NCBI GenBank assembly: GCA_902630355.1
Contig: CACOUL010000005.1
Location: 1 to 64,000, forward strand
Source: Planctomycetaceae bacterium
GTDB lineage: Bacteria; Planctomycetota; Planctomycetia; Pirellulales; UBA7805
Reading direction: 5' to 3'
Length of the DNA: 64,000 nucleotides
Shown: positions 1-64,000 of the stretch, piece by piece
Layout: the number at the start of each line of letters is the position of its first letter
Numbering within the stretch: the first letter of the stretch is position 1
The notes under the pieces: generated by a model
The model's database searches: none
What the model was told of the DNA's origin: nothing
What the model saw: only the letters and a program-made list of their open reading frames with translations
Made by a program: the position numbers and the translations under genes

Positions 1-1550
1 TCGGTCGCTGAGTTGACCGCCGACTCGGGAATTTCGGCGACATCGGGACCTTGCTCGTCGAGGATGGTGAACATCGAAGCCGCCACCTTCTCATCAGTTG
101 GTGGCTCCTTTTCGACAATCTGATATGCCTCGTGGATCGTATCCTCCATGCTCAGGACAATCAGTTTCCCCTCCACCGTCATGACAAAAAGCTTGTTGTC
201 TGCCCCAGCGAGCGAAATGGGTACCGCATCAATCACGGTACTCCAAGAAACCTCAGGGGTTTCGCCTTCCGGTGGAATGTTGGCGGCAAAGAGGGCGTTC
301 CCCAAGCGACCGAAGACGCGACCGCCGACCACGATGTCGGCCCGCAAAGGCCCACTGACCCAACGTTCCAGATCAACTTCAGAAAACGTTTCGATGATCG
401 CTTGTTGATTCAATTGCCATATGACATTTCGGGCAGAGGCGGCACTGCTGAGCATCCCAGTGTAGCGGGCACCCCCGAAGAGCTTGGACCCGATAATCCG
501 CCGGCCGCTGGCAAAATAGAGATCCGTACTAAGTTCACTTTCCCGAAGGATGCCGCGACCGATTCCGATCTTTTCCGTGGATGAGGTCCCGATATCGATC
601 AGGTGATCGCCGTGGATCAGCCAATTTCCTAGCGTCGCAAGTTCGGTCCCGGTGATCCCGACCGAATCGTAATCGAGCGACTCGACTTCACCGCTCGTGG
701 CGCTGAAGAGCATTGCGGGTGCGTTCCCTTGAGGCACCAAGATGCGGTCGCCGCTCGCCACCAGGTAACCCCGATGACGCCGATCCACCAGTTCCGTGAA
801 GCGGTGAGTCGGGGTACCACCCGGCTCCACATCGTCGATATCGACATCGAATAAAAACACGCCATCAAAGGGCCAGCCCCCGATGGCAAAATACAGTTTT
901 GTGTCGAGGATTACCGGGCCCTTACAGATCGGCATCGTCGCCGAATCGGCGACTTTCGCGTTCTTGCGCCTCAGGGCGGCGACTGCATCGAACTCCCAAA
1001 GCACTGCCCCATCGGCGAGGGCCAAGCAGTAGATCGATCCGTTGTCGCAGGCGACGATCACCGATCCGTTTTCAGTCGCCACCGGCATAAAGCGGATCGT
1101 CGTATCGAGCGATTGTTCCCACTTCAGTTCGCCATCGTCAGCATGAAGCCCCGTGACCCTCCCGGTGTCCGGATGCACCAGGACGACGGTCTCTCCTTGA
1201 ATGATCGGTTCATAGATTTCCTCACCCGTATCGGTACGCGGCAGTGTTCGCTCGCCCTCCTCAAAAAATAAATTCGACTCGGTGATTGCCGCCTCAAGTT
1301 CTTGGGGCGTCGGCTTCGGGGGAGGCTCTTCGGAGTCGGATGGTGCTTCTTCATCCAACGCAAGATAAAAATCGTACTCCCAGATGCGTACGAGATTTTC
1401 TGGCAAAATGTCGGGGCTCACCCCGGCGCGTCCGGCATCGTAGCCGGCGGTTGCCCAGTTTTCGGCCTCGGCAGGCTGAGGCGCAACCCAACAGGCCAGG
1501 GCAAAGGCCAGAAAAATTCCAATCGGGGTTCGCAGGTACGAAGCTTGCAT
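1..1550 (-). CDS. Secreted PQQ-like beta-propeller repeat protein (3' end beyond window)
   Basis: This reading frame is not in the ORF track because it runs off the left edge; I translated it from the sequence. It starts at ATG 1550, with an in-frame TAA just upstream, and is open for about 516 codons. The first ~28 residues form a signal peptide (hydrophobic IGIFLAFALAC, then PAEAEN). Propeller-blade strands recur, for example VTGLHADDGELKWEQ, SIYCLALADGAVLWEFDA and LVASGDRILVPQG, typical of PQQ-like/WD40-like outer-membrane or periplasmic proteins. Its substrate is unknown. The blades look like a structural fold rather than a quinoprotein enzyme, since no PQQ-enzyme active-site motif was recognised. 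The C-terminus is not visible. Confidence 0.8.
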   Translation of the reverse strand, partial: MQASYLRTPIGIFLAFALACWVAPQPAEAENWATAGYDAGRAGVSPDILPENLVRIWEYDFYLALDEEAPSDSEEPPPKPTPQELEAAITESNLFFEEGERTLPRTDTGEEIYEPIIQGETVVLVHPDTGRVTGLHADDGELKWEQSLDTTIRFMPVATENGSVIVACDNGSIYCLALADGAVLWEFDAVAALRRKNAKVADSATMPICKGPVILDTKLYFAIGGWPFDGVFLFDVDIDDVEPGGTPTHRFTELVDRRHRGYLVASGDRILVPQGNAPAMLFSATSGEVESLDYDSVGITGTELATLGNWLIHGDHLIDIGTSSTEKIGIGRGILRESELSTDLYFASGRRIIGSKLFGGARYTGMLSSAASARNVIWQLNQQAIIETFSEVDLERWVSGPLRADIVVGGRVFGRLGNALFAANIPPEGETPEVSWSTVIDAVPISLAGADNKLFVMTVEGKLIVLSMEDTIHEAYQIVEKEPPTDEKVAASMFTILDEQGPDVAEIPESAVNSAT

Positions 1551-1848
1551 CAAGCTTCTCGTCAATCGGGTTTACGCGGGTTTATGGCAGGAGCGGACTC
1601 TTCTCTGTTGACACTAAAAACATGCCCGGTAATGACTTGAATCATCAGGCTGGTTTGCTTCATACTACCCGAATACGGCGGTCGATCCAACGCAAAATCT
1701 TACTTGTTCAACGTGAAAATCCCGGTCGCCGCACGCACGGTCCTTTTTCGGACAATCGGTCGGAAAATGACCGCCGGGAATGTAGACGCTCAGGGCACCC
1801 TTATCCCTTTTGGGCACTCCTCCTGACCATTCCGATCGGGAAGGGCTA
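1551..1848. other. Intergenic region between PQQ-propeller gene and PEP-CTERM gene
   Basis: About 298 bp lie between the start of the propeller gene and the stop of the PEP-CTERM gene, both on the minus strand. I see no convincing gene: the ORF-track entries here lack a family match and overlap real genes in other frames. It presumably holds the promoter of the propeller gene and the 3' end of the PEP-CTERM transcript. No clear T-tract terminator was found. Confidence 0.4.
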
Positions 1849-2622
1849 CTAAGAATTACGCCGCCGCCTCGTGGCACTTAGCGCGGCGAGTCCCAACAGC
1901 AGCAGCACAGAAGCGGACGGTTCCGGGACGGTGGTACCGGTGCCGGCGGGTGCCAATTGAAAATTCATGCTGTAGCTGGCCGTTGCATCGACGAACTGTT
2001 CGTCATAAGTGGACCACACATCAACCGCACCGCTAATGGCGACCTGATAGCGTGACGGCGCGAGCGTTCCGGTGAAATTGAACCCATAGGTTCCATCGGT
2101 GCCGGCCCAAAAATTGTGCAAGTAGGTCGAATTATTGACATCGTAAAGTTTAGCGTAGATATCAGCATACACCTCAGCTTCCAGTGAGTTCGAGACATTA
2201 CGGACGGCCGACCCATTTCCGCTAAAGAGGTAGTCTGAGGGACTCAGCACGTCAAAGGTGTACTGAAAACCTGAATACGAGTTGACGGAAGCTCCACCGG
2301 TGAATCCGCTCCACGCTGCATCGCCATACGCGGTACCGCTCGCGTGGATCGTGTCGCTCGCCATGTTGAACCAGGAATTCTGGTCCGCCGAACCATTAGA
2401 AGAGGGAATCCCGCCATTGGTTGCCGAAACGCTGTTATTGTAGGGCAGATAGCCGGCCACATTGTCGCTATCGACGACGTCGGCATATCCGTATTCGCTG
2501 ATGGTCGTCTCGATACCACGCAACACACTGACCGATGACATCTGCGTGGCCTCGGCAATCACCGCAGAAAAACCGATGGCAAAGAAAAACAGACCCACAA
2601 TAATCCCGTACAACTTACGCAT
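1849..2622 (-). CDS. PEP-CTERM sorting-domain protein
   Basis: A secreted protein of about 257 residues. I place the start at ATG 2622 (MRKLYGIIVGLFFFAIGFSA), preceded by a GGGGGAG ribosome site, rather than at the longer track start at 2718. A signal peptide spans roughly residues 1-24. The C-terminus has the tripartite exosortase signal: VPEP, a hydrophobic helix (SASVLLLLGLAAL), then an arginine cluster (RRRR). The middle is rich in Ser, Asn, Tyr and Gly and looks like a beta-sandwich surface protein. Such proteins are cut and sorted by an exosortase, which is not in this window. Function beyond surface or matrix export is unknown. Confidence 0.85.
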   Translation of the reverse strand: MRKLYGIIVGLFFFAIGFSAVIAEATQMSSVSVLRGIETTISEYGYADVVDSDNVAGYLPYNNSVSATNGGIPSSNGSADQNSWFNMASDTIHASGTAYGDAAWSGFTGGASVNSYSGFQYTFDVLSPSDYLFSGNGSAVRNVSNSLEAEVYADIYAKLYDVNNSTYLHNFWAGTDGTYGFNFTGTLAPSRYQVAISGAVDVWSTYDEQFVDATASYSMNFQLAPAGTGTTVPEPSASVLLLLGLAALSATRRRRNS

Positions 2623-2855
2623 GGCTCCCCCTGTGACTGCCCGAGATTGTGAAATTGCGGTTCGTGAGCAATCCCTCATGAATTCTGGATGGATGCAAAT
2701 CACATCGCATGAAGGCACCGTTATACTGCGGTTCTACGGGACCTGCAACCAATTTATCCACACGACCCTATCTCGCCGGGCCCTATTCCCAAGGGAGCAG
2801 TCAGATGGAAAAATCTTAAAAACAGAAGCGGACTCCAGAATTTTTGAGGACTGCG

Positions 2856-4382
2856 ATGCCTGAGTTCAGCCCCGGGGCAACCAAAGCTTACATTGCCGTC
2901 GACCTGGGCGCTGAGTCGGGCCGCGTGATCGTCGGACATCATGACGGAAAAAGACTTCAACTCGAATCTCTCCATCGCTTTGAGCACGCACCACTCCCGC
3001 TTCCCACGGGACTGCACTGGAATGTAACCGCACTCTGGTCGGGCATCCTTGAGGGACTGCAAAAGGCGGCCCGTTGGTCGCACGAAAACAAGGTGCCTCT
3101 GATTTCTCTCGGCGTAGACGCGTGGGGCGTCGATTTTGGCTTGATCGGATCGGGGGGCGAATTGCTCGGACTACCCCATTGCTATCGCGACCCGGCACAC
3201 GACAAGGCCTTCAACCGTTTGATGCAAAATCCTGGGGGTGAGGCAATCTACGAAGCAACCGGCATCCAGCTTTTAGGCCTCAACACACTTTTTCAAGTCG
3301 CGGCACGCCACGCAGCGGCACCGCAACTCATCGAAAGGGCTGAAACCCTGTTGTTCATGCCGGACCTTTTCCACTACTTTTTTACAGGTCAACGAACCGT
3401 CGAGGAAACCATCGCATCGACGAGCCAAATGACCGATGCCCGTACCGGAGATTGGGCGACGGGCCTACTTCAGCAGGTGGGCCTGCCGACACACATGCTG
3501 CCACCGCAAATCGCTTCCGGGAGTGTCGTCGGCCAGTTGTTGCCAGCGGTGGCCGAGTTTACGGGACTGCCCTCATCACTGCGCGTCGTGGCTCCGGCGG
3601 CGCACGATACCGCCTCAGCCGTGGCAGCCGTTCCGGCCACCGGAGACGCCCCTTGGTGCTATCTCTCGAGTGGAACCTGGTCGCTGATGGGCGCCGAACT
3701 CGACGCGCCGATCATCAGCGATGCGGCCCGCGACGCGCCGCTAACAAACGAACGGGGGGTGGAAGGCAAGGTCCGCTTCCTCAAGAACATCATCGGTCTC
3801 TGGTTGGTGCAGCAGTGCCGGGCCGATCTAGCCCGCAGCGACCGGGAGTACTCCTACAGCGAACTAACCGACCTTGCGGCTGCGGCACCGCCGCTTATCA
3901 CGCTGCTCGATCCCGACCACCCGCCCTTCATGTTGCCTGGGGACATGCTCGGCAAGATTGCCGCTTATGCGCAAAAGACCGGCCAACCGGTGCCGGCGGG
4001 AATCGGCGAATCGGTGCGGGCGTGCCTCGAGACCCTTGCACTCACCTACCGCCGTACTCTTGATTCGCTTGAGAACGTCACAAAAGACCGCTACAACGTC
4101 TTGCATATCGTGGGAGGCGGCAGCAAAAACGGCCTCCTTTGCCAGATGACCGCCGATGCGCTGGATCGGACCGTGATCGCAGGCCCCGACGAGGCGACCG
4201 CCGCCGGCAACGTTCTCACGCAGGCGTTGGGCTGTGGCGACGTCGACAATCTCGCTCAAATTCGCCAGATGGTTGCTGCCTCGTGGGAACCGAAGGAGTA
4301 TCATTCGAACCACACACCCGCCTGGGACGATGCCTACCAGAAATTCCTCGCTTTACGCGGCGAAACCCCAAAGGCCGACTGA
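2856..4382 (+). CDS. rhaB: Rhamnulokinase (FGGY carbohydrate kinase)
   Basis: Predicted to phosphorylate L-rhamnulose with ATP to rhamnulose-1-phosphate in the cytoplasm. The 508-residue protein has the FGGY actin-like fold: an N-terminal nucleotide loop (VDLGAESGRVIVG), a substrate-domain segment (SLGVDAWGVDFGL), SSGTWSLMG in the middle and a C-terminal ATP-binding stretch (HIVGGGSKNGLLCQ). GAESGR and the GTWSL block are typical of RhaB rather than glycerol or xylulose kinases. The track start is TTG 2844; ATG 2856 is preferred because GAGG lies a proper distance upstream. Its stop overlaps the next start by one base (TGATG), so the pair is probably translationally coupled. Fuculokinase activity cannot be excluded. 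Confidence 0.87.
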   Translation: MPEFSPGATKAYIAVDLGAESGRVIVGHHDGKRLQLESLHRFEHAPLPLPTGLHWNVTALWSGILEGLQKAARWSHENKVPLISLGVDAWGVDFGLIGSGGELLGLPHCYRDPAHDKAFNRLMQNPGGEAIYEATGIQLLGLNTLFQVAARHAAAPQLIERAETLLFMPDLFHYFFTGQRTVEETIASTSQMTDARTGDWATGLLQQVGLPTHMLPPQIASGSVVGQLLPAVAEFTGLPSSLRVVAPAAHDTASAVAAVPATGDAPWCYLSSGTWSLMGAELDAPIISDAARDAPLTNERGVEGKVRFLKNIIGLWLVQQCRADLARSDREYSYSELTDLAAAAPPLITLLDPDHPPFMLPGDMLGKIAAYAQKTGQPVPAGIGESVRACLETLALTYRRTLDSLENVTKDRYNVLHIVGGGSKNGLLCQMTADALDRTVIAGPDEATAAGNVLTQALGCGDVDNLAQIRQMVAASWEPKEYHSNHTPAWDDAYQKFLALRGETPKAD

Positions 4383-5545
4383 TGGAATCCGACTTTAACT
4401 CCGAATACCCATCGATCGACCACCTCCGCGAAAAGGCCCGTAAGCGAATGCCGGGCTTTGCCTTCGACTACCTGGAAGGGGGCTGCAATTCGAATATCAA
4501 TCGCCAGCGCAATACCGATGAGATCCGTGCCGTCCAATTGCGGCCCTACTACATCGGCGACTATGCGGGGGCGGATCAGCGGACGGAACTCTTCGGCGAA
4601 ATTTATGCCGCGCCCTTCGGGATTGCCCCCATCGGACTGCAGGGACTCATGTGGCCCCGCTCGTGCGAAATACTGGCCGAGGCTGCCGCAGCAAACAATA
4701 TTCCCTTTTGCCTCTCAACGGTGGGCACGGCAAGCATTGAGCAAATCGCCCAGATCACCGGCGGTCGGGCCTGGTTCCAACTCTACCATCCGGTCGAGGA
4801 TACGCTCCGCGACAAACTGATCGCCCGCGCAGCCGATGCCGGCCTCCCGGTGCTGGTCATCCTGGCCGACACACCCACCTTCGGCTATCGGCCGAAGGAG
4901 ATTCGCAATGGACTTTCGATCCCGCCGCGGATGACACTGAGAAACATCGGCCAGATGCTCACTCATCCGGCATGGTGCGCCGGTCAACTCGCGGCCGGAA
5001 AACCGGAATTTGCCACGATGAAGCCCTACATCCCAAAGGGCCTCGACATGAAACATCTTGGGCTGTTCATGAACAAAACGTTCTCGGGCCGCCTGAACGA
5101 AGACCGGATCAAAGCGCTGCGCGACCTTTGGAAGGGCAAGCTGGTGGTCAAGGGGATCGTCACCGAGGAGGACGCGGAAAAGGTCATTGCCCTCGGGGCC
5201 GACGGCCTGATCGCTTCGAATCACGGGGGCCGCCAGCTCGATGCGGGCCAATCGACCATCCGGCCGATGACGCACTTGGCCAAAAAGTACGGCGATCGCA
5301 TCACCGTGATGCTCGATTCGGGAATTCGCACCGGGCCCGATATCGCCTGCGGTCTGGCGAGCGGGGCCCAGTTCACGTTTCTCGGACGCTCCTTCATGTA
5401 TGGCGTTGCCGCGCTGGGAAAAAAGGGCGGCCTCCACACGATCTTCATGCTCAAACGGCAACTGCAGCAGGTCATGGAACAATTGGCCTGTGCCCGCGTT
5501 ACCGATTTCCCGAATCATCTCATCCAAGAAGAAACATCCCGGTGA
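4382..5545 (+). CDS. FMN-dependent alpha-hydroxy-acid dehydrogenase (L-lactate dehydrogenase-like)
   Basis: A TIM-barrel flavoprotein of 387 residues, predicted to oxidise an L-2-hydroxy acid, most plausibly L-lactate, passing electrons to quinone or oxygen. Visible family features are the N-terminal ARKRMPGFAFDYLEGG, the catalytic-base segment IASNHGGRQLDAG (His near residue 281) and the phosphate-binding GIRTGPDIACGLASGA. The ORF track extends it upstream to 4139, but that part lies inside rhaB in another frame. ATG 4382 overlaps the rhaB stop by one base. The context suggests use of lactate formed from rhamnose or fucose via lactaldehyde. Glycolate oxidase or another 2-hydroxy-acid specificity is possible. 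Confidence 0.85.
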   Translation: MESDFNSEYPSIDHLREKARKRMPGFAFDYLEGGCNSNINRQRNTDEIRAVQLRPYYIGDYAGADQRTELFGEIYAAPFGIAPIGLQGLMWPRSCEILAEAAAANNIPFCLSTVGTASIEQIAQITGGRAWFQLYHPVEDTLRDKLIARAADAGLPVLVILADTPTFGYRPKEIRNGLSIPPRMTLRNIGQMLTHPAWCAGQLAAGKPEFATMKPYIPKGLDMKHLGLFMNKTFSGRLNEDRIKALRDLWKGKLVVKGIVTEEDAEKVIALGADGLIASNHGGRQLDAGQSTIRPMTHLAKKYGDRITVMLDSGIRTGPDIACGLASGAQFTFLGRSFMYGVAALGKKGGLHTIFMLKRQLQQVMEQLACARVTDFPNHLIQEETSR

Positions 5546-5556
5546 GGTGGGTGCCA

Positions 5557-5572
5557 CAGCAGTAGGCTGCTG
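5557..5572. repeat. Short inverted repeat (CAGCAG-TAGG-CTGCTG)
   Basis: A perfect 6-bp inverted repeat with a 4-base loop lies 11 bp after the hydroxy-acid dehydrogenase stop and before glyQS. It could fold in the transcript. No U-tract follows directly, so it does not qualify as a standard intrinsic terminator. Confidence 0.4.
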
Positions 5573-5610
5573 AGTAGACTACGCGTTTTGGACCGGGCGG
5601 AGAGCTTTTT

Positions 5611-7218
5611 ATGGACATGGATAAACTCGTCTCGCTCTGCAAGCGAAGGGGCTTCCTCTTTCAGTCGAGCGACATCTATGGCGGGCTGCAAGGCTTTTGG
5701 GACTACGGTCCGCTCGGCGTCGAGCTGAAGCGCAATATCAAAGAAGCCTGGTGGCGCGATATGGTCACCAGCCACGACGAACTCGAACCGCTCCCCGGTG
5801 CCCCGACCGCCTATGAGATGACCGGGCTCGACTGCACGATCATCATGCACCCCCAGGTCTGGAAATGCTCGGGACACTACGACCTTTTCCACGATTTCAT
5901 GGTCGATTGCCGCGAATCGAAAAAAAGATACCGTCACGATCAACTCCGCGGCCGCTGGGCTGAGTACGACGGACGCCGGGTTTTTATTGCCTGCGAAGGG
6001 GGAGGCGAGGAGGGACTGGAGCAGACGCGGGCCCATGCACTCAAATTCTTCAATCTACGATCCAAGCAGGCAGATCGCGTCGCGTGGGACGAATCGCTTA
6101 TCCCGCTGACCGAGGTCGAAGACTTTGCGAAGGTCCTGGCGCCCGATGCCAAAACGCTCGGCACCCTGACCGCACCGCGGGAATTCAATCTGATGTTCAA
6201 AACGATCGTCGGCGCGTTGGGCGGGGAGGAAGACGCCGCATTCCTTCGTCCTGAAACGGCCCAGGGAATCTTTGTTAATTTTAAAAATGTCGTCGACAGC
6301 ACGCGGGTCAAAATCCCGTTTGGCATCGCCCAGATCGGCAAAAGCTTTCGCAACGAAATTACGCCTCGCAATTTCACCTTCCGTTCGCGCGAATTCGAAC
6401 AGATGGAAATTGAATTCTTTTGCCATCCCGATTCGTCGGCAGACTGGTATCGCTATTGGCGCGATCGTCGTTTGCGGTGGTATCGCGAACTGGGTCTCGC
6501 CGAAGAACGATTGATTTTGCGGGAACACGAGGAAAGTGAACTGAGCCACTACTCCAATGGTACGGCCGACATCGAATATGCCTTTCCCTTCTTACCTCCT
6601 GGTGAGTTCGGTGAACTGGAGGGGATTGCCCACCGCGGCGATTTTGACCTACGAAGCCACATGGAGGGCAAACTGGACGAAAAGCGGCGACCGCTCGAGG
6701 TCCAACTCGATGAACATGGAAAGCCGGTGCATCGCGGGAGTGGTAAGGATCTTACTTATCGAGACGAGGTGGCAGGCGATCGCTTCATTCCTCACGTGAT
6801 CGAGCCCTCGGCCGGTGCGGACCGCGCGGCGCTCGCGTTTCTGTGTGAAGCGTTCAGCGAAGATGAAGCACCGGACGATAAAGGTAAAATGCAGACGCGG
6901 ACTGTGCTGAAATTGCATCCCCGCATCGCCCCGATCAAGGCGGCCGTGTTTCCGCTAGTGAAAAAGGACGGAATGCCGGAAAAAGCCCGCCAGTTGTATC
7001 GCACGCTCAAAAAGCGGTGGAATGTATTCTACGATGAGAAAGGGGCCGTCGGTCGACGCTACCGCCGCCAGGACGAAGCGGGAACGCCGTTTTGTCTCAC
7101 TATCGATGGCCAAACGCTCGAGGACGACACCGTGACAATCCGCGACCGCGACTCACTCGAGCAGTGGCGATGCCCGCTGGCCGACTGCGAGGCGGAACTG
7201 GCCGCGAAACTCAGCTAA
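5611..7218 (+). CDS. glyQS: Glycyl-tRNA synthetase, homodimeric class II type
   Basis: Charges tRNA-Gly with glycine in the cytoplasm. At 535 residues it matches the single-chain alpha2 GlyRS rather than the split GlyQ/GlyS type. The N-terminus (LVSLCKRRGFLFQSSDIYGG) is diagnostic for this family. The class II core includes FLRPETAQGIFVNF, the motif 2 region FRNEITPRNFTFRSREF and the specificity segment EQMEIEFFCHP. The C-terminal anticodon-binding domain is visible as IAPIKAAVFPLVKK through GTPFCLTIDG. The start at ATG 5611 fits the family N-terminus. The gene stands alone after a 65-bp gap, so it probably has its own promoter. Confidence 0.97.
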   Translation: MDMDKLVSLCKRRGFLFQSSDIYGGLQGFWDYGPLGVELKRNIKEAWWRDMVTSHDELEPLPGAPTAYEMTGLDCTIIMHPQVWKCSGHYDLFHDFMVDCRESKKRYRHDQLRGRWAEYDGRRVFIACEGGGEEGLEQTRAHALKFFNLRSKQADRVAWDESLIPLTEVEDFAKVLAPDAKTLGTLTAPREFNLMFKTIVGALGGEEDAAFLRPETAQGIFVNFKNVVDSTRVKIPFGIAQIGKSFRNEITPRNFTFRSREFEQMEIEFFCHPDSSADWYRYWRDRRLRWYRELGLAEERLILREHEESELSHYSNGTADIEYAFPFLPPGEFGELEGIAHRGDFDLRSHMEGKLDEKRRPLEVQLDEHGKPVHRGSGKDLTYRDEVAGDRFIPHVIEPSAGADRAALAFLCEAFSEDEAPDDKGKMQTRTVLKLHPRIAPIKAAVFPLVKKDGMPEKARQLYRTLKKRWNVFYDEKGAVGRRYRRQDEAGTPFCLTIDGQTLEDDTVTIRDRDSLEQWRCPLADCEAELAAKLS

Positions 7219-7413
7219 CGGTCGCCGGAATATTCGCTACAGCACGTTGCTCGCGGTCAGGTTGTACCGGCTCGCGCGGCTGCGATGCCCGACCAGCTTC
7301 ACTGATCGGTATATTTTCTCGATTTCGCCTCTCTTGCCATCGCTTTATCGGGAAGGATTGATTGCCGCCCGATCGTGGCGAGCAAATACAACTTCCCCAG
7401 GAGGAAACCGCTG

Positions 7414-7692
7414 ATGACTACCGCAACGCTGAATAACCTGACGGCTGACGAGACGATGAGTGAAGCGATGATCGATGCCGAAGTGCAAAATGATAAAAAA
7501 ACCGAGGGACGACGACGGAACATCGACCCGACCACCTGCGAGCGGGATTATTCGTACGATGAAATCGAATTTATGCAGGCCCTCGATGAGTACAAGCGGG
7601 ACGCGAAGCGGATGTTTCCGACCTGCAGTGAAATTCTCGAAGTGCTACGAAAACTCGGTTACACCAAGGATGTATCCCTCCCGGAAAGCTAG
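7414..7692 (+). CDS. Small conserved-looking protein of unknown function
   Basis: A 92-residue acidic, soluble protein without signal peptide or membrane segment. ATG 7414 is chosen because AGGAGG lies at ideal distance; the track start at 7375 adds an unlikely leader. The N-terminal half is polar and probably disordered. The C-terminal half ([26 protein letters not shown], then [11 protein letters not shown]) looks like a compact helical domain. From memory similar short proteins occur in planctomycetes, but I cannot name a domain. No operon partner is evident: glyQS ends 195 bp upstream and the porin starts 187 bp downstream. Confidence 0.7.
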
Positions 7693-7745
7693 TAGCCAGC
7701 AGTGCCATCGGCGATGAGGAAAAGGGCGCAATTCAAAAAGTTTAG

Positions 7746-7778
7746 CGGAGAGATGTGCGGGACAAAAAATTCTCTCCG
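7746..7778. repeat. Inverted repeat upstream of fadL-like gene
   Basis: A perfect 8-bp inverted repeat (CGGAGAGA ... TCTCTCCG) with a 17-base spacer containing an A-run lies about 100 bp before the porin start. It could be a leader hairpin, the end of the preceding transcript or an operator. Only the symmetry is directly visible. Confidence 0.35.
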
Positions 7779-7879
7779 TCTCGTGTGACAACCATCCGAT
7801 AGTTCACGTAACGAATCGGATTCTGATCCAAATGGTCACGGACGACCCTCGGTTTTCAACACGGCAAAGGATTGCAACC

Positions 7880-9103
7880 ATGCGGATTGTCAATCGATTT
7901 CTGCTTGTGCTCTGTTTGGGTATGCTGATGCGATGCCCCGCACTGGCCCAACCCTACGGCGTATCGGGTGGAAATAATCTGATGCCTGCATCCGGAGGCA
8001 TGGGGGGCACGAGCGTTGCCCGCCCGCAGGATTTCCTCTCCGCCATCAACTTCAATCCCTCGGCACTCACGCAATATGAGGGAACCCAGTTCACGTTGGC
8101 CGGCACTTGGGCCGAACCGACATTCAACCTGGATCAAAACGCGGCCATCCCATCGCTCGGAGTGACGCCGTTTAACGCCAAATCGAGTGCGCCCGGGATC
8201 CTCGCACCGAATATCGGCGTATTCCAACAAATGGAAGTCAACGGTCACGATATGCATGTGGGATTGGCACTAATCTCCGCCTCGGGACTCGGAACCAACT
8301 TCCTGCATATGCCACAGTCGGGAAGTGCCTCTTCCTACTTACTTGTTCTGGAGGTCGCACCGAGTGTCGGCTTTCAGCTGACCGACGATTTGGCCGTTGG
8401 TGCCGGCGTCTTCCTTGGCACTGCCTTTTTAGAGGGGCCCTACGTTGCCCGCTCGGCGATGACCAACGATTATGCGCTCCGCGCGAACGTGGGGCTCGAC
8501 TACGATATGTCGGACGAGACCAACCTGGGATTCTTCTGGAAAACGCGTCAGAACTTTACGTTCCACAACCAGGAAGTCCTTGTACCGGGCACGGCCGGCA
8601 ACGACATTCATCTCGGCCTTCCCGAACAGTTCGGTATCGGTATTGCCAACACCAGTCTCGTCGATGGCCGCCTTTTACTCGCCGCCGATGTCCTGTACTT
8701 CATGTGGGATACGGCCGATTTCTGGAAAAACCAGTACCGCAACCAGTGGATCCTTCAACTTGGAATGCAATACGAACTCAACGACCATATAAAGATCCGC
8801 GCAGGCTACGACTTTGCCGAAAACCCGATCGACGACAATGTGGGCACGACTGGAACCCCCGACCAAAACGCTGCGGCGAAATATACGCAGGCCCAGTTCG
8901 GCGTGATCAACGAAAATCGCTTCACTTTCGGCGTAGGAGCGGCGGATGTTTTGCCGGGGCTCGACTTCGACTTTTTTGCGGGCGGCATGCCACGTGTCTC
9001 CCATAATTTCGGGCCCGATACCCTCGTCAATCTCGAGAGCTACTGGATCGGAGCCGGTTTGACCTGGCGGTTCAGCGACATGTACTACATCGAGCGCCGC
9101 TGA
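7880..9103 (+). CDS. OmpP1/FadL/TodX-family outer-membrane transport protein
   Basis: A predicted outer-membrane beta-barrel of 407 residues for long-chain fatty acids or other hydrophobic compounds. A signal peptide is visible (RFLLVLCLGMLMRCPALAQ). After it comes the FadL-like hatch region GVSGGNNLMPASGGMGGTSVARPQD, then NFNPSALTQYEGTQFTLA. FadL proteins share the NPA-like motif here read as NPSALT. Amphipathic strands alternate through to the C-terminal WIGAGLTWRFSDMYYIERR. The start was moved from 7832 to ATG 7880 so that the signal peptide begins at the N-terminus. Substrate is not deducible. It has no obvious operon partner. Confidence 0.82.
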   Translation: MRIVNRFLLVLCLGMLMRCPALAQPYGVSGGNNLMPASGGMGGTSVARPQDFLSAINFNPSALTQYEGTQFTLAGTWAEPTFNLDQNAAIPSLGVTPFNAKSSAPGILAPNIGVFQQMEVNGHDMHVGLALISASGLGTNFLHMPQSGSASSYLLVLEVAPSVGFQLTDDLAVGAGVFLGTAFLEGPYVARSAMTNDYALRANVGLDYDMSDETNLGFFWKTRQNFTFHNQEVLVPGTAGNDIHLGLPEQFGIGIANTSLVDGRLLLAADVLYFMWDTADFWKNQYRNQWILQLGMQYELNDHIKIRAGYDFAENPIDDNVGTTGTPDQNAAAKYTQAQFGVINENRFTFGVGAADVLPGLDFDFFAGGMPRVSHNFGPDTLVNLESYWIGAGLTWRFSDMYYIERR

Positions 9104-9183
9104 GCATCGGGTCGCTTGCCCAATCGCAGCAGGCCTCCGATAATGGCCGCTCCTCCATCCCTTCGATCTCTGCGGCCACCGCC

Positions 9184-10116
9184 TTGGAAATTTATCGCCA
9201 ACTTGACTCGCTTCCCCCGAACCTGCGTGGCGGGGCCCTGGCCATCGGCAATTTTGATGGGGTACACCTGGGACATGCGGCCATTGTCCGCTCGCTAAAA
9301 AAACAGGCCGCAGCATTTGGCGGTGGGGCAACCATCTTCACCTTCGACCCGCATCCGGTGCGTCTACTGCGACCCGAACAAGTACCACCGCCCCTGACCT
9401 GGACCGATCGCAAGGCAGAACTTTTGGCCGAGCAGGGCATCGATGCGGTGATCGCCTACCCGACCGACCGCGCGCTGCTCGAACTTTCGGCAGAATCTTT
9501 CTTCGACCACATCGTGTGTCAGGCGCTTGCGGCCCGCGGAATGGTAGAGGGTGAAAACTTTTATTTTGGCCGCGATCGACAGGGTGATATCCCGCTGCTC
9601 CGTACGCTGTGTGATCGGCAGGGCATGGCACTCGAGGTGGTGCCACCGGTGCTGGTCGGTGAGGAGCCGGTCAGCAGTTCACGAATTCGCGCGCTGCTTG
9701 CCGAGGGAGACGTGACCGAAGCAGCGAGCATGCTCACCCGTCCCTATCGACTCCGGGGGATGGTGACCCATGGCGCGGGCCGTGGGGGGAAACTCGGGTT
9801 TCCCACCGCGAACCTCGAAGCGATCGATACCATCATTCCCGCCGATGGTGTGTATGCCGGAACAGCACGGTATGACGCGTTTTCCGGGCCCGCCGCGATT
9901 CACATCGGACCGAATCCTACCTTTGGAGAAACGCGGAAAAAAGTAGAAATCCACCTACTTGACCGGACCGATTCGCTTTACGGACGGGCCCTCGAGGTGG
10001 ACTTTGGACTTCGCCTACGTGATACTGGGAGGTTCGGGAGCGCCGAATCGCTCCAGGAGCAAGTGGCCCACGACATCGGCGAGGTACGCCGCTGGTGGGC
10101 AGGCCAGATCACTTGA
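9184..10116 (+). CDS. ribF: Bifunctional riboflavin kinase / FAD synthetase
   Basis: Converts riboflavin to FMN and then FAD. The 310-residue protein has an N-terminal nucleotidyltransferase domain (AIGNFDGVHLGHAAIV near residue 20; FTFDPHPVRLL; ENFYFGRDRQGD; SSSRIRALLAEGD) and a C-terminal flavokinase domain from about residue 185 (GRGGKLGFPTANLE, PNPTFGE, VDFGLRLRDTGRF). The only start matching the family N-terminus is TTG 9184 (LEIYRQLDSLPP), an uncommon start, and no strong ribosome site is visible. It is followed 8 bp later by the DHH phosphoesterase, so the two are probably cotranscribed. Confidence 0.95.
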   Translation: MEIYRQLDSLPPNLRGGALAIGNFDGVHLGHAAIVRSLKKQAAAFGGGATIFTFDPHPVRLLRPEQVPPPLTWTDRKAELLAEQGIDAVIAYPTDRALLELSAESFFDHIVCQALAARGMVEGENFYFGRDRQGDIPLLRTLCDRQGMALEVVPPVLVGEEPVSSSRIRALLAEGDVTEAASMLTRPYRLRGMVTHGAGRGGKLGFPTANLEAIDTIIPADGVYAGTARYDAFSGPAAIHIGPNPTFGETRKKVEIHLLDRTDSLYGRALEVDFGLRLRDTGRFGSAESLQEQVAHDIGEVRRWWAGQIT

Positions 10117-10124
10117 GGGAAACC

Positions 10125-11117
10125 ATGACGATCGACTGGAAACGTTTCTCAGATATCACTGCGTCTTACAACACGTTTTTGATCACCAGCCACATCCGTC
10201 CCGATTGCGATGCGCTCGGCAGCGCACTCGGCATGGCAATGGTACTCGAATCGCTCGGCAAGGAGGTACGGATCGTGACCGGCGACCCGGTGCCGCCGAA
10301 CCTGACCTTTATTGACCCTGACAAGCGGATCGAAACGCTAGGCGAGGGGGTCACGCTTGAGGATCTTGCGCAGCTAGAGGTGATGATGGTCCTCGATACG
10401 AGCGCGTGGGCACAACTGGGCCCGATGGGCGATGTGCTGCGGGCCGAGCGGATGGTCAAAATGGTGCTGGATCACCACGTGAGCGAAGATGACCTGGGCG
10501 CCGAATATTTCAAAGACACCACGGCAGAAGCAACCGGCCGCTTGGTGGCTGAAGCGGCCGACCAATTAGGGGTGCCGCTGACGGCCGAGATGGCCACCCC
10601 GCTGTTTGCGGCGCAAGCGACCGATACCGGATGGTACCGGTTCAAATCGACCAGTGGCGATGCCCTCCGGATTGCCGCATCACTCGTCGATGCGGGTGCA
10701 GTCCCGCAGGAGATTTACTCCGATATTTATGAGCAGGACACCGTAGGCCGCTTGCGGTTGCGGGGTATTGTCCTGGCTCGCACGGAGACCGACCTCGACG
10801 GGCGGTTGGCCCACACCTACATCCGCCTGGCCGACTTCGAAAAATCCGGCGCGGTGCCGAGCGATACAGAAGACCTGATCAACCTCACGCTGGGAATTAA
10901 AGGCGTTGAGTTTGCGGTAATCCTGGTCGAACAGGCGGCCGGGAATTTCAAGCTCAGTTTCCGCAGTCGCTGCGGTGTGGATTGCTCGCAGTTGGCGCAA
11001 CAGTTCAGTGGCGGTGGCCACAGGGCCGCTGCAGGAGCGGGCATCGACGGCCCGTTTGAAGACGCTCAGCCCAAAGTCCTCGATGCAGTGCGCGAAGCGA
11101 TGCAGGCGGCAGTCTGA
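10125..11117 (+). CDS. DHH/DHHA1 phosphoesterase, NrnA-like nano-RNase/pAp phosphatase
   Basis: A 330-residue member of the DHH family, predicted to hydrolyse short oligoribonucleotides and/or 3'-phosphoadenosine-5'-phosphate with Mn. DHH-domain motifs are visible: SHIRPDCDALGSALG near residue 20, MVLDTSAW, and LDHHVSEDD (the DHH motif itself). The C-terminal DHHA1 domain ends with FSGGGHRAAAGAGIDG. Cys replaces the usual Gly in the RPDGD-type motif (RPDCD). ATG 10125 follows GAGGGAAACC, a good ribosome site, and the gene sits just after ribF. Assignment to NrnA rather than another DHH subfamily is inference. Confidence 0.85.
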   Translation: MTIDWKRFSDITASYNTFLITSHIRPDCDALGSALGMAMVLESLGKEVRIVTGDPVPPNLTFIDPDKRIETLGEGVTLEDLAQLEVMMVLDTSAWAQLGPMGDVLRAERMVKMVLDHHVSEDDLGAEYFKDTTAEATGRLVAEAADQLGVPLTAEMATPLFAAQATDTGWYRFKSTSGDALRIAASLVDAGAVPQEIYSDIYEQDTVGRLRLRGIVLARTETDLDGRLAHTYIRLADFEKSGAVPSDTEDLINLTLGIKGVEFAVILVEQAAGNFKLSFRSRCGVDCSQLAQQFSGGGHRAAAGAGIDGPFEDAQPKVLDAVREAMQAAV

Positions 11118-11176
11118 CGGCCCACGAGGTGCGCCGACACGGAAGTTCGTGGCCCGAGATGCGTTATTTTTCGCTA

Positions 11177-11206
11177 GGGACACTGGCCGGCATCCTTCGC
11201 TATAAT
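11177..11206 (+). promoter_or_regulatory. Candidate sigma-70 promoter for the Rieske/cytochrome b genes
   Basis: A perfect TATAAT lies at 11201-11206, about 50 bp before the Rieske start. A weak -35-like GGGACA sits at 11177-11182 with an 18-bp spacer. The position fits the start of the two-gene quinol-oxidising operon. The -35 match is poor, so this is suggestive only. Confidence 0.4.
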
Positions 11207-11255
11207 GAAGTGGCCCTCCTGCGAAATATACAATTCCCTGCCTGACGCAATTCTC

Positions 11256-11825
11256 ATGGAAACGCAATCCCCTTCGTCCGACGTCCCCACTCCGTGCTGC
11301 GGGACAAAGCGTCGCGGAATCCTCAAGGGAGTTTTGGCAGCCGCAATCGGCCTGTTCGTATCGGTTGTTCCGTTGATCCCGGGCCTGGCCGTGCTCTTCA
11401 GCCCACTACGAAGAAAAGGGAACGTGGGCGGCCGGATGATCCGCATCACTACACTCGGCGCGCTGGCCGGGAGTACGCGGCCCCAACGCTTCCAGGTCAT
11501 TGCCTCTCGCCGCGATGCTTGGAACCTCTACCCTCCCGAACCGATCGCTGGAGTGTATCTGGCGCCGCAAGGCGACGGAAAACCACCGAAGGCATTTGCT
11601 GTCACATGCCCTCATTTGGGCTGTGCAGTCGATTTCAACGGTGAGACCGAAGAATATCAGTGTCCCTGTCACACGAGTGCCTTCGCGCTCGATGGCCAAA
11701 CGCTCTACGGACCGAGCCCCCGGGGACTCGACGAGTTGGCGGTGGAAATTCGAGGCGATGAAGTGTGGATCGACTATAAGCGATTTGAAGTAGGGAAAAG
11801 CCAGCAAATTGAGATCCCGTCCTGA
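11256..11825 (+). CDS. Rieske [2Fe-2S] protein of a bc1/b6f-type complex
   Basis: The iron-sulfur subunit that takes the first electron from quinol at the Qo site. The 189-residue protein has an N-terminal membrane anchor with a Tat-like twin arginine (KRRGILKGVLAAAIGLFVSVV). Its C-terminal Rieske fold has the cluster ligands CPHLGC and CPCH, with the usual following P-rich loop (YGPSPRGLDELAV). ATG 11256 is preferred to the track start at 11205, which would place extra residues before the anchor. The cytochrome b-c fusion follows 24 bp later and is certainly its partner. Downstream electrons would pass to the fused cytochrome c domain. Confidence 0.93.
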   Translation: METQSPSSDVPTPCCGTKRRGILKGVLAAAIGLFVSVVPLIPGLAVLFSPLRRKGNVGGRMIRITTLGALAGSTRPQRFQVIASRRDAWNLYPPEPIAGVYLAPQGDGKPPKAFAVTCPHLGCAVDFNGETEEYQCPCHTSAFALDGQTLYGPSPRGLDELAVEIRGDEVWIDYKRFEVGKSQQIEIPS

Positions 11826-11849
11826 GCATTCCGTAAGAGTGGTATTGCG

Positions 11850-13961
11850 ATGAAACAGATTCTCGATTGGATCGATCACCGAACCGGCTACCGCGGTGTC
11901 GTGAAGGAAACGCTTTACGAAAATATCCCAGGCGGTTCCCGCTGGCGGTACGTCTGGGGCAGTACGCTGGTCTTTGTCTTTTTCGTCCAGGTCGTGACTG
12001 GCATCTTCCTTTGGATGGCATACAGCCCGAGCACGCAGACTGCTTGGGAAAGTGTCTATTACCTGCAGTATCACCTCGACGGCGGATGGCTACTGCGCGG
12101 TATTCATCATTATGCCGCACAGATCATGATGATCCTGATGCTGCTGCATGTACTGCAGGTCGTGATCGATGGTGCCTACAAGGCGCCGCGCGAGGTCAAT
12201 TTCTGGTTCGGCTTGCTGCTCATGTTGATCGTGTTCGGCCTGGGGCTCACCGGCTACCTGCTGCCGTGGGATCAAAAGGGATATTGGGCGACGAAAGTGG
12301 CGACCGAAATTGCCGGGAGCGTAGGCCGCGAGGTCCCGGAGATTGCCGTCGGGGGCGCCGACTATGGAACGCAAACCCTCACGCGGTTCTTTGCAATCCA
12401 TGCGGGCGTGCTGCCGGCTTTGCTGGTGGGACTGCTGGTGGTTCACATCGCGCTGTTCCGCCGTCACGGAATCACCGCCAAGTTGAGCGGGCGCCGCGAG
12501 GGATACCAGGAAGATTTCTGGCCCGATCAAGTGCTCAAGGATGCGGTCGCCTGTCTGGCTGTGCTGCTGGTGATTGTGCTTCTTGCCTGGCTGGCACGCG
12601 CGGAACTCGGCGCACCTGCCGATGCGGCGGAAAACTACGCTGCGGCCCGGCCCGAATGGTACTTTTTATTTCTTTTCCAATTTCTCAAATACTTTCCGGG
12701 TGAGTACGGAAAGTTGATCGGAGCCGTGGTGCTGCCGGGGCTACTGGTCGGCTTCATGTTTTTGATGCCGTTTGTCGGTCGCTCGCGGACCGGCCACCGC
12801 TTGAATGTCGCCTTTATCGCCCTGGTACTGATCGGCTCCGCTGTGCTGACGCTCCTGGCACTCGATGAAGACTATTACGCCAAGCGAATCGATAAATCGC
12901 AGATTGCCGAGGCCGAGAAGGCTTTTGAGCAGATTGCCATCGATCTACGGAAGGCAGGGGAGGGCAGCCCGTATCACGGCAAAGAACAAGCGGAACAACT
13001 TGCCATTTTTTCGGGAGATGATCAGGAAGAAGAAAACCTCCTGCAGGAGCAATACGCCCGGTACCAACGCTACCAGACCTCCAAAAATTTTATCGAGGCA
13101 GTCCACGCCGCGGATGTGGAAGCGGAACGCATCAAAGAACTGGCTGTCGAGTGGGACCCGCAGGCGGAGGCCTATCTGCCGAGCATCCCTCCCACCGGCG
13201 CGCTCGCGCTGCTGCGGGCCGATCCCAAAACGCAGGGCCCTAAACTTTTCGGTCGCTACTGCGCGTCCTGCCACGATTATTCGGGGCCGGAGGCGGATAC
13301 CGAGTTTGTCACCGTACACCCGCTCGCCCCGCAGACCGGCGATCATGTTCCCAATGGCGCACCGAACCTCTACCGCTTTGCCAGTCGGCAGTGGATCGCT
13401 GGAATGCTTGACCCGGAGGAGGTTGCCAAAGTCCACCTCGACCGTGAAACGTGGACCGTGACCGACGCGCCCTACTACGGCAACACCAATATTGCAACCG
13501 AAGACGGTGGCATGGTCGAGTTTGTGCAAAACGATCTGGCCGACCTGGATGATGAGGGCAGGGAGAAAATCGAGGCGATCGTCGTTGCCCTCTCCGCCGA
13601 TGCCCGTCTCCCGTACCAGCAAACGCTCGATCAAGAGGCAGAGACGGCAGGGCAGATCGCGGCCGGACGCGAGGCTTTTACCGATGCGTTCGATTCCTAC
13701 GCCTGCTCCGACTGCCACCGCTGGGGCGAAATTGAAGATGCGGAAGATGCCCCCGATCTGACCGGCTACGGCTCAAGGGACTGGATGATCAAGATGATTG
13801 CCGATCCGGCGCACATCTATGGCGAGCACAATGACCGGATGCCCGCCTTCAACCCGCCAGGAAAACCGGAGTCGCAGCAGCTGAGCGACGAAAAAATCGG
13901 CCTCATTGTCGACTGGATCCGCCAGGATTGGCGACCCGGGCCTGCCAAGCCGCAACCGTAG
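11850..13961 (+). CDS. Cytochrome b fused to a diheme cytochrome c
   Basis: A 703-residue quinol-oxidising subunit. Residues ~1-230 are the cytochrome b6-like four-helix domain with paired heme-b histidines (HHYAAQIMMILMLLH and HAGVLPALLVGLLVVH). The subunit-IV-like part follows, with the Qo motif PEWYFLF near residue 270 and further membrane helices to ~340. A charged linker leads to two c-type domains with heme sites CASCH (near residue 470) and CSDCH (near residue 620); NDRMPAF may supply a heme-axial Met. Thus cyt b, subunit IV and cyt c1-like functions are in one chain. It pairs with the Rieske gene just upstream and probably reduces a soluble carrier or oxidase. Confidence 0.95.
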   Translation: MKQILDWIDHRTGYRGVVKETLYENIPGGSRWRYVWGSTLVFVFFVQVVTGIFLWMAYSPSTQTAWESVYYLQYHLDGGWLLRGIHHYAAQIMMILMLLHVLQVVIDGAYKAPREVNFWFGLLLMLIVFGLGLTGYLLPWDQKGYWATKVATEIAGSVGREVPEIAVGGADYGTQTLTRFFAIHAGVLPALLVGLLVVHIALFRRHGITAKLSGRREGYQEDFWPDQVLKDAVACLAVLLVIVLLAWLARAELGAPADAAENYAAARPEWYFLFLFQFLKYFPGEYGKLIGAVVLPGLLVGFMFLMPFVGRSRTGHRLNVAFIALVLIGSAVLTLLALDEDYYAKRIDKSQIAEAEKAFEQIAIDLRKAGEGSPYHGKEQAEQLAIFSGDDQEEENLLQEQYARYQRYQTSKNFIEAVHAADVEAERIKELAVEWDPQAEAYLPSIPPTGALALLRADPKTQGPKLFGRYCASCHDYSGPEADTEFVTVHPLAPQTGDHVPNGAPNLYRFASRQWIAGMLDPEEVAKVHLDRETWTVTDAPYYGNTNIATEDGGMVEFVQNDLADLDDEGREKIEAIVVALSADARLPYQQTLDQEAETAGQIAAGREAFTDAFDSYACSDCHRWGEIEDAEDAPDLTGYGSRDWMIKMIADPAHIYGEHNDRMPAFNPPGKPESQQLSDEKIGLIVDWIRQDWRPGPAKPQP

Positions 13962-13979
13962 CGGTAGCCAGAGGGGCGG

Positions 13980-13991
13980 AATGCTAGCATT
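13980..13991. repeat. 12-bp perfect palindrome AATGCTAGCATT
   Basis: A perfect 12-bp palindrome lies 19 bp after the cytochrome b-c stop and about 90 bp before the zinc-ribbon gene. It is followed by TCCC rather than a T-run. It could be an operator for the downstream gene or a weak hairpin. Only the symmetry is directly visible. Confidence 0.3.
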
Positions 13992-14079
13992 TCCCTCACG
14001 GCGGCCCGTCCAAATGGCCGAAATTAAACGATGAAGGGCGATTTTCTCAATCTATCAATATCCCCAGTCATCGTGTGCG

Positions 14080-14784
14080 ATGTGGTGCGAACAGTGCGAT
14101 AAAACGATTATTCTTCCTCCTCAACACGAGGTCGAAACGCTTCGCGGTCAGGTCCCACTTGTCGACCCGGCCGGCGGGATGTTCTGCCCCGATTGCGGGA
14201 ACCGACTCCGCTACTCCGCCTCTGCGGGCGATGCAAATCTCGATCCCTGGGAGGAGCGACTCGAGGAGGAGCTTGAGGAGGTTCGGGAACTTCTTGCAGA
14301 GAGCCGCGACCTGCGGGAATCGTTCACACGGGTCGATACGCCTGCGGCCTGCCGGCAGCCCGAGGCTGCGCGCGTCGAACCGGTTTCGCCTGCTCCGGAG
14401 CCGGAACGAGTCGGTGCAACAATCCGCCGCTCAAGCAGGGGAGGCCTGCCGCGCACTCCCGCCGTGATTCTCTTTATGCTCGGCGTAGGACTGCTGAGTC
14501 GATCGTGGATTATCGGATTTGAAGCGATCGGTACGGACGGGCTCTCGCTCGATTGGATCGGTCAGATGACGCTTCTCTGCGGAGGGCTTCTCTGGCTTCG
14601 GGACGCGATGCGTAGCGAGCAGGAAATGTCCGGAAAGCTGGACGCAACGATCGCCGGCCTGCACGTACTCCGCAAAGATCTGGCCACGCCAACCGCACCG
14701 CACGACGCCCATCGACAACTTGCCGATCTGAAACGGCGACTCGGGGCCATCGCACAAACGGCCAGCCTCGGCGGTCAATCCTAA
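14080..14784 (+). CDS. Zinc-ribbon membrane protein of unknown function
   Basis: A 234-residue protein. The N-terminus has a putative zinc ribbon formed by CEQC (residues 3-6) and CPDC (near 36-39). An acidic coiled segment follows (EERLEEELEEVRELLAESRDL), then a Pro/Glu-rich linker and two hydrophobic stretches (AVILFMLGVGLLS and LDWIGQMTLLCGGLLWL). A final helical segment ends the protein. The architecture of zinc ribbon plus membrane helix recurs at 19389 and 29569 in this window. Its stop overlaps the stop of the convergent gdhA by 4 bp. No function is assigned. Confidence 0.7.
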   Translation: MWCEQCDKTIILPPQHEVETLRGQVPLVDPAGGMFCPDCGNRLRYSASAGDANLDPWEERLEEELEEVRELLAESRDLRESFTRVDTPAACRQPEAARVEPVSPAPEPERVGATIRRSSRGGLPRTPAVILFMLGVGLLSRSWIIGFEAIGTDGLSLDWIGQMTLLCGGLLWLRDAMRSEQEMSGKLDATIAGLHVLRKDLATPTAPHDAHRQLADLKRRLGAIAQTASLGGQS

Positions 14785-16016
14785 CGGATGCCGCCCATGT
14801 CCACCGCTTCGCGGACGCGATCGATACCGAGCATGTACGCGGCCATCCGTAGGGAGATGCTCCGATCACTGGCCAACTGCCACACCGCCTCAAACGCACC
14901 GGAAAGGGCCCGGTCGAGTTCCTGACGCACGCGCGCCAGGCCCCACTTATAGTGCTGTCGATTTTGCACCCACTCGAAATAGCTCACCGTCACTCCGCCC
15001 GCATTGGCCAGAATATCGGGCAGGATCACTACCCCCGACTCGATCAGTTGATCGTCGGCATTCGGCCAGATCGGTCCATTGGCAGCCTCGACAATCACCG
15101 GCGCGCGAATCTGACCGACGTTCTCCGCCGTGATCACCCCGCCGATCGCCGCCGGAATCAAAAGCTCGACGTCGAGCCCCAGAAGTTCGTCTCCCCCGAG
15201 CGCGTCCGCCTCCGTGTATCCCCGCAGCGTTCCATCCCCCTGATGCGTGTACTGGATGAGCGATTGGATATCGAGTCCCTGCGGGTTGTAGTAAGCGCCG
15301 GAAAGGTCGCTGACCGCGACCACTTGGCACTCAGCCAACTGCAAAAATCGTGCGGTATGAAGGCCCACATTCCCAAAGCCTTGAATCGCGACGCGGGTCT
15401 GCTGAGGTTGCCGACCCAACCGATCCAGCAATTTGAGCGAAAGAATCCCCACGCCACGACCTGTCGCCTCCTCGCGACCGGGGATACCGAAGAGTTCCGC
15501 AGGCTTGCCTGTCACACACGCGGGATTGAAGCCCTCAAACTTATTGTATTCGTTCATGATCCAGGCCATCGCCCGCCAATCGGTTCCCATATCGGGCGCT
15601 GGGATATCGGTATCGGGACCGATCACTTCATGCAACCGGGAAACAAACTTGCGGGTGAGCCGCTCAAGTTCACGATCGCTGAGGCGGTGGGGATCGACGG
15701 CGATCCCTCCTTTGGCGCCGCCATAGGGGATGTCGACGACCGCCGTCTTCCAGGTCATCAACGAAGCGAGTGCCCGGACCTCATCGAGATTCACCTCCTC
15801 GTGATAGCGCAGCCCCCCCTTCATCGGCCCGCGGGCATTATTGTGCTGGACGCGATACCCGCTGAAAGTCGCAAGGTGCCCATCGTCCATTTCGATCGGC
15901 AACTGCACCCGGACCTCGCGATGGGCCCCGGCAAGCAGTGCGGTGACTCGATCCGAGAGTTCGAGCATGGAGGCTGCCCGGGAAAAGTATAATTGAGCCG
16001 AATCAAGTGCCTGCAT
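14781..16016 (-). CDS. gdhA: Glu/Leu/Phe/Val-family (glutamate) dehydrogenase
   Basis: Predicted NAD(P)-dependent oxidative deamination of glutamate to 2-oxoglutarate. The 411-residue chain matches the short hexameric GDH class. Substrate-site motifs are GPMKGGLRYH and the catalytic-lysine segment PYGGAKGGI. The Rossmann domain shows VAIQGFGNVGLHTARFL, and VIVEAANGPIWP follows. ATG 16016 has GGAG 10-13 bases upstream (TTGGAGTCGTCGATG), better than the track's TTG 16028. The 3' end overlaps the neighbouring zinc-ribbon gene tail-to-tail (14781-14784). Leucine or phenylalanine dehydrogenase is less likely from the length and motifs. Confidence 0.92.
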   Translation of the reverse strand: MQALDSAQLYFSRAASMLELSDRVTALLAGAHREVRVQLPIEMDDGHLATFSGYRVQHNNARGPMKGGLRYHEEVNLDEVRALASLMTWKTAVVDIPYGGAKGGIAVDPHRLSDRELERLTRKFVSRLHEVIGPDTDIPAPDMGTDWRAMAWIMNEYNKFEGFNPACVTGKPAELFGIPGREEATGRGVGILSLKLLDRLGRQPQQTRVAIQGFGNVGLHTARFLQLAECQVVAVSDLSGAYYNPQGLDIQSLIQYTHQGDGTLRGYTEADALGGDELLGLDVELLIPAAIGGVITAENVGQIRAPVIVEAANGPIWPNADDQLIESGVVILPDILANAGGVTVSYFEWVQNRQHYKWGLARVRQELDRALSGAFEAVWQLASDRSISLRMAAYMLGIDRVREAVDMGGIR

Positions 16017-16171
16017 CGACGACTCCAAATGATAAAATAATTTGTTCTTGCGGCCGGCCGAAACGAGCGGTTCGGTGTTTCATACTACGGCATATCATGG
16101 CGAGGTGTTCCATCTCATATCATCCGGCGGGTTGTCCCGCTGCTCAAACCTTATCGTGATCCTGGGCATTT

Positions 16172-19138
16172 ATGCAATCGGTATCTGACTTCTGGAATCG
16201 GCTCGACACGAGCGGCGTGGTCGCGGCCGGGCAACTCGAAGGGCTGAAAACCACTGCGCAAGAGGCGCAGGTGACGCAGGATGCGGAACAACTCGCTGCC
16301 TGGCTCGTCACTCAAAATATTCTGACGTCGTACCAGGCCGAAGGGCTGAGAACCGGTGCCCTGACTTTCTTTCACTGGCATGAGTTTCTTATTCTCGAAC
16401 CGGTCGCCCGGGGACCATTTGAGTATCAGATGAGGGCCCGGCATGTCCCGACGCAGCACCCGGTCATCTTGCTGGAACTCAACGAGAGGTCCTTGCGGGA
16501 TTCGGGCGGGTTGCCGGGATTGTTCGAGGCGTGCGAGGTATTTTTTTCCGACTCGTCGTTCTCTTCTGCTCCTCTGCTGATACCGCGCGAGATTCTCTCC
16601 GTCGAAGGGATTTGCCGGGCCGTCTACGATGATCCGGGAGGGACGCCACTTTCGACAGTCCTCTCCGGAGGCAGTCGCTTGAGCGTGTCTGCGGCGGCGG
16701 CATTTATCGCTTCCTGCGCAGAGGCTCTGGCGATACTCCACTCGCATGGCCTGCTGCACGGCGGCGTGAGCCCACAAACTGTCTGGCTTCCTCGCAAGGG
16801 CTCAGCCCAACTCCTTCTCGCGCCCCCTTGGCTCTCGGCCAAAAAGATGCGCCCGGCTCTCAGTGTGAATGACCTCGATTATGCCGCCCCCGAACGGTAC
16901 GGCGCACGCCCGGAGGCAACCGCGGCAGCAGACCTCTATGCCTTGGGCTGTACGCTTTTTGAAATACTGAGCGGACGCCCTCCATTTGCCTGCGGCCAGG
17001 GTGTCTCAGGCAAAATGGAGCGGCATCGATCCGAGCCGATCACATCGCTTCAATCCTACGGCGTCCCGGCCAAGGTGGAACAAATCGTCTGCTACATGAT
17101 GGCCAAAGACCCCAAAATTCGCTACCAAAGTGCCTCGACAATCGCCGAAGCACTGCGGACCTTCATCCTCCAGGAAGACGCACCAAAAATGCGGGCGCCG
17201 ACTGCGGCCTTGCAGGGCTACCTGGCCGTATGCACCTCGCGACGCAAACAGCAACTATCCGAACTCAAACCGCCAACCGAATCGGTCGCCACGGTGGAAC
17301 CTCCTGAGGAATTAAGCGGCGAGGAGGCCGCCCCGGCCACCAGCGATGGCGATCCCTCGGCAAACCGCCCCGATAAGACCGGGAGCGATCATCCCGCACC
17401 TCACGCAGCACCGCCGAGCAGTGATGCTTCGCAAGCAGCACGCATCTTTGAGCAGGTGAGTCAAAATGATCCGTCACCACGGAGTTCGCGGCATAAACGC
17501 GATCACCGCACACGTTCGCTTCTCTGGGCAACGCTCGGGGTCATTTGCGGGATTGGGCTCTGGCTAGCGGTCGAAATGGGCCGACCCTCCGGCACGGAAA
17601 AATCGCTTGATCCTCCGGTTCAGATCGCTGCAACAAACAGCCAAACACCACGTCCCACTGCAGAACCGATGCCGGAAACTGCGCCTCCACCAAATGCCCT
17701 CGACCGAGCGCTACCAGAAGACGATGGGAAAACACTCTGGGCAGCACCCACGCAGGGCACAAATCACCGGCTGAGATACTTACCACCGGGTCCGCAGATG
17801 ATCCTCATGCTCAATGGCCAAAGTCTGGCACGCGAATCGTGGGCGGGCGTACGGTCGGTCGCCGGGGAACCGGCCAATGCAGCGGTCAATGTGCTGATCG
17901 CCATGTCCGGGTTTGAGATCGGCGATATCGAGCGGATTGACCTCGGGGTCTACTCACGTGGAGGGAACATCGAAACGGCAGCCGTTTACTATCTCACCAC
18001 AGGCTACCCTATCGACCAACTGAAGCAGCGATGGAAAACAACCGATCGCGAAAGCTATAACGGCGAGTCAATCCACTTAAGCGGCTCGCAATGCTATTAC
18101 CAACCCCCGGGCAAGCGAGACATTTTCACCGTTGGAAGGCGCGAGGATATTCATCAAGTCATTGACTGGCTCGGGGAAGAAACTCAACTCGATGGGACCA
18201 CGCCGGGTGATGCGCGGGCGGCGGCGACGCCACTGGCCTCACTCGTCGAGTCGTCCGACGATGGCCTCGACCTTCAACTCTTCTTCAACGCAAACTTTAT
18301 TCGCAGTCAACGCAGCGCCCTCTTTTCCGGTATCTGGGCACCACTACATGCGGCTACCACCTGGCTTGTTGGCCCGGGCGAGGCAATCCAGGCCGGAGCG
18401 GTAAGCCTGAACCTTGATCGAACTTTTTTTTGCGAGTTGCGATTCTACTGCTCCCGCGATAAACGACCTGCCTCAGTCGCCGAGACAATTTACAATCGCC
18501 TCTCAGACGCCCCGACGATGCTCAACACCTATCTCCTCGGCCTCCGTCCGAGCGATTACGGTCGGCAAACGTTAGCCCTAATGCCCGACATGCTAAGGTC
18601 GCTCACCCGATACACCCGGCACGATCAAGATCGTCCGCGAGGCCGCCAAGCGATTCTTCGCGCGCATCTCCCGCCCGACGCCGCAGCGCATCTGGCGCTG
18701 GCGGTGGAGTTGTTACTCTATGAGTCCCACGTACCGACAACAATTCCACAATCAGAAGAAACACCCGTCAGTTTGAATCAAAAGCTCAAGCTACAGACCA
18801 CGCTCTCTTTTGATCGGGAAAACCTGCTTCAGGCGGTAACGCAACTTGCGGAAAGTGTCGGCATCGAGATCCAAATCCTTGGTAGCGATCTGGAACAAGA
18901 GGGAATCACTCAGAATCAATCCTTTGGGATCGATCTGCAGAATCGCCCTGCAGTCGAAATTCTTGAGGAGATTCTCCGTCGGGCGAATCCCACCCAGGGT
19001 GTGGCCCTTTCGGACGCCGCACAAGAATTGATTTATGTCATCGACCGTGGAGATATCGGCAGCGATAGTGTGCTCTGGATCACGACCCGAGAGGCCGCCA
19101 AACAGCGAGGCGATAAAATCCCCACACAATTTAAGTGA
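16172..19138 (+). CDS. Membrane-anchored Ser/Thr pseudokinase with C-terminal STN-like domain
   Basis: A 988-residue protein. Residues ~60-335 resemble a protein kinase C-lobe (helix E-like SAAAAFIASCAEALAILHSHGLLHG, then APERYG, then DLYALGCTLFEILSGRPPF). The catalytic HRDxxxxN is replaced by HGGVSPQTVWL and no DFG is seen, so it should be catalytically dead. A Pro/Ser-rich linker precedes a single membrane helix (LLWATLGVICGIGLWLAVEM, ~residues 449-468). The ~500-residue outer part is mostly unknown, but its end (TLSFDRENLLQAVTQLAESVGIEI ... AVEILEEILRRAN) resembles an STN/secretin-type N-domain. It may sense or scaffold. It lies upstream of the STN-module protein and the Tad-like cluster. 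Confidence 0.75.
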   Translation: MQSVSDFWNRLDTSGVVAAGQLEGLKTTAQEAQVTQDAEQLAAWLVTQNILTSYQAEGLRTGALTFFHWHEFLILEPVARGPFEYQMRARHVPTQHPVILLELNERSLRDSGGLPGLFEACEVFFSDSSFSSAPLLIPREILSVEGICRAVYDDPGGTPLSTVLSGGSRLSVSAAAAFIASCAEALAILHSHGLLHGGVSPQTVWLPRKGSAQLLLAPPWLSAKKMRPALSVNDLDYAAPERYGARPEATAAADLYALGCTLFEILSGRPPFACGQGVSGKMERHRSEPITSLQSYGVPAKVEQIVCYMMAKDPKIRYQSASTIAEALRTFILQEDAPKMRAPTAALQGYLAVCTSRRKQQLSELKPPTESVATVEPPEELSGEEAAPATSDGDPSANRPDKTGSDHPAPHAAPPSSDASQAARIFEQVSQNDPSPRSSRHKRDHRTRSLLWATLGVICGIGLWLAVEMGRPSGTEKSLDPPVQIAATNSQTPRPTAEPMPETAPPPNALDRALPEDDGKTLWAAPTQGTNHRLRYLPPGPQMILMLNGQSLARESWAGVRSVAGEPANAAVNVLIAMSGFEIGDIERIDLGVYSRGGNIETAAVYYLTTGYPIDQLKQRWKTTDRESYNGESIHLSGSQCYYQPPGKRDIFTVGRREDIHQVIDWLGEETQLDGTTPGDARAAATPLASLVESSDDGLDLQLFFNANFIRSQRSALFSGIWAPLHAATTWLVGPGEAIQAGAVSLNLDRTFFCELRFYCSRDKRPASVAETIYNRLSDAPTMLNTYLLGLRPSDYGRQTLALMPDMLRSLTRYTRHDQDRPRGRQAILRAHLPPDAAAHLALAVELLLYESHVPTTIPQSEETPVSLNQKLKLQTTLSFDRENLLQAVTQLAESVGIEIQILGSDLEQEGITQNQSFGIDLQNRPAVEILEEILRRANPTQGVALSDAAQELIYVIDRGDIGSDSVLWITTREAAKQRGDKIPTQFK

Positions 19139-19388
19139 GCGGGAGCGGATCCCAACGGTACATCGAACTGTGCAAATCGCAAAAGATCGGTACCGTAGCC
19201 ACACGAAAACAGACTCGGGTAGCCTGCGGCATTTGCACGTAATTACCAAATTTTCTGCTGCGAATCGAAGGCGACTGCCGAAGCATTGGGGCGTTACGTT
19301 ACGGTGACGGAAATTAATATTCGCCGGCTTGGGGCTTTTTCGATAAACTATCGTGAGGGGCAGAAGGACGAGAAGAGGTTCTTAGCGC
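19139..19388. other. Intergenic region before the zinc-ribbon/STN gene
   Basis: About 250 bp with no credible gene. It contains CGTTACGTTACGGTGACGG (a short tandem CGTTA) and a small inverted repeat CGATA-AAC-TATCG. A GAGG ribosome-site-like sequence lies about 12 bases before ATG 19389. A promoter here is plausible but no good hexamer pair was found. Confidence 0.3.
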
Positions 19389-21155
19389 ATGTTTCAAGCC
19401 TTTACCATGCAGTGCGTCACGTGCGGCGCGCAACTTCGCGTCGAACGTGAAGAGGCGATCGGGCAAATCCTCAACTGCCCTAAATGCAAGAGTATGGTGC
19501 AGATTGAAATGCCCGCCCTCGCAGGGGCAGTAATTCACGAGGCCGCGACTGAACCTCCAACTGAGGAAGGCCTCTCAGCCGATTTGACGGGGAATGCCGG
19601 CCAACCTGAGACCGCAGCACATCAGACACAGACAACGGTCCCCACGCTTCCTCGCAGCCCCGCGATGAAGCTGCCCCAGTGGGCCCTACTGCCGGTCGCC
19701 GCAACGGTGGGGGTGCTGTTCGCCATCGGTGTATGGTCGGCATTTCAACTACCAACTGATCACAACGCAGCTGATAACGACCCGGCCTCACAGAAAATAC
19801 AGTTTAACGAATCGTCACTCACGCCCACCGTAAACTCACCTCAATCTCCGCCAACGCCTGTGGCACCACCAGCGGATCTCGAGTCCGCAGACCGCGATCA
19901 AACGGTTCCTCAAGAGCAGAACGATCGCAGCGCAGCGGCGCCGGAACTACAACACACAGAGCACACAGAGCCTCCCACACGAAACGATGCCGCCCATGGG
20001 GTTGAGGAGGACAACCCCGAGCCAGACTCACCAGCAGAATCGCAACTGCCCACGGACACACCGCACCGGGACGGGGACGTGCAGCAGCACCACAGCGATA
20101 CGGCACAAAAACATTTACCCCCGGCAAGCGACCAGCTCAAAAATCAGATGCTTCGAGAAGTACTTGGGATCACTTTCGAACCAACCTCCTTAAAACGTGC
20201 TGCCGCAACGCTCGCCCAATTATTAGCAGTGCCCATACAAATCGATCTCGCGGCACTCGGCCGGGCCGGCATCGCGCCGGATACACCGGTCGAATATCAA
20301 GGAGATGCCCGACAGTTGCGAGACGTGTTGGCCGAAATGCTCACACCGCTCGGTTTGGTCGCTACCGAAACGGGAGATCGCATTTTCATTACTCTGCCGG
20401 ATGCGGATGATCGGTCATACAGCGAGATGACATACGATGTACCGCTCTCGAGCGATGCAGTGGAGTCGCGCAATTTAATTAAGTCATTTGTTAATCCCGA
20501 TACATGGAAAGGGCAGGGGGGCGCGGGAACGATCACCATCAACGGCAACGCACTGCTGGTTTCGCAGACGCCAGCCGTCCACGGTAACCTCCACCGCTTT
20601 TTCAGTGATTTCCGTGGTGGCACTCAGAGGCTGTCTCCCTCAGTTGACGCAAACATCGTTAAGCACGCCCTCTCTCAAGCGATCAACTGCACGACAGATC
20701 AACCGGTTCCGCTCAGTGACTACCTGCGACAACTCAGCTCTAGAACGGACGTGGAATTCATACTCGACGAACTCCAACTCCTCCGCAATGGTATTTCTCC
20801 GTCGCACCCGATCTCGGTCAGCACACCTGAGCCGACTCTACAGACTCTACTCGAAGAGTTGCTGGCACCTTTGGGACTTGCCTTCCGCCCCCTCTCCGCC
20901 AACACGTTCCTCATCACGCTTCCGGCCGATTGCGAGCCGCAGTTGCGGGTTTATTTTCTCCCGGTTCCTCCTGAAGCCGTCAGGCGTGGAGAAGCGTTAC
21001 TCACTTCGATCCGACAGGAAATTGCCCCCGACTCGTGGCAGACGGCGGGCGGGGAGGGGAAGCTCGCCTTGCACCCGGCATCTCGTCGCTTGATCCTCTT
21101 GCAGCGACCCGAAACACAGCAGAAGGTCACCCACTACCTAAATTCTTTACCCTAG
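19389..21155 (+). CDS. Zinc-ribbon membrane protein with duplicated STN-like modules
   Basis: A 588-residue protein of unknown function. The N-terminus is a zinc ribbon (CVTCGAQLRVE ... LNCPKCKSMV). A membrane helix follows near residue 99 (WALLPVAATVGVLFAIGVW). A long Pro/Glu/Asp-rich linker leads to two copies of a module made of an STN-like domain plus a second domain. Copy one starts near residue 260 (TFEPTSLKRAAATLAQLL, then LIKSFVNPDTWKGQGGAGTI). Copy two starts near residue 430 (PVPLSDYLRQLSSRTDVEF, then SIRQEIAPDSWQTAGGEGKL). STN domains occur in secretins and TonB receptors. The second start MQCVTCG (19407) is also possible. It likely reads or binds something outside the membrane. 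Confidence 0.72.
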   Translation: MFQAFTMQCVTCGAQLRVEREEAIGQILNCPKCKSMVQIEMPALAGAVIHEAATEPPTEEGLSADLTGNAGQPETAAHQTQTTVPTLPRSPAMKLPQWALLPVAATVGVLFAIGVWSAFQLPTDHNAADNDPASQKIQFNESSLTPTVNSPQSPPTPVAPPADLESADRDQTVPQEQNDRSAAAPELQHTEHTEPPTRNDAAHGVEEDNPEPDSPAESQLPTDTPHRDGDVQQHHSDTAQKHLPPASDQLKNQMLREVLGITFEPTSLKRAAATLAQLLAVPIQIDLAALGRAGIAPDTPVEYQGDARQLRDVLAEMLTPLGLVATETGDRIFITLPDADDRSYSEMTYDVPLSSDAVESRNLIKSFVNPDTWKGQGGAGTITINGNALLVSQTPAVHGNLHRFFSDFRGGTQRLSPSVDANIVKHALSQAINCTTDQPVPLSDYLRQLSSRTDVEFILDELQLLRNGISPSHPISVSTPEPTLQTLLEELLAPLGLAFRPLSANTFLITLPADCEPQLRVYFLPVPPEAVRRGEALLTSIRQEIAPDSWQTAGGEGKLALHPASRRLILLQRPETQQKVTHYLNSLP

Positions 21156-21260
21156 TGGTGCGGCGCAATGGTCCTATCGATCTGTGAGTCTCTCACTTAA
21201 AATTGCTTTTATCACGTCTGCCACGTGAAGGGCCCCGCGAGCTTAGTCGAGGAGAAAAAG

Positions 21261-22301
21261 ATGATCGTGGTTATGAAAGCCGACGCCTCGAAGGATCAGA
21301 TTGCGCATATGACTGCGCAAGTGGAAAGCCTGGGGCTTCGAGCACACGTGATTGTCGGTACCGAACGCACCGTGATTGCCGCAATCGGAGTGAAACGCGA
21401 CGGCACCAAGGAATCGCTTGCCATCGGCGAGGGGGTTGCAGAAGTCGTCCCTATTTCGGCGCCGTATAAGGTTGCCAGCCTGGAGGTGAAATCCGAAAAA
21501 ACTTTGGTTCAGGCGGGCAGCCTCAGAGTAGGCGGTCGTCAAATCGGCATCATTGCCGGCCCCTGCAGCGTGGAGAGCGAAAGCCAAATCCTTGAAACTG
21601 CCAAAGCGGTGAAAGAGGCTGGTGCCCATGCTCTCCGCGGAGGAGCTTTCAAACCGCGCACCAGTCCCTACAGCTTCCAGGGCATGAAAGAGGAGGGGCT
21701 GAAACTGCTCGACGCGGCACGGCAAATGACCGGTTTAGCAGTCGCTACAGAGGTTGTGGCCACCGAAGATGTAGAACTCGTAGCCCGTTACGCCGATGTG
21801 CTTCAAGTCGGTGCTCGCAACATGCAAAACTATCGCCTCCTCGAAGCGGTCGGCTCGGTGGATCGGGCGGTGCTGCTAAAACGCGGCCCGAGTGCGACAG
21901 TGGACGAGTTGTTGCTTGCTGCGGAATATATCCTCGATCGTGGCAATGGACGTGTGATTCTTTGCGAACGTGGGATACGTACCTACGAATCCCACACGCG
22001 ATTCACACTGCCGTTGGCAACTGTCTCATACCTCCATCACAAAACACACCTTCCAGTAGTCGTTGACCCGAGTCATGGTACCGGGCATGCCTACATGGTT
22101 CCCGATATGGCGGCAGCGGCAATTGCCGCAGGCGCCGATGGCCTGATCGTGGAGGTACACCCGACTCCGGAAACGGCACTTTCCGACGGGTATCAATCTC
22201 TCACGCCTGCAGCGTTCGCCGATATGATGGACCGATGCCGGAAGATTGCCAATGCGGTCGACCGCTGCCTTGAAGAGTCGCACAACGCCACCGGAGGGTG
22301 A
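21261..22301 (+). CDS. aroF: 3-deoxy-7-phosphoheptulonate synthase, type I beta (AroF-like)
   Basis: First enzyme of the shikimate pathway, joining phosphoenolpyruvate and erythrose-4-phosphate to DAHP. At 346 residues it has the N-terminal ferredoxin-like regulatory domain (MIVVMKADASKDQIAHMTAQ) typical of the Thermotoga/Bacillus type, then the barrel with IIAGPCSVESESQILE, LRGGAFKPRTSPYSFQG, LKRGPSATVDELL and VDPSHGTGHAYMV. ATG 21261 directly follows GGAGAAAAAG, a good ribosome site, and matches the family N-terminus. It is followed 4 bp later by slyX. It is a housekeeping gene set among unusual membrane genes. Confidence 0.95.
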   Translation: MIVVMKADASKDQIAHMTAQVESLGLRAHVIVGTERTVIAAIGVKRDGTKESLAIGEGVAEVVPISAPYKVASLEVKSEKTLVQAGSLRVGGRQIGIIAGPCSVESESQILETAKAVKEAGAHALRGGAFKPRTSPYSFQGMKEEGLKLLDAARQMTGLAVATEVVATEDVELVARYADVLQVGARNMQNYRLLEAVGSVDRAVLLKRGPSATVDELLLAAEYILDRGNGRVILCERGIRTYESHTRFTLPLATVSYLHHKTHLPVVVDPSHGTGHAYMVPDMAAAAIAAGADGLIVEVHPTPETALSDGYQSLTPAAFADMMDRCRKIANAVDRCLEESHNATGG

Positions 22302-22305
22302 ATCT

Positions 22306-22512
22306 ATGGATGACGCACGTTTCGTAAAGATAGAAACCAAGCTCGCCTTCCAGGAAGCCACTGTCGATAAACTCGGCGAGGTCATCCGAGATCAGCAGGA
22401 ACAACTCGATACGCTCAGCCGTGCACTCCGGGATTGTGCTGCTCGCCTTGAAGGGTTTGAAAGGACGGCCGCACCGGGGGAAATTCCGGATGAGAAACCG
22501 CCTCATTATTGA
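22306..22512 (+). CDS. slyX: SlyX family protein
   Basis: A 68-residue coiled-coil protein. Heptad-like KLAFQEATVDKLGEVIRDQQEQLDTLSRALRDCAARL is typical of SlyX, and the C-terminus ends in PPHY as in enterobacterial SlyX. ATG 22306 follows GGAGGG closely. It sits 4 bp after aroF and is probably cotranscribed. SlyX function is not well defined in any organism. Confidence 0.85.
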   Translation: MDDARFVKIETKLAFQEATVDKLGEVIRDQQEQLDTLSRALRDCAARLEGFERTAAPGEIPDEKPPHY

Positions 22513-22564
22513 GGTGACTCCGCCCCCCGCTACCCTGCGGATCGAATCGAAAAAATTGTTAAAA

Positions 22565-22594
22565 CAGGCGGAAATTCGCCTGGATCGGCGATCC
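22565..22594. repeat. Two adjacent short hairpins after slyX
   Basis: CAGGCG-GAAATT-CGCCTG (22565-22582) is followed directly by GGATC-GGC-GATCC (22582-22594). Both are perfect inverted repeats. They lie between slyX and the TadE-like gene. No T-tract follows, so they may be leader structure or a rho-dependent end rather than an intrinsic terminator. Confidence 0.35.
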
Positions 22595-22659
22595 CTCCCG
22601 GGTCAGAATGGCGATTTTCGGAACTTTCCCTGTACGGCAGGGTTAAACCCCTAGTGACC

Positions 22660-23907
22660 ATGAGCGCCCAACCACCTTACCGATGCCCGAAATGTCGCCT
22701 CCGCCGGACCCGGTCCGCGCTGAGTCCCTCAATGACCGCTTCGCGCCTGCCTTCTCGCCGCGGACTAGCGCCGCTCGAAATGGTGATGGGACTACCGCTG
22801 ATCCTGCTGCTTTTTGCCCTAATTATTAACGCGGGCTTTACAGGCATGTGGAAACTTCGACTTCTCGGTGCCGCGCGGGAAGTTGCCTGGCGATCCCGGG
22901 ACCCGCGCACAAGCAATCTACCGAATCCCGACTATCAATCAAATTTCTGGAGGCAGCCGAACCATTCGGAAGACAAGCCGCTCACCGTGAACGCCTCGGC
23001 GGGGCACCCTTTGAGTATTCCCGACCTTGCTTCTGCCTCTGCCGTTCGCTCGGACTATGGATCGTTGCGAGTCGATACGCAATTACTCGATCCTAAACGC
23101 GGGGTCCTGGAAGGGCAATCCGACGTTGCGAGGAAATTACCTCTGCTTCCCAATGGATTGAAGACGATGCACTCCAATCCGAAACATTACATAACGGACA
23201 ATAGTTTTCCCTTCTGGAATACCAGGCTCTCAAACAACGTCGGCAGACGGACACAGGTGCTTTATGGCGAAGACAATGGCATCGCATCGAGTGAATTTGG
23301 AAACGATTGGGCGGGGTACACAGACTCGGTGGTAAATACCAATGTTGCTCTAATGGCAGACAATCTTCTGCCCCTCGGTGGCTTTCACGTGGAACATAGC
23401 CTATGGCCGAAATACAACGAAGGCCGATACCATGACCCGGAAGTATACACTTGGCAGTATCGTGGCCTTTTGCCGCATCCACCGGGATTCATGCCCCAAA
23501 TCAGTAGTTTCATCAGTTCAGATGCAGACGCCATCCGGCAGAGTCACGTCGACCCTCACGTGCTAAAAATCGAGGACGACGATGACCTGCGTGTCGAAAC
23601 GGGAGCAATTAAGGAGACAGAGAAAAACCTACCGCATTCGCTCGCGGGAAGTTACGTCAGCTTTTTCAGAGATGCGATCGGTTTGGTCCAAGACCATATC
23701 GACCAAGTCAACGAGCAGATACAAATGTCTCAGATGAACTTACAGGCCGCGACGCAAGCCGGAGACACCAATACCATCGCGAGCCTCAAGCAAACAATCA
23801 GTGAACTCCAAAATGAACTTTCGATGGCCACAACGGAGTTTCAACGACGAGAGCAAATCCTCAACCCGGTCATTCAGCAATTAGAAGCCTACCAGTCGGG
23901 TTTCTAG
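22660..23907 (+). CDS. TadE-like pseudopilin / pilus assembly protein
   Basis: Residues 23-58 contain the TadE-type leader and helix: SRRGLAPLEMVMGLPLILLLFALIINAG. In TadE/TadF proteins such a helix follows a prepilin-like processing site. The rest of the ~415-residue protein is much longer than classical TadE (150-200 residues) and ends in a predicted coiled coil (VNEQIQMSQMNLQAATQ ... LKQTISELQNELSMATTEFQRRE). Start choice is uncertain: the track uses GTG 22654, ATG 22660 is shown, and ATG 22732 (MTASRLPSRRGLAPLEM) would give a standard short leader. The Tad-type ATPase and membrane proteins downstream support a role in a pilus or secretion machine. Confidence 0.72.
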   Translation: MSAQPPYRCPKCRLRRTRSALSPSMTASRLPSRRGLAPLEMVMGLPLILLLFALIINAGFTGMWKLRLLGAAREVAWRSRDPRTSNLPNPDYQSNFWRQPNHSEDKPLTVNASAGHPLSIPDLASASAVRSDYGSLRVDTQLLDPKRGVLEGQSDVARKLPLLPNGLKTMHSNPKHYITDNSFPFWNTRLSNNVGRRTQVLYGEDNGIASSEFGNDWAGYTDSVVNTNVALMADNLLPLGGFHVEHSLWPKYNEGRYHDPEVYTWQYRGLLPHPPGFMPQISSFISSDADAIRQSHVDPHVLKIEDDDDLRVETGAIKETEKNLPHSLAGSYVSFFRDAIGLVQDHIDQVNEQIQMSQMNLQAATQAGDTNTIASLKQTISELQNELSMATTEFQRREQILNPVIQQLEAYQSGF

Positions 23908-23981
23908 CGAGGTTGCCCCCAAGATACCCACAGGCATTCTGGCCGCGCCTGCTCCGCTGCTGCACGTTATAATAGGAAGTC

Positions 23982-24962
23982 ATGGACACCCGTCATATCC
24001 AATCCAAAGCAGTGACTCCTAGCGATGAGACGTCATCCCCGGGCAACCCCAATCGATCGTGGTCGGTTTCCGGGGTTGTGGACGCGCTCCAGGGTGCGAT
24101 CAAAACCATACTGACCCTGGCGATCCTTGCACTGTTTTTATATATCGGGCAATACCTTGTGCAGTTCTCCGGCCTCGATTCTCAAGCCGTAACCACGAGG
24201 CCCGCCGACGCTGCCATATTGAACTCGGACAAACCGATGACAATTCGCTTTGCCGATGCACCGTTTGCATTTTACCAAGAACACTATGCGGGCAGTGATG
24301 AGATGCTCCAACAGCGGGTCCAAGAGGCGTGTTATCGAATGGCGGTCGCGAGTCCCTCTCCCGTCACCGCGCCTAGTGCCGAAGAATCCCGTTTGCTCAA
24401 TACGCTCTCCGCGTCCGCTTGCAGTGCGCCGGGGGAGGGCATTCTTGTTTGTCAGGCGAGTCCCACCCTTCCTCTCTTCGTCGGCCTGCGATGCCCTGCG
24501 ACTGACTTCTCTGCCGCCGTGACCCCTGAAATGGTACGCACCGCACGCGTTGTCTCCTGGGGTTTTGCGCTACCGTCAGCAGTCAACGAGTGGAAGATAC
24601 GTGCGATCGGGAAAGGGACAGAGAGCGGAAATATCTCATCGATCTCCTTGCCCCCCGAAGTTCTCAAGATACTGCAACTTAATACACGCGGCGGCGATTC
24701 GATTGTTGCTTTCTCAAGCCAAAGCAAACTTTCTGAACAGATTGCAAGCTTCGACCGTTATTTTGCCGAGCAGCAATGGCAAAAGGGCACTCCATGGAAT
24801 GTATCGAGCGATCATGGTCGCGGCATCTACACCCGCAGAATGGGAGATCGCGTTGAAGAGGCGACCGTTCACATTCAACGGGACGGTTCCTCATCCCCCA
24901 GCGAACGAATCCCTCGCTGGCATGGCATCATCAATATGGAACAATACGATCAAACAGATTAG
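23982..24962 (+). CDS. Single-pass membrane protein of the Tad-like cluster, unknown
   Basis: A 326-residue protein with an N-terminal cytoplasmic tail of ~40 residues, one membrane helix (TILTLAILALFLYIGQYLV, residues ~42-60), and a ~260-residue outer domain with no recognised motif. Two or more Cys residues (EACYRMAV, SASACSAPGEG, LVCQASPT, LRCPATDF) could form disulfides outside the membrane. ATG 23982 has GGAAG just upstream. It lies 74 bp after the TadE-like gene and 38 bp before the CpaB-like gene, so it is probably a machine component. Function unknown. Confidence 0.65.
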   Translation: MDTRHIQSKAVTPSDETSSPGNPNRSWSVSGVVDALQGAIKTILTLAILALFLYIGQYLVQFSGLDSQAVTTRPADAAILNSDKPMTIRFADAPFAFYQEHYAGSDEMLQQRVQEACYRMAVASPSPVTAPSAEESRLLNTLSASACSAPGEGILVCQASPTLPLFVGLRCPATDFSAAVTPEMVRTARVVSWGFALPSAVNEWKIRAIGKGTESGNISSISLPPEVLKILQLNTRGGDSIVAFSSQSKLSEQIASFDRYFAEQQWQKGTPWNVSSDHGRGIYTRRMGDRVEEATVHIQRDGSSSPSERIPRWHGIINMEQYDQTD

Positions 24963-25000
24963 TTTAATTCGACTGACAATCCACACGACGGGATAAAGAC

Positions 25001-25708
25001 ATGAAGGGCATTCAGGGACTGATTATCGCAATTGTCTTGGGACTCGTAGGTTTTGCATTCAACATGTATTACCTCACAAAGAGTCGCGATTTTGCGCACG
25101 ATTCGTTCATCGGAGTCAAAAGAAACGCGAACATCAAGCGCGGTACACCGCTAAGCAAAAATCACTTTGAAAAAATCTCGATCCCTAAAGAATATGTCGG
25201 TAACTTGAAACGATATGCCCTCGTCTGGTCAGACATCGATGCGATTGAGGGCCGCAAGGCGATTCGCGACTATGAAGAGGGGGGCTTGCTGCTGCGTAAC
25301 GATTTCCGAACTGCTCCAAACGAACTTCGCCTAATCGGCGGAGAAACGGCCATATCGGTACCCATCGATACCCGCACCACGAACACCTCGCAAATCATAC
25401 CGGGGGAAACGCGAATATCATTCTATATCCCGAGCGTACGAGGCCAGAGTTCGGATACCGCACTCGAAGGCAATCGTCAATGGATCGGCCCCTTCGATGT
25501 CCTCGCAGTGGGCAACCGCATGGGGTCTACCGACATCGTCGACCAGCAGGGCGGCAGAGGAAACAGTGAAAATCGGGTGACCCTCAAGGCGACCAGCGAA
25601 TCTGGAAGAGACATTAAAGGCATGCCGCAGTTAATGAATTATCTTACGACCAGCAAATTCAAACCGCTCCGATTAAAAATACACGCGGCAAACCCCGATA
25701 GTCGCTAA
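25001..25708 (+). CDS. CpaB/RcpC-like SAF-domain pilus assembly protein
   Basis: A 235-residue protein with an N-terminal membrane helix (GLIIAIVLGLVGFAFNMYYL) followed by an SAF-like segment (GVKRNANIKRGTPLSKNHFEKISIPKEYV) and then AISVPIDTRTTNTSQIIPGETRISFYI, which matches the CpaB/RcpC pattern of alternating 'imposed defaults, override' beta segments. CpaB proteins sit in the periplasm and assist the Tad secretin. The gene lies just upstream of the CpaF ATPase, the usual tad arrangement. The secretin itself (CpaC/RcpA) is not seen here. Length is close to the family's 230-300. Confidence 0.78.
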   Translation: MKGIQGLIIAIVLGLVGFAFNMYYLTKSRDFAHDSFIGVKRNANIKRGTPLSKNHFEKISIPKEYVGNLKRYALVWSDIDAIEGRKAIRDYEEGGLLLRNDFRTAPNELRLIGGETAISVPIDTRTTNTSQIIPGETRISFYIPSVRGQSSDTALEGNRQWIGPFDVLAVGNRMGSTDIVDQQGGRGNSENRVTLKATSESGRDIKGMPQLMNYLTTSKFKPLRLKIHAANPDSR

Positions 25709-25731
25709 CCAATCGTGCCGAGGGAATTTTG

Positions 25732-27687
25732 ATGAAAGTCTGGTTCAATCGCATCAGTGAAAGCCGCCGCTCAATGCTCGAACTCGAGGGAACTGAGTTC
25801 CGAATTGGCCGCGACCAGTCCAACGACATTGTCCTCACAAGTCCACTTGTGTCGCGCGAGCATGCGGTCGTGCGCCTGGTCGGCGAACAACTCGAGCTTG
25901 AAAATCTGGGCATCAACAGCTGCCTCGTCGGAGAAACGGAAATCCTTGGTGGTCAGTCGGCCTCATTTACGCCGGGCGCTAAAATTCGAATCTGGCCTTA
26001 TACGATTTCATTTCAACGCGAAACAGAATCGAGCTATAGCCAGACAGAAATCGAGTCGCATTTGCGTCGTCAAATGGCAAAACTTGAACTCGATATTCAT
26101 CAAAAGCTTCTGGAACGACTCGATCTTTACGAATTCGAGGGTGAGCGGGGCGCAACGCAAGACAGCATCATTCTCCTGGAAAACAATATTGAGGATGTCT
26201 GCCGGGACCTCAACCTTTTTGGCGATCAAAACGAAGCGTTGCTCGAAGAAATTACAGGCATCACACTTCGCGACCAACTTGTCAATCAGTTGATCCTGGA
26301 AACGGGTGAGGACGACGTCGTTTTTGACCTTGCGGTCTTAACCAGCAACGAGTTTGATATTCCCGCTACACTCGTACCGGAACGAGAAACGGAGCTTCAT
26401 AGCCTGCTGACCTTTATCCGGGAGAAGTTGGCGTTAAACGAATTGCCGGATGTGAGCAGTCGTGTTCGCACTTTAGAACAAAAGTTTGCCGAAACATTTC
26501 ATCTCGTGCGACCCCACCTTCATGGCGAATTACGCAAATATCTTATCCTTCGTGCAATAAAGAAAGATCTCAAAGATACCGTATTCGGGTTCGGGCCTTT
26601 ACAGGATCTACTGCGGGCACCGACGATCACCGAGATCATGGTGGTCCAGAGCGATCAGATTTTTGTCGAGCGCGACGGCATTATCGAAAACTCCGGAAGG
26701 CGTTTTCTCTCCGAAAAGGTAACCGAAGCGATCATCGAAAGGATCGTAGCCCAAGTTGGCAGACGAATCGACAAAAGCCAACCGCTTGTTGACGCTCGGC
26801 TTCCTGACGGGTCCCGCGTCAATGCCATCATTCCGCCGCTGGCAATTAAGGGGCCGTGCCTGACGATACGAAAATTCCCCATTCAGCGTCTGGCAATGGA
26901 TGACCTTATTGAATTTGGAAGCATCTCCAGGTCAGCGGCAACATTTCTTCGCTCGGCGGTGATTGACGGTCGGAATATCTTAGTCAGTGGGGGTACTGGC
27001 ACGGGAAAAACCACCTTCCTTAATATTCTTTCCAGTTTCATTCCATACAAGCAACGGATTGTCACGATCGAAGACACCACGGAACTGCGACTGCATCAAG
27101 AACATGTGGTAACCCTTGAATCAAAGCCCGCCAATGTCGAGGGGGTAGGGGAATATACCATCCGGGACTTGGTCACCAATGCGCTTCGAATGAGACCCGA
27201 TAGAATTCTGGTCGGTGAGTGTCGCGGTGGTGAAGCGCTCGACATGGTTCAGGCGATGAACACCGGCCACGACGGATCGATGACCACCCTCCATGCAAAC
27301 AGCGCAGATGAGGTTTTGGAGCGACTTGAGGTCCTCATTCTGATGGCTGCCGATCTCCCCGTAATCTCTATCCACCGACAGGTAACGTCCGCAATCGACC
27401 TGATTGTCCACATTGACCGCTGGCCCGGAGGGCAGAGAAAAGTAACCCAGATTGCCGAGATCACAGGGATCGATCCGGATACCAAGCGTGCGAACACGAC
27501 CGATATCTACAACATCCGACAAACTTCCAGTTCGCTGCGGCCCACAGGATATCTTCCGAGTTTCATTGATAGCCTGGTTGATAAAAACCTGATCGATTTA
27601 GATTTCCTGTACGAAAACTACAATGAATCCGCAAATCAACCATCGACTAACGGGGAAACACTCTCCTCAAACGAGCCCTTCGGGTAA
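25732..27687 (+). CDS. cpaF: FHA domain fused to CpaF/TadA-type secretion ATPase
   Basis: A 651-residue hexameric ATPase predicted to power assembly or secretion at the inner membrane. Residues ~15-95 form an FHA domain (FRIGRDQSNDIVL, SREHAVVRL), which binds phosphothreonine peptides. A helical linker leads to the CpaF core: LQDLLRAPTITEIMV, VDARLPDGSRVNAIIPP, Walker A GGTGTGKTTFL (near residue 420), IEDTTELRL, the Walker B region RILVGECRGGEALDM and the His box STTLHANSADEVLERLE (read MTTLHANS). ATG 25732 follows the AGGG of gccgAGGGaattttg. The FHA head suggests control by one of the protein kinases encoded nearby. Confidence 0.93.
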   Translation: MKVWFNRISESRRSMLELEGTEFRIGRDQSNDIVLTSPLVSREHAVVRLVGEQLELENLGINSCLVGETEILGGQSASFTPGAKIRIWPYTISFQRETESSYSQTEIESHLRRQMAKLELDIHQKLLERLDLYEFEGERGATQDSIILLENNIEDVCRDLNLFGDQNEALLEEITGITLRDQLVNQLILETGEDDVVFDLAVLTSNEFDIPATLVPERETELHSLLTFIREKLALNELPDVSSRVRTLEQKFAETFHLVRPHLHGELRKYLILRAIKKDLKDTVFGFGPLQDLLRAPTITEIMVVQSDQIFVERDGIIENSGRRFLSEKVTEAIIERIVAQVGRRIDKSQPLVDARLPDGSRVNAIIPPLAIKGPCLTIRKFPIQRLAMDDLIEFGSISRSAATFLRSAVIDGRNILVSGGTGTGKTTFLNILSSFIPYKQRIVTIEDTTELRLHQEHVVTLESKPANVEGVGEYTIRDLVTNALRMRPDRILVGECRGGEALDMVQAMNTGHDGSMTTLHANSADEVLERLEVLILMAADLPVISIHRQVTSAIDLIVHIDRWPGGQRKVTQIAEITGIDPDTKRANTTDIYNIRQTSSSLRPTGYLPSFIDSLVDKNLIDLDFLYENYNESANQPSTNGETLSSNEPFG

Positions 27688-27717
27688 CATAACCTGCATT
27701 TTTTGGCGTAGTCGTCC

Positions 27718-28587
27718 ATGCTCCTGGCCAATTCATCACCCAATGAAATTGTCATTCTCGCCTCCTCGCTCTTTGTGGGCGCAGGTGTGGGACTTTTTTC
27801 ATATGCGTCAAAACCGTACTACTTGCGCGGCATCGATTATCTCGAAGCTGATTTTTCTGATAAGTTCCGCCGTCTTCAGATAAGCACGAGCAAACTACGG
27901 CTCGGACTTATTCTCTGGTCGATTGGCCTGCTTGTCATTTTCCTCGTGTTCACCCTCTTGCTGGGGAGTCTCATCTTCGGATTCCTAAGCACCCTGTTGC
28001 TCTTTTCAGGCCCATGGTGGTATCTGAGACGGAAAGCGCAGATACGACGCGACCAAATTGAAGACCAGCTTGCCGACGCAATGGTTTCTCTTTCAAGCGC
28101 CATCCGAGCCGGCGTTTCATTGCCCCAGGCAGTCGAGATGCTGGCAGACAACTCCCCCCAACCGATCAAGAGTGAATTTGGGTACATCATGACCGACTAC
28201 GAAATGGGCAAGCCGCTCGATCGTGCCCTTCAGGAAGCCAAAGAACGTCTCCGCAGCGAGAATTTTGCTCTGTTTGCTGCCGCAATTCTTGCAAGTCGTG
28301 ATAGTGGCGGCCGACTCAACGAGACCGTGGACCGCATCGCACATTCGGTACGCGAACTGCAGCGCCTGGAGCGGAAGGTACAATCCGATACGGCAATGGC
28401 CCGAAAAAGTGCCATCTACATGGCCATTGCCCCGTTCATTATCCTGGCAGCCTATTACTTCCTCGATAGTGGAGCGGTTTCCAATTTATTCAGCACCACG
28501 ATCGGACAAATGCTCCTTGCGGCTTCGATTGTATTGAACATCATTGCCTATTTGTGGGCGCGACACATCTTGAACCCCGATATCTAG
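27718..28587 (+). CDS. tadB: TadB-like inner-membrane platform protein (T2SS F family)
   Basis: A 289-residue membrane protein. N-terminal hydrophobic segments (NEIVILASSLFVGAGVGLFSY, then LILWSIGLLVIFLVFTLLLGSL) precede the cytoplasmic GspF-like domain (DQLADAMVSLSSAIRAGVSLPQAVEMLA ... MGKPLDRALQEAKERL ... LFAAAILASRDSGGRLNE), and two more helices end the protein. TadB and TadC form the platform contacted by the CpaF ATPase. It lies 30 bp after cpaF and 21 bp before tadC, so one transcript is likely. Assignment as TadB rather than TadC rests on gene order. Confidence 0.88.
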   Translation: MLLANSSPNEIVILASSLFVGAGVGLFSYASKPYYLRGIDYLEADFSDKFRRLQISTSKLRLGLILWSIGLLVIFLVFTLLLGSLIFGFLSTLLLFSGPWWYLRRKAQIRRDQIEDQLADAMVSLSSAIRAGVSLPQAVEMLADNSPQPIKSEFGYIMTDYEMGKPLDRALQEAKERLRSENFALFAAAILASRDSGGRLNETVDRIAHSVRELQRLERKVQSDTAMARKSAIYMAIAPFIILAAYYFLDSGAVSNLFSTTIGQMLLAASIVLNIIAYLWARHILNPDI

Positions 28588-28608
28588 CTTTTCCAAGAGA
28601 AAATCCGC

Positions 28609-29550
28609 ATGTCTCCCGAAATGCAACTTCATTCTGCAGCACCCGACTTGCTTATCGTCCGCCTGATAGCGAGCGGGGCGATCGCCACCGGTCTGGCAAT
28701 TCTAGGGTGGTGGATCATCTGCTCCCTCGCCTCGGAAGACCTGGAACAGAAAAACGAGTGGCGATTCGATATTAACCGTGTGAATGAACTCCGCCGGCTT
28801 GATCAGGTTTTCCGCACCTTTCAACCCGCGATCCAGCTTTTTGCCCGCATCAACCGCAACATGTTCGCCGAGTCTCTCCCTTCAATCGCACGGGAAATCA
28901 ATGCGGCGGGGCTTCCTCGTTTTTGGCTACCCGAAGAGTATTTGGGGAAACTCCAGTTTTTTGCTGCGGTGCTCACACCCGTTTATCTCTGGTTTTTTGT
29001 CAGCTCATTCGGTGAGATTGGGATTGCGCTGGCTTTCATGGGGTTTATCGCAACCGCATGGATTCTTCGACTCCACCTAAGAAATCGCGCACTTTATCGT
29101 GTCGTACTGATCAAGCGTCGCCTCCCGTTTTTGCTCGACCTTATGACGCTCCTGATGGAGGCGGGCTCGACCTTCCTTCACGCACTTCGCCAGGGCGTCC
29201 AGGAATTCGAGGGACATCCCGTGGCTTTTGAGTTTGGCCGCGTGCTGGCGGACATGCAAATGGGAAAGACTCGCACCGATGCATTCCAGGCCATGCAGTC
29301 ACGTCTGGCCGACGATGAAATTTCGAGTATTATTTCGTCGATTATCCAGGGGGAGCAACTCGGTTCGCCCCTCGCCCAGGTATTTCGCATTCAATCAGAT
29401 GTGCTTCGGATCAAGCGGACACAACGCGGCGAAAAGATTGCAGCCGAGGCGGGAGTCAACATGCTGTTACCCGGAATTCTCATCATGCTTTCAACTGTTT
29501 TAATTATCCTGGGACCATTTTTGATAAACGCGGTTGGATTTTTAAATTAA
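28609..29550 (+). CDS. tadC: TadC-like inner-membrane platform protein (T2SS F family)
   Basis: A 313-residue protein with a first helix (IASGAIATGLAILGWWIICSL), two central helices, the GspF domain (RLPFLLDLMTLLMEAGSTFLHALRQGV ... MQMGKTRTDAFQAMQSRL ... ISSIIQGEQLGSPLAQVFRIQS) and a final helix (LLPGILIMLSTVLIILGPFL). The pattern matches TadC. It follows tadB after 21 bp and is followed after 18 bp by the zinc-ribbon protein. With TadB it should form the membrane platform for the ATPase. Confidence 0.88.
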   Translation: MSPEMQLHSAAPDLLIVRLIASGAIATGLAILGWWIICSLASEDLEQKNEWRFDINRVNELRRLDQVFRTFQPAIQLFARINRNMFAESLPSIAREINAAGLPRFWLPEEYLGKLQFFAAVLTPVYLWFFVSSFGEIGIALAFMGFIATAWILRLHLRNRALYRVVLIKRRLPFLLDLMTLLMEAGSTFLHALRQGVQEFEGHPVAFEFGRVLADMQMGKTRTDAFQAMQSRLADDEISSIISSIIQGEQLGSPLAQVFRIQSDVLRIKRTQRGEKIAAEAGVNMLLPGILIMLSTVLIILGPFLINAVGFLN

Positions 29551-29568
29551 CCCACAGCGAAACGCACT

Positions 29569-30504
29569 ATGGCAATTGAGCTTGATTGTCCCCGTTGCAA
29601 CCGGAGCCTTTCTCTGGCCGACGAGTTAGCCGGGCAGTATGCGCAGTGCAAACATTGCGAGGGGCGAATCTGGGTATCGGCACCTCAAGCGCCGAAGTCC
29701 GGTCAACCCTCTTCTCGCAGTCAACCACCACCTGTGCCGTCCGTCACTGGGCCAACACCGGGGGGAGACTCCGGGCATGATGAAGTCAGTCCCACCCCAC
29801 TCCCGACAGCCAGCCATGTCGCGGCGCCACCCCTGACCAACACGACGGACATGCCGACACAGCCTCCACCAACTGCGTCCACTGACACCAACTCGAGTGA
29901 CATGGCGACAGAAAGGTCGGTTTCACCGCCACCGATAACCGCTTCACCTGCCAATCCCCCGCCGCCACCAAAAAAAAATAAACGGGTCGCTGAATTAATA
30001 GCGGCCGAACCGGCACAGTCACGACTTGAAGTCGGGCCCGGCGGAGACCTCCCCGAACTAAGCCTTTCGGCCGGTGAAGATCAAGACAGCGATCAGAAGC
30101 AGAAGAAAAAATCAAATGACTGGCTGGTTTTTGCTGTAATCATCATGAGTCTCGTTGTCTCCACCGCGATGCTCATGATAGATAGCGAAACAAACCAAAG
30201 CGTTCAAGGTGAGACAAAGCAACATATTCGTGATAAAATCAAAGCCAAATATTTCGGGCCTCCGGAAGGCCCGTGGCGGAAGTATCAACAGCTACTGCGT
30301 GATGCAGCGCTTGCGAGGAGTCAAGGCGATTTTGAAAAGGAAGAACAAAACTACCGGTTGGTTTTGTATCAACTCAATGCGGCTGATCTCGACAAAACTG
30401 ACCAGGGGGTAACCGGACTCCGCAGAGCGACGAGGAACGACGCGTCCCTTCCGAGCGACGAGGAACTCAAAACGCTTCTGCACGCACTGCTATATAACAA
30501 TTAA
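29569..30504 (+). CDS. Zinc-ribbon, single-pass membrane protein after tadC
   Basis: A 311-residue protein of unknown function. An N-terminal zinc ribbon (CPRCNRSLSLADELAGQYAQCKHCEGRIWV) is followed by a ~130-residue Pro/Thr/Ser-rich, probably disordered linker, one membrane helix near residue 185 (WLVFAVIIMSLVVSTAMLMI) and a ~100-residue helical outer domain. The architecture parallels the proteins at 14080 and 19389. Its position between tadC (18 bp gap) and the kinase-caspase gene (20 bp gap) places it in the same operon. The linker could be a kinase target for FHA binding, but that is speculation. Confidence 0.7.
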   Translation: MAIELDCPRCNRSLSLADELAGQYAQCKHCEGRIWVSAPQAPKSGQPSSRSQPPPVPSVTGPTPGGDSGHDEVSPTPLPTASHVAAPPLTNTTDMPTQPPPTASTDTNSSDMATERSVSPPPITASPANPPPPPKKNKRVAELIAAEPAQSRLEVGPGGDLPELSLSAGEDQDSDQKQKKKSNDWLVFAVIIMSLVVSTAMLMIDSETNQSVQGETKQHIRDKIKAKYFGPPEGPWRKYQQLLRDAALARSQGDFEKEEQNYRLVLYQLNAADLDKTDQGVTGLRRATRNDASLPSDEELKTLLHALLYNN

Positions 30505-30524
30505 ATACTATTACTGTATTCAGC

Positions 30525-33500
30525 ATGCAGCCACACGCGCGTTACAACATTATCGCCCAGATTGCATCGGGAGACTTTGCCTCTGTTTTCCGTGCGCGCG
30601 ACAAAGAACTCGCTCGCGATGTGGCGATCAAGCAAATCCATCCGCATTTTCTTGCTGATCCAAGGCAACTCAATCTGTATTGGGATGAGGCTCAGACACT
30701 CGCATCACTGGAACATCCCAACGTATTAACGATTTACGATATTGATCGTGAACGCGGCTGGCTGATTCTGGAACTCATGAAAGACACCATGCAAACGCGC
30801 GCGGCAGGCAAGCCGCTCGACTTGGATTTGGTGCGCATGGGACTGATCTGCGGACTCAAGGCACTCGATTTTTTACATAAGAGCAACATTATTCACGGTG
30901 ACGTTAAACCGAGCAATTTGCTCATTGACCGTCGCAATTGGATAAAACTGGCAGATTTCGGATTCGCGCAACGAGCAACCAACGATCAGGGGAGTCTGTT
31001 TAAAGGAACCACTCGCTATATTGCCCCCGAACGCGTTGACCCCGAACGATTCGGCCCGGTGGGCCCGGCCAGCGACCTCTATTCGCTCGGCTTTGCCATG
31101 TACGAATTGTTGTGTGGCAATGCCTTTGAATCGCTGTTTCCGGGATTCGCGGCATTTGGATCGGATAAACAAATCGCCTGGATGATGTGGCATGCCGGCC
31201 CAGACCGGCACATTCCAAAAATCAGTCGCGTTCTGAAGGGTGTACCCGAGGACTTGGCACATGTCATCGAGCGCCTCGTGATAAAAAACCCCGAAGAACG
31301 CTATCGGGATGCCGAGGAGGCGATTCGCGATCTCAAACTCGGCATGGGGCAGCAGGCGGGAATGACTGCAGCCGAAAAAGCCGAAGAGGAAGCAGCGGCT
31401 CTCGAAGCCGAATCAAAAAAGAGGCGGAAAAAAATTCTCATCGTGGCAGTGTGCAGCTTAGTCCTTAGCTTGCTACTAGTCGTCTGCCTTCCGTTCCTTG
31501 AACCGCCGCCACCACCCGAGGTAAAGCGATTACCGGAAATTCACGGTGAGATTGTGCAAATCTACGAATCTCCGGCATCGGATGACTCCACACCGGACAT
31601 GACGCTCGGAAAGTTTGTGATTGACGCTGACCGAATCATCATTAAAGGTCCGAACGCTACGGACAAAAAGCATGAAATGGTCGGCGACCAGATCAACGCC
31701 CCGCAAACATTGAACATCCGCTCGATCGATCAGATCACTATCAATGACGAGCGATTAAATCTCAAAACTCCTGAATTCGGCATGCACCTCTTTAAAGTCG
31801 GGGATAGCGTTCGCTCCGAAGTCGATCTCGATCGCACGACGGGGCAACAAATCCAGATCATTCATATTTCCCGACCCATCGAAGACACTGGAGAAATTGT
31901 CGATGTCCAACCGGACAACAATGCGTTCGTCATCAAGAGTAGATCGTTCGATAACGATTTGATTAAGATTTTCCTACCGGAAGCTATTGTGATCGAAATC
32001 AATGACAGAAAGCGACGGTCGCAAAACAACAATACTGCAGGCCTACTTAAAAACGGCGATCAGGTTCAACTCAGCCACAACGTCTTTTTTGAGAATGGGA
32101 AGCAAACCGATGATCGTCAAGCTCAACATGATTCCGTGATCCGGGTCACCCGTCAACTCACAACGAGAGGAGAAATCCAAGACATCGATGTTGCAAATCG
32201 AACGATCATTGTTCGCACAAGTAATGGCGAAAAACGCTCCATTCGACTGGGAGATACATGCGAAATAATCGTCAACGGCCGAAGAAATATCCGCGATCGG
32301 AAACTTTCAATGGCCGACCTCAAATATCGCGATCAAGTAACAGTAGACCACGATAATCTTGCGCAAACAATCGATGCGAGGCGAACAAGCAAAGGAGAAG
32401 GGTCGATTCTTAAAATTACTCCGGCTACACGACGCCTCCGAATCCAACTTCAGGGAAGCGATTCCCGTATTGCATCTTTTCATCTTCCAGAATCCGTAGC
32501 CGTCACGCTCGGGCCCGAGCAGGTGACGCTTGAAGACCTTCAACCGACCGATATGGTGACCCTCACTTACGATGACACCGACTCGGATAACCCGGTTATC
32601 AGCCAACTCACGGCAGAGAGGCGAGCTGATCGCAAGCGCTGGGCGATCGTACTGGGATTCAATAAATACGATGATCGCACACTTAGCCCGGTCGCGCATC
32701 TTGGCCCCGCTTCAGACAACGTTGTGGACACCCTGATTCGGCGCTACCGGATACCCGAAGACCAGGCCCTCAGGCTAAAGAACGTGTCTCGCACGGAACT
32801 CAAATCAAATATCAAGAGCTTTCTTCGGCAAATACGGCAGGGCGATCAGCTTCTCGTCTACTACGCAGGACACGCATATATTGATCGCAACAATCAACCG
32901 CAGCTGGCAACAACCGATTTCGAACTTCTCGATGCAGCCAACACAGGGCTTCCCCTCGCTTGGCTCATCGAAAACATTGAGACATGTTCGGCGGATGATA
33001 CGGTTTTATTCCTCGACACCTGTCACGAGGGGAGCGGCGCCGATTTACGCCAACAACCGTCGAGCGAGGAGCAGATCCTGTTACTTGAAAAGGATCGGTC
33101 TCGGCCCGCTCTCAAATCACTCCGGGTGATCACCAGTTGTGGCGCCAACGAGAGAGGGCAAGTGGATCGCGGGGAGGGTATTTTTGCAAATGCAATTGGG
33201 GCAGCCTATCGAGGTGATGCAGATACAGACGCTGACCGAAACGTCACACTTGCAGAAGTAAGCGATTTCGTTCGCAAGTACCTTGCAAACGAAACCAATG
33301 GCGCCCAAACGTCGCGCGTCATTATGCCCGGAAAGGTCGTCCCCCCGAGACTCAGTCCGGATGCCATCGAACAAATGAAGGCACTGGCTGACCAACTACG
33401 GAAAACGACAATTAATTCACTGGAAATCATTCAACTGGTAGATGAACTCGATGGGGACTCAGCGGAGGAACCTGAACCAAAACTCTTATGTGGCCTTGCC

Positions 33501-34019
33501 GAAGTCCGCCTTAAAAACTACCGCGACGCGATCATGCGTTTTGAAGACTGCGGAGAAAGTCCCATTGCCATTCAAGGAATTATCTGGAGCAACTATCGCT
33601 CCCGCGACTACTCTGACGCAGTCGGCCAACTTATCACACTTACCGACATTGCAATACAAATGCGGGGTGGCGATGAGCGGCAGAGGCGCGAAGCAAAAAG
33701 AATTTTAGAGTGGGCAGGAAGACTTCGGGAATATGCGGCCGCCGAAGCCCCTAAAAGAGACCAAATATCGACCCTCGATGCGGAACAGATCGATGACGCC
33801 GTAAAGAGCGGAGGCCGAGATGCCGAAACATTTTACAATGAAGGACGAGAATCGGTACAGAAGGTAGCGGCACGGTTTGACCGTGCGATCGACGAGGCGC
33901 CGAGCAATGGAGCACGGTCGGTCGCGCGAAACAAAAAAATGAAACTGAGCAACTATGCCGATTTCAATCTGTCGCTCCTCATCCAGCAGATCATGCGATC
34001 GGCACAGGAAGACGGCTAA
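30525..34019 (+). CDS. Transmembrane Ser/Thr kinase fused to caspase-like (C14) protease
   Basis: A 1164-residue fusion. Residues ~7-275 are a kinase with VAIKQI, HGDVKPSNLL (Gly replaces Arg, catalytic Asp kept), DFGFAQ and APERVDPE, so it may be active. One membrane helix lies near residue 305-325 (LIVAVCSLVLSLLLVVCLPFL). Four or so repeats of a beta-rich ~80-residue unit follow (HGEIVQIYE, TGEIVDVQPDN, RGEIQDIDVANR, GSILKITPATR). The caspase domain spans ~700-930, with WAIVLGFNKYDD, catalytic His in YYAGHAY and Cys in LDTCHEG. An EF-hand-like loop DTDADRNVTLAE suggests calcium control. A helical TPR-like tail ends the protein. It is the last gene of the Tad-like operon. The substrate is unknown. 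Confidence 0.88.
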   Translation: MQPHARYNIIAQIASGDFASVFRARDKELARDVAIKQIHPHFLADPRQLNLYWDEAQTLASLEHPNVLTIYDIDRERGWLILELMKDTMQTRAAGKPLDLDLVRMGLICGLKALDFLHKSNIIHGDVKPSNLLIDRRNWIKLADFGFAQRATNDQGSLFKGTTRYIAPERVDPERFGPVGPASDLYSLGFAMYELLCGNAFESLFPGFAAFGSDKQIAWMMWHAGPDRHIPKISRVLKGVPEDLAHVIERLVIKNPEERYRDAEEAIRDLKLGMGQQAGMTAAEKAEEEAAALEAESKKRRKKILIVAVCSLVLSLLLVVCLPFLEPPPPPEVKRLPEIHGEIVQIYESPASDDSTPDMTLGKFVIDADRIIIKGPNATDKKHEMVGDQINAPQTLNIRSIDQITINDERLNLKTPEFGMHLFKVGDSVRSEVDLDRTTGQQIQIIHISRPIEDTGEIVDVQPDNNAFVIKSRSFDNDLIKIFLPEAIVIEINDRKRRSQNNNTAGLLKNGDQVQLSHNVFFENGKQTDDRQAQHDSVIRVTRQLTTRGEIQDIDVANRTIIVRTSNGEKRSIRLGDTCEIIVNGRRNIRDRKLSMADLKYRDQVTVDHDNLAQTIDARRTSKGEGSILKITPATRRLRIQLQGSDSRIASFHLPESVAVTLGPEQVTLEDLQPTDMVTLTYDDTDSDNPVISQLTAERRADRKRWAIVLGFNKYDDRTLSPVAHLGPASDNVVDTLIRRYRIPEDQALRLKNVSRTELKSNIKSFLRQIRQGDQLLVYYAGHAYIDRNNQPQLATTDFELLDAANTGLPLAWLIENIETCSADDTVLFLDTCHEGSGADLRQQPSSEEQILLLEKDRSRPALKSLRVITSCGANERGQVDRGEGIFANAIGAAYRGDADTDADRNVTLAEVSDFVRKYLANETNGAQTSRVIMPGKVVPPRLSPDAIEQMKALADQLRKTTINSLEIIQLVDELDGDSAEEPEPKLLCGLAEVRLKNYRDAIMRFEDCGESPIAIQGIIWSNYRSRDYSDAVGQLITLTDIAIQMRGGDERQRREAKRILEWAGRLREYAAAEAPKRDQISTLDAEQIDDAVKSGGRDAETFYNEGRESVQKVAARFDRAIDEAPSNGARSVARNKKMKLSNYADFNLSLLIQQIMRSAQEDG

Positions 34020-34684
34020 ACCTTACCTGCTCTCATAAGCTGCCCCACCGTTTTCTCATGTCGCTGTCCGCGCCGTACGAAGTACCACCACGGTATCCGC
34101 ATAGGCCAAAGTGCGAGCGAACGGATAAATTCCGACTGCCGCTCGAGAGCGTCCGCGAAATCATTCTCGAATTCTTCTTCACCGGCGAGAGGAGTCATGC
34201 CCGCAAGACGCGCCAACGCCTGCAACCCCTCCTGATGACGGCGATAGAGCACAGCGAGCGTGGCCGTAAAACTCTGGAGATAACTGCCCGGCGGGGTCGG
34301 TAGCAACTGACTATCTTTTGATTTTCCGGTGGTGAGCATTCCCTGCTCACAAATCGTTACAATATCGATAAGAACGTTTCCATTGGCCAACAGATAGGCA
34401 CACACGTAGGTTCGCTCGCCCCTCTTTTGCCAAGCAACCAGACCCGCAATACCGGCCATACGCTCTACTTGATAGGCTGCGACCGGATCGAATGCGTTGA
34501 GCGACAGCCACGGGGTATCGACTGCACCTGTCGCGACGACCCTCTCAAGCAGTACCTCTGCGGCGCGACCCGCAGTTGCTTGTAACTGGACATTGCGCAT
34601 CGCAAGCACCGGACCACTGCCCGCACAGGCGACCAGTACCCAAACCGCTCCCAACGCAATGAGGCCCCAAACCACGACGGTCAT
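34016..34684 (-). CDS. Membrane-anchored protein of unknown function
   Basis: A 222-residue protein with an N-terminal hydrophobic segment ending in small residues (VVWGLIALGAVWVLVACAGSGPVLA) that may be an anchor or a lipoprotein signal (LVACAG). The remainder is soluble and helix-rich with no recognised motif; the C-terminus is very basic (RRGQRHEKTVGQLMRAGKV). It is convergent with the kinase-caspase gene and shares a 4-bp overlap of stop codons (34016-34019). It lies on the same strand as the EF-hand protein 27 bp upstream, so the two may be cotranscribed. Confidence 0.6.
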   Translation of the reverse strand: MTVVVWGLIALGAVWVLVACAGSGPVLAMRNVQLQATAGRAAEVLLERVVATGAVDTPWLSLNAFDPVAAYQVERMAGIAGLVAWQKRGERTYVCAYLLANGNVLIDIVTICEQGMLTTGKSKDSQLLPTPPGSYLQSFTATLAVLYRRHQEGLQALARLAGMTPLAGEEEFENDFADALERQSEFIRSLALWPMRIPWWYFVRRGQRHEKTVGQLMRAGKV

Positions 34685-34711
34685 ATCATCTTACTCCGAC
34701 CAAATGCGGAA

Positions 34712-35587
34712 TTAACGATTGCGGTCAGATAAAAAATGCTCCAACTCGCGGCGGTCGATCATACCGTCTTGATTGCGATCCGCCTGCCGCACATGTCCAC
34801 GTAGTTTGGGAGGAATTTCATCAACTGAGAGGAGTCCATCTCCATCTGCATCGTTTCGAAACAACCGATCCACCAACCGATCAACGTTCGAACGATCGCG
34901 CCCTTCGCCACGTGGCGGGCCTTCGTCGTCGTCGGACCGGGATCTCGCCCGCTCCGGAGGTCGCCGTCGATTTGAAAAATCCGCGTCTTCTTCCCGCGAG
35001 TCGAAATCATCTTCATCCTCAAATCGGCGGTCATTATCGAAGTCGTCTTCAAACCCCTCATCGTCGAATTGACCCGGAGGCGGTCGCCGCCTGCGATCGG
35101 AGCGATCAAACCGGCCATCACTCTCATCGCGGTCGTCAAAATCCTCCTCAAATCGATTCGGAGGTGGTCGTCGTCCGCGAGGCGGGCCCCCAAATCGGTC
35201 ATCATCGTCGCGGGGGACCGGACGCCGAAATTCCCCATCGCTCGGGTTCCGATTTCGACCATTATCGGGGCGATCGAAATCGTTATCTCGCGGGCGGCGC
35301 GGCGACCGGAACAACGCTGCTAATTCGCGCGGATCGACGTATCCGTCACCGTCGCGATCAAGCCCCTTGAGCTTCTCTGCGATCGCCTGAATTTCTTCGT
35401 GCGAAAGCATCCCGTCACCATCTTTATCGAATCCCTCGAGCGGTGGCGGCAAATGGGGCCCGCGACGGTGAGCAGGTCGTGGCGGATCCTCTCGATCAAA
35501 CTCATCGAAATTATCGTTTTCGTCCGCCGACAGCGGCAGAGCGACCAACAATAACAACAAACATAAGACCCGGCAGAGTTGAATCAT
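34712..35587 (-). CDS. Secreted EF-hand protein with Asp/Arg-rich linker
   Basis: A 291-residue secreted calcium-binding protein. A signal peptide is clear (VLCLLLLLVALPLSADE). Two EF-hand loops lie near the N-terminus (DKDGDGMLSHEE, DRDGDGYVDPRE) and two near the C-terminus (DADGDGLLSVDE, DRNQDGMIDRRE). Between them is a ~120-residue low-complexity stretch of Asp, Arg, Phe and Pro (RRRPPPGQFDDEGFEDD), probably disordered and highly charged. Such Ca-binding proteins are frequent in planctomycetes. It lies between the kinase at 35725 and the unknown membrane protein. Confidence 0.82.
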   Translation of the reverse strand: MIQLCRVLCLLLLLVALPLSADENDNFDEFDREDPPRPAHRRGPHLPPPLEGFDKDGDGMLSHEEIQAIAEKLKGLDRDGDGYVDPRELAALFRSPRRPRDNDFDRPDNGRNRNPSDGEFRRPVPRDDDDRFGGPPRGRRPPPNRFEEDFDDRDESDGRFDRSDRRRRPPPGQFDDEGFEDDFDNDRRFEDEDDFDSREEDADFSNRRRPPERARSRSDDDEGPPRGEGRDRSNVDRLVDRLFRNDADGDGLLSVDEIPPKLRGHVRQADRNQDGMIDRRELEHFLSDRNR

Positions 35588-35724
35588 TCCGGCATTCCTC
35601 TCGATTGAGGTTCAAACAAACAGAAACTTATCCGTACCCTTCCTTAAACCCACAAAGCAGACCGAAGTTTCGCGGGCCGCCCCTGATCGGCCAGTTCCGG
35701 CGAATCTCCTTGATTCTCATCCCA

Positions 35725-37128
35725 TCAAAGGCTCACCACCACCAATATCGTGACAGCGATGACGGCCACGAGAAGGACCACCCCCATCGTAATGGCCATT
35801 CTATTGGGCTTTTTCTCCGCTGCACTACGCTCGCGTGGACGCAGTTCCGCACTGGCGGACAGGTCGGCGGGTGATTCTTGCCAGAGCACATCCTCCTCGC
35901 GATCCTCGAGGGGCGCCAATTCTGGAACGACAGCCGTATCGTCCGATACTTCTTCGCTTGCGGCGGCCACTGACCGGACCCGCGGCAACTCACGAGCAGC
36001 CCATTCGGCATACTTCGCAGTCCCTACGCCTCGGGTTTCGGCAATCCGCTTTAATAAATCAATGGCCTGCTGGAACTCTCTTCGCTGGAGGTATAACCGT
36101 ACTTTCCTGCAGTCTTCCCGCATGCCGTCGACTACCGAAACAGACTTTACAGGATTATCTTGCTCGCCATCCAAGGCAATTTCAATTTCCTCGTGCGCTG
36201 AGCCCACTTCGCCGAGCCTCGTGCCACTGACCGTAGGTTCGGCACGAAACTCTTTGAGAAATTGGTCCAATGCCGCGACCAACTCCTGCATTGTCGCAAA
36301 ACGATCTTCCGGATTTCTTGCCATTGCCCGCATGCAAATAGCGCAAATTCGAGGATCCAGTTCCTGTCGATGCGCATCTGGCGACTTCGGGTCCTTTGAG
36401 ATCACTTCCGTGATCAATGCCACAATCGACCCGCCCCCCTCAAACGGAAGTTCACCCGTAAGGGCTTCGTAAAAAAGAACTCCCAGGCTATAGATATCCG
36501 ATCTGGGATCGACATCCGAGACTTTGCCTCCGAGCTGCTCGGGTGACATGTAGGCCGGCGAGCCGGAAATAGCGCCTTCGCGGGTGATTTTTACATCCTC
36601 ATTGCCACTCCGTCGCGCTAGACCAAAGTCCATAACCACCGGCTCTCCGCGGTGGTCGATCATGACGTTGTCCGGCTTCAGATCCCGGTGCACCAAATCG
36701 TATCCGTGCGCTTCGTGCATCGCTTGGGCGATTTTACGGACCACACGGGCCACCTCATCTTGTGGTTGTCGGCGGGAACCGACGTAATCGGCCAGCGAGT
36801 GACCTTCGACGTACTGCATGGCGATATAATGCGTTCCCTCATCCTCACCCACATCATAAATCGCACAGATATTCGGGTGTGAAATCGCCGCTGCGGAACG
36901 GGCCTCGCGATAGAATCGCTTGATCACTTCCTCCCCGGAGCCCTCGGGAAATTTCGGAACTTTCACCGCCACCGGTCGGTCGAGCATCTCATCCCGGGCA
37001 AGATAGACCGCCCCCATCGATCCCGTTCCGAGAACCCGTTCAATTTGGTAGCGCCCGATTCGCTTTTTTTGCTCCGGCACGCTTCCCTCCCGATCGGGTG
37101 CCGTATCCTGATCCGAGTTGATCATCAT
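35725..37128 (-). CDS. Transmembrane Ser/Thr protein kinase (Pkn type)
   Basis: A 467-residue active-looking Hanks-type kinase. Residues ~25-285 show the glycine loop (VLGTGSMGAVYLA), VAVKVP, HRDLKPDNVMI, DFGLARR and SPAYMSPEQLGG. A ~120-residue regulatory part with a short helical repeat (LYLQRREFQQAIDLLKRI) follows. One C-terminal membrane helix (ITMGVVLLVAVIAVTILVVV) ends at the last residue, so the kinase is cytoplasmic with almost no outer domain. ATG 37128 follows AGGAG at ideal spacing; the track start at 37203 would add 25 low-complexity residues. It could phosphorylate ligands of the FHA-CpaF protein, by inference only. Confidence 0.9.
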   Translation of the reverse strand: MMINSDQDTAPDREGSVPEQKKRIGRYQIERVLGTGSMGAVYLARDEMLDRPVAVKVPKFPEGSGEEVIKRFYREARSAAAISHPNICAIYDVGEDEGTHYIAMQYVEGHSLADYVGSRRQPQDEVARVVRKIAQAMHEAHGYDLVHRDLKPDNVMIDHRGEPVVMDFGLARRSGNEDVKITREGAISGSPAYMSPEQLGGKVSDVDPRSDIYSLGVLFYEALTGELPFEGGGSIVALITEVISKDPKSPDAHRQELDPRICAICMRAMARNPEDRFATMQELVAALDQFLKEFRAEPTVSGTRLGEVGSAHEEIEIALDGEQDNPVKSVSVVDGMREDCRKVRLYLQRREFQQAIDLLKRIAETRGVGTAKYAEWAARELPRVRSVAAASEEVSDDTAVVPELAPLEDREEDVLWQESPADLSASAELRPRERSAAEKKPNRMAITMGVVLLVAVIAVTILVVVSL

Positions 37129-37370
37129 GGTCTCCTGCAGGTCGCGATCTTTACGCGCAGAACCTGCCGAAGACTGACTTTGTGACGAACCCTCATCGTA
37201 CATGTTTGACCGTAGCCCCCCTGAAAAAGCCCTTGGTCAGACCAGGGACCCGAGGACGACGCACCCGAACGGCGGTCCGCACCGCCACGGGCCCTGAGGC
37301 CCATTGTACTCGCAAGCAACCGGCCGGCAAAGAGAGACGCTTTACATTTTGTTATGGGCCATCAACCGCA

Positions 37371-37640
37371 CTAAATTTTTTGCGTCACACGACGGATGCT
37401 GCCACGGGGAACCATTTGCCAACCGCGCTCGTGGAGGTAGTAGAGCAGCATCTTAAGAAAAAAATCAAAAACGCCAACGACGCTGGCAGCGGTCATGTCG
37501 CCGGTTACAAAATATGTAACTGTCATGGTCGTTGCTGTTGCAATTATTCGCCAAGTAAACGCCTTGAGGATACTGCGGAGCCTGGACTCTTTATCTTTTT
37601 CTATATTTTCTTCAGAGATCTCACCCGTACTCTCGTTCAT
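37371..37640 (-). CDS. DUF2061 family small membrane protein
   Basis: An 89-residue protein. The central block RSILKAFTWRIIATATTMTVTYFVTGDMTAASVVGVFDFFLKMLLYYLHERGW matches the DUF2061 pattern of two membrane helices with a conserved WR and a final HERxW. Function is unknown; in some bacteria the domain accompanies sulfate-assimilation genes, which are not seen here. An acidic N-terminal tail (MNESTGEISEENIEKDKE) precedes it. About 94 bp separate it from the GNAT gene's stop upstream on the same strand. Confidence 0.75.
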   Translation of the reverse strand: MNESTGEISEENIEKDKESRLRSILKAFTWRIIATATTMTVTYFVTGDMTAASVVGVFDFFLKMLLYYLHERGWQMVPRGSIRRVTQKI

Positions 37641-37734
37641 AACCCTTTTCCTCGCTGAATGCCTTTGCCATCATTCCGCAAGCAATGTCTCCCGACCGCC
37701 ACGCAGGCCAACAAGACAGAACAGAATGGAAGAT

Positions 37735-38301
37735 TTAAACGCTCACGGTCGGCTCCACGAGTCCTACCGCTTTGTAACTGGTGCGACTGCACCTGAATCC
37801 TAAACGCTCGTAGAGGCGGATGGCAATCTCGTTATCTGCAGTGACTTCGAGAAAGACCTGTGACAGACCTGCTTCCTGAAAACCGAGCAGGGCTCTTCGC
37901 AGCAGTAATTCTCCGAGACCGATGCCACGAAACTCGGGAACGATTCCAAGATTTTGAACTGCACCCCATCCATGGTGATCGCAAATCCCCTGAATCGTCC
38001 CGCACGCCTCGAACCCTTCATCGGTGGTACGTCCGAGAAGCCAGGTTGCAGAGGGTAGAAATCCTTCTTTTCTTGAAATTTCACGCATCAGACGAATACA
38101 GCCGTCGGCGTGACCGAGACAGGGAAAGACCTCTGCATCGATCTCCCGGCAAAAGCTTCGGTACTTGGCCCGTCCATGAGCTTCTACCAACCCGGAATTC
38201 CAACCGTAAAACCGATACCCGGTCGGCAAATCGGTGGACCCGAAATCGCGCCCGCGTAGATTCAGATCCATGCGAAAGCGTTTGAAATACCGAACATCCA
38301 T
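37735..38301 (-). CDS. GNAT family N-acetyltransferase
   Basis: A ~188-residue acetyltransferase using acetyl-CoA on an unknown amine. The C-terminal half has the GNAT core: NLGIVPEFRGIGLGELLLRRALLGF (pyrophosphate loop RGIGLG), then VFLEVTADNEIAIRLYERLGFR. The N-terminal half (YFKRFRMDLNLRGRDF, EAHGRAKYRSFCREIDAEVFPCLG) appears specific to a planctomycete subgroup, from memory. Starts at 38316 (MRDGWMDV, track) and 38301 (MDVRYFKRF) are both possible; the latter has GGGATGGG upstream. It is divergent from the metal-transport genes. Confidence 0.83.
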   Translation of the reverse strand: MDVRYFKRFRMDLNLRGRDFGSTDLPTGYRFYGWNSGLVEAHGRAKYRSFCREIDAEVFPCLGHADGCIRLMREISRKEGFLPSATWLLGRTTDEGFEACGTIQGICDHHGWGAVQNLGIVPEFRGIGLGELLLRRALLGFQEAGLSQVFLEVTADNEIAIRLYERLGFRCSRTSYKAVGLVEPTVSV

Positions 38302-38483
38302 CCACCCATCCCTCATGGGGTACGCACCACCCGGCGGCCCGATCAGCCGCGCCGCGACTCCGCAACCTAACTCTACCGCCAGAATTGAGAAGGGTCAACT
38401 TTTCGCCCCATAAGTCGACAGAAGAGCCGAAAAAAGACGCTTCGCTTTTCAATGGCTCATCACCGGAAGTGCGGTGCGGAATT

Positions 38484-38499
38484 TTTTGATTAGTCAAAA
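38484..38499. promoter_or_regulatory. Candidate metalloregulator operator (TTTTGA-TTAG-TCAAAA)
   Basis: A perfect inverted repeat with 6-bp arms and a 4-base centre lies in an AT-rich stretch about 100 bp upstream of the metal-binding lipoprotein gene and 180 bp from the divergent GNAT start. Its size resembles operators of DtxR/MntR/Fur-type repressors, and a DtxR-like domain is encoded in this very operon. The identity of the binder is inference. Confidence 0.4.
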
Positions 38500-38597
38500 T
38501 TTAGTTTTTCATCTCTTGAATCTTCTCCTTGCCCGTTTTTAGAATGGGACGTGGGTCCTCTGGCCCATCCGGTCCACGCCGCCAAAACGAGGCCCCC

Positions 38598-39578
38598 ATG
38601 CGTCCCTCATCTGCCTGCATCAGCCCGCTCCTCGCCGTCGTCATGTTGACCCCCCACGCCGGGTGTAACCGCAGCGTTTCCCCCGAGTCGGACATGCGGA
38701 AGGACAAAAATCGCATCCGCATCGTTTGCACCACCACGATGATCGAAGACCTCGCACGGCGGTTGGTCGGTGATACGGCCGAGGTCTACGGCGTGATGCG
38801 GGCCGGTGAAGATCCACATACCTACAACGTACGTCCTCGCGACGGTGAAAAAATCGCAACCGCGGACCTCGTACTCACTAATGGCTACCATCTTGAGGCG
38901 ACACTCGACAAGGTAATCCAAAATAACGCATCCGGACGCGTTGTCGCCCTTGCGGAATTAGCAGTAACGCAACCCCTCGGTAGTCTCGACGAAGATGAAG
39001 CGACAGCACCCGATCCACACTGCTGGATGAGCGTTAATCACTTTCGCGGCTATGTGCAACACGCCCGCGATGCTCTCACCGCCGTCGACCCGGCAAACGC
39101 AGCACTCTACCGGGAGCGGGCAGGGGAGTACGACAGAGAACTACAGGCACTCGATGCATGGATTCGGACCGAACTATCCTCCATACCCGAAAACCAACGT
39201 GTAATCGTCACAAGCCACGACGCTTTCCAATATCTTGCTCAAGCGTATGGACTCGACGTGCGGGCCATGATTGGGATCAGTACCGCCGAAGCGCCCCGAC
39301 CCCGAGAAATTGAAAAAATCGAAGCCCTCATCAATGACCGGGGCGTCAAGGCTCTGTTTATTGAGACCTCCACCAGTGCGACCCTAAACACGCTTGTCAA
39401 AAAAAGCGCCGCTGCGACCGGCGCTCGCATCGGAGGAACGCTCTATAGTGATTCGCTCGACGAACCCGGAAAGCCGGCGGGCAGTTACATCGGGATGATG
39501 CGACACAATGTTTCGACGATCGCCGATTCGCTCAAGCATACACCCCCCGCAAATCAGGAGGGAGCAACCGCGCCTTGA
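38598..39578 (+). CDS. Metal ABC transporter substrate-binding protein (Mn/Zn type)
   Basis: A 326-residue cluster A-I solute-binding protein capturing Mn2+ or Zn2+ outside the cytoplasmic membrane. The N-terminus is a short lipoprotein-like signal ending HAGC. Family motifs include RIVCTTTMIEDLARRLVGDTAEVYGVM, GEDPHTYNVRPRD (ligand His), DPHCWMSVNHFRGYV, VTSHDAFQYLAQAYGLDV (His-Asp ligand region) and a late YIGMMRHNVSTI. ATG 38598 begins the signal; the track start at 38529 is too long. The stop overlaps the next gene by 4 bp (TTGA). There is no His-rich loop of the kind common in Zn-specific ZnuA, which slightly favours Mn. Confidence 0.92.
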   Translation: MRPSSACISPLLAVVMLTPHAGCNRSVSPESDMRKDKNRIRIVCTTTMIEDLARRLVGDTAEVYGVMRAGEDPHTYNVRPRDGEKIATADLVLTNGYHLEATLDKVIQNNASGRVVALAELAVTQPLGSLDEDEATAPDPHCWMSVNHFRGYVQHARDALTAVDPANAALYRERAGEYDRELQALDAWIRTELSSIPENQRVIVTSHDAFQYLAQAYGLDVRAMIGISTAEAPRPREIEKIEALINDRGVKALFIETSTSATLNTLVKKSAAATGARIGGTLYSDSLDEPGKPAGSYIGMMRHNVSTIADSLKHTPPANQEGATAP

Positions 39579-40357
39579 CCTCTCCCGCCAGCCCATCCGG
39601 CCCACTCCGTACCAGAAATCTCACCGTCTCTTTCGCAGGACGCTCGGTCTTGCGGTCCATTTCTTTTCAACTCCGCGCCGGTACCCTGACCGGAATCGTC
39701 GGCCCCAATGGCGCCGGAAAGAGCACACTGCTTCGATCCATACTGGGATTAATTCCGATCGATACCGGAGAGATCGACTTTTTCGGCGAGAACATCCATC
39801 AGATGCGTTCACGCATCGGCTATGTACCTCAAAAACAGTCGGTCGACTGGGATTTCCCGGTAACGGTCCTCGACGTGGTGAGCATGGGGCGGATGGCTCG
39901 CTATGCCGGTTTACGTCGCCTCTTCGGTCGCCCCGATGCGGCGGACCGGGAAGCCGCGTGGCATGCGATCGAGAAACTGGGGCTCACTGAACTTGCGGAC
40001 CGACACATCCGCCAACTCTCCGGAGGTCAGCAGCAGCGGGCATTCCTTGCCAGGGCTCTTTGCCAGCAAGCCGATCTCTATCTGCTGGACGAACCTCTTA
40101 CCGGTGTCGATGTAGCAACCGAGCAAACCATCTTTGCGCTGATCGAAGAACTGAATGCGAACGGAAAAACGATCTTGTTGGTTAGTCACGACCTCTCGAT
40201 CCTCGATCGCCTCGACCAGGTCATGCTGCTCGACCGGCGGATCGTGGCAATGGGCCCTCCAAAGCAAACTGCAACCGAAGAAAATCTAAGAAAAACGTAC
40301 GGCGGAAGACTTTCCCTGCTCGACGAAGCAGAGGCAGAACTCATGCGGATGAAATAA
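39575..40357 (+). CDS. Metal ABC transporter ATP-binding protein
   Basis: The 260-residue ATPase of the Mn/Zn-type importer. Walker A is GPNGAGKSTLLRSILG, the Q-loop is YVPQKQSVDWDFPVTV, the signature is LSGGQQQRAFLARALCQQ, Walker B is LYLLDEPLTGVD and the switch His lies in LLVSHDLS. The start is TTG 39575, overlapping the upstream stop by 4 bp (TTGA), implying translational coupling. The permease follows after 5 bp. Confidence 0.95.
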   Translation: MTSPASPSGPLRTRNLTVSFAGRSVLRSISFQLRAGTLTGIVGPNGAGKSTLLRSILGLIPIDTGEIDFFGENIHQMRSRIGYVPQKQSVDWDFPVTVLDVVSMGRMARYAGLRRLFGRPDAADREAAWHAIEKLGLTELADRHIRQLSGGQQQRAFLARALCQQADLYLLDEPLTGVDVATEQTIFALIEELNANGKTILLVSHDLSILDRLDQVMLLDRRIVAMGPPKQTATEENLRKTYGGRLSLLDEAEAELMRMK

Positions 40358-40362
40358 AACCA

Positions 40363-41676
40363 GTGGATTACCTGCTTGCAAATATCGACTTCACCGACTG
40401 GTGGCTACGCCCGTTCAGCGAACGCTGGTGGCAGGAAACCGTATGCAGCATGCTGGTGGGCATCACCTGCGGTGTGCTCGGCTGCTATGTCGTTCTGCGT
40501 CAAATGGCACTCATCGGCGATGCGCTGAGCCACGCTGTACTCCCGGGAGTGGTGATTGCCTTTTTAGTGACACATGATACGGGTGTTCTGGGATTGCTCT
40601 CGGGCGCTCTGCTCGCTGGCGTACTCACGGCAGTTCTGATCGCAGTGATCAGTCGACTAAGTCGCACCAAGGAGGATTCATCGATCGGGATTGTGTTTAC
40701 CACACTCTTTGCCATCGGCATCATTCTCATCAGCACTATGCCAAAAGGAGTGCATTTCGACTTGAACTGTTTTTTATTCGGTACCCCATTGGGTGTCGAT
40801 TCTTCAGATCTGCTTTTAATGGCCATCGTCTGCCCCACCGTCCTCGGCACGATCGTTCTGCTTTACCATCCGCTGAGGGCATCGAGTTTCGATCCCACCG
40901 TAGCAGCGGCGATGGGAATTCCGGTCGTTCTCCTCCATTACCTGCTGATGGGCATGCTCTCGGCTACCGTCGTCGCCGGCCTGAAGACGACCGGCGTCAT
41001 TCTGGTGGTCTCGCTGATGATTACTCCCGCCTCGGCCGCCTATCTGCTCACCAACCGTCTTGGAACGATGATGTTGCTGGCTGGCATTTTTGGTGGCTTT
41101 TGCGCCGTGGCCGGAATGACACTCTCCTTCGCAACCAACTGGCCCTCTGGTGCAACGATGGTTGTCTTTGCGGCTGCCATCTTTTGCGTAGTGCTGCTGG
41201 TGAGTCCCTCACAGGGCCTGCTGACACGCTATCTACAGCGACGGAGAATGCGTCGCCACATTCAAGAAGAGGATATCCTCAAAGCGATTTATCGCCTGGT
41301 GGGTAAACATGAAGCCCCGGGGCAACACCTGGTCTCTTCGGAACAAATATACCCCCTGGCTCGTGTATCGCGGCGTCCGGCGGAGCGGATCATCCATACT
41401 TTAAGCAAGGAAGGACTCCTCTACCAGAAAGCTGAGCATGTGGGATTGACCGACCAGGGAATTGATCGCGCGATCCAGATGGTCCGCGCCCACCGGCTTT
41501 GGGAATCCTACCTGACCGAGCATGCAGGAGTCACAGCCGAGGAGGTTCACGACCAGGCAGAAGAACTCGAACATGTCCACGACCTGGCCGACCGAATCGA
41601 TCGGGATTTAGGGCATCCGGAAACCGATCCTCACGGAGAGGTCATCCCCCGGCCAGCCGATGAGCAGGCCGAATAA
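40363..41676 (+). CDS. Metal ABC permease fused to a DtxR-like metalloregulator
   Basis: A 437-residue fusion. Residues ~1-290 are an ABC-3 family permease (MLVGITCGVLGCYVVLRQMALIGDALSHAVLPGVV; KTTGVILVVSLMITPASAAYLL) with about eight membrane helices. Residues ~300-437 are a nearly complete DtxR/MntR protein: winged helix (EEDILKAIYRLVG, RRPAERIIHTLSKEGLLYQK, VGLTDQGIDRAIQMVRAHRLWESYLTEH) and metal-binding dimerisation part (HDQAEELEHVHDLADRID, HPETDPHGEVIP). The start is GTG 40363, 5 bp after the ATPase gene. The regulator could gate the transporter by cytosolic metal or bind DNA at the membrane. Confidence 0.92.
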   Translation: MDYLLANIDFTDWWLRPFSERWWQETVCSMLVGITCGVLGCYVVLRQMALIGDALSHAVLPGVVIAFLVTHDTGVLGLLSGALLAGVLTAVLIAVISRLSRTKEDSSIGIVFTTLFAIGIILISTMPKGVHFDLNCFLFGTPLGVDSSDLLLMAIVCPTVLGTIVLLYHPLRASSFDPTVAAAMGIPVVLLHYLLMGMLSATVVAGLKTTGVILVVSLMITPASAAYLLTNRLGTMMLLAGIFGGFCAVAGMTLSFATNWPSGATMVVFAAAIFCVVLLVSPSQGLLTRYLQRRRMRRHIQEEDILKAIYRLVGKHEAPGQHLVSSEQIYPLARVSRRPAERIIHTLSKEGLLYQKAEHVGLTDQGIDRAIQMVRAHRLWESYLTEHAGVTAEEVHDQAEELEHVHDLADRIDRDLGHPETDPHGEVIPRPADEQAE

Positions 41677-41681
41677 GTACA

Positions 41682-44600
41682 TTATGCCGGGTCGTATCCA
41701 AGATTCGGCGCCAGCCACCGCTCGGCTGTCTCGAGCGACCAACCCTTCCGCTCGGCATAGGCTTCGACTTGATCTCGCGTGATGCGATCGACGGCAAAGT
41801 ACCGCGAATTAGGATGCGCGAAATAGAGTCCGCTCACGCTTGCCGCAGGCATCATCGCAAAACTTTCGGTCAATTGCACTCCGGTCGCTTCGGTTGCTCT
41901 CAGCAGTTCAAACAGCTTTTGCTTTTCCGTATGATCGGGGCATGCCGGGTATCCGGCCGCCGGCCGAATACCCCGGTATTTCTCTTCGATCAATTCCTCG
42001 TAGCTCAAACTCTCCTTCGCGCCAAATCCCCAATCGGCACGAACTTGCCGATGCATCTTTTCTGCCAGCGCCTCGGCAAGCCGATCCGCAAGTGCCTTGG
42101 TCATAATCGAATTGTAATCATCGTGCGCCGCATCGAACTCCGCACACAGGCTGTCGCATCCGATTCCCGCCGTCACGACAAACCCTCCGAGGTAGTCCCC
42201 GAACGCTGAATCGACCGGGGCAACGTAGTCGGCGAGGGAACGGAAATGCGTTTGCCCCTTACGCTCCCACTGCTGCCTGAGCATGGAGAAACGCGCCAGC
42301 TCCTCCGACCGGTTTTCATTGGTAAAGAGCACAATATCATCGCCGTCGCTGCCGGCGGGCCAGAACCCGAAACAAGCACTTGCCTCAAGAAGCTGTTCCT
42401 CGATGATCCGATCGAGCAATTCTTCAGCATCTGCAAAGAGTTTTTTGGCCTCGCTGCCGACGTGGTCGTCATCAAAAATACCCGGATACTTTCCCTTGAG
42501 TTCCCAACTCATAAAGAAGGGTGACCAATCGATAAAGGGACGGATTTCGGCAAGTGGCACTCGTTCGATTACGCGGGTTCCCGTGAAAGCTGGCTTGGCA
42601 ATCTGCCCCGAGGACCAATCGAACAGCAACCGACGCGCCAACGCCTCTTCGTAAGGCACAAGTTTCACCTGGCGTTGTTCGAACTGCTCTGCCGTCGTCA
42701 CCTGCGCTGCGCGGTACTCTTTGAGATAATGATCTCGCGTCTCGTCATTCATCAGCTGCTCAACAACCCCGACGCTTCGGGACGCATCCAACACGTGGAC
42801 GACACCGTGCTCATAATGCGGAACAATCCTGACCGCGGTATGCTTGTCACTCGTCGTCGCGCCCCCGATCAACAGGGGAACCTGAAGGTCGAGTCGCTTC
42901 ATTTCTTTGGCAACGTGCACCATCTCATCCAAGCTAGGGGTAATGAGCCCTGAAAGCCCAATCACATCGACACCCTGCTTTTGAGCTTCTTGAAGAATCT
43001 GGTCGCAGGGCACCATCACCCCTAAATCAATGATCTCATAATTGTTGCAGGCCAGTACAACACCAACAATATTCTTTCCGATGTCGTGCACATCACCTTT
43101 CACTGTCGCGAGCAGAATTTTTCCTCGCGACTGGCTTCGCTCCAATCCAGCCGCCTTCTTTTCCTCCTCCATAAAGGGAGTAAGGTAGCCGACTGCCTTC
43201 TTCATCACACGAGCAGATTTGACGACCTGCGGCAGAAACATTTTCCCGGAACCGAACAAATCGCCCACGATCCCCATGCCATCCATCATCGGACCTTCGA
43301 TCACCTGCAGGCAGCGTTCGTATTTCTGTCGCGCTTCCTCCGTATCCTCCACCACATATTTGTCGATCCCCTTAATCAGCGCGTGAACGAGCCGCTGCTC
43401 CACACTCTCTTCCCGCCAGGCGAGATCTTCAACCGGGCCTTTTTTCTTATCGGACTTCACCGTTTCGGAAAACTCCAGCAACCGATCGGTAGCGTCGGGA
43501 CGACGGTTGAGCAGCACATCCTCCACATACTCCAGCAGATCCTTGGGGATTTCCTCGTAAATCTCGAGTTGCCCCGCATTCACAATCCCCATATCAAGAC
43601 CGGCCTGCACCGCGTGATACAGAAATGCAGCGTTGATCGCCTCGCGGACAACCGTGTTGCCGCGAAAGCTGAAACTGACATTACTCACGCCACCAGAGAC
43701 CTTCACGCCGGGACAGAGTTGCTTGATCTGCCGCGTTGCCTCGAAGAAATTAACGGCGTAGTTATTGTGTTCCTCCATGCCCGTAGCAATGGTGAGAATA
43801 TTGGGATCGAAAATAATATCCTCGGGGGGAAACTCAGCCTGACGAGTGAGAATCTCGTATGCCCGCTGGCATATCCGCACTTTGTCATCGACCTCGACTG
43901 CCTGACCCTCTTCGTCGAACGCCATAACGACAACCGCTGCGCCATAACGACGGATCAACTTCGCCCGGGCGACGAATTCCTCTTCACCCTCTTTCAGACT
44001 GATCGAGTTCACAATCGCCTTCCCTTGTACCGCTTGAAGCCCAGCCTCGATCACAGACCACTTGGAGCTATCGATCATCACCGGCACCGCGCTGATATCC
44101 GATTCACCCGCAATCAACCGCAAAAACCTTGTCATGGCCGCTTCGCCATCGAGTAGCGCGTCATCCATATTCACATCGATGACAACGGCTCCTCCCTCCA
44201 CCTGCTCGCGGGCAACTTCCACCGCCTCATCGAATTGATCTTCGCGAATCAAACGGGCGAACTTACGCGAACCGGTCACATTGGTACGTTCGCCGATCAT
44301 CAGAAAATTGGCGTCCTCCCGCAGCACCAGCGGCTTGGAACCCGCAAGCCGCGTCAGCGGGGCGACTCGATTCTTCTTGTGCGGGGTGCGATATGCCACC
44401 ACATCTGCCATTGCGGCAATATGCTCGGGGGTCGTACCACAGCAGCCGCCCACGATATTCAGCCATCCGGCTTCCACCCAGTCTCCGATCGTCTTGGCCA
44501 TCGCCATTGGGGTAAGATCAAACTGCCCCATTTCATTCGGCGTGCCGGCGTTGGGATGGCAACTGATAAACGGGGTCGCGAGCGAAGCGAGTTCCTCAAT

Positions 44601-45377
44601 ATGCGGGCGCATCACATCGGGACCCAACGCACAATTCATCCCGACGCTCAGCAAGGGGAAATGCGAAACGGAATTCCAGAATGCCTCGATCACCTGTCCC
44701 GAAACAAACGTCGCACCTGAGGGATCGAAAGTGCCGGAGACCATCACCGGCACCCGTTGCCCCGATTCCTCGAAGTATCGGCTGATCGCAAAGAGACAGG
44801 CCTTCAGATTGAGTGTGTCGATGACCGTTTCGGGAAACAGCAGATCAACGCCACTCTCGACGAGCGATTTGACCTGCACATAGTAAGACGCCTCCATCTC
44901 ACTGAAGGTGATACCCCGGTATGCCGGATCTTCTACCTTGGTTGATATCGCCGTTTGTTGGGCGGTCGGACCGATCGACCCTGCGACAAATCGTGGCTTA
45001 CCGGGCGTTTTCTCGGAGAACTCATCGGCCGCCCTCCGGGCATTCGCCACCGCCGCACGGTTGATCTCTTGCACTACCTCGACCGGGAAGTCGAAATCGG
45101 CGAGCCCTACGGGACTGGCATTAAATGTGTTGGTCTCGATGATATCCGCCCCGGCCGCCAGGTACTGCCGGTGAATGTCGACTATATCCTCGGACCGCGT
45201 CAAACTGAAAACATCGGTACAGTTTTTTAGCTCTTTAGAATGCTCGGCAAATCGCTCGCCACGGACCTCGTGCTCCTCAAGGCCCAGGCCATAGATCAGC
45301 GAGCCCATCGCGCCATCGAGCAATAGGACGCGCTCGGCGAGGATCTCGCTCAACTGCTCAGCAGTCGCTGCTGTCAT
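41682..45377 (-). CDS. metH: Cobalamin-dependent methionine synthase
   Basis: Transfers methyl from methyltetrahydrofolate to homocysteine via cobalamin. The 1231 residues include all four modules. The homocysteine domain has LLLDGAMG and the zinc cysteines in NCALGP and [10 protein letters not shown]. The folate domain starts [14 protein letters not shown]. The cobalamin domain has [12 protein letters not shown] (lower-ligand His near residue 763). The reactivation domain ends with [19 protein letters not shown]. Length is close to E. coli MetH (1227). The track start is TTG 45392; ATG 45377 ([13 protein letters not shown]) is preferred. Its stop is 5 bp from the convergent permease stop. 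No cobalamin riboswitch was seen upstream. Confidence 0.97.
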
Positions 45378-45579
45378 GGGTGTGCTAGCCAACTCAACAT
45401 CCTATCGGTGTTCATTGATGTCACTCGATCCGCAGCGAGAGACCGGTCACGACGGCAGTCTCACCGAGGCTGTGTCTCTAAAATACCCGTATTCGCACGG
45501 GGCACCACCCTATTGTTTTTATTTCTCCACTCCGTTGCAAGGCTCAAGATCATCTCTAAATCCTCCCGATAACGAGGGC

Positions 45580-45957
45580 ATGACCCTATCTCTCTCACGC
45601 CACAAAGATCGTCAACCAGCGCCTGCCCCTGCGGTGCTAGCAGTCCTGCCCGATCTCTCCGACTACGACCGGCCCCAGGAAGCGAGCAGCGAGACGAAGG
45701 GCCTGCGATCAGCGTCCACCTCCGAACCGGGACCGCCCATCCTCCGATTGCGCAACGCCCCAAAAAGGGGTGCCTGGCGGCTTCGCTGGCTTTTGTTACT
45801 GGCAGCGTGCATCGGAGGAATGTTGATCGCCCAACGCTATGTCGGCCGACCTCCGACCCCGCCGCATTCCGCCTCGGGGGACACGTTCGCGACACGCCAC
45901 GCGCCGCCGCCCGCTCGCACCGCAAGTGCAACCCGAGAGGTGGCGGCACCGCGATAA
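45580..45957 (+). CDS. Small single-pass membrane protein
   Basis: About 125 residues. ATG 45580 follows ACGAGGGC, a good ribosome site, so the long track start (45376, inside the metH 5' end) is rejected. A Pro-rich cytoplasmic part precedes one membrane helix (LRWLLLLAACIGGMLIAQRYV); the C-terminal tail is Pro/Ala/Arg-rich. No domain recognised. It lies 24 bp before the CpsD-like ATPase, so the pair may work together, in the way a short membrane adaptor accompanies CapB/CpsD in Gram-positive bacteria; that parallel is speculative. Confidence 0.6.
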   Translation: MTLSLSRHKDRQPAPAPAVLAVLPDLSDYDRPQEASSETKGLRSASTSEPGPPILRLRNAPKRGAWRLRWLLLLAACIGGMLIAQRYVGRPPTPPHSASGDTFATRHAPPPARTASATREVAAPR

Positions 45958-45981
45958 ACGAATTTTTACCGCAAAAATCCA

Positions 45982-46755
45982 ATGACTATACCCCATCAAA
46001 CAAAACTTCAACTCTTTAGCGGTACCGAACGCTTCGGGAACAACGGCGAAAAGGCGTCGTCGGCACCGCGGTCCATTGCACCACCGCATGCCACATTTCG
46101 ACCGGCACTCGAAGTGGATCACTTCTCTATACCGCCCGTCTGCCAAGCGCTGTGCCAGCGGAGCGAGGCCTTTGCGGGGCCACTGCTCGATAGGATTGAC
46201 GATTCGTCGCGCCAAGCAACGCGAATCCTGCTCCTCGCCAGCGGTGAGCGGGGCACCGGAAAAACGACCGTCGGTATCTGGTTGGCAGCAATGTTGGCGA
46301 AGACGTCTCAAAAAATATGCCTGGTGGATGCCAATATCGAGAATCCCGACATCGCAAGACAGCTCGGAATTGATCCGGACGGCGGCTGGCGAAACTATGC
46401 GGAGAACAAACAATGTGTCTCCGAACTTCTCATCGAATCGATCGCCGATCGCTTTGTAATCCTCCCCTGCAGCGGTCTGCCGGAAGCTTCACGCTGGCAA
46501 GCCGATTGGGATTTAGCTTCCATTCTGGAAAGTTTGCGCGATCATTTTGAATTGGTGTTGATCGATTCCATGCCGATGCTGCCGGAAGGCCTCGGACACG
46601 AGATGCTGCAGAACTGCGGTCCTTTCATCGATGCCGCTCTCTGGATCGATTCGGCTGCGACTGATACGATGTGGGCTCAACGCCAGTTTCAGGATGCTGG
46701 TGTCCGGCTACTGGGTCGCGTTCAGCGGGCACGGGAGATTGCCCAAGCCGCCTGA
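45982..46755 (+). CDS. CpsD/MinD-like P-loop ATPase (BY-kinase fold)
   Basis: A 257-residue ATPase of the ParA/MinD superfamily. Walker A is SGERGTGKTTVGIWLA (near residue 85-100), and the A' motif CLVDANIENPDIARQLG is typical of CpsD/CapB tyrosine kinases of polysaccharide export. A Walker B-like FELVLIDSMPML follows. A Tyr-rich C-terminal tail, expected for an autokinase, is absent, so kinase activity is doubtful. An N-terminal ~60 residues resembles the region before the kinase in Wzc-like proteins. The upstream membrane protein may anchor it. No glycosyltransferases are nearby. Confidence 0.75.
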   Translation: MTIPHQTKLQLFSGTERFGNNGEKASSAPRSIAPPHATFRPALEVDHFSIPPVCQALCQRSEAFAGPLLDRIDDSSRQATRILLLASGERGTGKTTVGIWLAAMLAKTSQKICLVDANIENPDIARQLGIDPDGGWRNYAENKQCVSELLIESIADRFVILPCSGLPEASRWQADWDLASILESLRDHFELVLIDSMPMLPEGLGHEMLQNCGPFIDAALWIDSAATDTMWAQRQFQDAGVRLLGRVQRAREIAQAA

Positions 46756-46787
46756 CGGGCCCCTATTGCTGCTGCGAAGAACACCGG

Positions 46788-47228
46788 ATGCACAAGAGCT
46801 ACGATCGCAACAATCTTTTCTTCTCGTTTCCCGAAACGTGGATTCTCGACGACGAAAATGCGCCAGACTCGGTCACCGTACTCGGTCCAGATGGGAGTTT
46901 TTGGTGTGTCCGTCGCGAATCGTCCGATACGCCTCTGGAGAGCGTCTTCTCGCAGGCAACCGATGCGATGCGGCAAGAGTACACCGAACTCGAGGTCGAA
47001 TCGACTCGTGATACGATCGAAGGGATTACACTCGCTGGAATTGACTTGCACTTCTTCTGTCTCGATCTGACAGGTACCGCATCAATCCGCGTGTGGGATG
47101 CGGAAGATGCCAAGTTGGTAATCTTCACGCAGGCTGAGGATCAGCAACTACAGCAAATCGAATCCGCTTTTAACGCTATCACTGCCAGCTTGATCCGTGG
47201 GCGTGACGATCGACCGATCGCCAACTGA
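46788..47228 (+). CDS. Hypothetical protein, 146 residues
   Basis: A soluble acidic protein without signal peptide. It starts with NNLFFSFPETWILDDEN and includes SFWCVRRES, GIDLHFFCLDLTGTASIRVW and a C-terminal helix (DQQLQQIESAFNAITASL). The pattern, with hydrophobic beta strands around 'FSFPETW' and a final amphipathic helix, resembles small proteins of the DUF1795/PsbP-like fold that measure a fit between peptide and cell surface, but this is weak. It follows the CpsD-like gene by 32 bp and is probably cotranscribed. ATG 46788 was chosen inside the track ORF because the earlier part overlaps the CpsD-like gene. Confidence 0.55.
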   Translation: MHKSYDRNNLFFSFPETWILDDENAPDSVTVLGPDGSFWCVRRESSDTPLESVFSQATDAMRQEYTELEVESTRDTIEGITLAGIDLHFFCLDLTGTASIRVWDAEDAKLVIFTQAEDQQLQQIESAFNAITASLIRGRDDRPIAN

Positions 47229-47560
47229 TTTTGAAATATTTGCAAGGCCGATGCGTTCCTTGTCCACGTCTGCTCGTTCTTTGGTGTTCGTTGGTAAAGT
47301 CCGACACATGACCTAAGATAAAGCACGACAATGCGTTGAGTGGAAACGCTTTTCCATGCATAGAGAAACTGCATCAATTGGCATGCAAGATGCAGTCTGA
47401 TTTCTGCAACTATGTCCCAGAAATAGGCCGGTGTAGCATGCATCCCATCTCGCCGGTCACACCTTCGAGCAGTCTCAAATCTTAGGTCATACCACTTGGA
47501 GAGGTGGAGAGCGCGGTCACGACAGACCAAAACCGTCTTTTTGAGGCTTACCTCAGGTAC
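47229..47560. other. Orphan intergenic region upstream of a strong terminator
   Basis: About 330 bp between the 146-residue protein and the terminator at 47561. ORF-track entries here have no family resemblance or good start. No tRNA, tmRNA, SRP RNA or RNase P signature was recognised. It includes segments able to pair locally (for example CACTTGGAGAGGTG). It may be the long 3' UTR of the CpsD-like operon or a small RNA that ends at the terminator. Confidence 0.4.
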
Positions 47561-47596
47561 CCGCCGGGCAGTCCCGCACTGCCCGGCGGTTTTTTT
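47561..47596 (+). terminator. Strong rho-independent terminator
   Basis: A perfect 11-bp GC-rich stem (CCGCCGGGCAG and CTGCCCGGCGG) with a TCCCGCA loop is followed immediately by seven T residues. It is the clearest intrinsic terminator seen in the window. It is oriented to end plus-strand transcripts before the winged-helix gene. Confidence 0.93.
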
Positions 47597-47679
47597 ATCT
47601 TCGAGCCACCGGTTTTTTGGCTATGGCAGATCGGTTAGACTCCCGCGTATCTTTCGAAAACGCGAGAAGGGGAGCAACC

Positions 47680-47898
47680 ATGTCCACTTTAGAGACGTTT
47701 GCCATCACGGTGGGAGAAACCGCAGGGGCAATTTGGAAATTGCTCGATGAACGAGGATCGCTCGCAACGACGCAGATCATCAAGGAGATTGACGCGCCGC
47801 GAGATCAAATCATGCAGTCGATCGGTTGGCTGGCAAGGGAGGGAAAGCTGACCATCCGGGAACAGGGGCGCCGAAAGATTGCAACGCTGATCGATTGA
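47680..47898 (+). CDS. Winged helix-turn-helix protein (DUF2582-like)
   Basis: A 72-residue protein consisting only of a small winged helix: FAITVGETAGAIWKLLDERGSLATTQIIKEI, then RDQIMQSIGWLAREGKLTIREQGRRKIATL. The pattern GxIWxxLxxxG and WLAREGKL matches DUF2582 winged-helix proteins, which are presumed nucleic-acid binders of unknown role. ATG 47680 follows AAGGGGAG; the track start at 47617 is less likely. The stop codon lies inside a perfect 10-bp inverted repeat (see separate entry). It is isolated between the terminator and the convergent metzincin gene. Confidence 0.8.
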   Translation: MSTLETFAITVGETAGAIWKLLDERGSLATTQIIKEIDAPRDQIMQSIGWLAREGKLTIREQGRRKIATLID

Positions 47899-47911
47899 TC
47901 GCAATCGATCA
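47888..47911. repeat. 10-bp inverted repeat spanning the winged-helix stop
   Basis: TGATCGATTG-ATCG-CAATCGATCA is a perfect inverted repeat with a 4-base centre. It covers the last codons and the TGA stop of the winged-helix gene and lies 18 bp before the convergent metzincin stop. No T-run follows on either side, so it is either a bidirectional hairpin between convergent genes or a protein-binding site. Confidence 0.5.
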
Positions 47912-47928
47912 ACACCTCGCTGCGGGAG

Positions 47929-49797
47929 TCACTCGAAAAGGGGAGTGGCTTTGGATCGCTTTGGTGGATGATTCTGATAAACCGGGAGACGATCCACGGC
48001 GTTTTGGATGGCATCGACCTCTTTCTGAAAGTACTTCCCATCGGTGCCACCGAAATCTTCCTCCAGCTGCGCTGAGGTCCAAAATTTCCGGAAATCCGCA
48101 ACGGACGGCACAAACTCCTGCACCTTAAAAGTTTCGGCAAGCTGTTGGAGCGTGATTTCCCCTTCGACCAGCGCCTGGTTCAAGCGGATTCCCGCCCGAT
48201 TGGCCACCAGGGCGGCAAAACTGAATCCGACTGTTTCACGTGCCCGATCAATTTCATCTTGAGTCGTCATCTCAATCGCTTGGTCGTTCCCTATCAACTG
48301 AGCGAGCAAGCCGGCAGAAATAAAGTCTTGCAAGAGGGACGTCCGGCGGTGGATCGTGGCATTCCCCACGAACAGTTCCCGCGAGACCGATGAGACGAGC
48401 CCCTGGTTGGTATTAAGCTCTACCGATATCGGTTCGTATCGCTGACTCAGATATCCGCGATCGAGCGCAATGGCCAGGGCAAAATAGAACGCCTTGATGG
48501 CATACTCTTTGTCTACTTTTGCGGCCGCGGCGGCGGCCGCGCGAACATACGCATTGGTGAGCCGATCCAAATTCAACGACTCCTCACTCCGAGAGCCTGC
48601 CACTCTCCCGAGCGAACGCAAAACCACCATCACAGCGCGTCGAAACTCGGTCCGCCTTCGTATTTCTTCCGCCGACGGGCCCGTCGAGGGTCGCTGCGGA
48701 TTGGATCGGGGCACGCTCGCAAGTGCCTTGCGACAGAGAACTCGCGACATGTCGCGAGCCGAACGATCCGCCGGTTGTGCTTTGGCGAGCCAGTTATAGG
48801 CATCGAGTAATCGCTGTTGAACGCGTAGCGGAATTTGCCCAACCGAATAAAAGTCAGGGCGACGAAGCTGATCAGCCACAAGATTCATTACCAAAAGGTT
48901 CATCGGATCGTAGGCCAATTGAAACGACCGTGCATTCGATTGATCGTCACCCAATATAGGACGCATCAGGCTCTTGCGATTCGGACTGTGGGCTGCACCG
49001 AAATAGTGCCCTAATTCATGCAACAAAACTTCGAGCCGCTCCGATTCCCCAATCCGGGGTCCGTGCTCGCGAATGAGAATGTGAGACCGAAGCGGACCGC
49101 GGGTTGCGCCCAACCGCTGCCTCCCTGAGCGTACGTCGTACTGGCTTGTAAAACCAATCACAAGTTCGGCAGGCCGCGCGGGAACTTTGGCCGTAAATTC
49201 ACTCAAACTCAGATTAAAATCCCGAATGCTGTCCTTCGATTCCCATCGCGCGATTGCAACCACCTCAAGTCGCACACCGCAGTAGTACTCCAGCAGCCTC
49301 GAAGCCGCTTCAATTCTCGCCCTGATTTTTTTCTCCCACGTTTCTCTCTTCGTGCGCTCATCGTCGTCCACCGCTATTTTTATTCTCAGCGTCATCGGCG
49401 TCCGCCGGTTCAACTCTCCCTTCGGATAGGCCGAGGTGGTTTGCGGTTTCCCGAGCGGCACCCGATTCAGCCCCACGCGACCGGCAGCGTCGGTAGAAAA
49501 ACGGTAAATGTTATCCGGCCACAGATTACTGCGACCCGATGATTTCGGTGTGTTGAACCAAACGTCGACTGCCCCGGTCACCGAAACTGGCACCGACGCA
49601 CCGACCGGCAGCGTAAGCGGCTTAAAAGCCGTTACATCCTCACCAAAGCGGATCGCAACCGGTTGATCGGCCTGGTTGTGCAAAATGACGGTCTCAGCAG
49701 CAACCTGATGGCGGGGAAGCACCGGAGCCATCACAAGAAACAGGAAGATTGCGACCGGCGGCAAAGTTCCTCCAGCACTGAGGCGAGAGCAATTCAA
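47929..49797 (-). CDS. Secreted metzincin-like zinc metalloprotease
   Basis: A 622-residue secreted protein. The signal peptide covers LPPVAIFLFLVMAPVLPRHQVAAE. The zinc-binding motif HELGHYFGAAHS (near residue 260) is a textbook HExxHxxGxxH metzincin site, and MRP in SLMRPIL just after it can be the Met-turn. Before it, RIKIAVDDDERTKRETWEKKIRARIEAAS fits a metzincin N-terminal strand and helix. The remaining ~300 residues are helical and unassigned, with a poly-Ala stretch (AAAAAAAKVD). It is convergent with the winged-helix gene. A response regulator on the same strand lies ~60 bp upstream and may share regulation. Confidence 0.82.
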   Translation of the reverse strand: MNCSRLSAGGTLPPVAIFLFLVMAPVLPRHQVAAETVILHNQADQPVAIRFGEDVTAFKPLTLPVGASVPVSVTGAVDVWFNTPKSSGRSNLWPDNIYRFSTDAAGRVGLNRVPLGKPQTTSAYPKGELNRRTPMTLRIKIAVDDDERTKRETWEKKIRARIEAASRLLEYYCGVRLEVVAIARWESKDSIRDFNLSLSEFTAKVPARPAELVIGFTSQYDVRSGRQRLGATRGPLRSHILIREHGPRIGESERLEVLLHELGHYFGAAHSPNRKSLMRPILGDDQSNARSFQLAYDPMNLLVMNLVADQLRRPDFYSVGQIPLRVQQRLLDAYNWLAKAQPADRSARDMSRVLCRKALASVPRSNPQRPSTGPSAEEIRRRTEFRRAVMVVLRSLGRVAGSRSEESLNLDRLTNAYVRAAAAAAAKVDKEYAIKAFYFALAIALDRGYLSQRYEPISVELNTNQGLVSSVSRELFVGNATIHRRTSLLQDFISAGLLAQLIGNDQAIEMTTQDEIDRARETVGFSFAALVANRAGIRLNQALVEGEITLQQLAETFKVQEFVPSVADFRKFWTSAQLEEDFGGTDGKYFQKEVDAIQNAVDRLPVYQNHPPKRSKATPLFE

Positions 49798-49860
49798 TCG
49801 AACTCCTCCACAAAAATAAGGGCGTCATCCCCAACCTCAACAGGCGGGGACGCATCGCGA

Positions 49861-50493
49861 CTAAACCAAACCTTGTCGAACGGCCCAGACCGCCGCTTGC
49901 GTCCTGTCGGACACCCCTATTTTACGCAGAATGTGCTGAACGTGCTCCTTGACCGTCTCATAACTGATGCTGAGGGCCTCGGCGATTTGCTTATTCGTCA
50001 AGCCGTGAGCGAGTTGGTGCAACACTTCACTTTCCCTTTGAGTAAGGGTCACCTCCACATCGATCGGCATGCGGGGAGTCGACAACGCACCGGTCACGCG
50101 TCGCAAATCCTCGCGTCGCCACACCATTTCACCTGTGGCCGCTTTCCGGACCGCCGAGAGCAGCGTTTCCTTGTCCACGTCCTTGAGCACAAATCCATTG
50201 GCACCCAACGCGACACTGCGGGCCATATAGGTTGCATTATCAAAGGTTGAGATCATCAACACCGGCAGATCGGGCTTTTCGTCCTTCAATCGACTCAACA
50301 CGTTCAACCCATCCCCGTCGGGCATCCGCACGTCGAGGAGCACCAGGTCGATCTCGTGCCGGGCCACCTGTGCCATAGTCTCGGCCCCGGAGGCGGCTTC
50401 TGCCACAATTTCCACATCGGTCCCGGCAAACATTGCGTTCAGACCGACGCGGACAACGTGGTGGTCGTCAGAAACAAGAACTTTCACTGCCAT
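49861..50493 (-). CDS. NarL/FixJ-family response regulator (receiver + LuxR HTH)
   Basis: A 210-residue two-component regulator. The receiver domain shows VLVSDDHHVVRVGL (acidic pair), the phospho-acceptor Asp in LVLLDVRMPDGDG (near residue 55), PVLMISTFDN, and the Lys in GFVLKDVDKE. The LuxR-type DNA-binding domain is TLTQRESEVLHQLAHGLTNKQIAEALSISYETVKEHVQHILRKIG. ATG 50493 follows GAGG; the track start at 50616 adds a non-homologous leader. No histidine kinase is encoded nearby, so it is an orphan. Its target may include the metzincin gene just downstream. Confidence 0.93.
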   Translation of the reverse strand: MAVKVLVSDDHHVVRVGLNAMFAGTDVEIVAEAASGAETMAQVARHEIDLVLLDVRMPDGDGLNVLSRLKDEKPDLPVLMISTFDNATYMARSVALGANGFVLKDVDKETLLSAVRKAATGEMVWRREDLRRVTGALSTPRMPIDVEVTLTQRESEVLHQLAHGLTNKQIAEALSISYETVKEHVQHILRKIGVSDRTQAAVWAVRQGLV

Positions 50494-50831
50494 TGGAACC
50501 TCGGAACCGCGCGATGTCATTCGCTGTAAGAAGTTATGCTGGAAGGTATTAGGGGATTTTCGGGCGGGAGACCCCCAAGGCCCCCCGTGGGACCCGCAAA
50601 AGGGGTACTTGTACATTTTAGTTTACTCGCCAGAAAACAGCCACCATTTAATCCAAAATTTTATTGCTCTGTCGGTACGCTAGGCCGATCTTCTGGAACA
50701 ATGGATAAAATAGAGCACAAGCATTGCCAAAAAACACTGTAAACGAGTAGGAAATATCCATTCCTTGAACCAATACATCTAAAATGGTCTATATTTAAAA
50801 GATTCCCCCTCTCCTGCTACGAGCAAACCCG
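50494..50831. other. AT-rich intergenic region between response regulator and hisB
   Basis: About 338 bp between two divergent genes. No coding region with a plausible start or family match was found. It must carry the promoters of both. The part near 50640-50800 is notably AT-rich relative to the surroundings. Confidence 0.4.
50765..50795 (+). promoter_or_regulatory. Candidate promoter for hisB
   Basis: TTGAAC (50765-50770) and TATATT (50790-50795) are separated by 19 bp and lie about 40 bp before the hisB ATG at 50832. Hexamers are good but the spacer is long. It sits in the only AT-rich stretch upstream of hisB. Confidence 0.4.
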
Positions 50832-51440
50832 ATGCCTGAACGGCAAGCCCACACTCATCGCAAAACCGGCGAAACCGACATCGAGGTGCATCTCGATCTC
50901 GATGGCACCGGCGAAGCTGAAGTCTATTCGGGGATCGGATTTTTCGATCACATGCTGCAGTTGCTCGCCCGCCACAGTTGCATCGATATGAAAGTCGCTG
51001 CCAAGGGAGACCTGCATGTCGACCAGCACCATACGGTCGAGGACGTCGGCATCTGCCTGGGAAAAGCCGTACAGAAGGCCCTGGGTGACAAAGCGGGCAT
51101 TCGCCGCTACGGCAACTGCACATTACCGATGGACGAATGCCTTTGCACTGTGGCGCTCGACCTCAGTGGGCGGTACGCCTTTCGCTTCAGTGCCGATTTT
51201 TCTGCCGCAAAGATTGGTGACTTCGACACCGAACTCGTAGAAGAGTTCTGCCGTGCATTTGCATCCAATGCACAATGCAACCTCCATGTCCTTCTCCATT
51301 ACGGACAAAACAACCACCACATCAGCGAAGTCATCTTTAAAGGCATCGCACGAGCCCTCCGCATGGCGGTGGAACTCGACGGACGAACGAGCGGAATTCC
51401 GAGCACCAAAGGCATCCTGAGCGAAGAGCAGATGCCTTAA
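50832..51440 (+). CDS. hisB: Imidazoleglycerol-phosphate dehydratase
   Basis: Dehydrates imidazoleglycerol phosphate to imidazole acetol phosphate in histidine synthesis. The 202-residue chain is the monofunctional form without a phosphatase domain. Mn-binding motifs are [38 protein letters not shown] and [20 protein letters not shown]. The N-terminus [22 protein letters not shown] fits the family. It is isolated from other his genes here. Its stop overlaps the convergent phosphofructokinase stop by 4 bp (TTAA). Confidence 0.97.
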
Positions 51441-52759
51441 CGCTCATTCACGTAGGTTTCCAGGAATCGGGCGAGCATCTGGAAATCGGCTCCCGACGGA
51501 ATGAACCTTACGGTAGTGATCAAGGTTTCGGGGTTGACCAGGTCCTCAAACGGAACATAGGTAAGCTCGAGTTGCCCTTTGATCGAAACCATCACGCCGT
51601 TGCGACCATCTTCCACCAACGCACGATAGGCACCCACTCCCAACTGACTGCCGAGCATCACATCGTATGCATGAGGCTTGGCACAACGGGATTCGTACCC
51701 TAACTGCAGTGGCGTGATTTTTTTCGCGCGTCCAGTTTGCCGCGTGTATTCCTCGGCAACCATCCTCGCCATCTGCCGCCCGAGATCGATCTGGGCAATC
51801 GAAATATGCCCGTGGTCATCCCGAGGCACGCCTTCCAGATACTCCTGGGGCAGATACTCCGCTAAACCTTCCGCGATCACAATCACCCCAAATTGCTTGC
51901 CGTCCTGATCCTCGCGGACCCGCATCGTATCGACGATGCGATTGATCACGTTGCGCATGTGCATAATCGGACGCATCGTCATCTCGCCCGTCTCGGTATC
52001 GACCACCTCCTCCTCGCTTCGATACTGCCCCACAATATCTTCGACACTGATCACCAAGCTTGCCTCCCCGGCAATCGCAGCGCCGTAGGCGAGCCACCCC
52101 GCACTTCGGCCCATGGTCTCGGCCAGGAAATAGGCCTTATTCGCCTCGGCGTCCATCACGACGTTCCGCAATTCTTCGGCTAGCGTCTCCACCGCCGTAA
52201 AATAACCGAAAGTGAAATCGATTCCCGTATAGTCGTTGTCGATCGTCTTGGGAAGGTGAACGACCGGCACTCGCTTTGCATCGTCCGGCAGACGGTCTTG
52301 ATACATTTTAAGCTTATTGGCTGTCTTGAGCGTGTCGTCGCCACCGATGGAAATCAACGCATCGACACCAATGCTGCAGAGCCCGTCATAGACCGCCTTG
52401 AGCGGGGCAACCCGCTCGGGATCATCGAAGTGCTTTGGTGATGAAATCAATTTCCCCGGATTATCCCTCGCCGTACCTATCAGGATCCCCTGCGAGTTTC
52501 GCGTTCTTCGGAGCGTCGCCTGGTCGACTAGCAGATAATCGCGATTTTCCTCGAGCGGGCGATCGGGACCGAATTGAATCAATCCCGAATAACCGTATTT
52601 CACCCCCACCACCTCAATGCCGTTGCGCAAAAAGGAGATTGCAGCAGCCGAAATCACCGCATTTGCTGCCGGTGCGGGGCCACCCGCAAATAAGATTGCC
52701 ACTCGACGAAAATTGGTATTCGCCGCCGGCGGCGGCGAAAGAGAAGACTGATCAGACAT
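51437..52759 (-). CDS. 6-phosphofructokinase, probably pyrophosphate-dependent
   Basis: Phosphorylates fructose-6-phosphate. The 440-residue protein has the PFK core: [65 protein letters not shown] and [16 protein letters not shown]. The second Asp in GGDDT is the residue classically linked to PPi rather than ATP use (ATP enzymes have GGDGS). PKTIDNDY also fits the PPi group. Thus it may act reversibly in glycolysis. ATG 52759 is the track start and gives a short Ser/Pro-rich leader. It is convergent with hisB and follows accC by 98 bp. Confidence 0.92.
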
Positions 52760-52857
52760 TCATACTCTCCGGATCACAAATCGGATCGAACTTTTTTTGC
52801 ACAGAAGAAGCCCCATTGTAACTCTGCTTTTCAAATCGAAAACGGGGCCAAAGGGCG

Positions 52858-54198
52858 TCAATCCCAGGTCCGCTCGACGAACGTCGTGTCGATTCGCGAT
52901 TCGGCAAAGGCAGCATGCCGAAGAATTTCCTCGTGCCGCGAACAGGTCGTCGCAATTCCCTCGATCTGAAGTTCACCGAGTGCCCTCAACATGCAAGCGA
53001 TGGCCTCATCTCGAGTGGGTTGATGCACGATGAGCTTTCCCACCATGGAATCGTAGAAGGGCGATACGGTATATCCCGCATGCGCGTGAGAATCAAAACG
53101 GACGCCAAGGCCGCCCGGCACAAACATCTGTTCGATGTGGCCCGGGCACGGCTGAAAATTACGCGAAGGATCTTCCGCGTTAATCCGGCACTCCAGGCTT
53201 GCACCCTCACACTTGATGTCTTCTTGGCGGAACGGTAGTTCTTCGCCACTCGCAATACGCAACTGCGTTTTGATCAGGTCGATCCCCGTCACCATTTCCG
53301 TCACGGGATGCTCTACCTGAATCCGCGCATTGACTTCGATAAAGTAGAACGACCCTTCCTTGTCCACGATAAATTCCACGGTGCCGACATTCGTATAGTT
53401 GGCCGCCCGAATCATCCGTACAGCCGCAGCACAAATTTCCTCTCGGGTTTCTTGCTCCAGATGTGCGGCAGGACTTTCTTCAATTAACTTTTGGTGCCGC
53501 CGCTGGACGCTGCAATCCCGCTCCCAGAGGTGTACGACATTGCCGTGCTGATCGGCCGCCACCTGCACCTCGACGTGACGCGGGTGCTCCACATATTTTT
53601 CGAGATAAACACTTCCGTCACCGAAAGCCGCCTCCGCTTCCCGACGCGCCTGCTGAAGCGATTGTTTGAGCGAGGCTTCATTCTCAGCAACCCGCATACC
53701 CTTTCCTCCGCCACCGGCCGATGCCTTGACCAGTACCGGGTAACCGATCTCCTTCGCTACTTCGGTCGCCGTATCTTCGTCTTCAATCAACCCGTCACTG
53801 CCGGGAACCACCGGGACCTCAGCCTGCCGGGCGAGCTTGCGCGCCTCGTTCTTATCCCCCAACATCGTCATCGCTTCGGGTGAGGGCCCAATAAAATCGA
53901 TCTCACAACTGCGGCAGATTTCATTGAAGTGGGCGTTCTCTGCAAGAAACCCGTAACCGGGGTGAATCGCCTGTGCATTGCCAACTTCCGCCGCGCTGAT
54001 TACACGATCGATCTTCAGATAGCTCTCGCTGCTCTTGGCCGGCCCCACGCAGAAAGCCTCATCGGCCAAATCGAGATAGTGAGACCCCCGATCGGCTTCG
54101 CTGTAGATCGCGACCGACTCAACCCCCAACTCGCGACAGGCCCGGATAATCCGGAGGGCAATCTCACCGCGATTCGCTATCAGAATGCGTTTATACAT
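52858..54198 (-). CDS. accC: Acetyl-CoA carboxylase, biotin carboxylase subunit
   Basis: Carboxylates biotin on AccB using ATP and bicarbonate, starting fatty acid synthesis. The 446-residue ATP-grasp enzyme has [23 protein letters not shown] at its N-terminus, the glycine loop [30 protein letters not shown], the [15 protein letters not shown] segment, [17 protein letters not shown] (here [11 protein letters not shown]) and the C-terminal cap. It follows accB after 6 bp, so the two subunits are coexpressed. AccA and AccD are not in the window. Confidence 0.97.
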
Positions 54199-54204
54199 GC
54201 GTCG

Positions 54205-54684
54205 CTATGCCGAGACATCCACTTTGAAAAGCGGTTGCCCAAATTCCACTGCATCGCCGTTGGCAACCAAGACCGCAACCACCTTCCCAGAAACCTCCGC
54301 AGCAATCTCATTGAAGACTTTCATTGCTTCAACGATGCAAACAGTCGACTCGGGCCCCACATGGTCTCCGACCTTCACGAAGGGCTCCGCATCGGGTCCC
54401 GAGGAAGTGTAAAAGGTACCCACAATCGGACTCTTGATCACCGAATGATTGGGATCTTCCGTGGTAGCCGCCGCGGCATCCTCTGCCTTCGTTTCGGCAA
54501 CCGCCGGTGCCGCCGGCGCTTGAGCGGCGGGCGTCTGGTAAACAACTTCACCGCCACGTCGCAGGCGAATCCGCTGTTCGCCCTGCTCAAGATCGATCTC
54601 CGCCAGGTCGTGGTCTTTCATCAACTGGACTAGACGGCGGATCTTCTTCACATCGAAAACGTCGCCGGACGCGGAAGTTGTCAT
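54205..54684 (-). CDS. accB: Biotin carboxyl carrier protein of acetyl-CoA carboxylase
   Basis: A 159-residue carrier. The N-terminus (FDVKKIRRLVQLMKDHDLAEIDLEQGEQRIRLRR) is the usual AccB helical part, followed by an Ala/Pro-rich linker (TPAAQAPAAPAVAETKAED) and the biotinyl domain with the acceptor Lys in VEAMKVFNEI (near residue 122). ATG 54684 follows GGGGAGAG at good spacing; the track start at 54699 covers that ribosome site. It lies between the Xaa-Pro peptidase gene and accC. The common order pepP-efp-accB-accC is seen here without efp. Confidence 0.96.
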   Translation of the reverse strand: MTTSASGDVFDVKKIRRLVQLMKDHDLAEIDLEQGEQRIRLRRGGEVVYQTPAAQAPAAPAVAETKAEDAAAATTEDPNHSVIKSPIVGTFYTSSGPDAEPFVKVGDHVGPESTVCIVEAMKVFNEIAAEVSGKVVAVLVANGDAVEFGQPLFKVDVSA

Positions 54685-54777
54685 CGTCACTCTCCCCATC
54701 TACGATAATACGGTCGGCGAGGATGAAACCATTTTCAGCCGCTCGCCATCCGTTTGTACGTACTCTGTCTCTCGCGG

Positions 54778-55878
54778 TTACCCCAACTCGGCATGTACGT
54801 CGTCCCACTCTTTCGGGACGTCCGATAGTACCGTATGCCCGTCGCGGGTCACTAACACATCATCCTCGATCCGCACTCCGCCAACGCCGGGCAAATAGAC
54901 GCCCGGCTCCACCGTCACGACCATCCCCGCTCGCAGCGGACGATCACATCCACCCGCCAAACGAGGTCCTTCGTGAATATCGAGTCCGATTCCGTGACCC
55001 AATCCGTGGCCAAAATATTTCCCGAATCCGGCTGCAGCAATCACTTTCCTCGCCGCTGCGTCCACCGCACTGCAAAGCACCCCGGGTCGAATCGCACGGA
55101 TTGCCCGCTCTTGCGCCTTGAGCACAAGTCGGTACACTCGCTCGAGTTTCGGCGAGATTTTACCGGTCACCAAAACCCTCGTCAAGTCGCTCTTGTACCC
55201 ATCCGGACCGTCAGCCCCCCAATCGATCAGCAGTAATCCATGCGATTCGATCGGAATGGACTCCGGCGTTGCGTGGGGCAGGGCGGCTCGCGGGCCGGTT
55301 GCCACGATCGGCGGAAAACTGCAGCCGCGGCCACCGAAGAGACGGATTTGATTTTCCAATCCATGCGCTACGGCTCGCTCGGTTTCCGCTCCCCGCAACC
55401 CGGCACGCGCCACGGAAAAAGCCCGCTGCGCCATGGCGACCGCGTCGCGTATCGATTGCACTTCTTCTCGATCCTTCACCATGCGCAAGATTTCAATCAA
55501 TCCGTTGCACGGCACCCACTCGACCCCCGGCACCTCATCACCGAGGTGCCCATGCATGTGCACGCTCATCGAACCCGATTCAAAGCCGATTCCACGCGAC
55601 TTGACTCCCCGAAGAACCTTTTGAATCGACTTGAACATGGCAGTCCCCGGCGAACGAATCTCCAACTCGAGATCGGGGCACTCCTGCTGAAGTTGGGTCG
55701 TATAGCGCGGATCCGAAAGCACCAGTTCGCGGTCGGGAAGAAAAAGCAGGAAACTATCATCTCCGGTGAATCCACTCAGATAGGTCACGTTCGTAAAATT
55801 GGTAACCAAAAAACAATCGGCACCCTCTTTCTTGAAATGCCGTCTGAATTTATCCCGCCGAACCTGATAGCGACTCAT
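54778..55878 (-). CDS. Xaa-Pro aminopeptidase/dipeptidase (M24 family)
   Basis: A 366-residue 'pita-bread' metallopeptidase predicted to cut after residues preceding proline. The N-terminal creatinase-like domain is RRDKFRRHFKKEGADCFLVTNFTNVTYLSGFTGDDSFLL. Metal ligands are in IDWGADGPDGYKSDLTR, FGKYFGHGLGHGIGLDIHEGP, VVTVEPGVYLPGVGGVRIEDDVLVT. ATG 55878 follows GGGGAAATC. The track ORF adds ~60 residues without homology. It is divergent from larB and upstream of accB on the same strand with a 93-bp gap. Exact specificity (PepP or PepQ) is not resolved. Confidence 0.92.
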   Translation of the reverse strand: MSRYQVRRDKFRRHFKKEGADCFLVTNFTNVTYLSGFTGDDSFLLFLPDRELVLSDPRYTTQLQQECPDLELEIRSPGTAMFKSIQKVLRGVKSRGIGFESGSMSVHMHGHLGDEVPGVEWVPCNGLIEILRMVKDREEVQSIRDAVAMAQRAFSVARAGLRGAETERAVAHGLENQIRLFGGRGCSFPPIVATGPRAALPHATPESIPIESHGLLLIDWGADGPDGYKSDLTRVLVTGKISPKLERVYRLVLKAQERAIRAIRPGVLCSAVDAAARKVIAAAGFGKYFGHGLGHGIGLDIHEGPRLAGGCDRPLRAGMVVTVEPGVYLPGVGGVRIEDDVLVTRDGHTVLSDVPKEWDDVHAELG

Positions 55879-56065
55879 ACTGATTTCCCCGACCACCTTT
55901 TGCCTTCTACACTTCAAACCTCTGTTCCCGACCGGAGGAGCCCAGCCGACGCTGCAATTCGAACGCACCCGCGGCCCCCATGTCAAGGCGACGAAAAATT
56001 GATCGGTGCCGTCACGAAAAACCCGCATGTTGGCAACGTACGCCGGACTTTCGTATGATTGTGGC

Positions 56066-56881
56066 ATGGATACACATCAGAGCGAAGCATTGGCGAAGGG
56101 GCTGCTCGCGGGAGAAATCTCCATCGAGCAGTTCGTCAAGCGACTCGCGGCACCTGCCACTGTCCCCCTCGCCGAAGCGAGCGTTGACCTCGACCGCATC
56201 GACCGCTGCGGGGTCGGAGAGGTCGTCTACGGCGAAGGCAAAACGATTGACGCACTGCGATCGATCACCCGGGCCATGCGCGATCGAGGACAAGGGGTAC
56301 TCATCACACGTCTCGACGAGAAATCGGCCGACGCCTTGCTCGAAGAATTCACCGAAGCCGACTACCAACCGGTCGCTCGCGTGCTTCGACTCGGATGCTC
56401 GAGCGATCTCGTGAAACCAGGTTGGTCCGAATACGGAAAGGTCTGCATCGTTTCAGCCGGCACGAGTGACCTCCCGGTCGCTGAGGAGGCCCGCATTACG
56501 GCCGAATGGATCGGCACCTCGGTCGACGCGGTTTACGATGTGGGGGTCGCCGGGCCTCAACGCCTGATCGAAAGACTCGACCAATTACGGCAGGCCGATG
56601 CGGTGGTTGTCGTGGCGGGAATGGAAGCGGCACTGGCCAGCGTCGTCGGCGGCCACCTGGCTTGCCCGATCATCGCCGTACCGACCAGTGTGGGTTACGG
56701 TGCGAGCCTGGGGGGCATTGCCGCGCTGCTCTCGGTGCTCAACAGTTGTGCCGCAAGCGTCACTGCGGTAAACATCGACGCAGGTTTCAAGGGCGGCTAT
56801 ATCGCGGGACTCATTGCCAAACGTTTGGCAGTAGTGCGCTACGAGGCGCAGCGACAACACGAAGTGGAAATCGCGCCATGA
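56066..56881 (+). CDS. larB: Nickel-pincer cofactor biosynthesis protein LarB
   Basis: A 271-residue member of the LarB family, related to PurE-type AIR carboxylases. It carboxylates and hydrolyses nicotinic acid adenine dinucleotide, first step to the nickel pincer cofactor of lactate racemase. Motifs seen are VVVVAGMEAALASVVGGHL, PIIAVPTSVGYGASLGGIAALLSVLNSC and NIDAGFKGGYIAGLIAKR, closely matching LarB. The N-terminus (SEALAKGLLAGEISIEQFVKRL) is the usual helical part. ATG 56066 is chosen over 56006. LarC and LarE are not in the window. The stop overlaps the next start (ATGA). Confidence 0.9.
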   Translation: MDTHQSEALAKGLLAGEISIEQFVKRLAAPATVPLAEASVDLDRIDRCGVGEVVYGEGKTIDALRSITRAMRDRGQGVLITRLDEKSADALLEEFTEADYQPVARVLRLGCSSDLVKPGWSEYGKVCIVSAGTSDLPVAEEARITAEWIGTSVDAVYDVGVAGPQRLIERLDQLRQADAVVVVAGMEAALASVVGGHLACPIIAVPTSVGYGASLGGIAALLSVLNSCAASVTAVNIDAGFKGGYIAGLIAKRLAVVRYEAQRQHEVEIAP

Positions 56882-57732
56882 GTGGTCAGGCACTGCCCTC
56901 ACTCGTGACTCGCGATCCGGAGAGCCACAAGGGACATTTCGGTTCGGCCATGCTCATCGGCGGCGCGCGGGGGATGGCCGGAGCAATCGGGCTCTCCGCA
57001 ATCGCCGCTCTCCGCAGCGGGGCGGGGCGATCTACGGCACTTATTCCCCGAGGAATCCAAAGCACCGTCGCCTCGCTTGAGCCCTCCATCATGACCCGGG
57101 GACTCGAGGAAACTGAGACAGGGACTCTTGCCTCCGAAGCGACTTCAGCGATCCTCGCCTCAAGCGACGCGATGTCGGCCGGCGCCTGCGGCCCGGGACT
57201 CGGACGCGATGCGGAGTTGCGTGAACTGGTAATCACCCTGTATGCGGAGTTGCCAATCCCCTGCGTCTTCGATGCCGACGCACTCTTTGCGCTCTCGGGT
57301 GCGGAGTTATCGACCGCCGCAGCACCACGTATTCTCACGCCGCACGCAGGTGAGTGGGCGCGACTGCGGGGCACGACTGTAGCCCCGAGGGCCCAGGCCG
57401 AAGCCGATGTGCGGCAGTGGGCAGCCGAACACCGCGAGATCGTCGTCCTGAAAGGGCACCGGACGCTCGTCACCGATGGCCGGCAGGAATTTTACAACCA
57501 CACCGGAAACGCCGGCATGGCAACAGCCGGGAGCGGAGATGTGCTCACCGGCATGATCACCGGACTGCTCGCCCAGGGCATGTCTCCTTGGGACGCTGCC
57601 CGACTGGGGGTCCACCTGCATGGTGCGGCTGGAGACCTCGCGTGCGAGAGGCTCGGCGAGGTGGGGATGATCGCTTCCGACCTGCTCCATTCGGTTACGA
57701 TTGCCTTCAAGAATTATGGTGGCGAGCGTTAG
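56878..57732 (+). CDS. nnrD: ADP/ATP-dependent NAD(P)H-hydrate dehydratase
   Basis: Repairs damaged NAD(P)HX to NAD(P)H. The 284-residue protein is the YjeF C-terminal (carbohydrate-kinase-like) domain alone: KGHFGSAMLIGGARGMAGAIGLSAIAALRSGAG, GPGLGRDAELREL, DADALFALSG, LTPHAGEWARL and the catalytic GNAGMATAGSGDVLTGMITGLLAQG. The N-terminal epimerase domain is not fused here. The long track start at 56506 is inside larB in another frame; ATG 56878 overlaps larB by 4 bp. Its stop overlaps the convergent mqnE stop by 4 bp. Confidence 0.95.
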   Translation: MSGQALPSLVTRDPESHKGHFGSAMLIGGARGMAGAIGLSAIAALRSGAGRSTALIPRGIQSTVASLEPSIMTRGLEETETGTLASEATSAILASSDAMSAGACGPGLGRDAELRELVITLYAELPIPCVFDADALFALSGAELSTAAAPRILTPHAGEWARLRGTTVAPRAQAEADVRQWAAEHREIVVLKGHRTLVTDGRQEFYNHTGNAGMATAGSGDVLTGMITGLLAQGMSPWDAARLGVHLHGAAGDLACERLGEVGMIASDLLHSVTIAFKNYGGER

Positions 57733-58856
57733 GAGGCGAGAATCGCCTCTCCGACCTGCCAATCCGTACCCTCACGCTGTACTCGTCGGTAGAGCGTGTC
57801 GCGTTCCACCGGCTCGCGACCGGTTTCACTGATCACCCGCGCGATCTCTTCGACCGAGAGCACCTCGGGGGTTTGAGCGCCCGCATCGTGATAAATCAAT
57901 TCGTGCCGCACCGTCCCATCGAGATCGTCCGCTCCGTAGTGCAGCGCCGCTTGCGCCGTCTCGATCCCCAGCATAATCCAGTAGGCCTTGATGTGATCGA
58001 TATTATCGAGCATCAGTCGCGAAACGGCCATGGTCCGCAAATCCATCGCTGCGCTCGGCTTGCGAATCTCAGAAAGCCCCGTGTTGTCGGGATGGAAGGC
58101 AAGCGGAATGAATGTCTGAAATCCCCCCGTCTCATCCTGCAGTTCCCGCAGACGGATCAGATGGTCGATCCGATGGAAATGATTCTCGATGTGCCCGTAG
58201 AGCATCGTGCAGTTTGTCCGCAGGCCGAGTCGATGTGCCGTGCGGTGAATCTCGATCCAGTTGTGCGCATCGGCCTTGTGCTCGCATAGCCGGTCACGCA
58301 CTTCCGGATGAAATATTTCTGCGCCACCACCCGGCATGCTGCCCAAACCGGCGTCGACCAACTCTTCGAGAATCTCCGCGTAGGTTTTCTTTGTCAGGTG
58401 GGCAAACCAATTAATCTCCACCGCCGTCCAACCTTTGAGATGCAACCGCGGATACGCATCGTGCAAGATGCGAATCATATTGACATACCAGTCGTACTTC
58501 ATCTTGTGATGCAAACCGCCCACGATATGCATCTCGGTGCATCCCGCGTCGACCGCCTCTTGACCGCGGGCGAGAATTGCTTCATCGCTCATCAAATACG
58601 CTTTTTCTTCGCGCAAATCGGAACGAAATGCACAGAACACACACCGATACACGCAAACGTTTGTCGGATTGAGATGCGTGTTGATATTGTAGTAGGCAAA
58701 ATTCCCGTTTTTTCGCTCGCGCACCTCATTCGCTAAAACGGCCAGTTCGCCAAGCGGTACGTCATCGCGATACAGAAATTCTCCGTCGGCTGCGGAAAGT
58801 CGCTCTCCGGCCCTGACCTTATCGCGAATGGAGGCAAGTTGGGTTTCGTAAACCAT
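57729..58856 (-). CDS. mqnE: Aminofutalosine synthase (radical SAM)
   Basis: Forms aminofutalosine from 3-(1-carboxyvinyloxy)benzoate and SAM in futalosine-route menaquinone synthesis. The 375-residue protein has the radical SAM cluster CVYRCVFCAF (CxxxCxxC) near residue 70 and family segments EMHIVGGLHHKM, LKGWTAVEINWFAHLT, GLGSMPGGGAEIF and TFIPLAFHPDNTG. ATG 58856 (MVYETQLASIRDKV) is preferred to TTG 58865. It is the last gene of a minus-strand set menG-ubiX-mqnP-mqnE. Partners MqnA, MqnC and MqnB/D are not in the window. Confidence 0.93.
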   Translation of the reverse strand: MVYETQLASIRDKVRAGERLSAADGEFLYRDDVPLGELAVLANEVRERKNGNFAYYNINTHLNPTNVCVYRCVFCAFRSDLREEKAYLMSDEAILARGQEAVDAGCTEMHIVGGLHHKMKYDWYVNMIRILHDAYPRLHLKGWTAVEINWFAHLTKKTYAEILEELVDAGLGSMPGGGAEIFHPEVRDRLCEHKADAHNWIEIHRTAHRLGLRTNCTMLYGHIENHFHRIDHLIRLRELQDETGGFQTFIPLAFHPDNTGLSEIRKPSAAMDLRTMAVSRLMLDNIDHIKAYWIMLGIETAQAALHYGADDLDGTVRHELIYHDAGAQTPEVLSVEEIARVISETGREPVERDTLYRRVQREGTDWQVGEAILAS

Positions 58857-58893
58857 CAGTTTCAATCACGGGAAATGCGTGTCCCGGGGTATT

Positions 58894-59799
58894 TTAGCCA
58901 CCGGCCGCCGCATTGGCGAGAAGGAAAAGATCGAGCAGACCGACAAAAAGCAGGCCCAGGCTAATGATCGTGTTGACCTGAAAAAAGGCCTGATTGATCC
59001 GTGCCACATCGTCGGGCCGCACGATGGCGTGTTCGTAGAAGAGCAAAACTCCGATCCCCAGCACCCCGGAGAGGTAAATTGGACCGAATTCGGGATAGAC
59101 CAGCGGAAGTAGCGCAAAAAACAGAAAAGCAACAAAGTGACTGCATCGCGCACACCAGATGGCCCGAGGCACACCCCAGCGTCCCGGGATACTGAAGATT
59201 CCCGATTCGGTATCGAATGTCACATCGAGCAGCGCATAAATGATATCGAATCCAGCGACCCAGAAGAGAACGCCTAGTCCCAGACAGAGTGCGGGGAGCA
59301 GATCCCACGGGTCTTTAGCGACATCCGGGCCGCGCACGGCAATCCAAGCGGAAACCGGCGCGAGCATCAACGCCGCCCCGAGCCAAAAGTGGGCCAGCGA
59401 CGTGAAGCGTTTCGTATAGCTATAAAGGCAGAGAAACGCGAGGACGGGAATCGACAGCACCAGCGGCCAGGGGTTTTCGGGCAAAAAGAGGAGAGTCGAC
59501 GCGACAAAAATCACGGCGGAGAGCAGGGTCATGCCGACGGCTGACTTCAGCGAAAGCGTACCTGCCGGGAGGTGCCGCAACTGGGTCCGCGGATTCGATG
59601 CATCGATAAAACGATCCGCGATGCGGTTGTATCCCATCGCCACGGTGCGTCCGGCAACCATCGCCAATACGATCCCGGCCCAATAGCGAAGCGGCGGCGG
59701 ATCGAGATATGCCGCCATCGCCGCACTCAATAAGGCGAACGGGAGCGCAAAGACCGTATGACTGAAGCGAACGAATTCAAAATAGCGTTTGAGCGGCAT
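58894..59799 (-). CDS. mqnP: UbiA-family prenyltransferase (MqnP-like)
   Basis: A 301-residue membrane prenyltransferase with about eight helices. The first Asp-rich motif is MGYNRIADRFIDASNPRT and the second is DVTFDTESGIFSIP; the N-terminus is KRYFEFVRFSHTVFALPFALLSA. UbiA enzymes attach a polyprenyl chain to an aromatic acid. Its place beside mqnE and UbiX argues for MqnP, the menaquinone-futalosine prenyltransferase, rather than ubiquinone UbiA. ATG 59799 follows AGAGAAG. It lies 39 bp after ubiX and 37 bp before mqnE. Confidence 0.9.
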   Translation of the reverse strand: MPLKRYFEFVRFSHTVFALPFALLSAAMAAYLDPPPLRYWAGIVLAMVAGRTVAMGYNRIADRFIDASNPRTQLRHLPAGTLSLKSAVGMTLLSAVIFVASTLLFLPENPWPLVLSIPVLAFLCLYSYTKRFTSLAHFWLGAALMLAPVSAWIAVRGPDVAKDPWDLLPALCLGLGVLFWVAGFDIIYALLDVTFDTESGIFSIPGRWGVPRAIWCARCSHFVAFLFFALLPLVYPEFGPIYLSGVLGIGVLLFYEHAIVRPDDVARINQAFFQVNTIISLGLLFVGLLDLFLLANAAAGG

Positions 59800-59838
59800 C
59801 ACTTCTCTTGCGACGACTTCCTGCCGGTTGGCTCGGGG

Positions 59839-60525
59839 TCATTCACCCCAACGGCGAATCAGGCTGTGCTGAATCTCGAATTGATCACAAATCCGCCCCA
59901 CGACAAAATCGACGAGATCCTGAATTGTCTTTACCCCGTGGTAGAACCCGGGAGACGCCGGCAGAACGACCGCGCCGGCATCCGAGATCCGCTTCATGCA
60001 GTCGAGTTGCAGCGACGAAAGAGGCGTTTCCCGCGGCATGACCACCAGCTTACGCCGCTCTTTCAGGTGCACGTGTGCCGCACGGTGGATGAGATTTTCG
60101 GATAGCGAATTGACGATTCCTGCCAGCGAGCCACTCGAACACGGACAAATAATCATACCCGAGGTCAGAAAAGAGCCGCTCGCGATCGGTGCCATGTAAT
60201 CTTCGTAGTGGTGGTAATGAATTTTTCCAGGCCTTCCCGTTCCGTGCGCCAGCACGTTACTATCGTCGCTCGAAATCCCGGCACTCTGCCTGAGCATACT
60301 CAGCTTGCTGTCGCCTGAATCGGCGCCGCCGAGCAACAATTTGTCGGCCTGAAAATTATCGAGATCGACCGAGACATCGAGCTCTTGTTCGATCACCAAT
60401 CGCCCGGCAGAGGAGATGGTCAAATGGACGTCGTAGCCGGCCGCGAGGAGTACCTCCAACAAGCGGACCGCGTAAATCGATCCGCTGGCGCCCGTCATGG
60501 CGAGAATAATCGGTTTCTTATTCAT
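59839..60525 (-). CDS. ubiX: UbiX-family flavin prenyltransferase
   Basis: Makes prenylated FMN for a UbiD-type decarboxylase. The 228-residue protein has ILAMTGASGSIYAVRLLEVLLAAG (flavin/phosphate loop), MIICPCSSGSLAGIVNSLSENLIHRAAHVHLKERRKLVVMPRETPLS and PASPGFYHGVKTIQDLVDFVVGR. These blocks are canonical for UbiX. ATG 60525 overlaps the menG stop by 4 bp (ATGA); the track start at 60582 is too far upstream. UbiD-like decarboxylase (MqnL in this pathway) is expected elsewhere in the genome. Confidence 0.95.
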   Translation of the reverse strand: MNKKPIILAMTGASGSIYAVRLLEVLLAAGYDVHLTISSAGRLVIEQELDVSVDLDNFQADKLLLGGADSGDSKLSMLRQSAGISSDDSNVLAHGTGRPGKIHYHHYEDYMAPIASGSFLTSGMIICPCSSGSLAGIVNSLSENLIHRAAHVHLKERRKLVVMPRETPLSSLQLDCMKRISDAGAVVLPASPGFYHGVKTIQDLVDFVVGRICDQFEIQHSLIRRWGE

Positions 60526-61232
60526 TGTGTTTTTCGCTTTGCGAGGTAGAGCGTCACCACCCCGAAGGTCATTGGAATCCAACGGACTTCACACAGACCG
60601 GCCGCTCGCATTTTCTCGGCGAGCCTTTCGCCTTGAGGAAACTCGCCGACACTCTGTGGCAGATAATTGTAGGCCGACTCACGGTTCCTCGCTAGAAGCT
60701 GGCCGATCCGCGGCAACACGTAGCGGAAATATGCACCGTAGAGCAGGGCAAGCGGTTGGCGCGTCGGCAGAGAGAATTCGAGTATCACGATCTGCCCTCC
60801 GGGGGCGCATACCCGCGCCATCTCGCCCAGACCGCGATCGGTATCGGCAACATTCCGCAGTCCGAAGGCCACCGAGACGAGTTGAAAACTCGCATCTGGA
60901 AAGGGCAACGTCTCTGCATCGGTTTCCACCCACTGCAAGGGCGCTTCGGACGAGTCTTTTTGCGTGCCGTAAACCAGCATCTCGTGGCAAAAGTCAGCAG
61001 CCACCACCGGCACGTCGGCCGCTGCCGCTCGCCGGTAAAGCAAGGCGAGGTCCCCGGTGCCGGTACACACATCAAGTACGGGCAAATCTCCGGTCGGCGG
61101 CGCGCGTCGCACGGCCTGCCGCCTCCAGTAGCGATCGAGCGACAGGGAGAGCAAATGATTGAGCAGATCGTAACGCTTGGCGATCTGTCCAAACATCCTC
61201 CGCACGCGGGCCGACGATTTGTCTACAACCAT
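60522..61232 (-). CDS. menG: Demethylmenaquinone methyltransferase (UbiE/MenG)
   Basis: Adds the final methyl of menaquinone from SAM. The 236-residue class I methyltransferase has RVRRMFGQIAKRYDLLNHLLSLSLDRYWRR at its N-terminus, LDVCTGTGDLALLYR (SAM loop), DAETLPFPDASFQLVSVAFGLRNVADTDRGL and QIVILEFSLP. These fit UbiE/MenG. ATG 61232 has GGAG eight bases upstream; earlier track starts add an unrelated leader. It is the first gene of the operon, overlapping ubiX by 4 bp. Confidence 0.96.
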   Translation of the reverse strand: MVVDKSSARVRRMFGQIAKRYDLLNHLLSLSLDRYWRRQAVRRAPPTGDLPVLDVCTGTGDLALLYRRAAAADVPVVAADFCHEMLVYGTQKDSSEAPLQWVETDAETLPFPDASFQLVSVAFGLRNVADTDRGLGEMARVCAPGGQIVILEFSLPTRQPLALLYGAYFRYVLPRIGQLLARNRESAYNYLPQSVGEFPQGERLAEKMRAAGLCEVRWIPMTFGVVTLYLAKRKTQ

Positions 61233-61397
61233 CTTCGCTTCTCCGGTCTTGTCCCTTAGAAGCATACCCCGGCCGGGCCGTTTAGACAGTCCACCCCCCG
61301 GATCATCATCCACCTGCTCCACGCGAGCGATGGCCGTTGACGCGAAAGGTGATGATCAATTCCCCCTTCCGTTCAGGCGGTGTTTCATGGTCGCCAT

Positions 61398-61724
61398 TTA
61401 TTCTTCGTCGGCTGAGGGATTCAGATCCGAATTTTCGCGATTCACCGATTTCTCGACGTGGTGTCCGATGGCACCGGCGATACTCAACAGAACAGCACCC
61501 GAAATAAAAAAGCAGGCGCAAATCGAAAAGCGAACTCCAAAAGAAGCCAAGCCAAGCGCAGCGGCGGTAAGCACCGAACCTAAAATGAGAACGATCACCG
61601 CGTACCGCTGGGCGCGGATGAGGCGGGCTGAGTCGGTGCGGTGCAAAATACCCGCCAGGGCCTGACAGACCGAAAAAAAAGGCCTGAAGATCAAATACGC
61701 GACGGCCAGGCCAATCCACTCCAT
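61398..61724 (-). CDS. Small membrane protein of unknown function
   Basis: A 108-residue protein with three or so hydrophobic segments (IGLAVAYLIFRPFFSV, YAVIVLILGSVLTAAALGLASF, ICACFFISGAVLLSIAGAI) and an acidic C-terminal tail (NRENSDLNPSADEE). No family recognised. It lies 31 bp downstream of the SurA-like gene on the same strand, so it may be cotranscribed with it. ATG 61724 is the only good start. Confidence 0.6.
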   Translation of the reverse strand: MEWIGLAVAYLIFRPFFSVCQALAGILHRTDSARLIRAQRYAVIVLILGSVLTAAALGLASFGVRFSICACFFISGAVLLSIAGAIGHHVEKSVNRENSDLNPSADEE

Positions 61725-61755
61725 CGGGCGCTACCCTCGGTACCCGGAACCCCGC

Positions 61756-64000
61756 CTAGCGGGAAAATCGCGCGGCAGGATTCAGCCACACCAGATCGAT
61801 CGATCGCTCCATGCCCTCGAACCACCGTTCGGCAAGCAGTTGCCAATCCAGTTGCGCAGCACTCTGCACCTCGCGGCCCGTGCGTGGGTTATCGAGGGAG
61901 GTGATAAAATCCTGTTCGAGAACTTCCTGGCTCTTGTTCTCAAAGGTCACCTGCATCAAATAAACGTGCGTTTGCGGATGATTGATCGCCACACCCGCTT
62001 GCCCCTTCCGCAAGGAAAAAGCAACTTTCATAAATTCCATTCCCGGCTGATCGATCCCGTCGATCTGGCTCAGGCGAAGGGGAGGGGCCGCAAAGGGGTT
62101 TATCATCGGGGCACTTCCACTCGTCAGCCACGAAAAGGCCTCGGTCGCCATCCGCCGACTGCCGGGTCGTTCGGCGGCAATCGCATCAAACGTTTCCCCC
62201 GCCTCGAGTCGATCACGAAGTGCGTTTGCGGCGGCAAGAGCGCGTTTCCTCGCCGTGTCGTCAGCATCACCGCGGCCCGCGCCTTCCTTCCATGCCAGTA
62301 CGACTCGATCCCGGGCCGCACCATCGAGCGGTGGTGTCTCGCTCAGCGCCTCGCCGGTTTTCCAGGAGATAAACCGATTATTTTCCTCATCGGCCGTTTC
62401 GACCACCTGCCAAAGCGACTGTTCTCCCTCCTGAAATACGAGCTCAGTGTACGGAATCTGATCGCCGAAAGGCCGCTCCTGGCTCCGTGGGATTTGCTGA
62501 ACCGAGCGACCGATTTGCGTATCGCGCTCCAGTCGCCACGCACTCTGGAGCGTGTATGTGCCACCCTCGAGTCCCTCTCCGGCGGTCAGTTGCTTTACGT
62601 CGGGCGGAGTGATCACGATGTCGTCGCGCCCCTCGGCAACCCGCTGGGCGGCAGCGAAAGTCGTTACTTTCTTGCGGATGGCGGCGAACTGGGCATCGAT
62701 CGATTCGCCCGCCTTTTTCTCGGCAATGCGCTGGCGGATGTAATCGCGCACCTCGTCGAGCGGCTTGTAGGTCGGTTCTTTTGGTTCGGCTGGTTCCTCT
62801 TTCGCCGCTTGCTCGCCCTCCGGCTTTCCTTCTGAATCGGCAGCGGCCTGCGACGATTTTTCCGCACGCGGTTCGGTCCCTTCGCCAGGACCGTCATTCA
62901 CACGGTCCTCCGCCGCGTCGTCTTCCGAATTCTGAAGGCCGACAAAGCGAATGGGCCGCTGCAAGCGGCGACCGCTCTCTTGCGGTTCGGGCTTTGCTTT
63001 TTCTTCTGCGGGGTCTTTCGCTGCGCCTTCCTCTGAATCGTTCGCTGGTTTTTGAGGCGATTCTTGCGAAGGGGCCGCCTCGCCTTCAACCGGAGGAAGG
63101 GTCAACTCGTCGGTCGCATGCATTTGCTCATCGATCCGCTTGTTCGCTTCGTAATATTCTTCAATTTCCGCATCCGTGACCGTATCGATTGCCTTGGCGA
63201 TCTGCTCATCCACGTTGACCTTCGCGTAGGCGAGCGAAATACGATGCGGTAATTTGAATCCGGGTTCGGCCGACGCATAGCTCACATTCGCAATCGTATC
63301 GAAGACGGGGGTCTGATACTGGTACTTCTCAAAATATGCGGCAAGCTCGCGCTCGCTCGGTGCAGCCACCTCGTCGGTGAAATCGCTCACCGGAATCTCA
63401 AGCACATCGACTTCGATCTGTCGCTTGCTGCGGGCAAAGTAATCGAACTGTTGTCCGGCGGGCATGGCCAGATTGCCGCGGAAAAACGAGGTGAACAGAC
63501 TCTCGGCAAGCATCTCCTGGCGGATCACCGCAAAGAGACTCTTAATCGATCGCGGATATTTTGTATTTTTTCCTCCGCGAAGGATTTCGCTCATCTCCTC
63601 CCAACTCAACTTCCCTTCACTGATCAATTCGAGATGCTGTTGGATTTGCGTATCCGGGATCACCATCCCCTGGGCCGTGGCCTGCTCGGCTAAAATCCGG
63701 CTACGGACCGAGCCAAGCGGCGTAAGATCGCTGCCCGAGAGGATCATGTGCGGCCGGGACACCGGCATTCCGAGACGCTGTCGCATGGCGGCCTGCTGCC
63801 GGAACTGCGGAAATGCGCCTTTCTGCATCGCCGCATCCTGAACCCGAGAAAGGGCAAAGTTCGTAATTTGCCTCGATTGGACGAGCGACTGTAAGTCGCT
63901 CTCGGTCAATTCCGTACCCTGCCAACGGACGACCACCGGATCTTTTACCTCCGTACCTCGTGAGTCGGAGAGCTTAGATAAAGAGTCTCCGATGGTAAAA
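61756..64000 (-). CDS. SurA/PpiD-like periplasmic folding factor (N-terminus beyond window)
   Basis: I read the frame past the track start (GTG 63936) to the window edge (FTIGDSLSKLSDSRGTEVKDPVVVRW), so the gene is open at its 5' end and probably begins with a membrane anchor outside. At least 748 residues are visible. The N-terminal SurA-like domain (LTESDLQSLVQSRQ, AQGMVIPDTQIQQHLELI, LAESLFTSFFRGN) and later chaperone-like helices match PpiD/SurA-type proteins. The middle (~300-430 of the visible part) is a Lys/Glu/Pro-rich linker. A clear parvulin active-site motif was not seen, so it may be a chaperone without isomerase activity. Confidence 0.8.
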   Translation of the reverse strand, partial: FTIGDSLSKLSDSRGTEVKDPVVVRWQGTELTESDLQSLVQSRQITNFALSRVQDAAMQKGAFPQFRQQAAMRQRLGMPVSRPHMILSGSDLTPLGSVRSRILAEQATAQGMVIPDTQIQQHLELISEGKLSWEEMSEILRGGKNTKYPRSIKSLFAVIRQEMLAESLFTSFFRGNLAMPAGQQFDYFARSKRQIEVDVLEIPVSDFTDEVAAPSERELAAYFEKYQYQTPVFDTIANVSYASAEPGFKLPHRISLAYAKVNVDEQIAKAIDTVTDAEIEEYYEANKRIDEQMHATDELTLPPVEGEAAPSQESPQKPANDSEEGAAKDPAEEKAKPEPQESGRRLQRPIRFVGLQNSEDDAAEDRVNDGPGEGTEPRAEKSSQAAADSEGKPEGEQAAKEEPAEPKEPTYKPLDEVRDYIRQRIAEKKAGESIDAQFAAIRKKVTTFAAAQRVAEGRDDIVITPPDVKQLTAGEGLEGGTYTLQSAWRLERDTQIGRSVQQIPRSQERPFGDQIPYTELVFQEGEQSLWQVVETADEENNRFISWKTGEALSETPPLDGAARDRVVLAWKEGAGRGDADDTARKRALAAANALRDRLEAGETFDAIAAERPGSRRMATEAFSWLTSGSAPMINPFAAPPLRLSQIDGIDQPGMEFMKVAFSLRKGQAGVAINHPQTHVYLMQVTFENKSQEVLEQDFITSLDNPRTGREVQSAAQLDWQLLAERWFEGMERSIDLVWLNPAARFSR

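Follow-up and report, generated by a model that had tools for sequence, protein, structure and literature searches.

Gene layout and surroundings of the locus

We analysed a stretch of 64,000 nucleotides from a planctomycete contig, hereafter the window, whose forward strand carries at positions 16172 to 19138 a gene for a membrane protein with a kinase fold, followed by the gene of a second membrane protein. Both halves of the first protein were modelled by AlphaFold2, each from an alignment of its own orthologues, and the following features were recognised.

16172..19138, + strand: gene of the predicted membrane pseudokinase, 988 amino acids, stop included in the coordinates, reading frame open
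16172..16357, + strand: N-terminal four-helix domain, residues 1-62 (AlphaFold2 model, alignments)
16367..17191, + strand: predicted pseudokinase domain, residues 66-340 (Pfam, profile, AlphaFold2, Foldseek)
16463..16474, + strand: VILL (V98-I-L-L101) replacing VAIK, with loss of the beta3 Lys (orthologue alignment)
16757..16780, + strand: HGGVSPQT replacing HRDxKPxN, residues 196-203 (orthologue alignment)
16817..16825, + strand: LAP (L216-A217-P218) replacing DFG (orthologue and PknB profile alignment)
17516..17572, + strand: transmembrane helix, residues 449-467, with a basic stretch just before it (hydropathy, sequence)
17717..18751, + strand: periplasmic TP0453-like domain, residues about 516-860 (AlphaFold2, Foldseek)
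18779..19135, + strand: STN/N0-like domain, residues 870-988, with conserved GIT[KQ]NQ and ITTR motifs (model, profile comparison)
19389..21155, + strand: partner gene, 588 amino acids, with a cytosolic zinc ribbon (9-33), a transmembrane helix (99-117) and two STN-like domains

A low-complexity linker joins the kinase fold to the transmembrane helix, the only one that hydropathy indicates in the protein. The N-terminal helical domain, which alignments also place in other planctomycete kinases, and the TP0453-like domain were both absent from the initial annotation of this gene. An NCBIfam scan of the protein returned kinase matches alone, all far under the cut-offs, and scans for Rfam families, promoters and terminators gave nothing useful. 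Elsewhere in the window, we observed a FadL/TodX-type outer-membrane protein (7832-9103), a protein with EF-hand repeats (34712-35587), and a Rieske protein followed by a cytochrome b/cytochrome c fusion of 703 amino acids (11205-13961), the last two possibly forming an alternative bc-type complex.

An old kinase fold that has lost its catalytic residues

Several methods agreed on the kinase fold. The Pfam Pkinase model scored 42.4 bits (cut-off 31.7) and covered the C-lobe only (residues 159-321), and a profile built from 30 orthologues aligned with PknB across both lobes (E 4.8e-44). The AlphaFold2 model of this half displayed two lobes with an intact N-lobe sheet (pLDDT 88.2, pTM 0.87), and PknB was again the top match when the model was searched with Foldseek (E 2e-13). 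Together with the lost motifs and the transmembrane helix, these results bear out the description of the protein as a membrane pseudokinase, and the structure prediction that had been proposed as a check gave a two-lobed kinase.

The window domain retains APERYG at residues 239-244 and DLYALGCTLFEILSG at residues 254-268, and it is without all three of the VAIK Lys, the HRD Asp and the DFG Asp; the catalytic-loop Asn is gone too. The earlier reading of the motifs, with APERYG kept, HGG for HRD, SPQT for KPxN and DFG missing, was thus correct, and the loss of the beta3 Lys (VILL) has to be added to it. Judged by these residues, the domain is a pseudokinase that has lost its catalytic residues and is predicted to lack phosphotransfer.

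The same condition was found among the orthologues. In 30 orthologous kinase domains of Pirellulales (the order being taken from the names of matched records), neither DFG nor the Arg of HRD occurred in a single case, the DFG position was hydrophobic in all 30 (for example FPL, PPW, NPL), and the beta3 Lys was absent in nearly all. Most orthologues carry HG-x at the HRD place, where the window has HGG, and a few have an Asp there; L044 and L051, of the window's own family, are the only ones with both the beta3 Lys and HGD, so that nucleotide binding may still be possible in these two. Little or no variation was seen in the APE motif, at the alpha-F Asp (D254) or at R317. Among the search matches, the further kinases from the window's own genome kept VAxK and, with few exceptions, HRD and DFG in a simple pattern search.

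Phylogenetically, the pseudokinase domains formed one clade relative to 15 other kinases (SH-aLRT 100), which supports one origin for them but falls short of proof, because the outgroup is small and the common loss of motifs may help the grouping. For residues 66-340, dN/dS was 0.04-0.14 in the five closest pairs, with similar values for the periplasmic part; dS was high in several pairs, so these values are rough, yet far from 1. In all five pairs the kinase region also had lower dN/dS than the segment flanking the transmembrane helix. The catalytic residues were lost early in Pirellulales, and the domain has been under purifying selection ever since. Orthologues with intact HRD and DFG, which had been named as the sign of local decay, were sought and found in 0 of 30; since no active orthologue was found and dN/dS is well below 1, local decay of a kinase was ruled out.

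A pseudokinase fold may also bind ATP or another nucleotide as a sensor, or carry a new catalytic activity, and in this way regulate the periplasmic half from inside. The two-lobed fold and its intact N-lobe sheet, the Lys and HGD kept in L044 and L051, and the precedent of SelO and SidJ, in which new activities arose on pseudokinase folds (PMC12599244), are in favour of such a role. However, the family conserves no polar triad, all 30 orthologues have a hydrophobic DFG position and nearly all have lost the beta3 Lys, and we regard this explanation as unlikely.

The periplasmic core, its partner gene and the exchange of cytosolic modules

The AlphaFold2 model of the periplasmic half, a region that has no Pfam entry, reached a pLDDT of 89.6. 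Searched with Foldseek, it retrieved all six chains of TP0453 first (E 3.1e-7 to 1.4e-6, probability 1.00), a match that is moderate in quality (TM score 0.47-0.54 on the target, rmsd 7-10 Å), and also a chain of the Dot/Icm outer-membrane complex (probability 1.00, E 6e-3) and LspD (probability 0.77). A profile search of PDB sequences with this half returned no match to TP0453 or any solved protein. As modelled, the periplasmic half shares its fold, but no detected sequence similarity, with the lipoprotein TP0453. TP0453 reportedly has membrane-inserting helices and an effect on permeability.

The C-terminal tail displayed the order beta-alpha-beta-beta-alpha-beta-beta in the model. In profile comparisons by hhalign it scored 96% (E 4.8e-9) against the STN-like domain of the partner protein and a lower 73.6% against Pfam-positive STN domains, the negative control giving 0.2%. 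The Pfam STN model (PF07660) found nothing in the window tail and matched 3 of 39 orthologues at E >= 0.06, none significantly, for which reason we term the tail STN-like. Secondary-structure order and profile comparison therefore agree with the STN-like tail of the initial annotation, though under the Pfam cut-off, and the predicted structure of the C-terminus is likewise STN/N0-like. Pfam detected no secretin channel or TonB barrel domain in either protein of the pair, and a plain secretin or TonB receptor was accordingly ruled out.

The partner was the adjacent downstream gene on the same strand in 36 of 40 sampled loci of relatives (35 recognised by clustering and L055 by profile), and in at least one partner orthologue (G013) the Pfam STN model exceeded its cut-off. 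The four loci without an adjacent partner all belong to family f7, which keeps the protein; in family f17 there is a partner-like gene and the periplasmic profile is absent. Both families count against a two-protein complex. In family f22, which probably belongs to the order Planctomycetales, the gene of a zinc-ribbon/STN-like protein comes next in at least 8 of 13 loci. The window pair is separated by 250 bases, so a single transcript is not certain for it. Overall, the core of the system is the periplasmic half, TP0453-like and then STN/N0-like, which is nearly always encoded beside a second membrane protein with STN-like domains.

Some variation was seen around the pair. The partner protein is longer in L042, L043 and L056, and in L042 and L043 it seemingly contains, by eye, an extra module resembling the periplasmic domain of the first protein; DUF1559, common in planctomycetes, was matched by 3 of 31 partner proteins. 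In f22 loci, a gene for a BFD-type [2Fe-2S] protein comes after the pair, and in two of them (L170, L175) genes for an ABC ATPase and an FtsX/MacB-type permease come next. Across the 40 loci, frequent neighbours were DAHP synthase and glutamate dehydrogenase; a functional hint from these, from IspD, histidinol dehydrogenase and others was rejected, as they are housekeeping genes and vary among lineages.

Of 199 sampled Planctomycetia genomes, 102 were matched by the periplasmic-half profile, a few of them through weak partial matches, and many f22 members, outside Pirellulales, were among them. The f22 version has a zinc ribbon and a transmembrane helix at its N-terminus. The kinase-fold domain in Pirellulales thus occupies the place of the zinc ribbon in a related order; whether the zinc ribbon gave way to the kinase or the reverse depends on the position of the root.

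The kinase domain was present in 29 of 40 sampled loci. It is absent in Lacipirellulaceae, where the forms of Lacipirellula, Aeoliella and Adhaeretor have 533-579 amino acids and the partner is next in all; the same short form occurs in family f6, four members of which (L063-L066, Lacipirellulaceae-like) have lipobox-like N-termini replacing the kinase and the transmembrane helix. L059 is also without a kinase, with no remnant of one upstream. L079/L137, a member of the window's own family, has lost the kinase fold but kept the N-terminal helical domain of 66 amino acids, and this domain may therefore have a role of its own. In a tree of the periplasmic half, the kinase forms fell into one cluster, and four architecture changes were needed, at least three of them kinase losses, one in the paralogue L189; L079 had been scored as kinase owing to its N-terminal domain and adds one more loss. 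The L189 paralogue (L189:9696-11615) is kinase-less and has two tandem STN-like domains at its C-terminus. In kinase-less members the periplasmic half stays, and in most of them the partner gene stays as well. The kinase half is dispensable across the family.

These repeated losses with retention of the periplasmic half (Lacipirellulaceae, L059, L079/L137) would be expected if the pseudokinase were an inert remnant of a gene fusion, serving topology or folding alone, with only the periplasmic half of importance. Its retention in 29 of the 40 loci at dN/dS of 0.04-0.14, and selection on a whole kinase fold that a passive anchor would not need, argue against this account, which we consider about as improbable as a nucleotide sensor.

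The initial annotation had further proposed that the protein serves the downstream Tad-type secretion cluster (22654-30504) as a receptor or scaffold. This cluster lies 3.5 kb away on the same strand of the window, secretins contain STN-like domains, and the cluster includes an FHA-domain ATPase and an active kinase. However, the Tad genes, from 22654 onward, had cluster mates in just two other loci, which belong to the window's genus, while the protein is order-wide and its periplasmic half class-wide without linked Tad genes; the secretin channel domain is missing as well. That the protein is a scaffold or docking module is plausible, but a link to the secretion cluster is unsupported and in our judgement very improbable, and a functional tie was rejected on neighbourhood, the linkage being confined to three loci of one genus. 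The cluster itself contains a Tad-type ATPase with an N-terminal FHA domain (25729-27687) and is followed by an active-looking Ser/Thr kinase with HGD and DFG (30525-34019), which together might form a phospho-regulated pilus or secretion system.

A putative two-protein envelope complex and its relation to known systems

Our preferred explanation, to which we give a probability of roughly 60%, is that the pseudokinase serves as a non-catalytic docking module on a subunit of an envelope complex made of two proteins. The gene product would be one subunit of a cell-envelope complex of the class Planctomycetia, in which the two proteins may bind each other via STN-STN contacts in the periplasm and the TP0453-like domain may act at the outer membrane or close to it. 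The pseudokinase, presumed to be without phosphotransfer, would offer a docking surface in the cytosol, through which it might dimerise, bind a cytosolic partner or be phosphorylated by the active kinases of the cell, uses of the kind described for EssB/YukC and MviN; the complex would be separate from the neighbouring Tad machinery. More tentatively, and with considerable doubt, the pair might lie at the heart of a trans-envelope machine specific to planctomycetes, serving for instance the traffic of outer-membrane lipids or proteins, in which the dead kinase of Pirellulales replaces the zinc ribbon as a cytosolic control point.

Few bacterial membrane pseudokinases are understood. The family described here is a new membrane-pseudokinase family with an undescribed periplasmic partner system; a review of pseudokinases names no planctomycete family (PMC12599244), and a survey of planctomycete kinases leaves pseudokinases unmentioned (PMC11032199). 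In Pirellulales it is old, selected and bound to a conserved partner gene. In addition, the zinc ribbon, pseudokinase, plain transmembrane anchor and lipoprotein forms on one periplasmic core make up a natural series for testing the contribution of the dead kinase. Furthermore, the periplasmic domain, which lies outside Pfam yet is matched in roughly half of the class's sampled genomes, offers a way into an unexplained part of the planctomycete envelope.

Among known systems, the STN/secretin N0 domain (PF07660) shares secondary-structure order and profile similarity with the tail, which differs in its sub-cut-off score, its insert with the DLQLEGITKNQ motif and the lack of an attached channel or barrel. 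TP0453 of Treponema pallidum resembles the periplasmic domain in fold (Foldseek E 3e-7) and, in four members, has a counterpart in the lipoprotein-like anchor, whereas no sequence similarity was detected and the window protein has a transmembrane anchor, an additional STN-like domain and a pseudokinase. In the GLW pseudokinases of Proteobacteria, the beta3 Lys is likewise replaced by a hydrophobic residue and a transmembrane helix follows the kinase domain (PMC12599244); at HRD the window protein has HGG and not GLW. The pseudokinase domain of MviN (ActPs3 family, Mycobacterium), also membrane-bound with an external domain, is homeostatic and not required for core function (PMC12599244); in contrast, our protein has no fused MurJ-type flippase (Pfam), a single transmembrane helix and other substitutions, and comes from another phylum. 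EssB/YukC of the type VII secretion system b similarly combines a cytosolic pseudokinase, three degraded motifs, a short activation loop, one transmembrane helix and an external domain, and its pseudokinase was reported as a non-catalytic scaffold (PMC12599244). It differs in that type VII domains were absent among the neighbours scanned here, the conserved ones being the STN gene and metabolic genes, and in that our family has a TP0453/STN-like external half, belongs to another phylum and carries the kinase half as an option. Nevertheless, EssB/YukC and MviN indicate that proteins built in this way can act as non-catalytic scaffolds or regulators of an envelope machine (PMC12599244).
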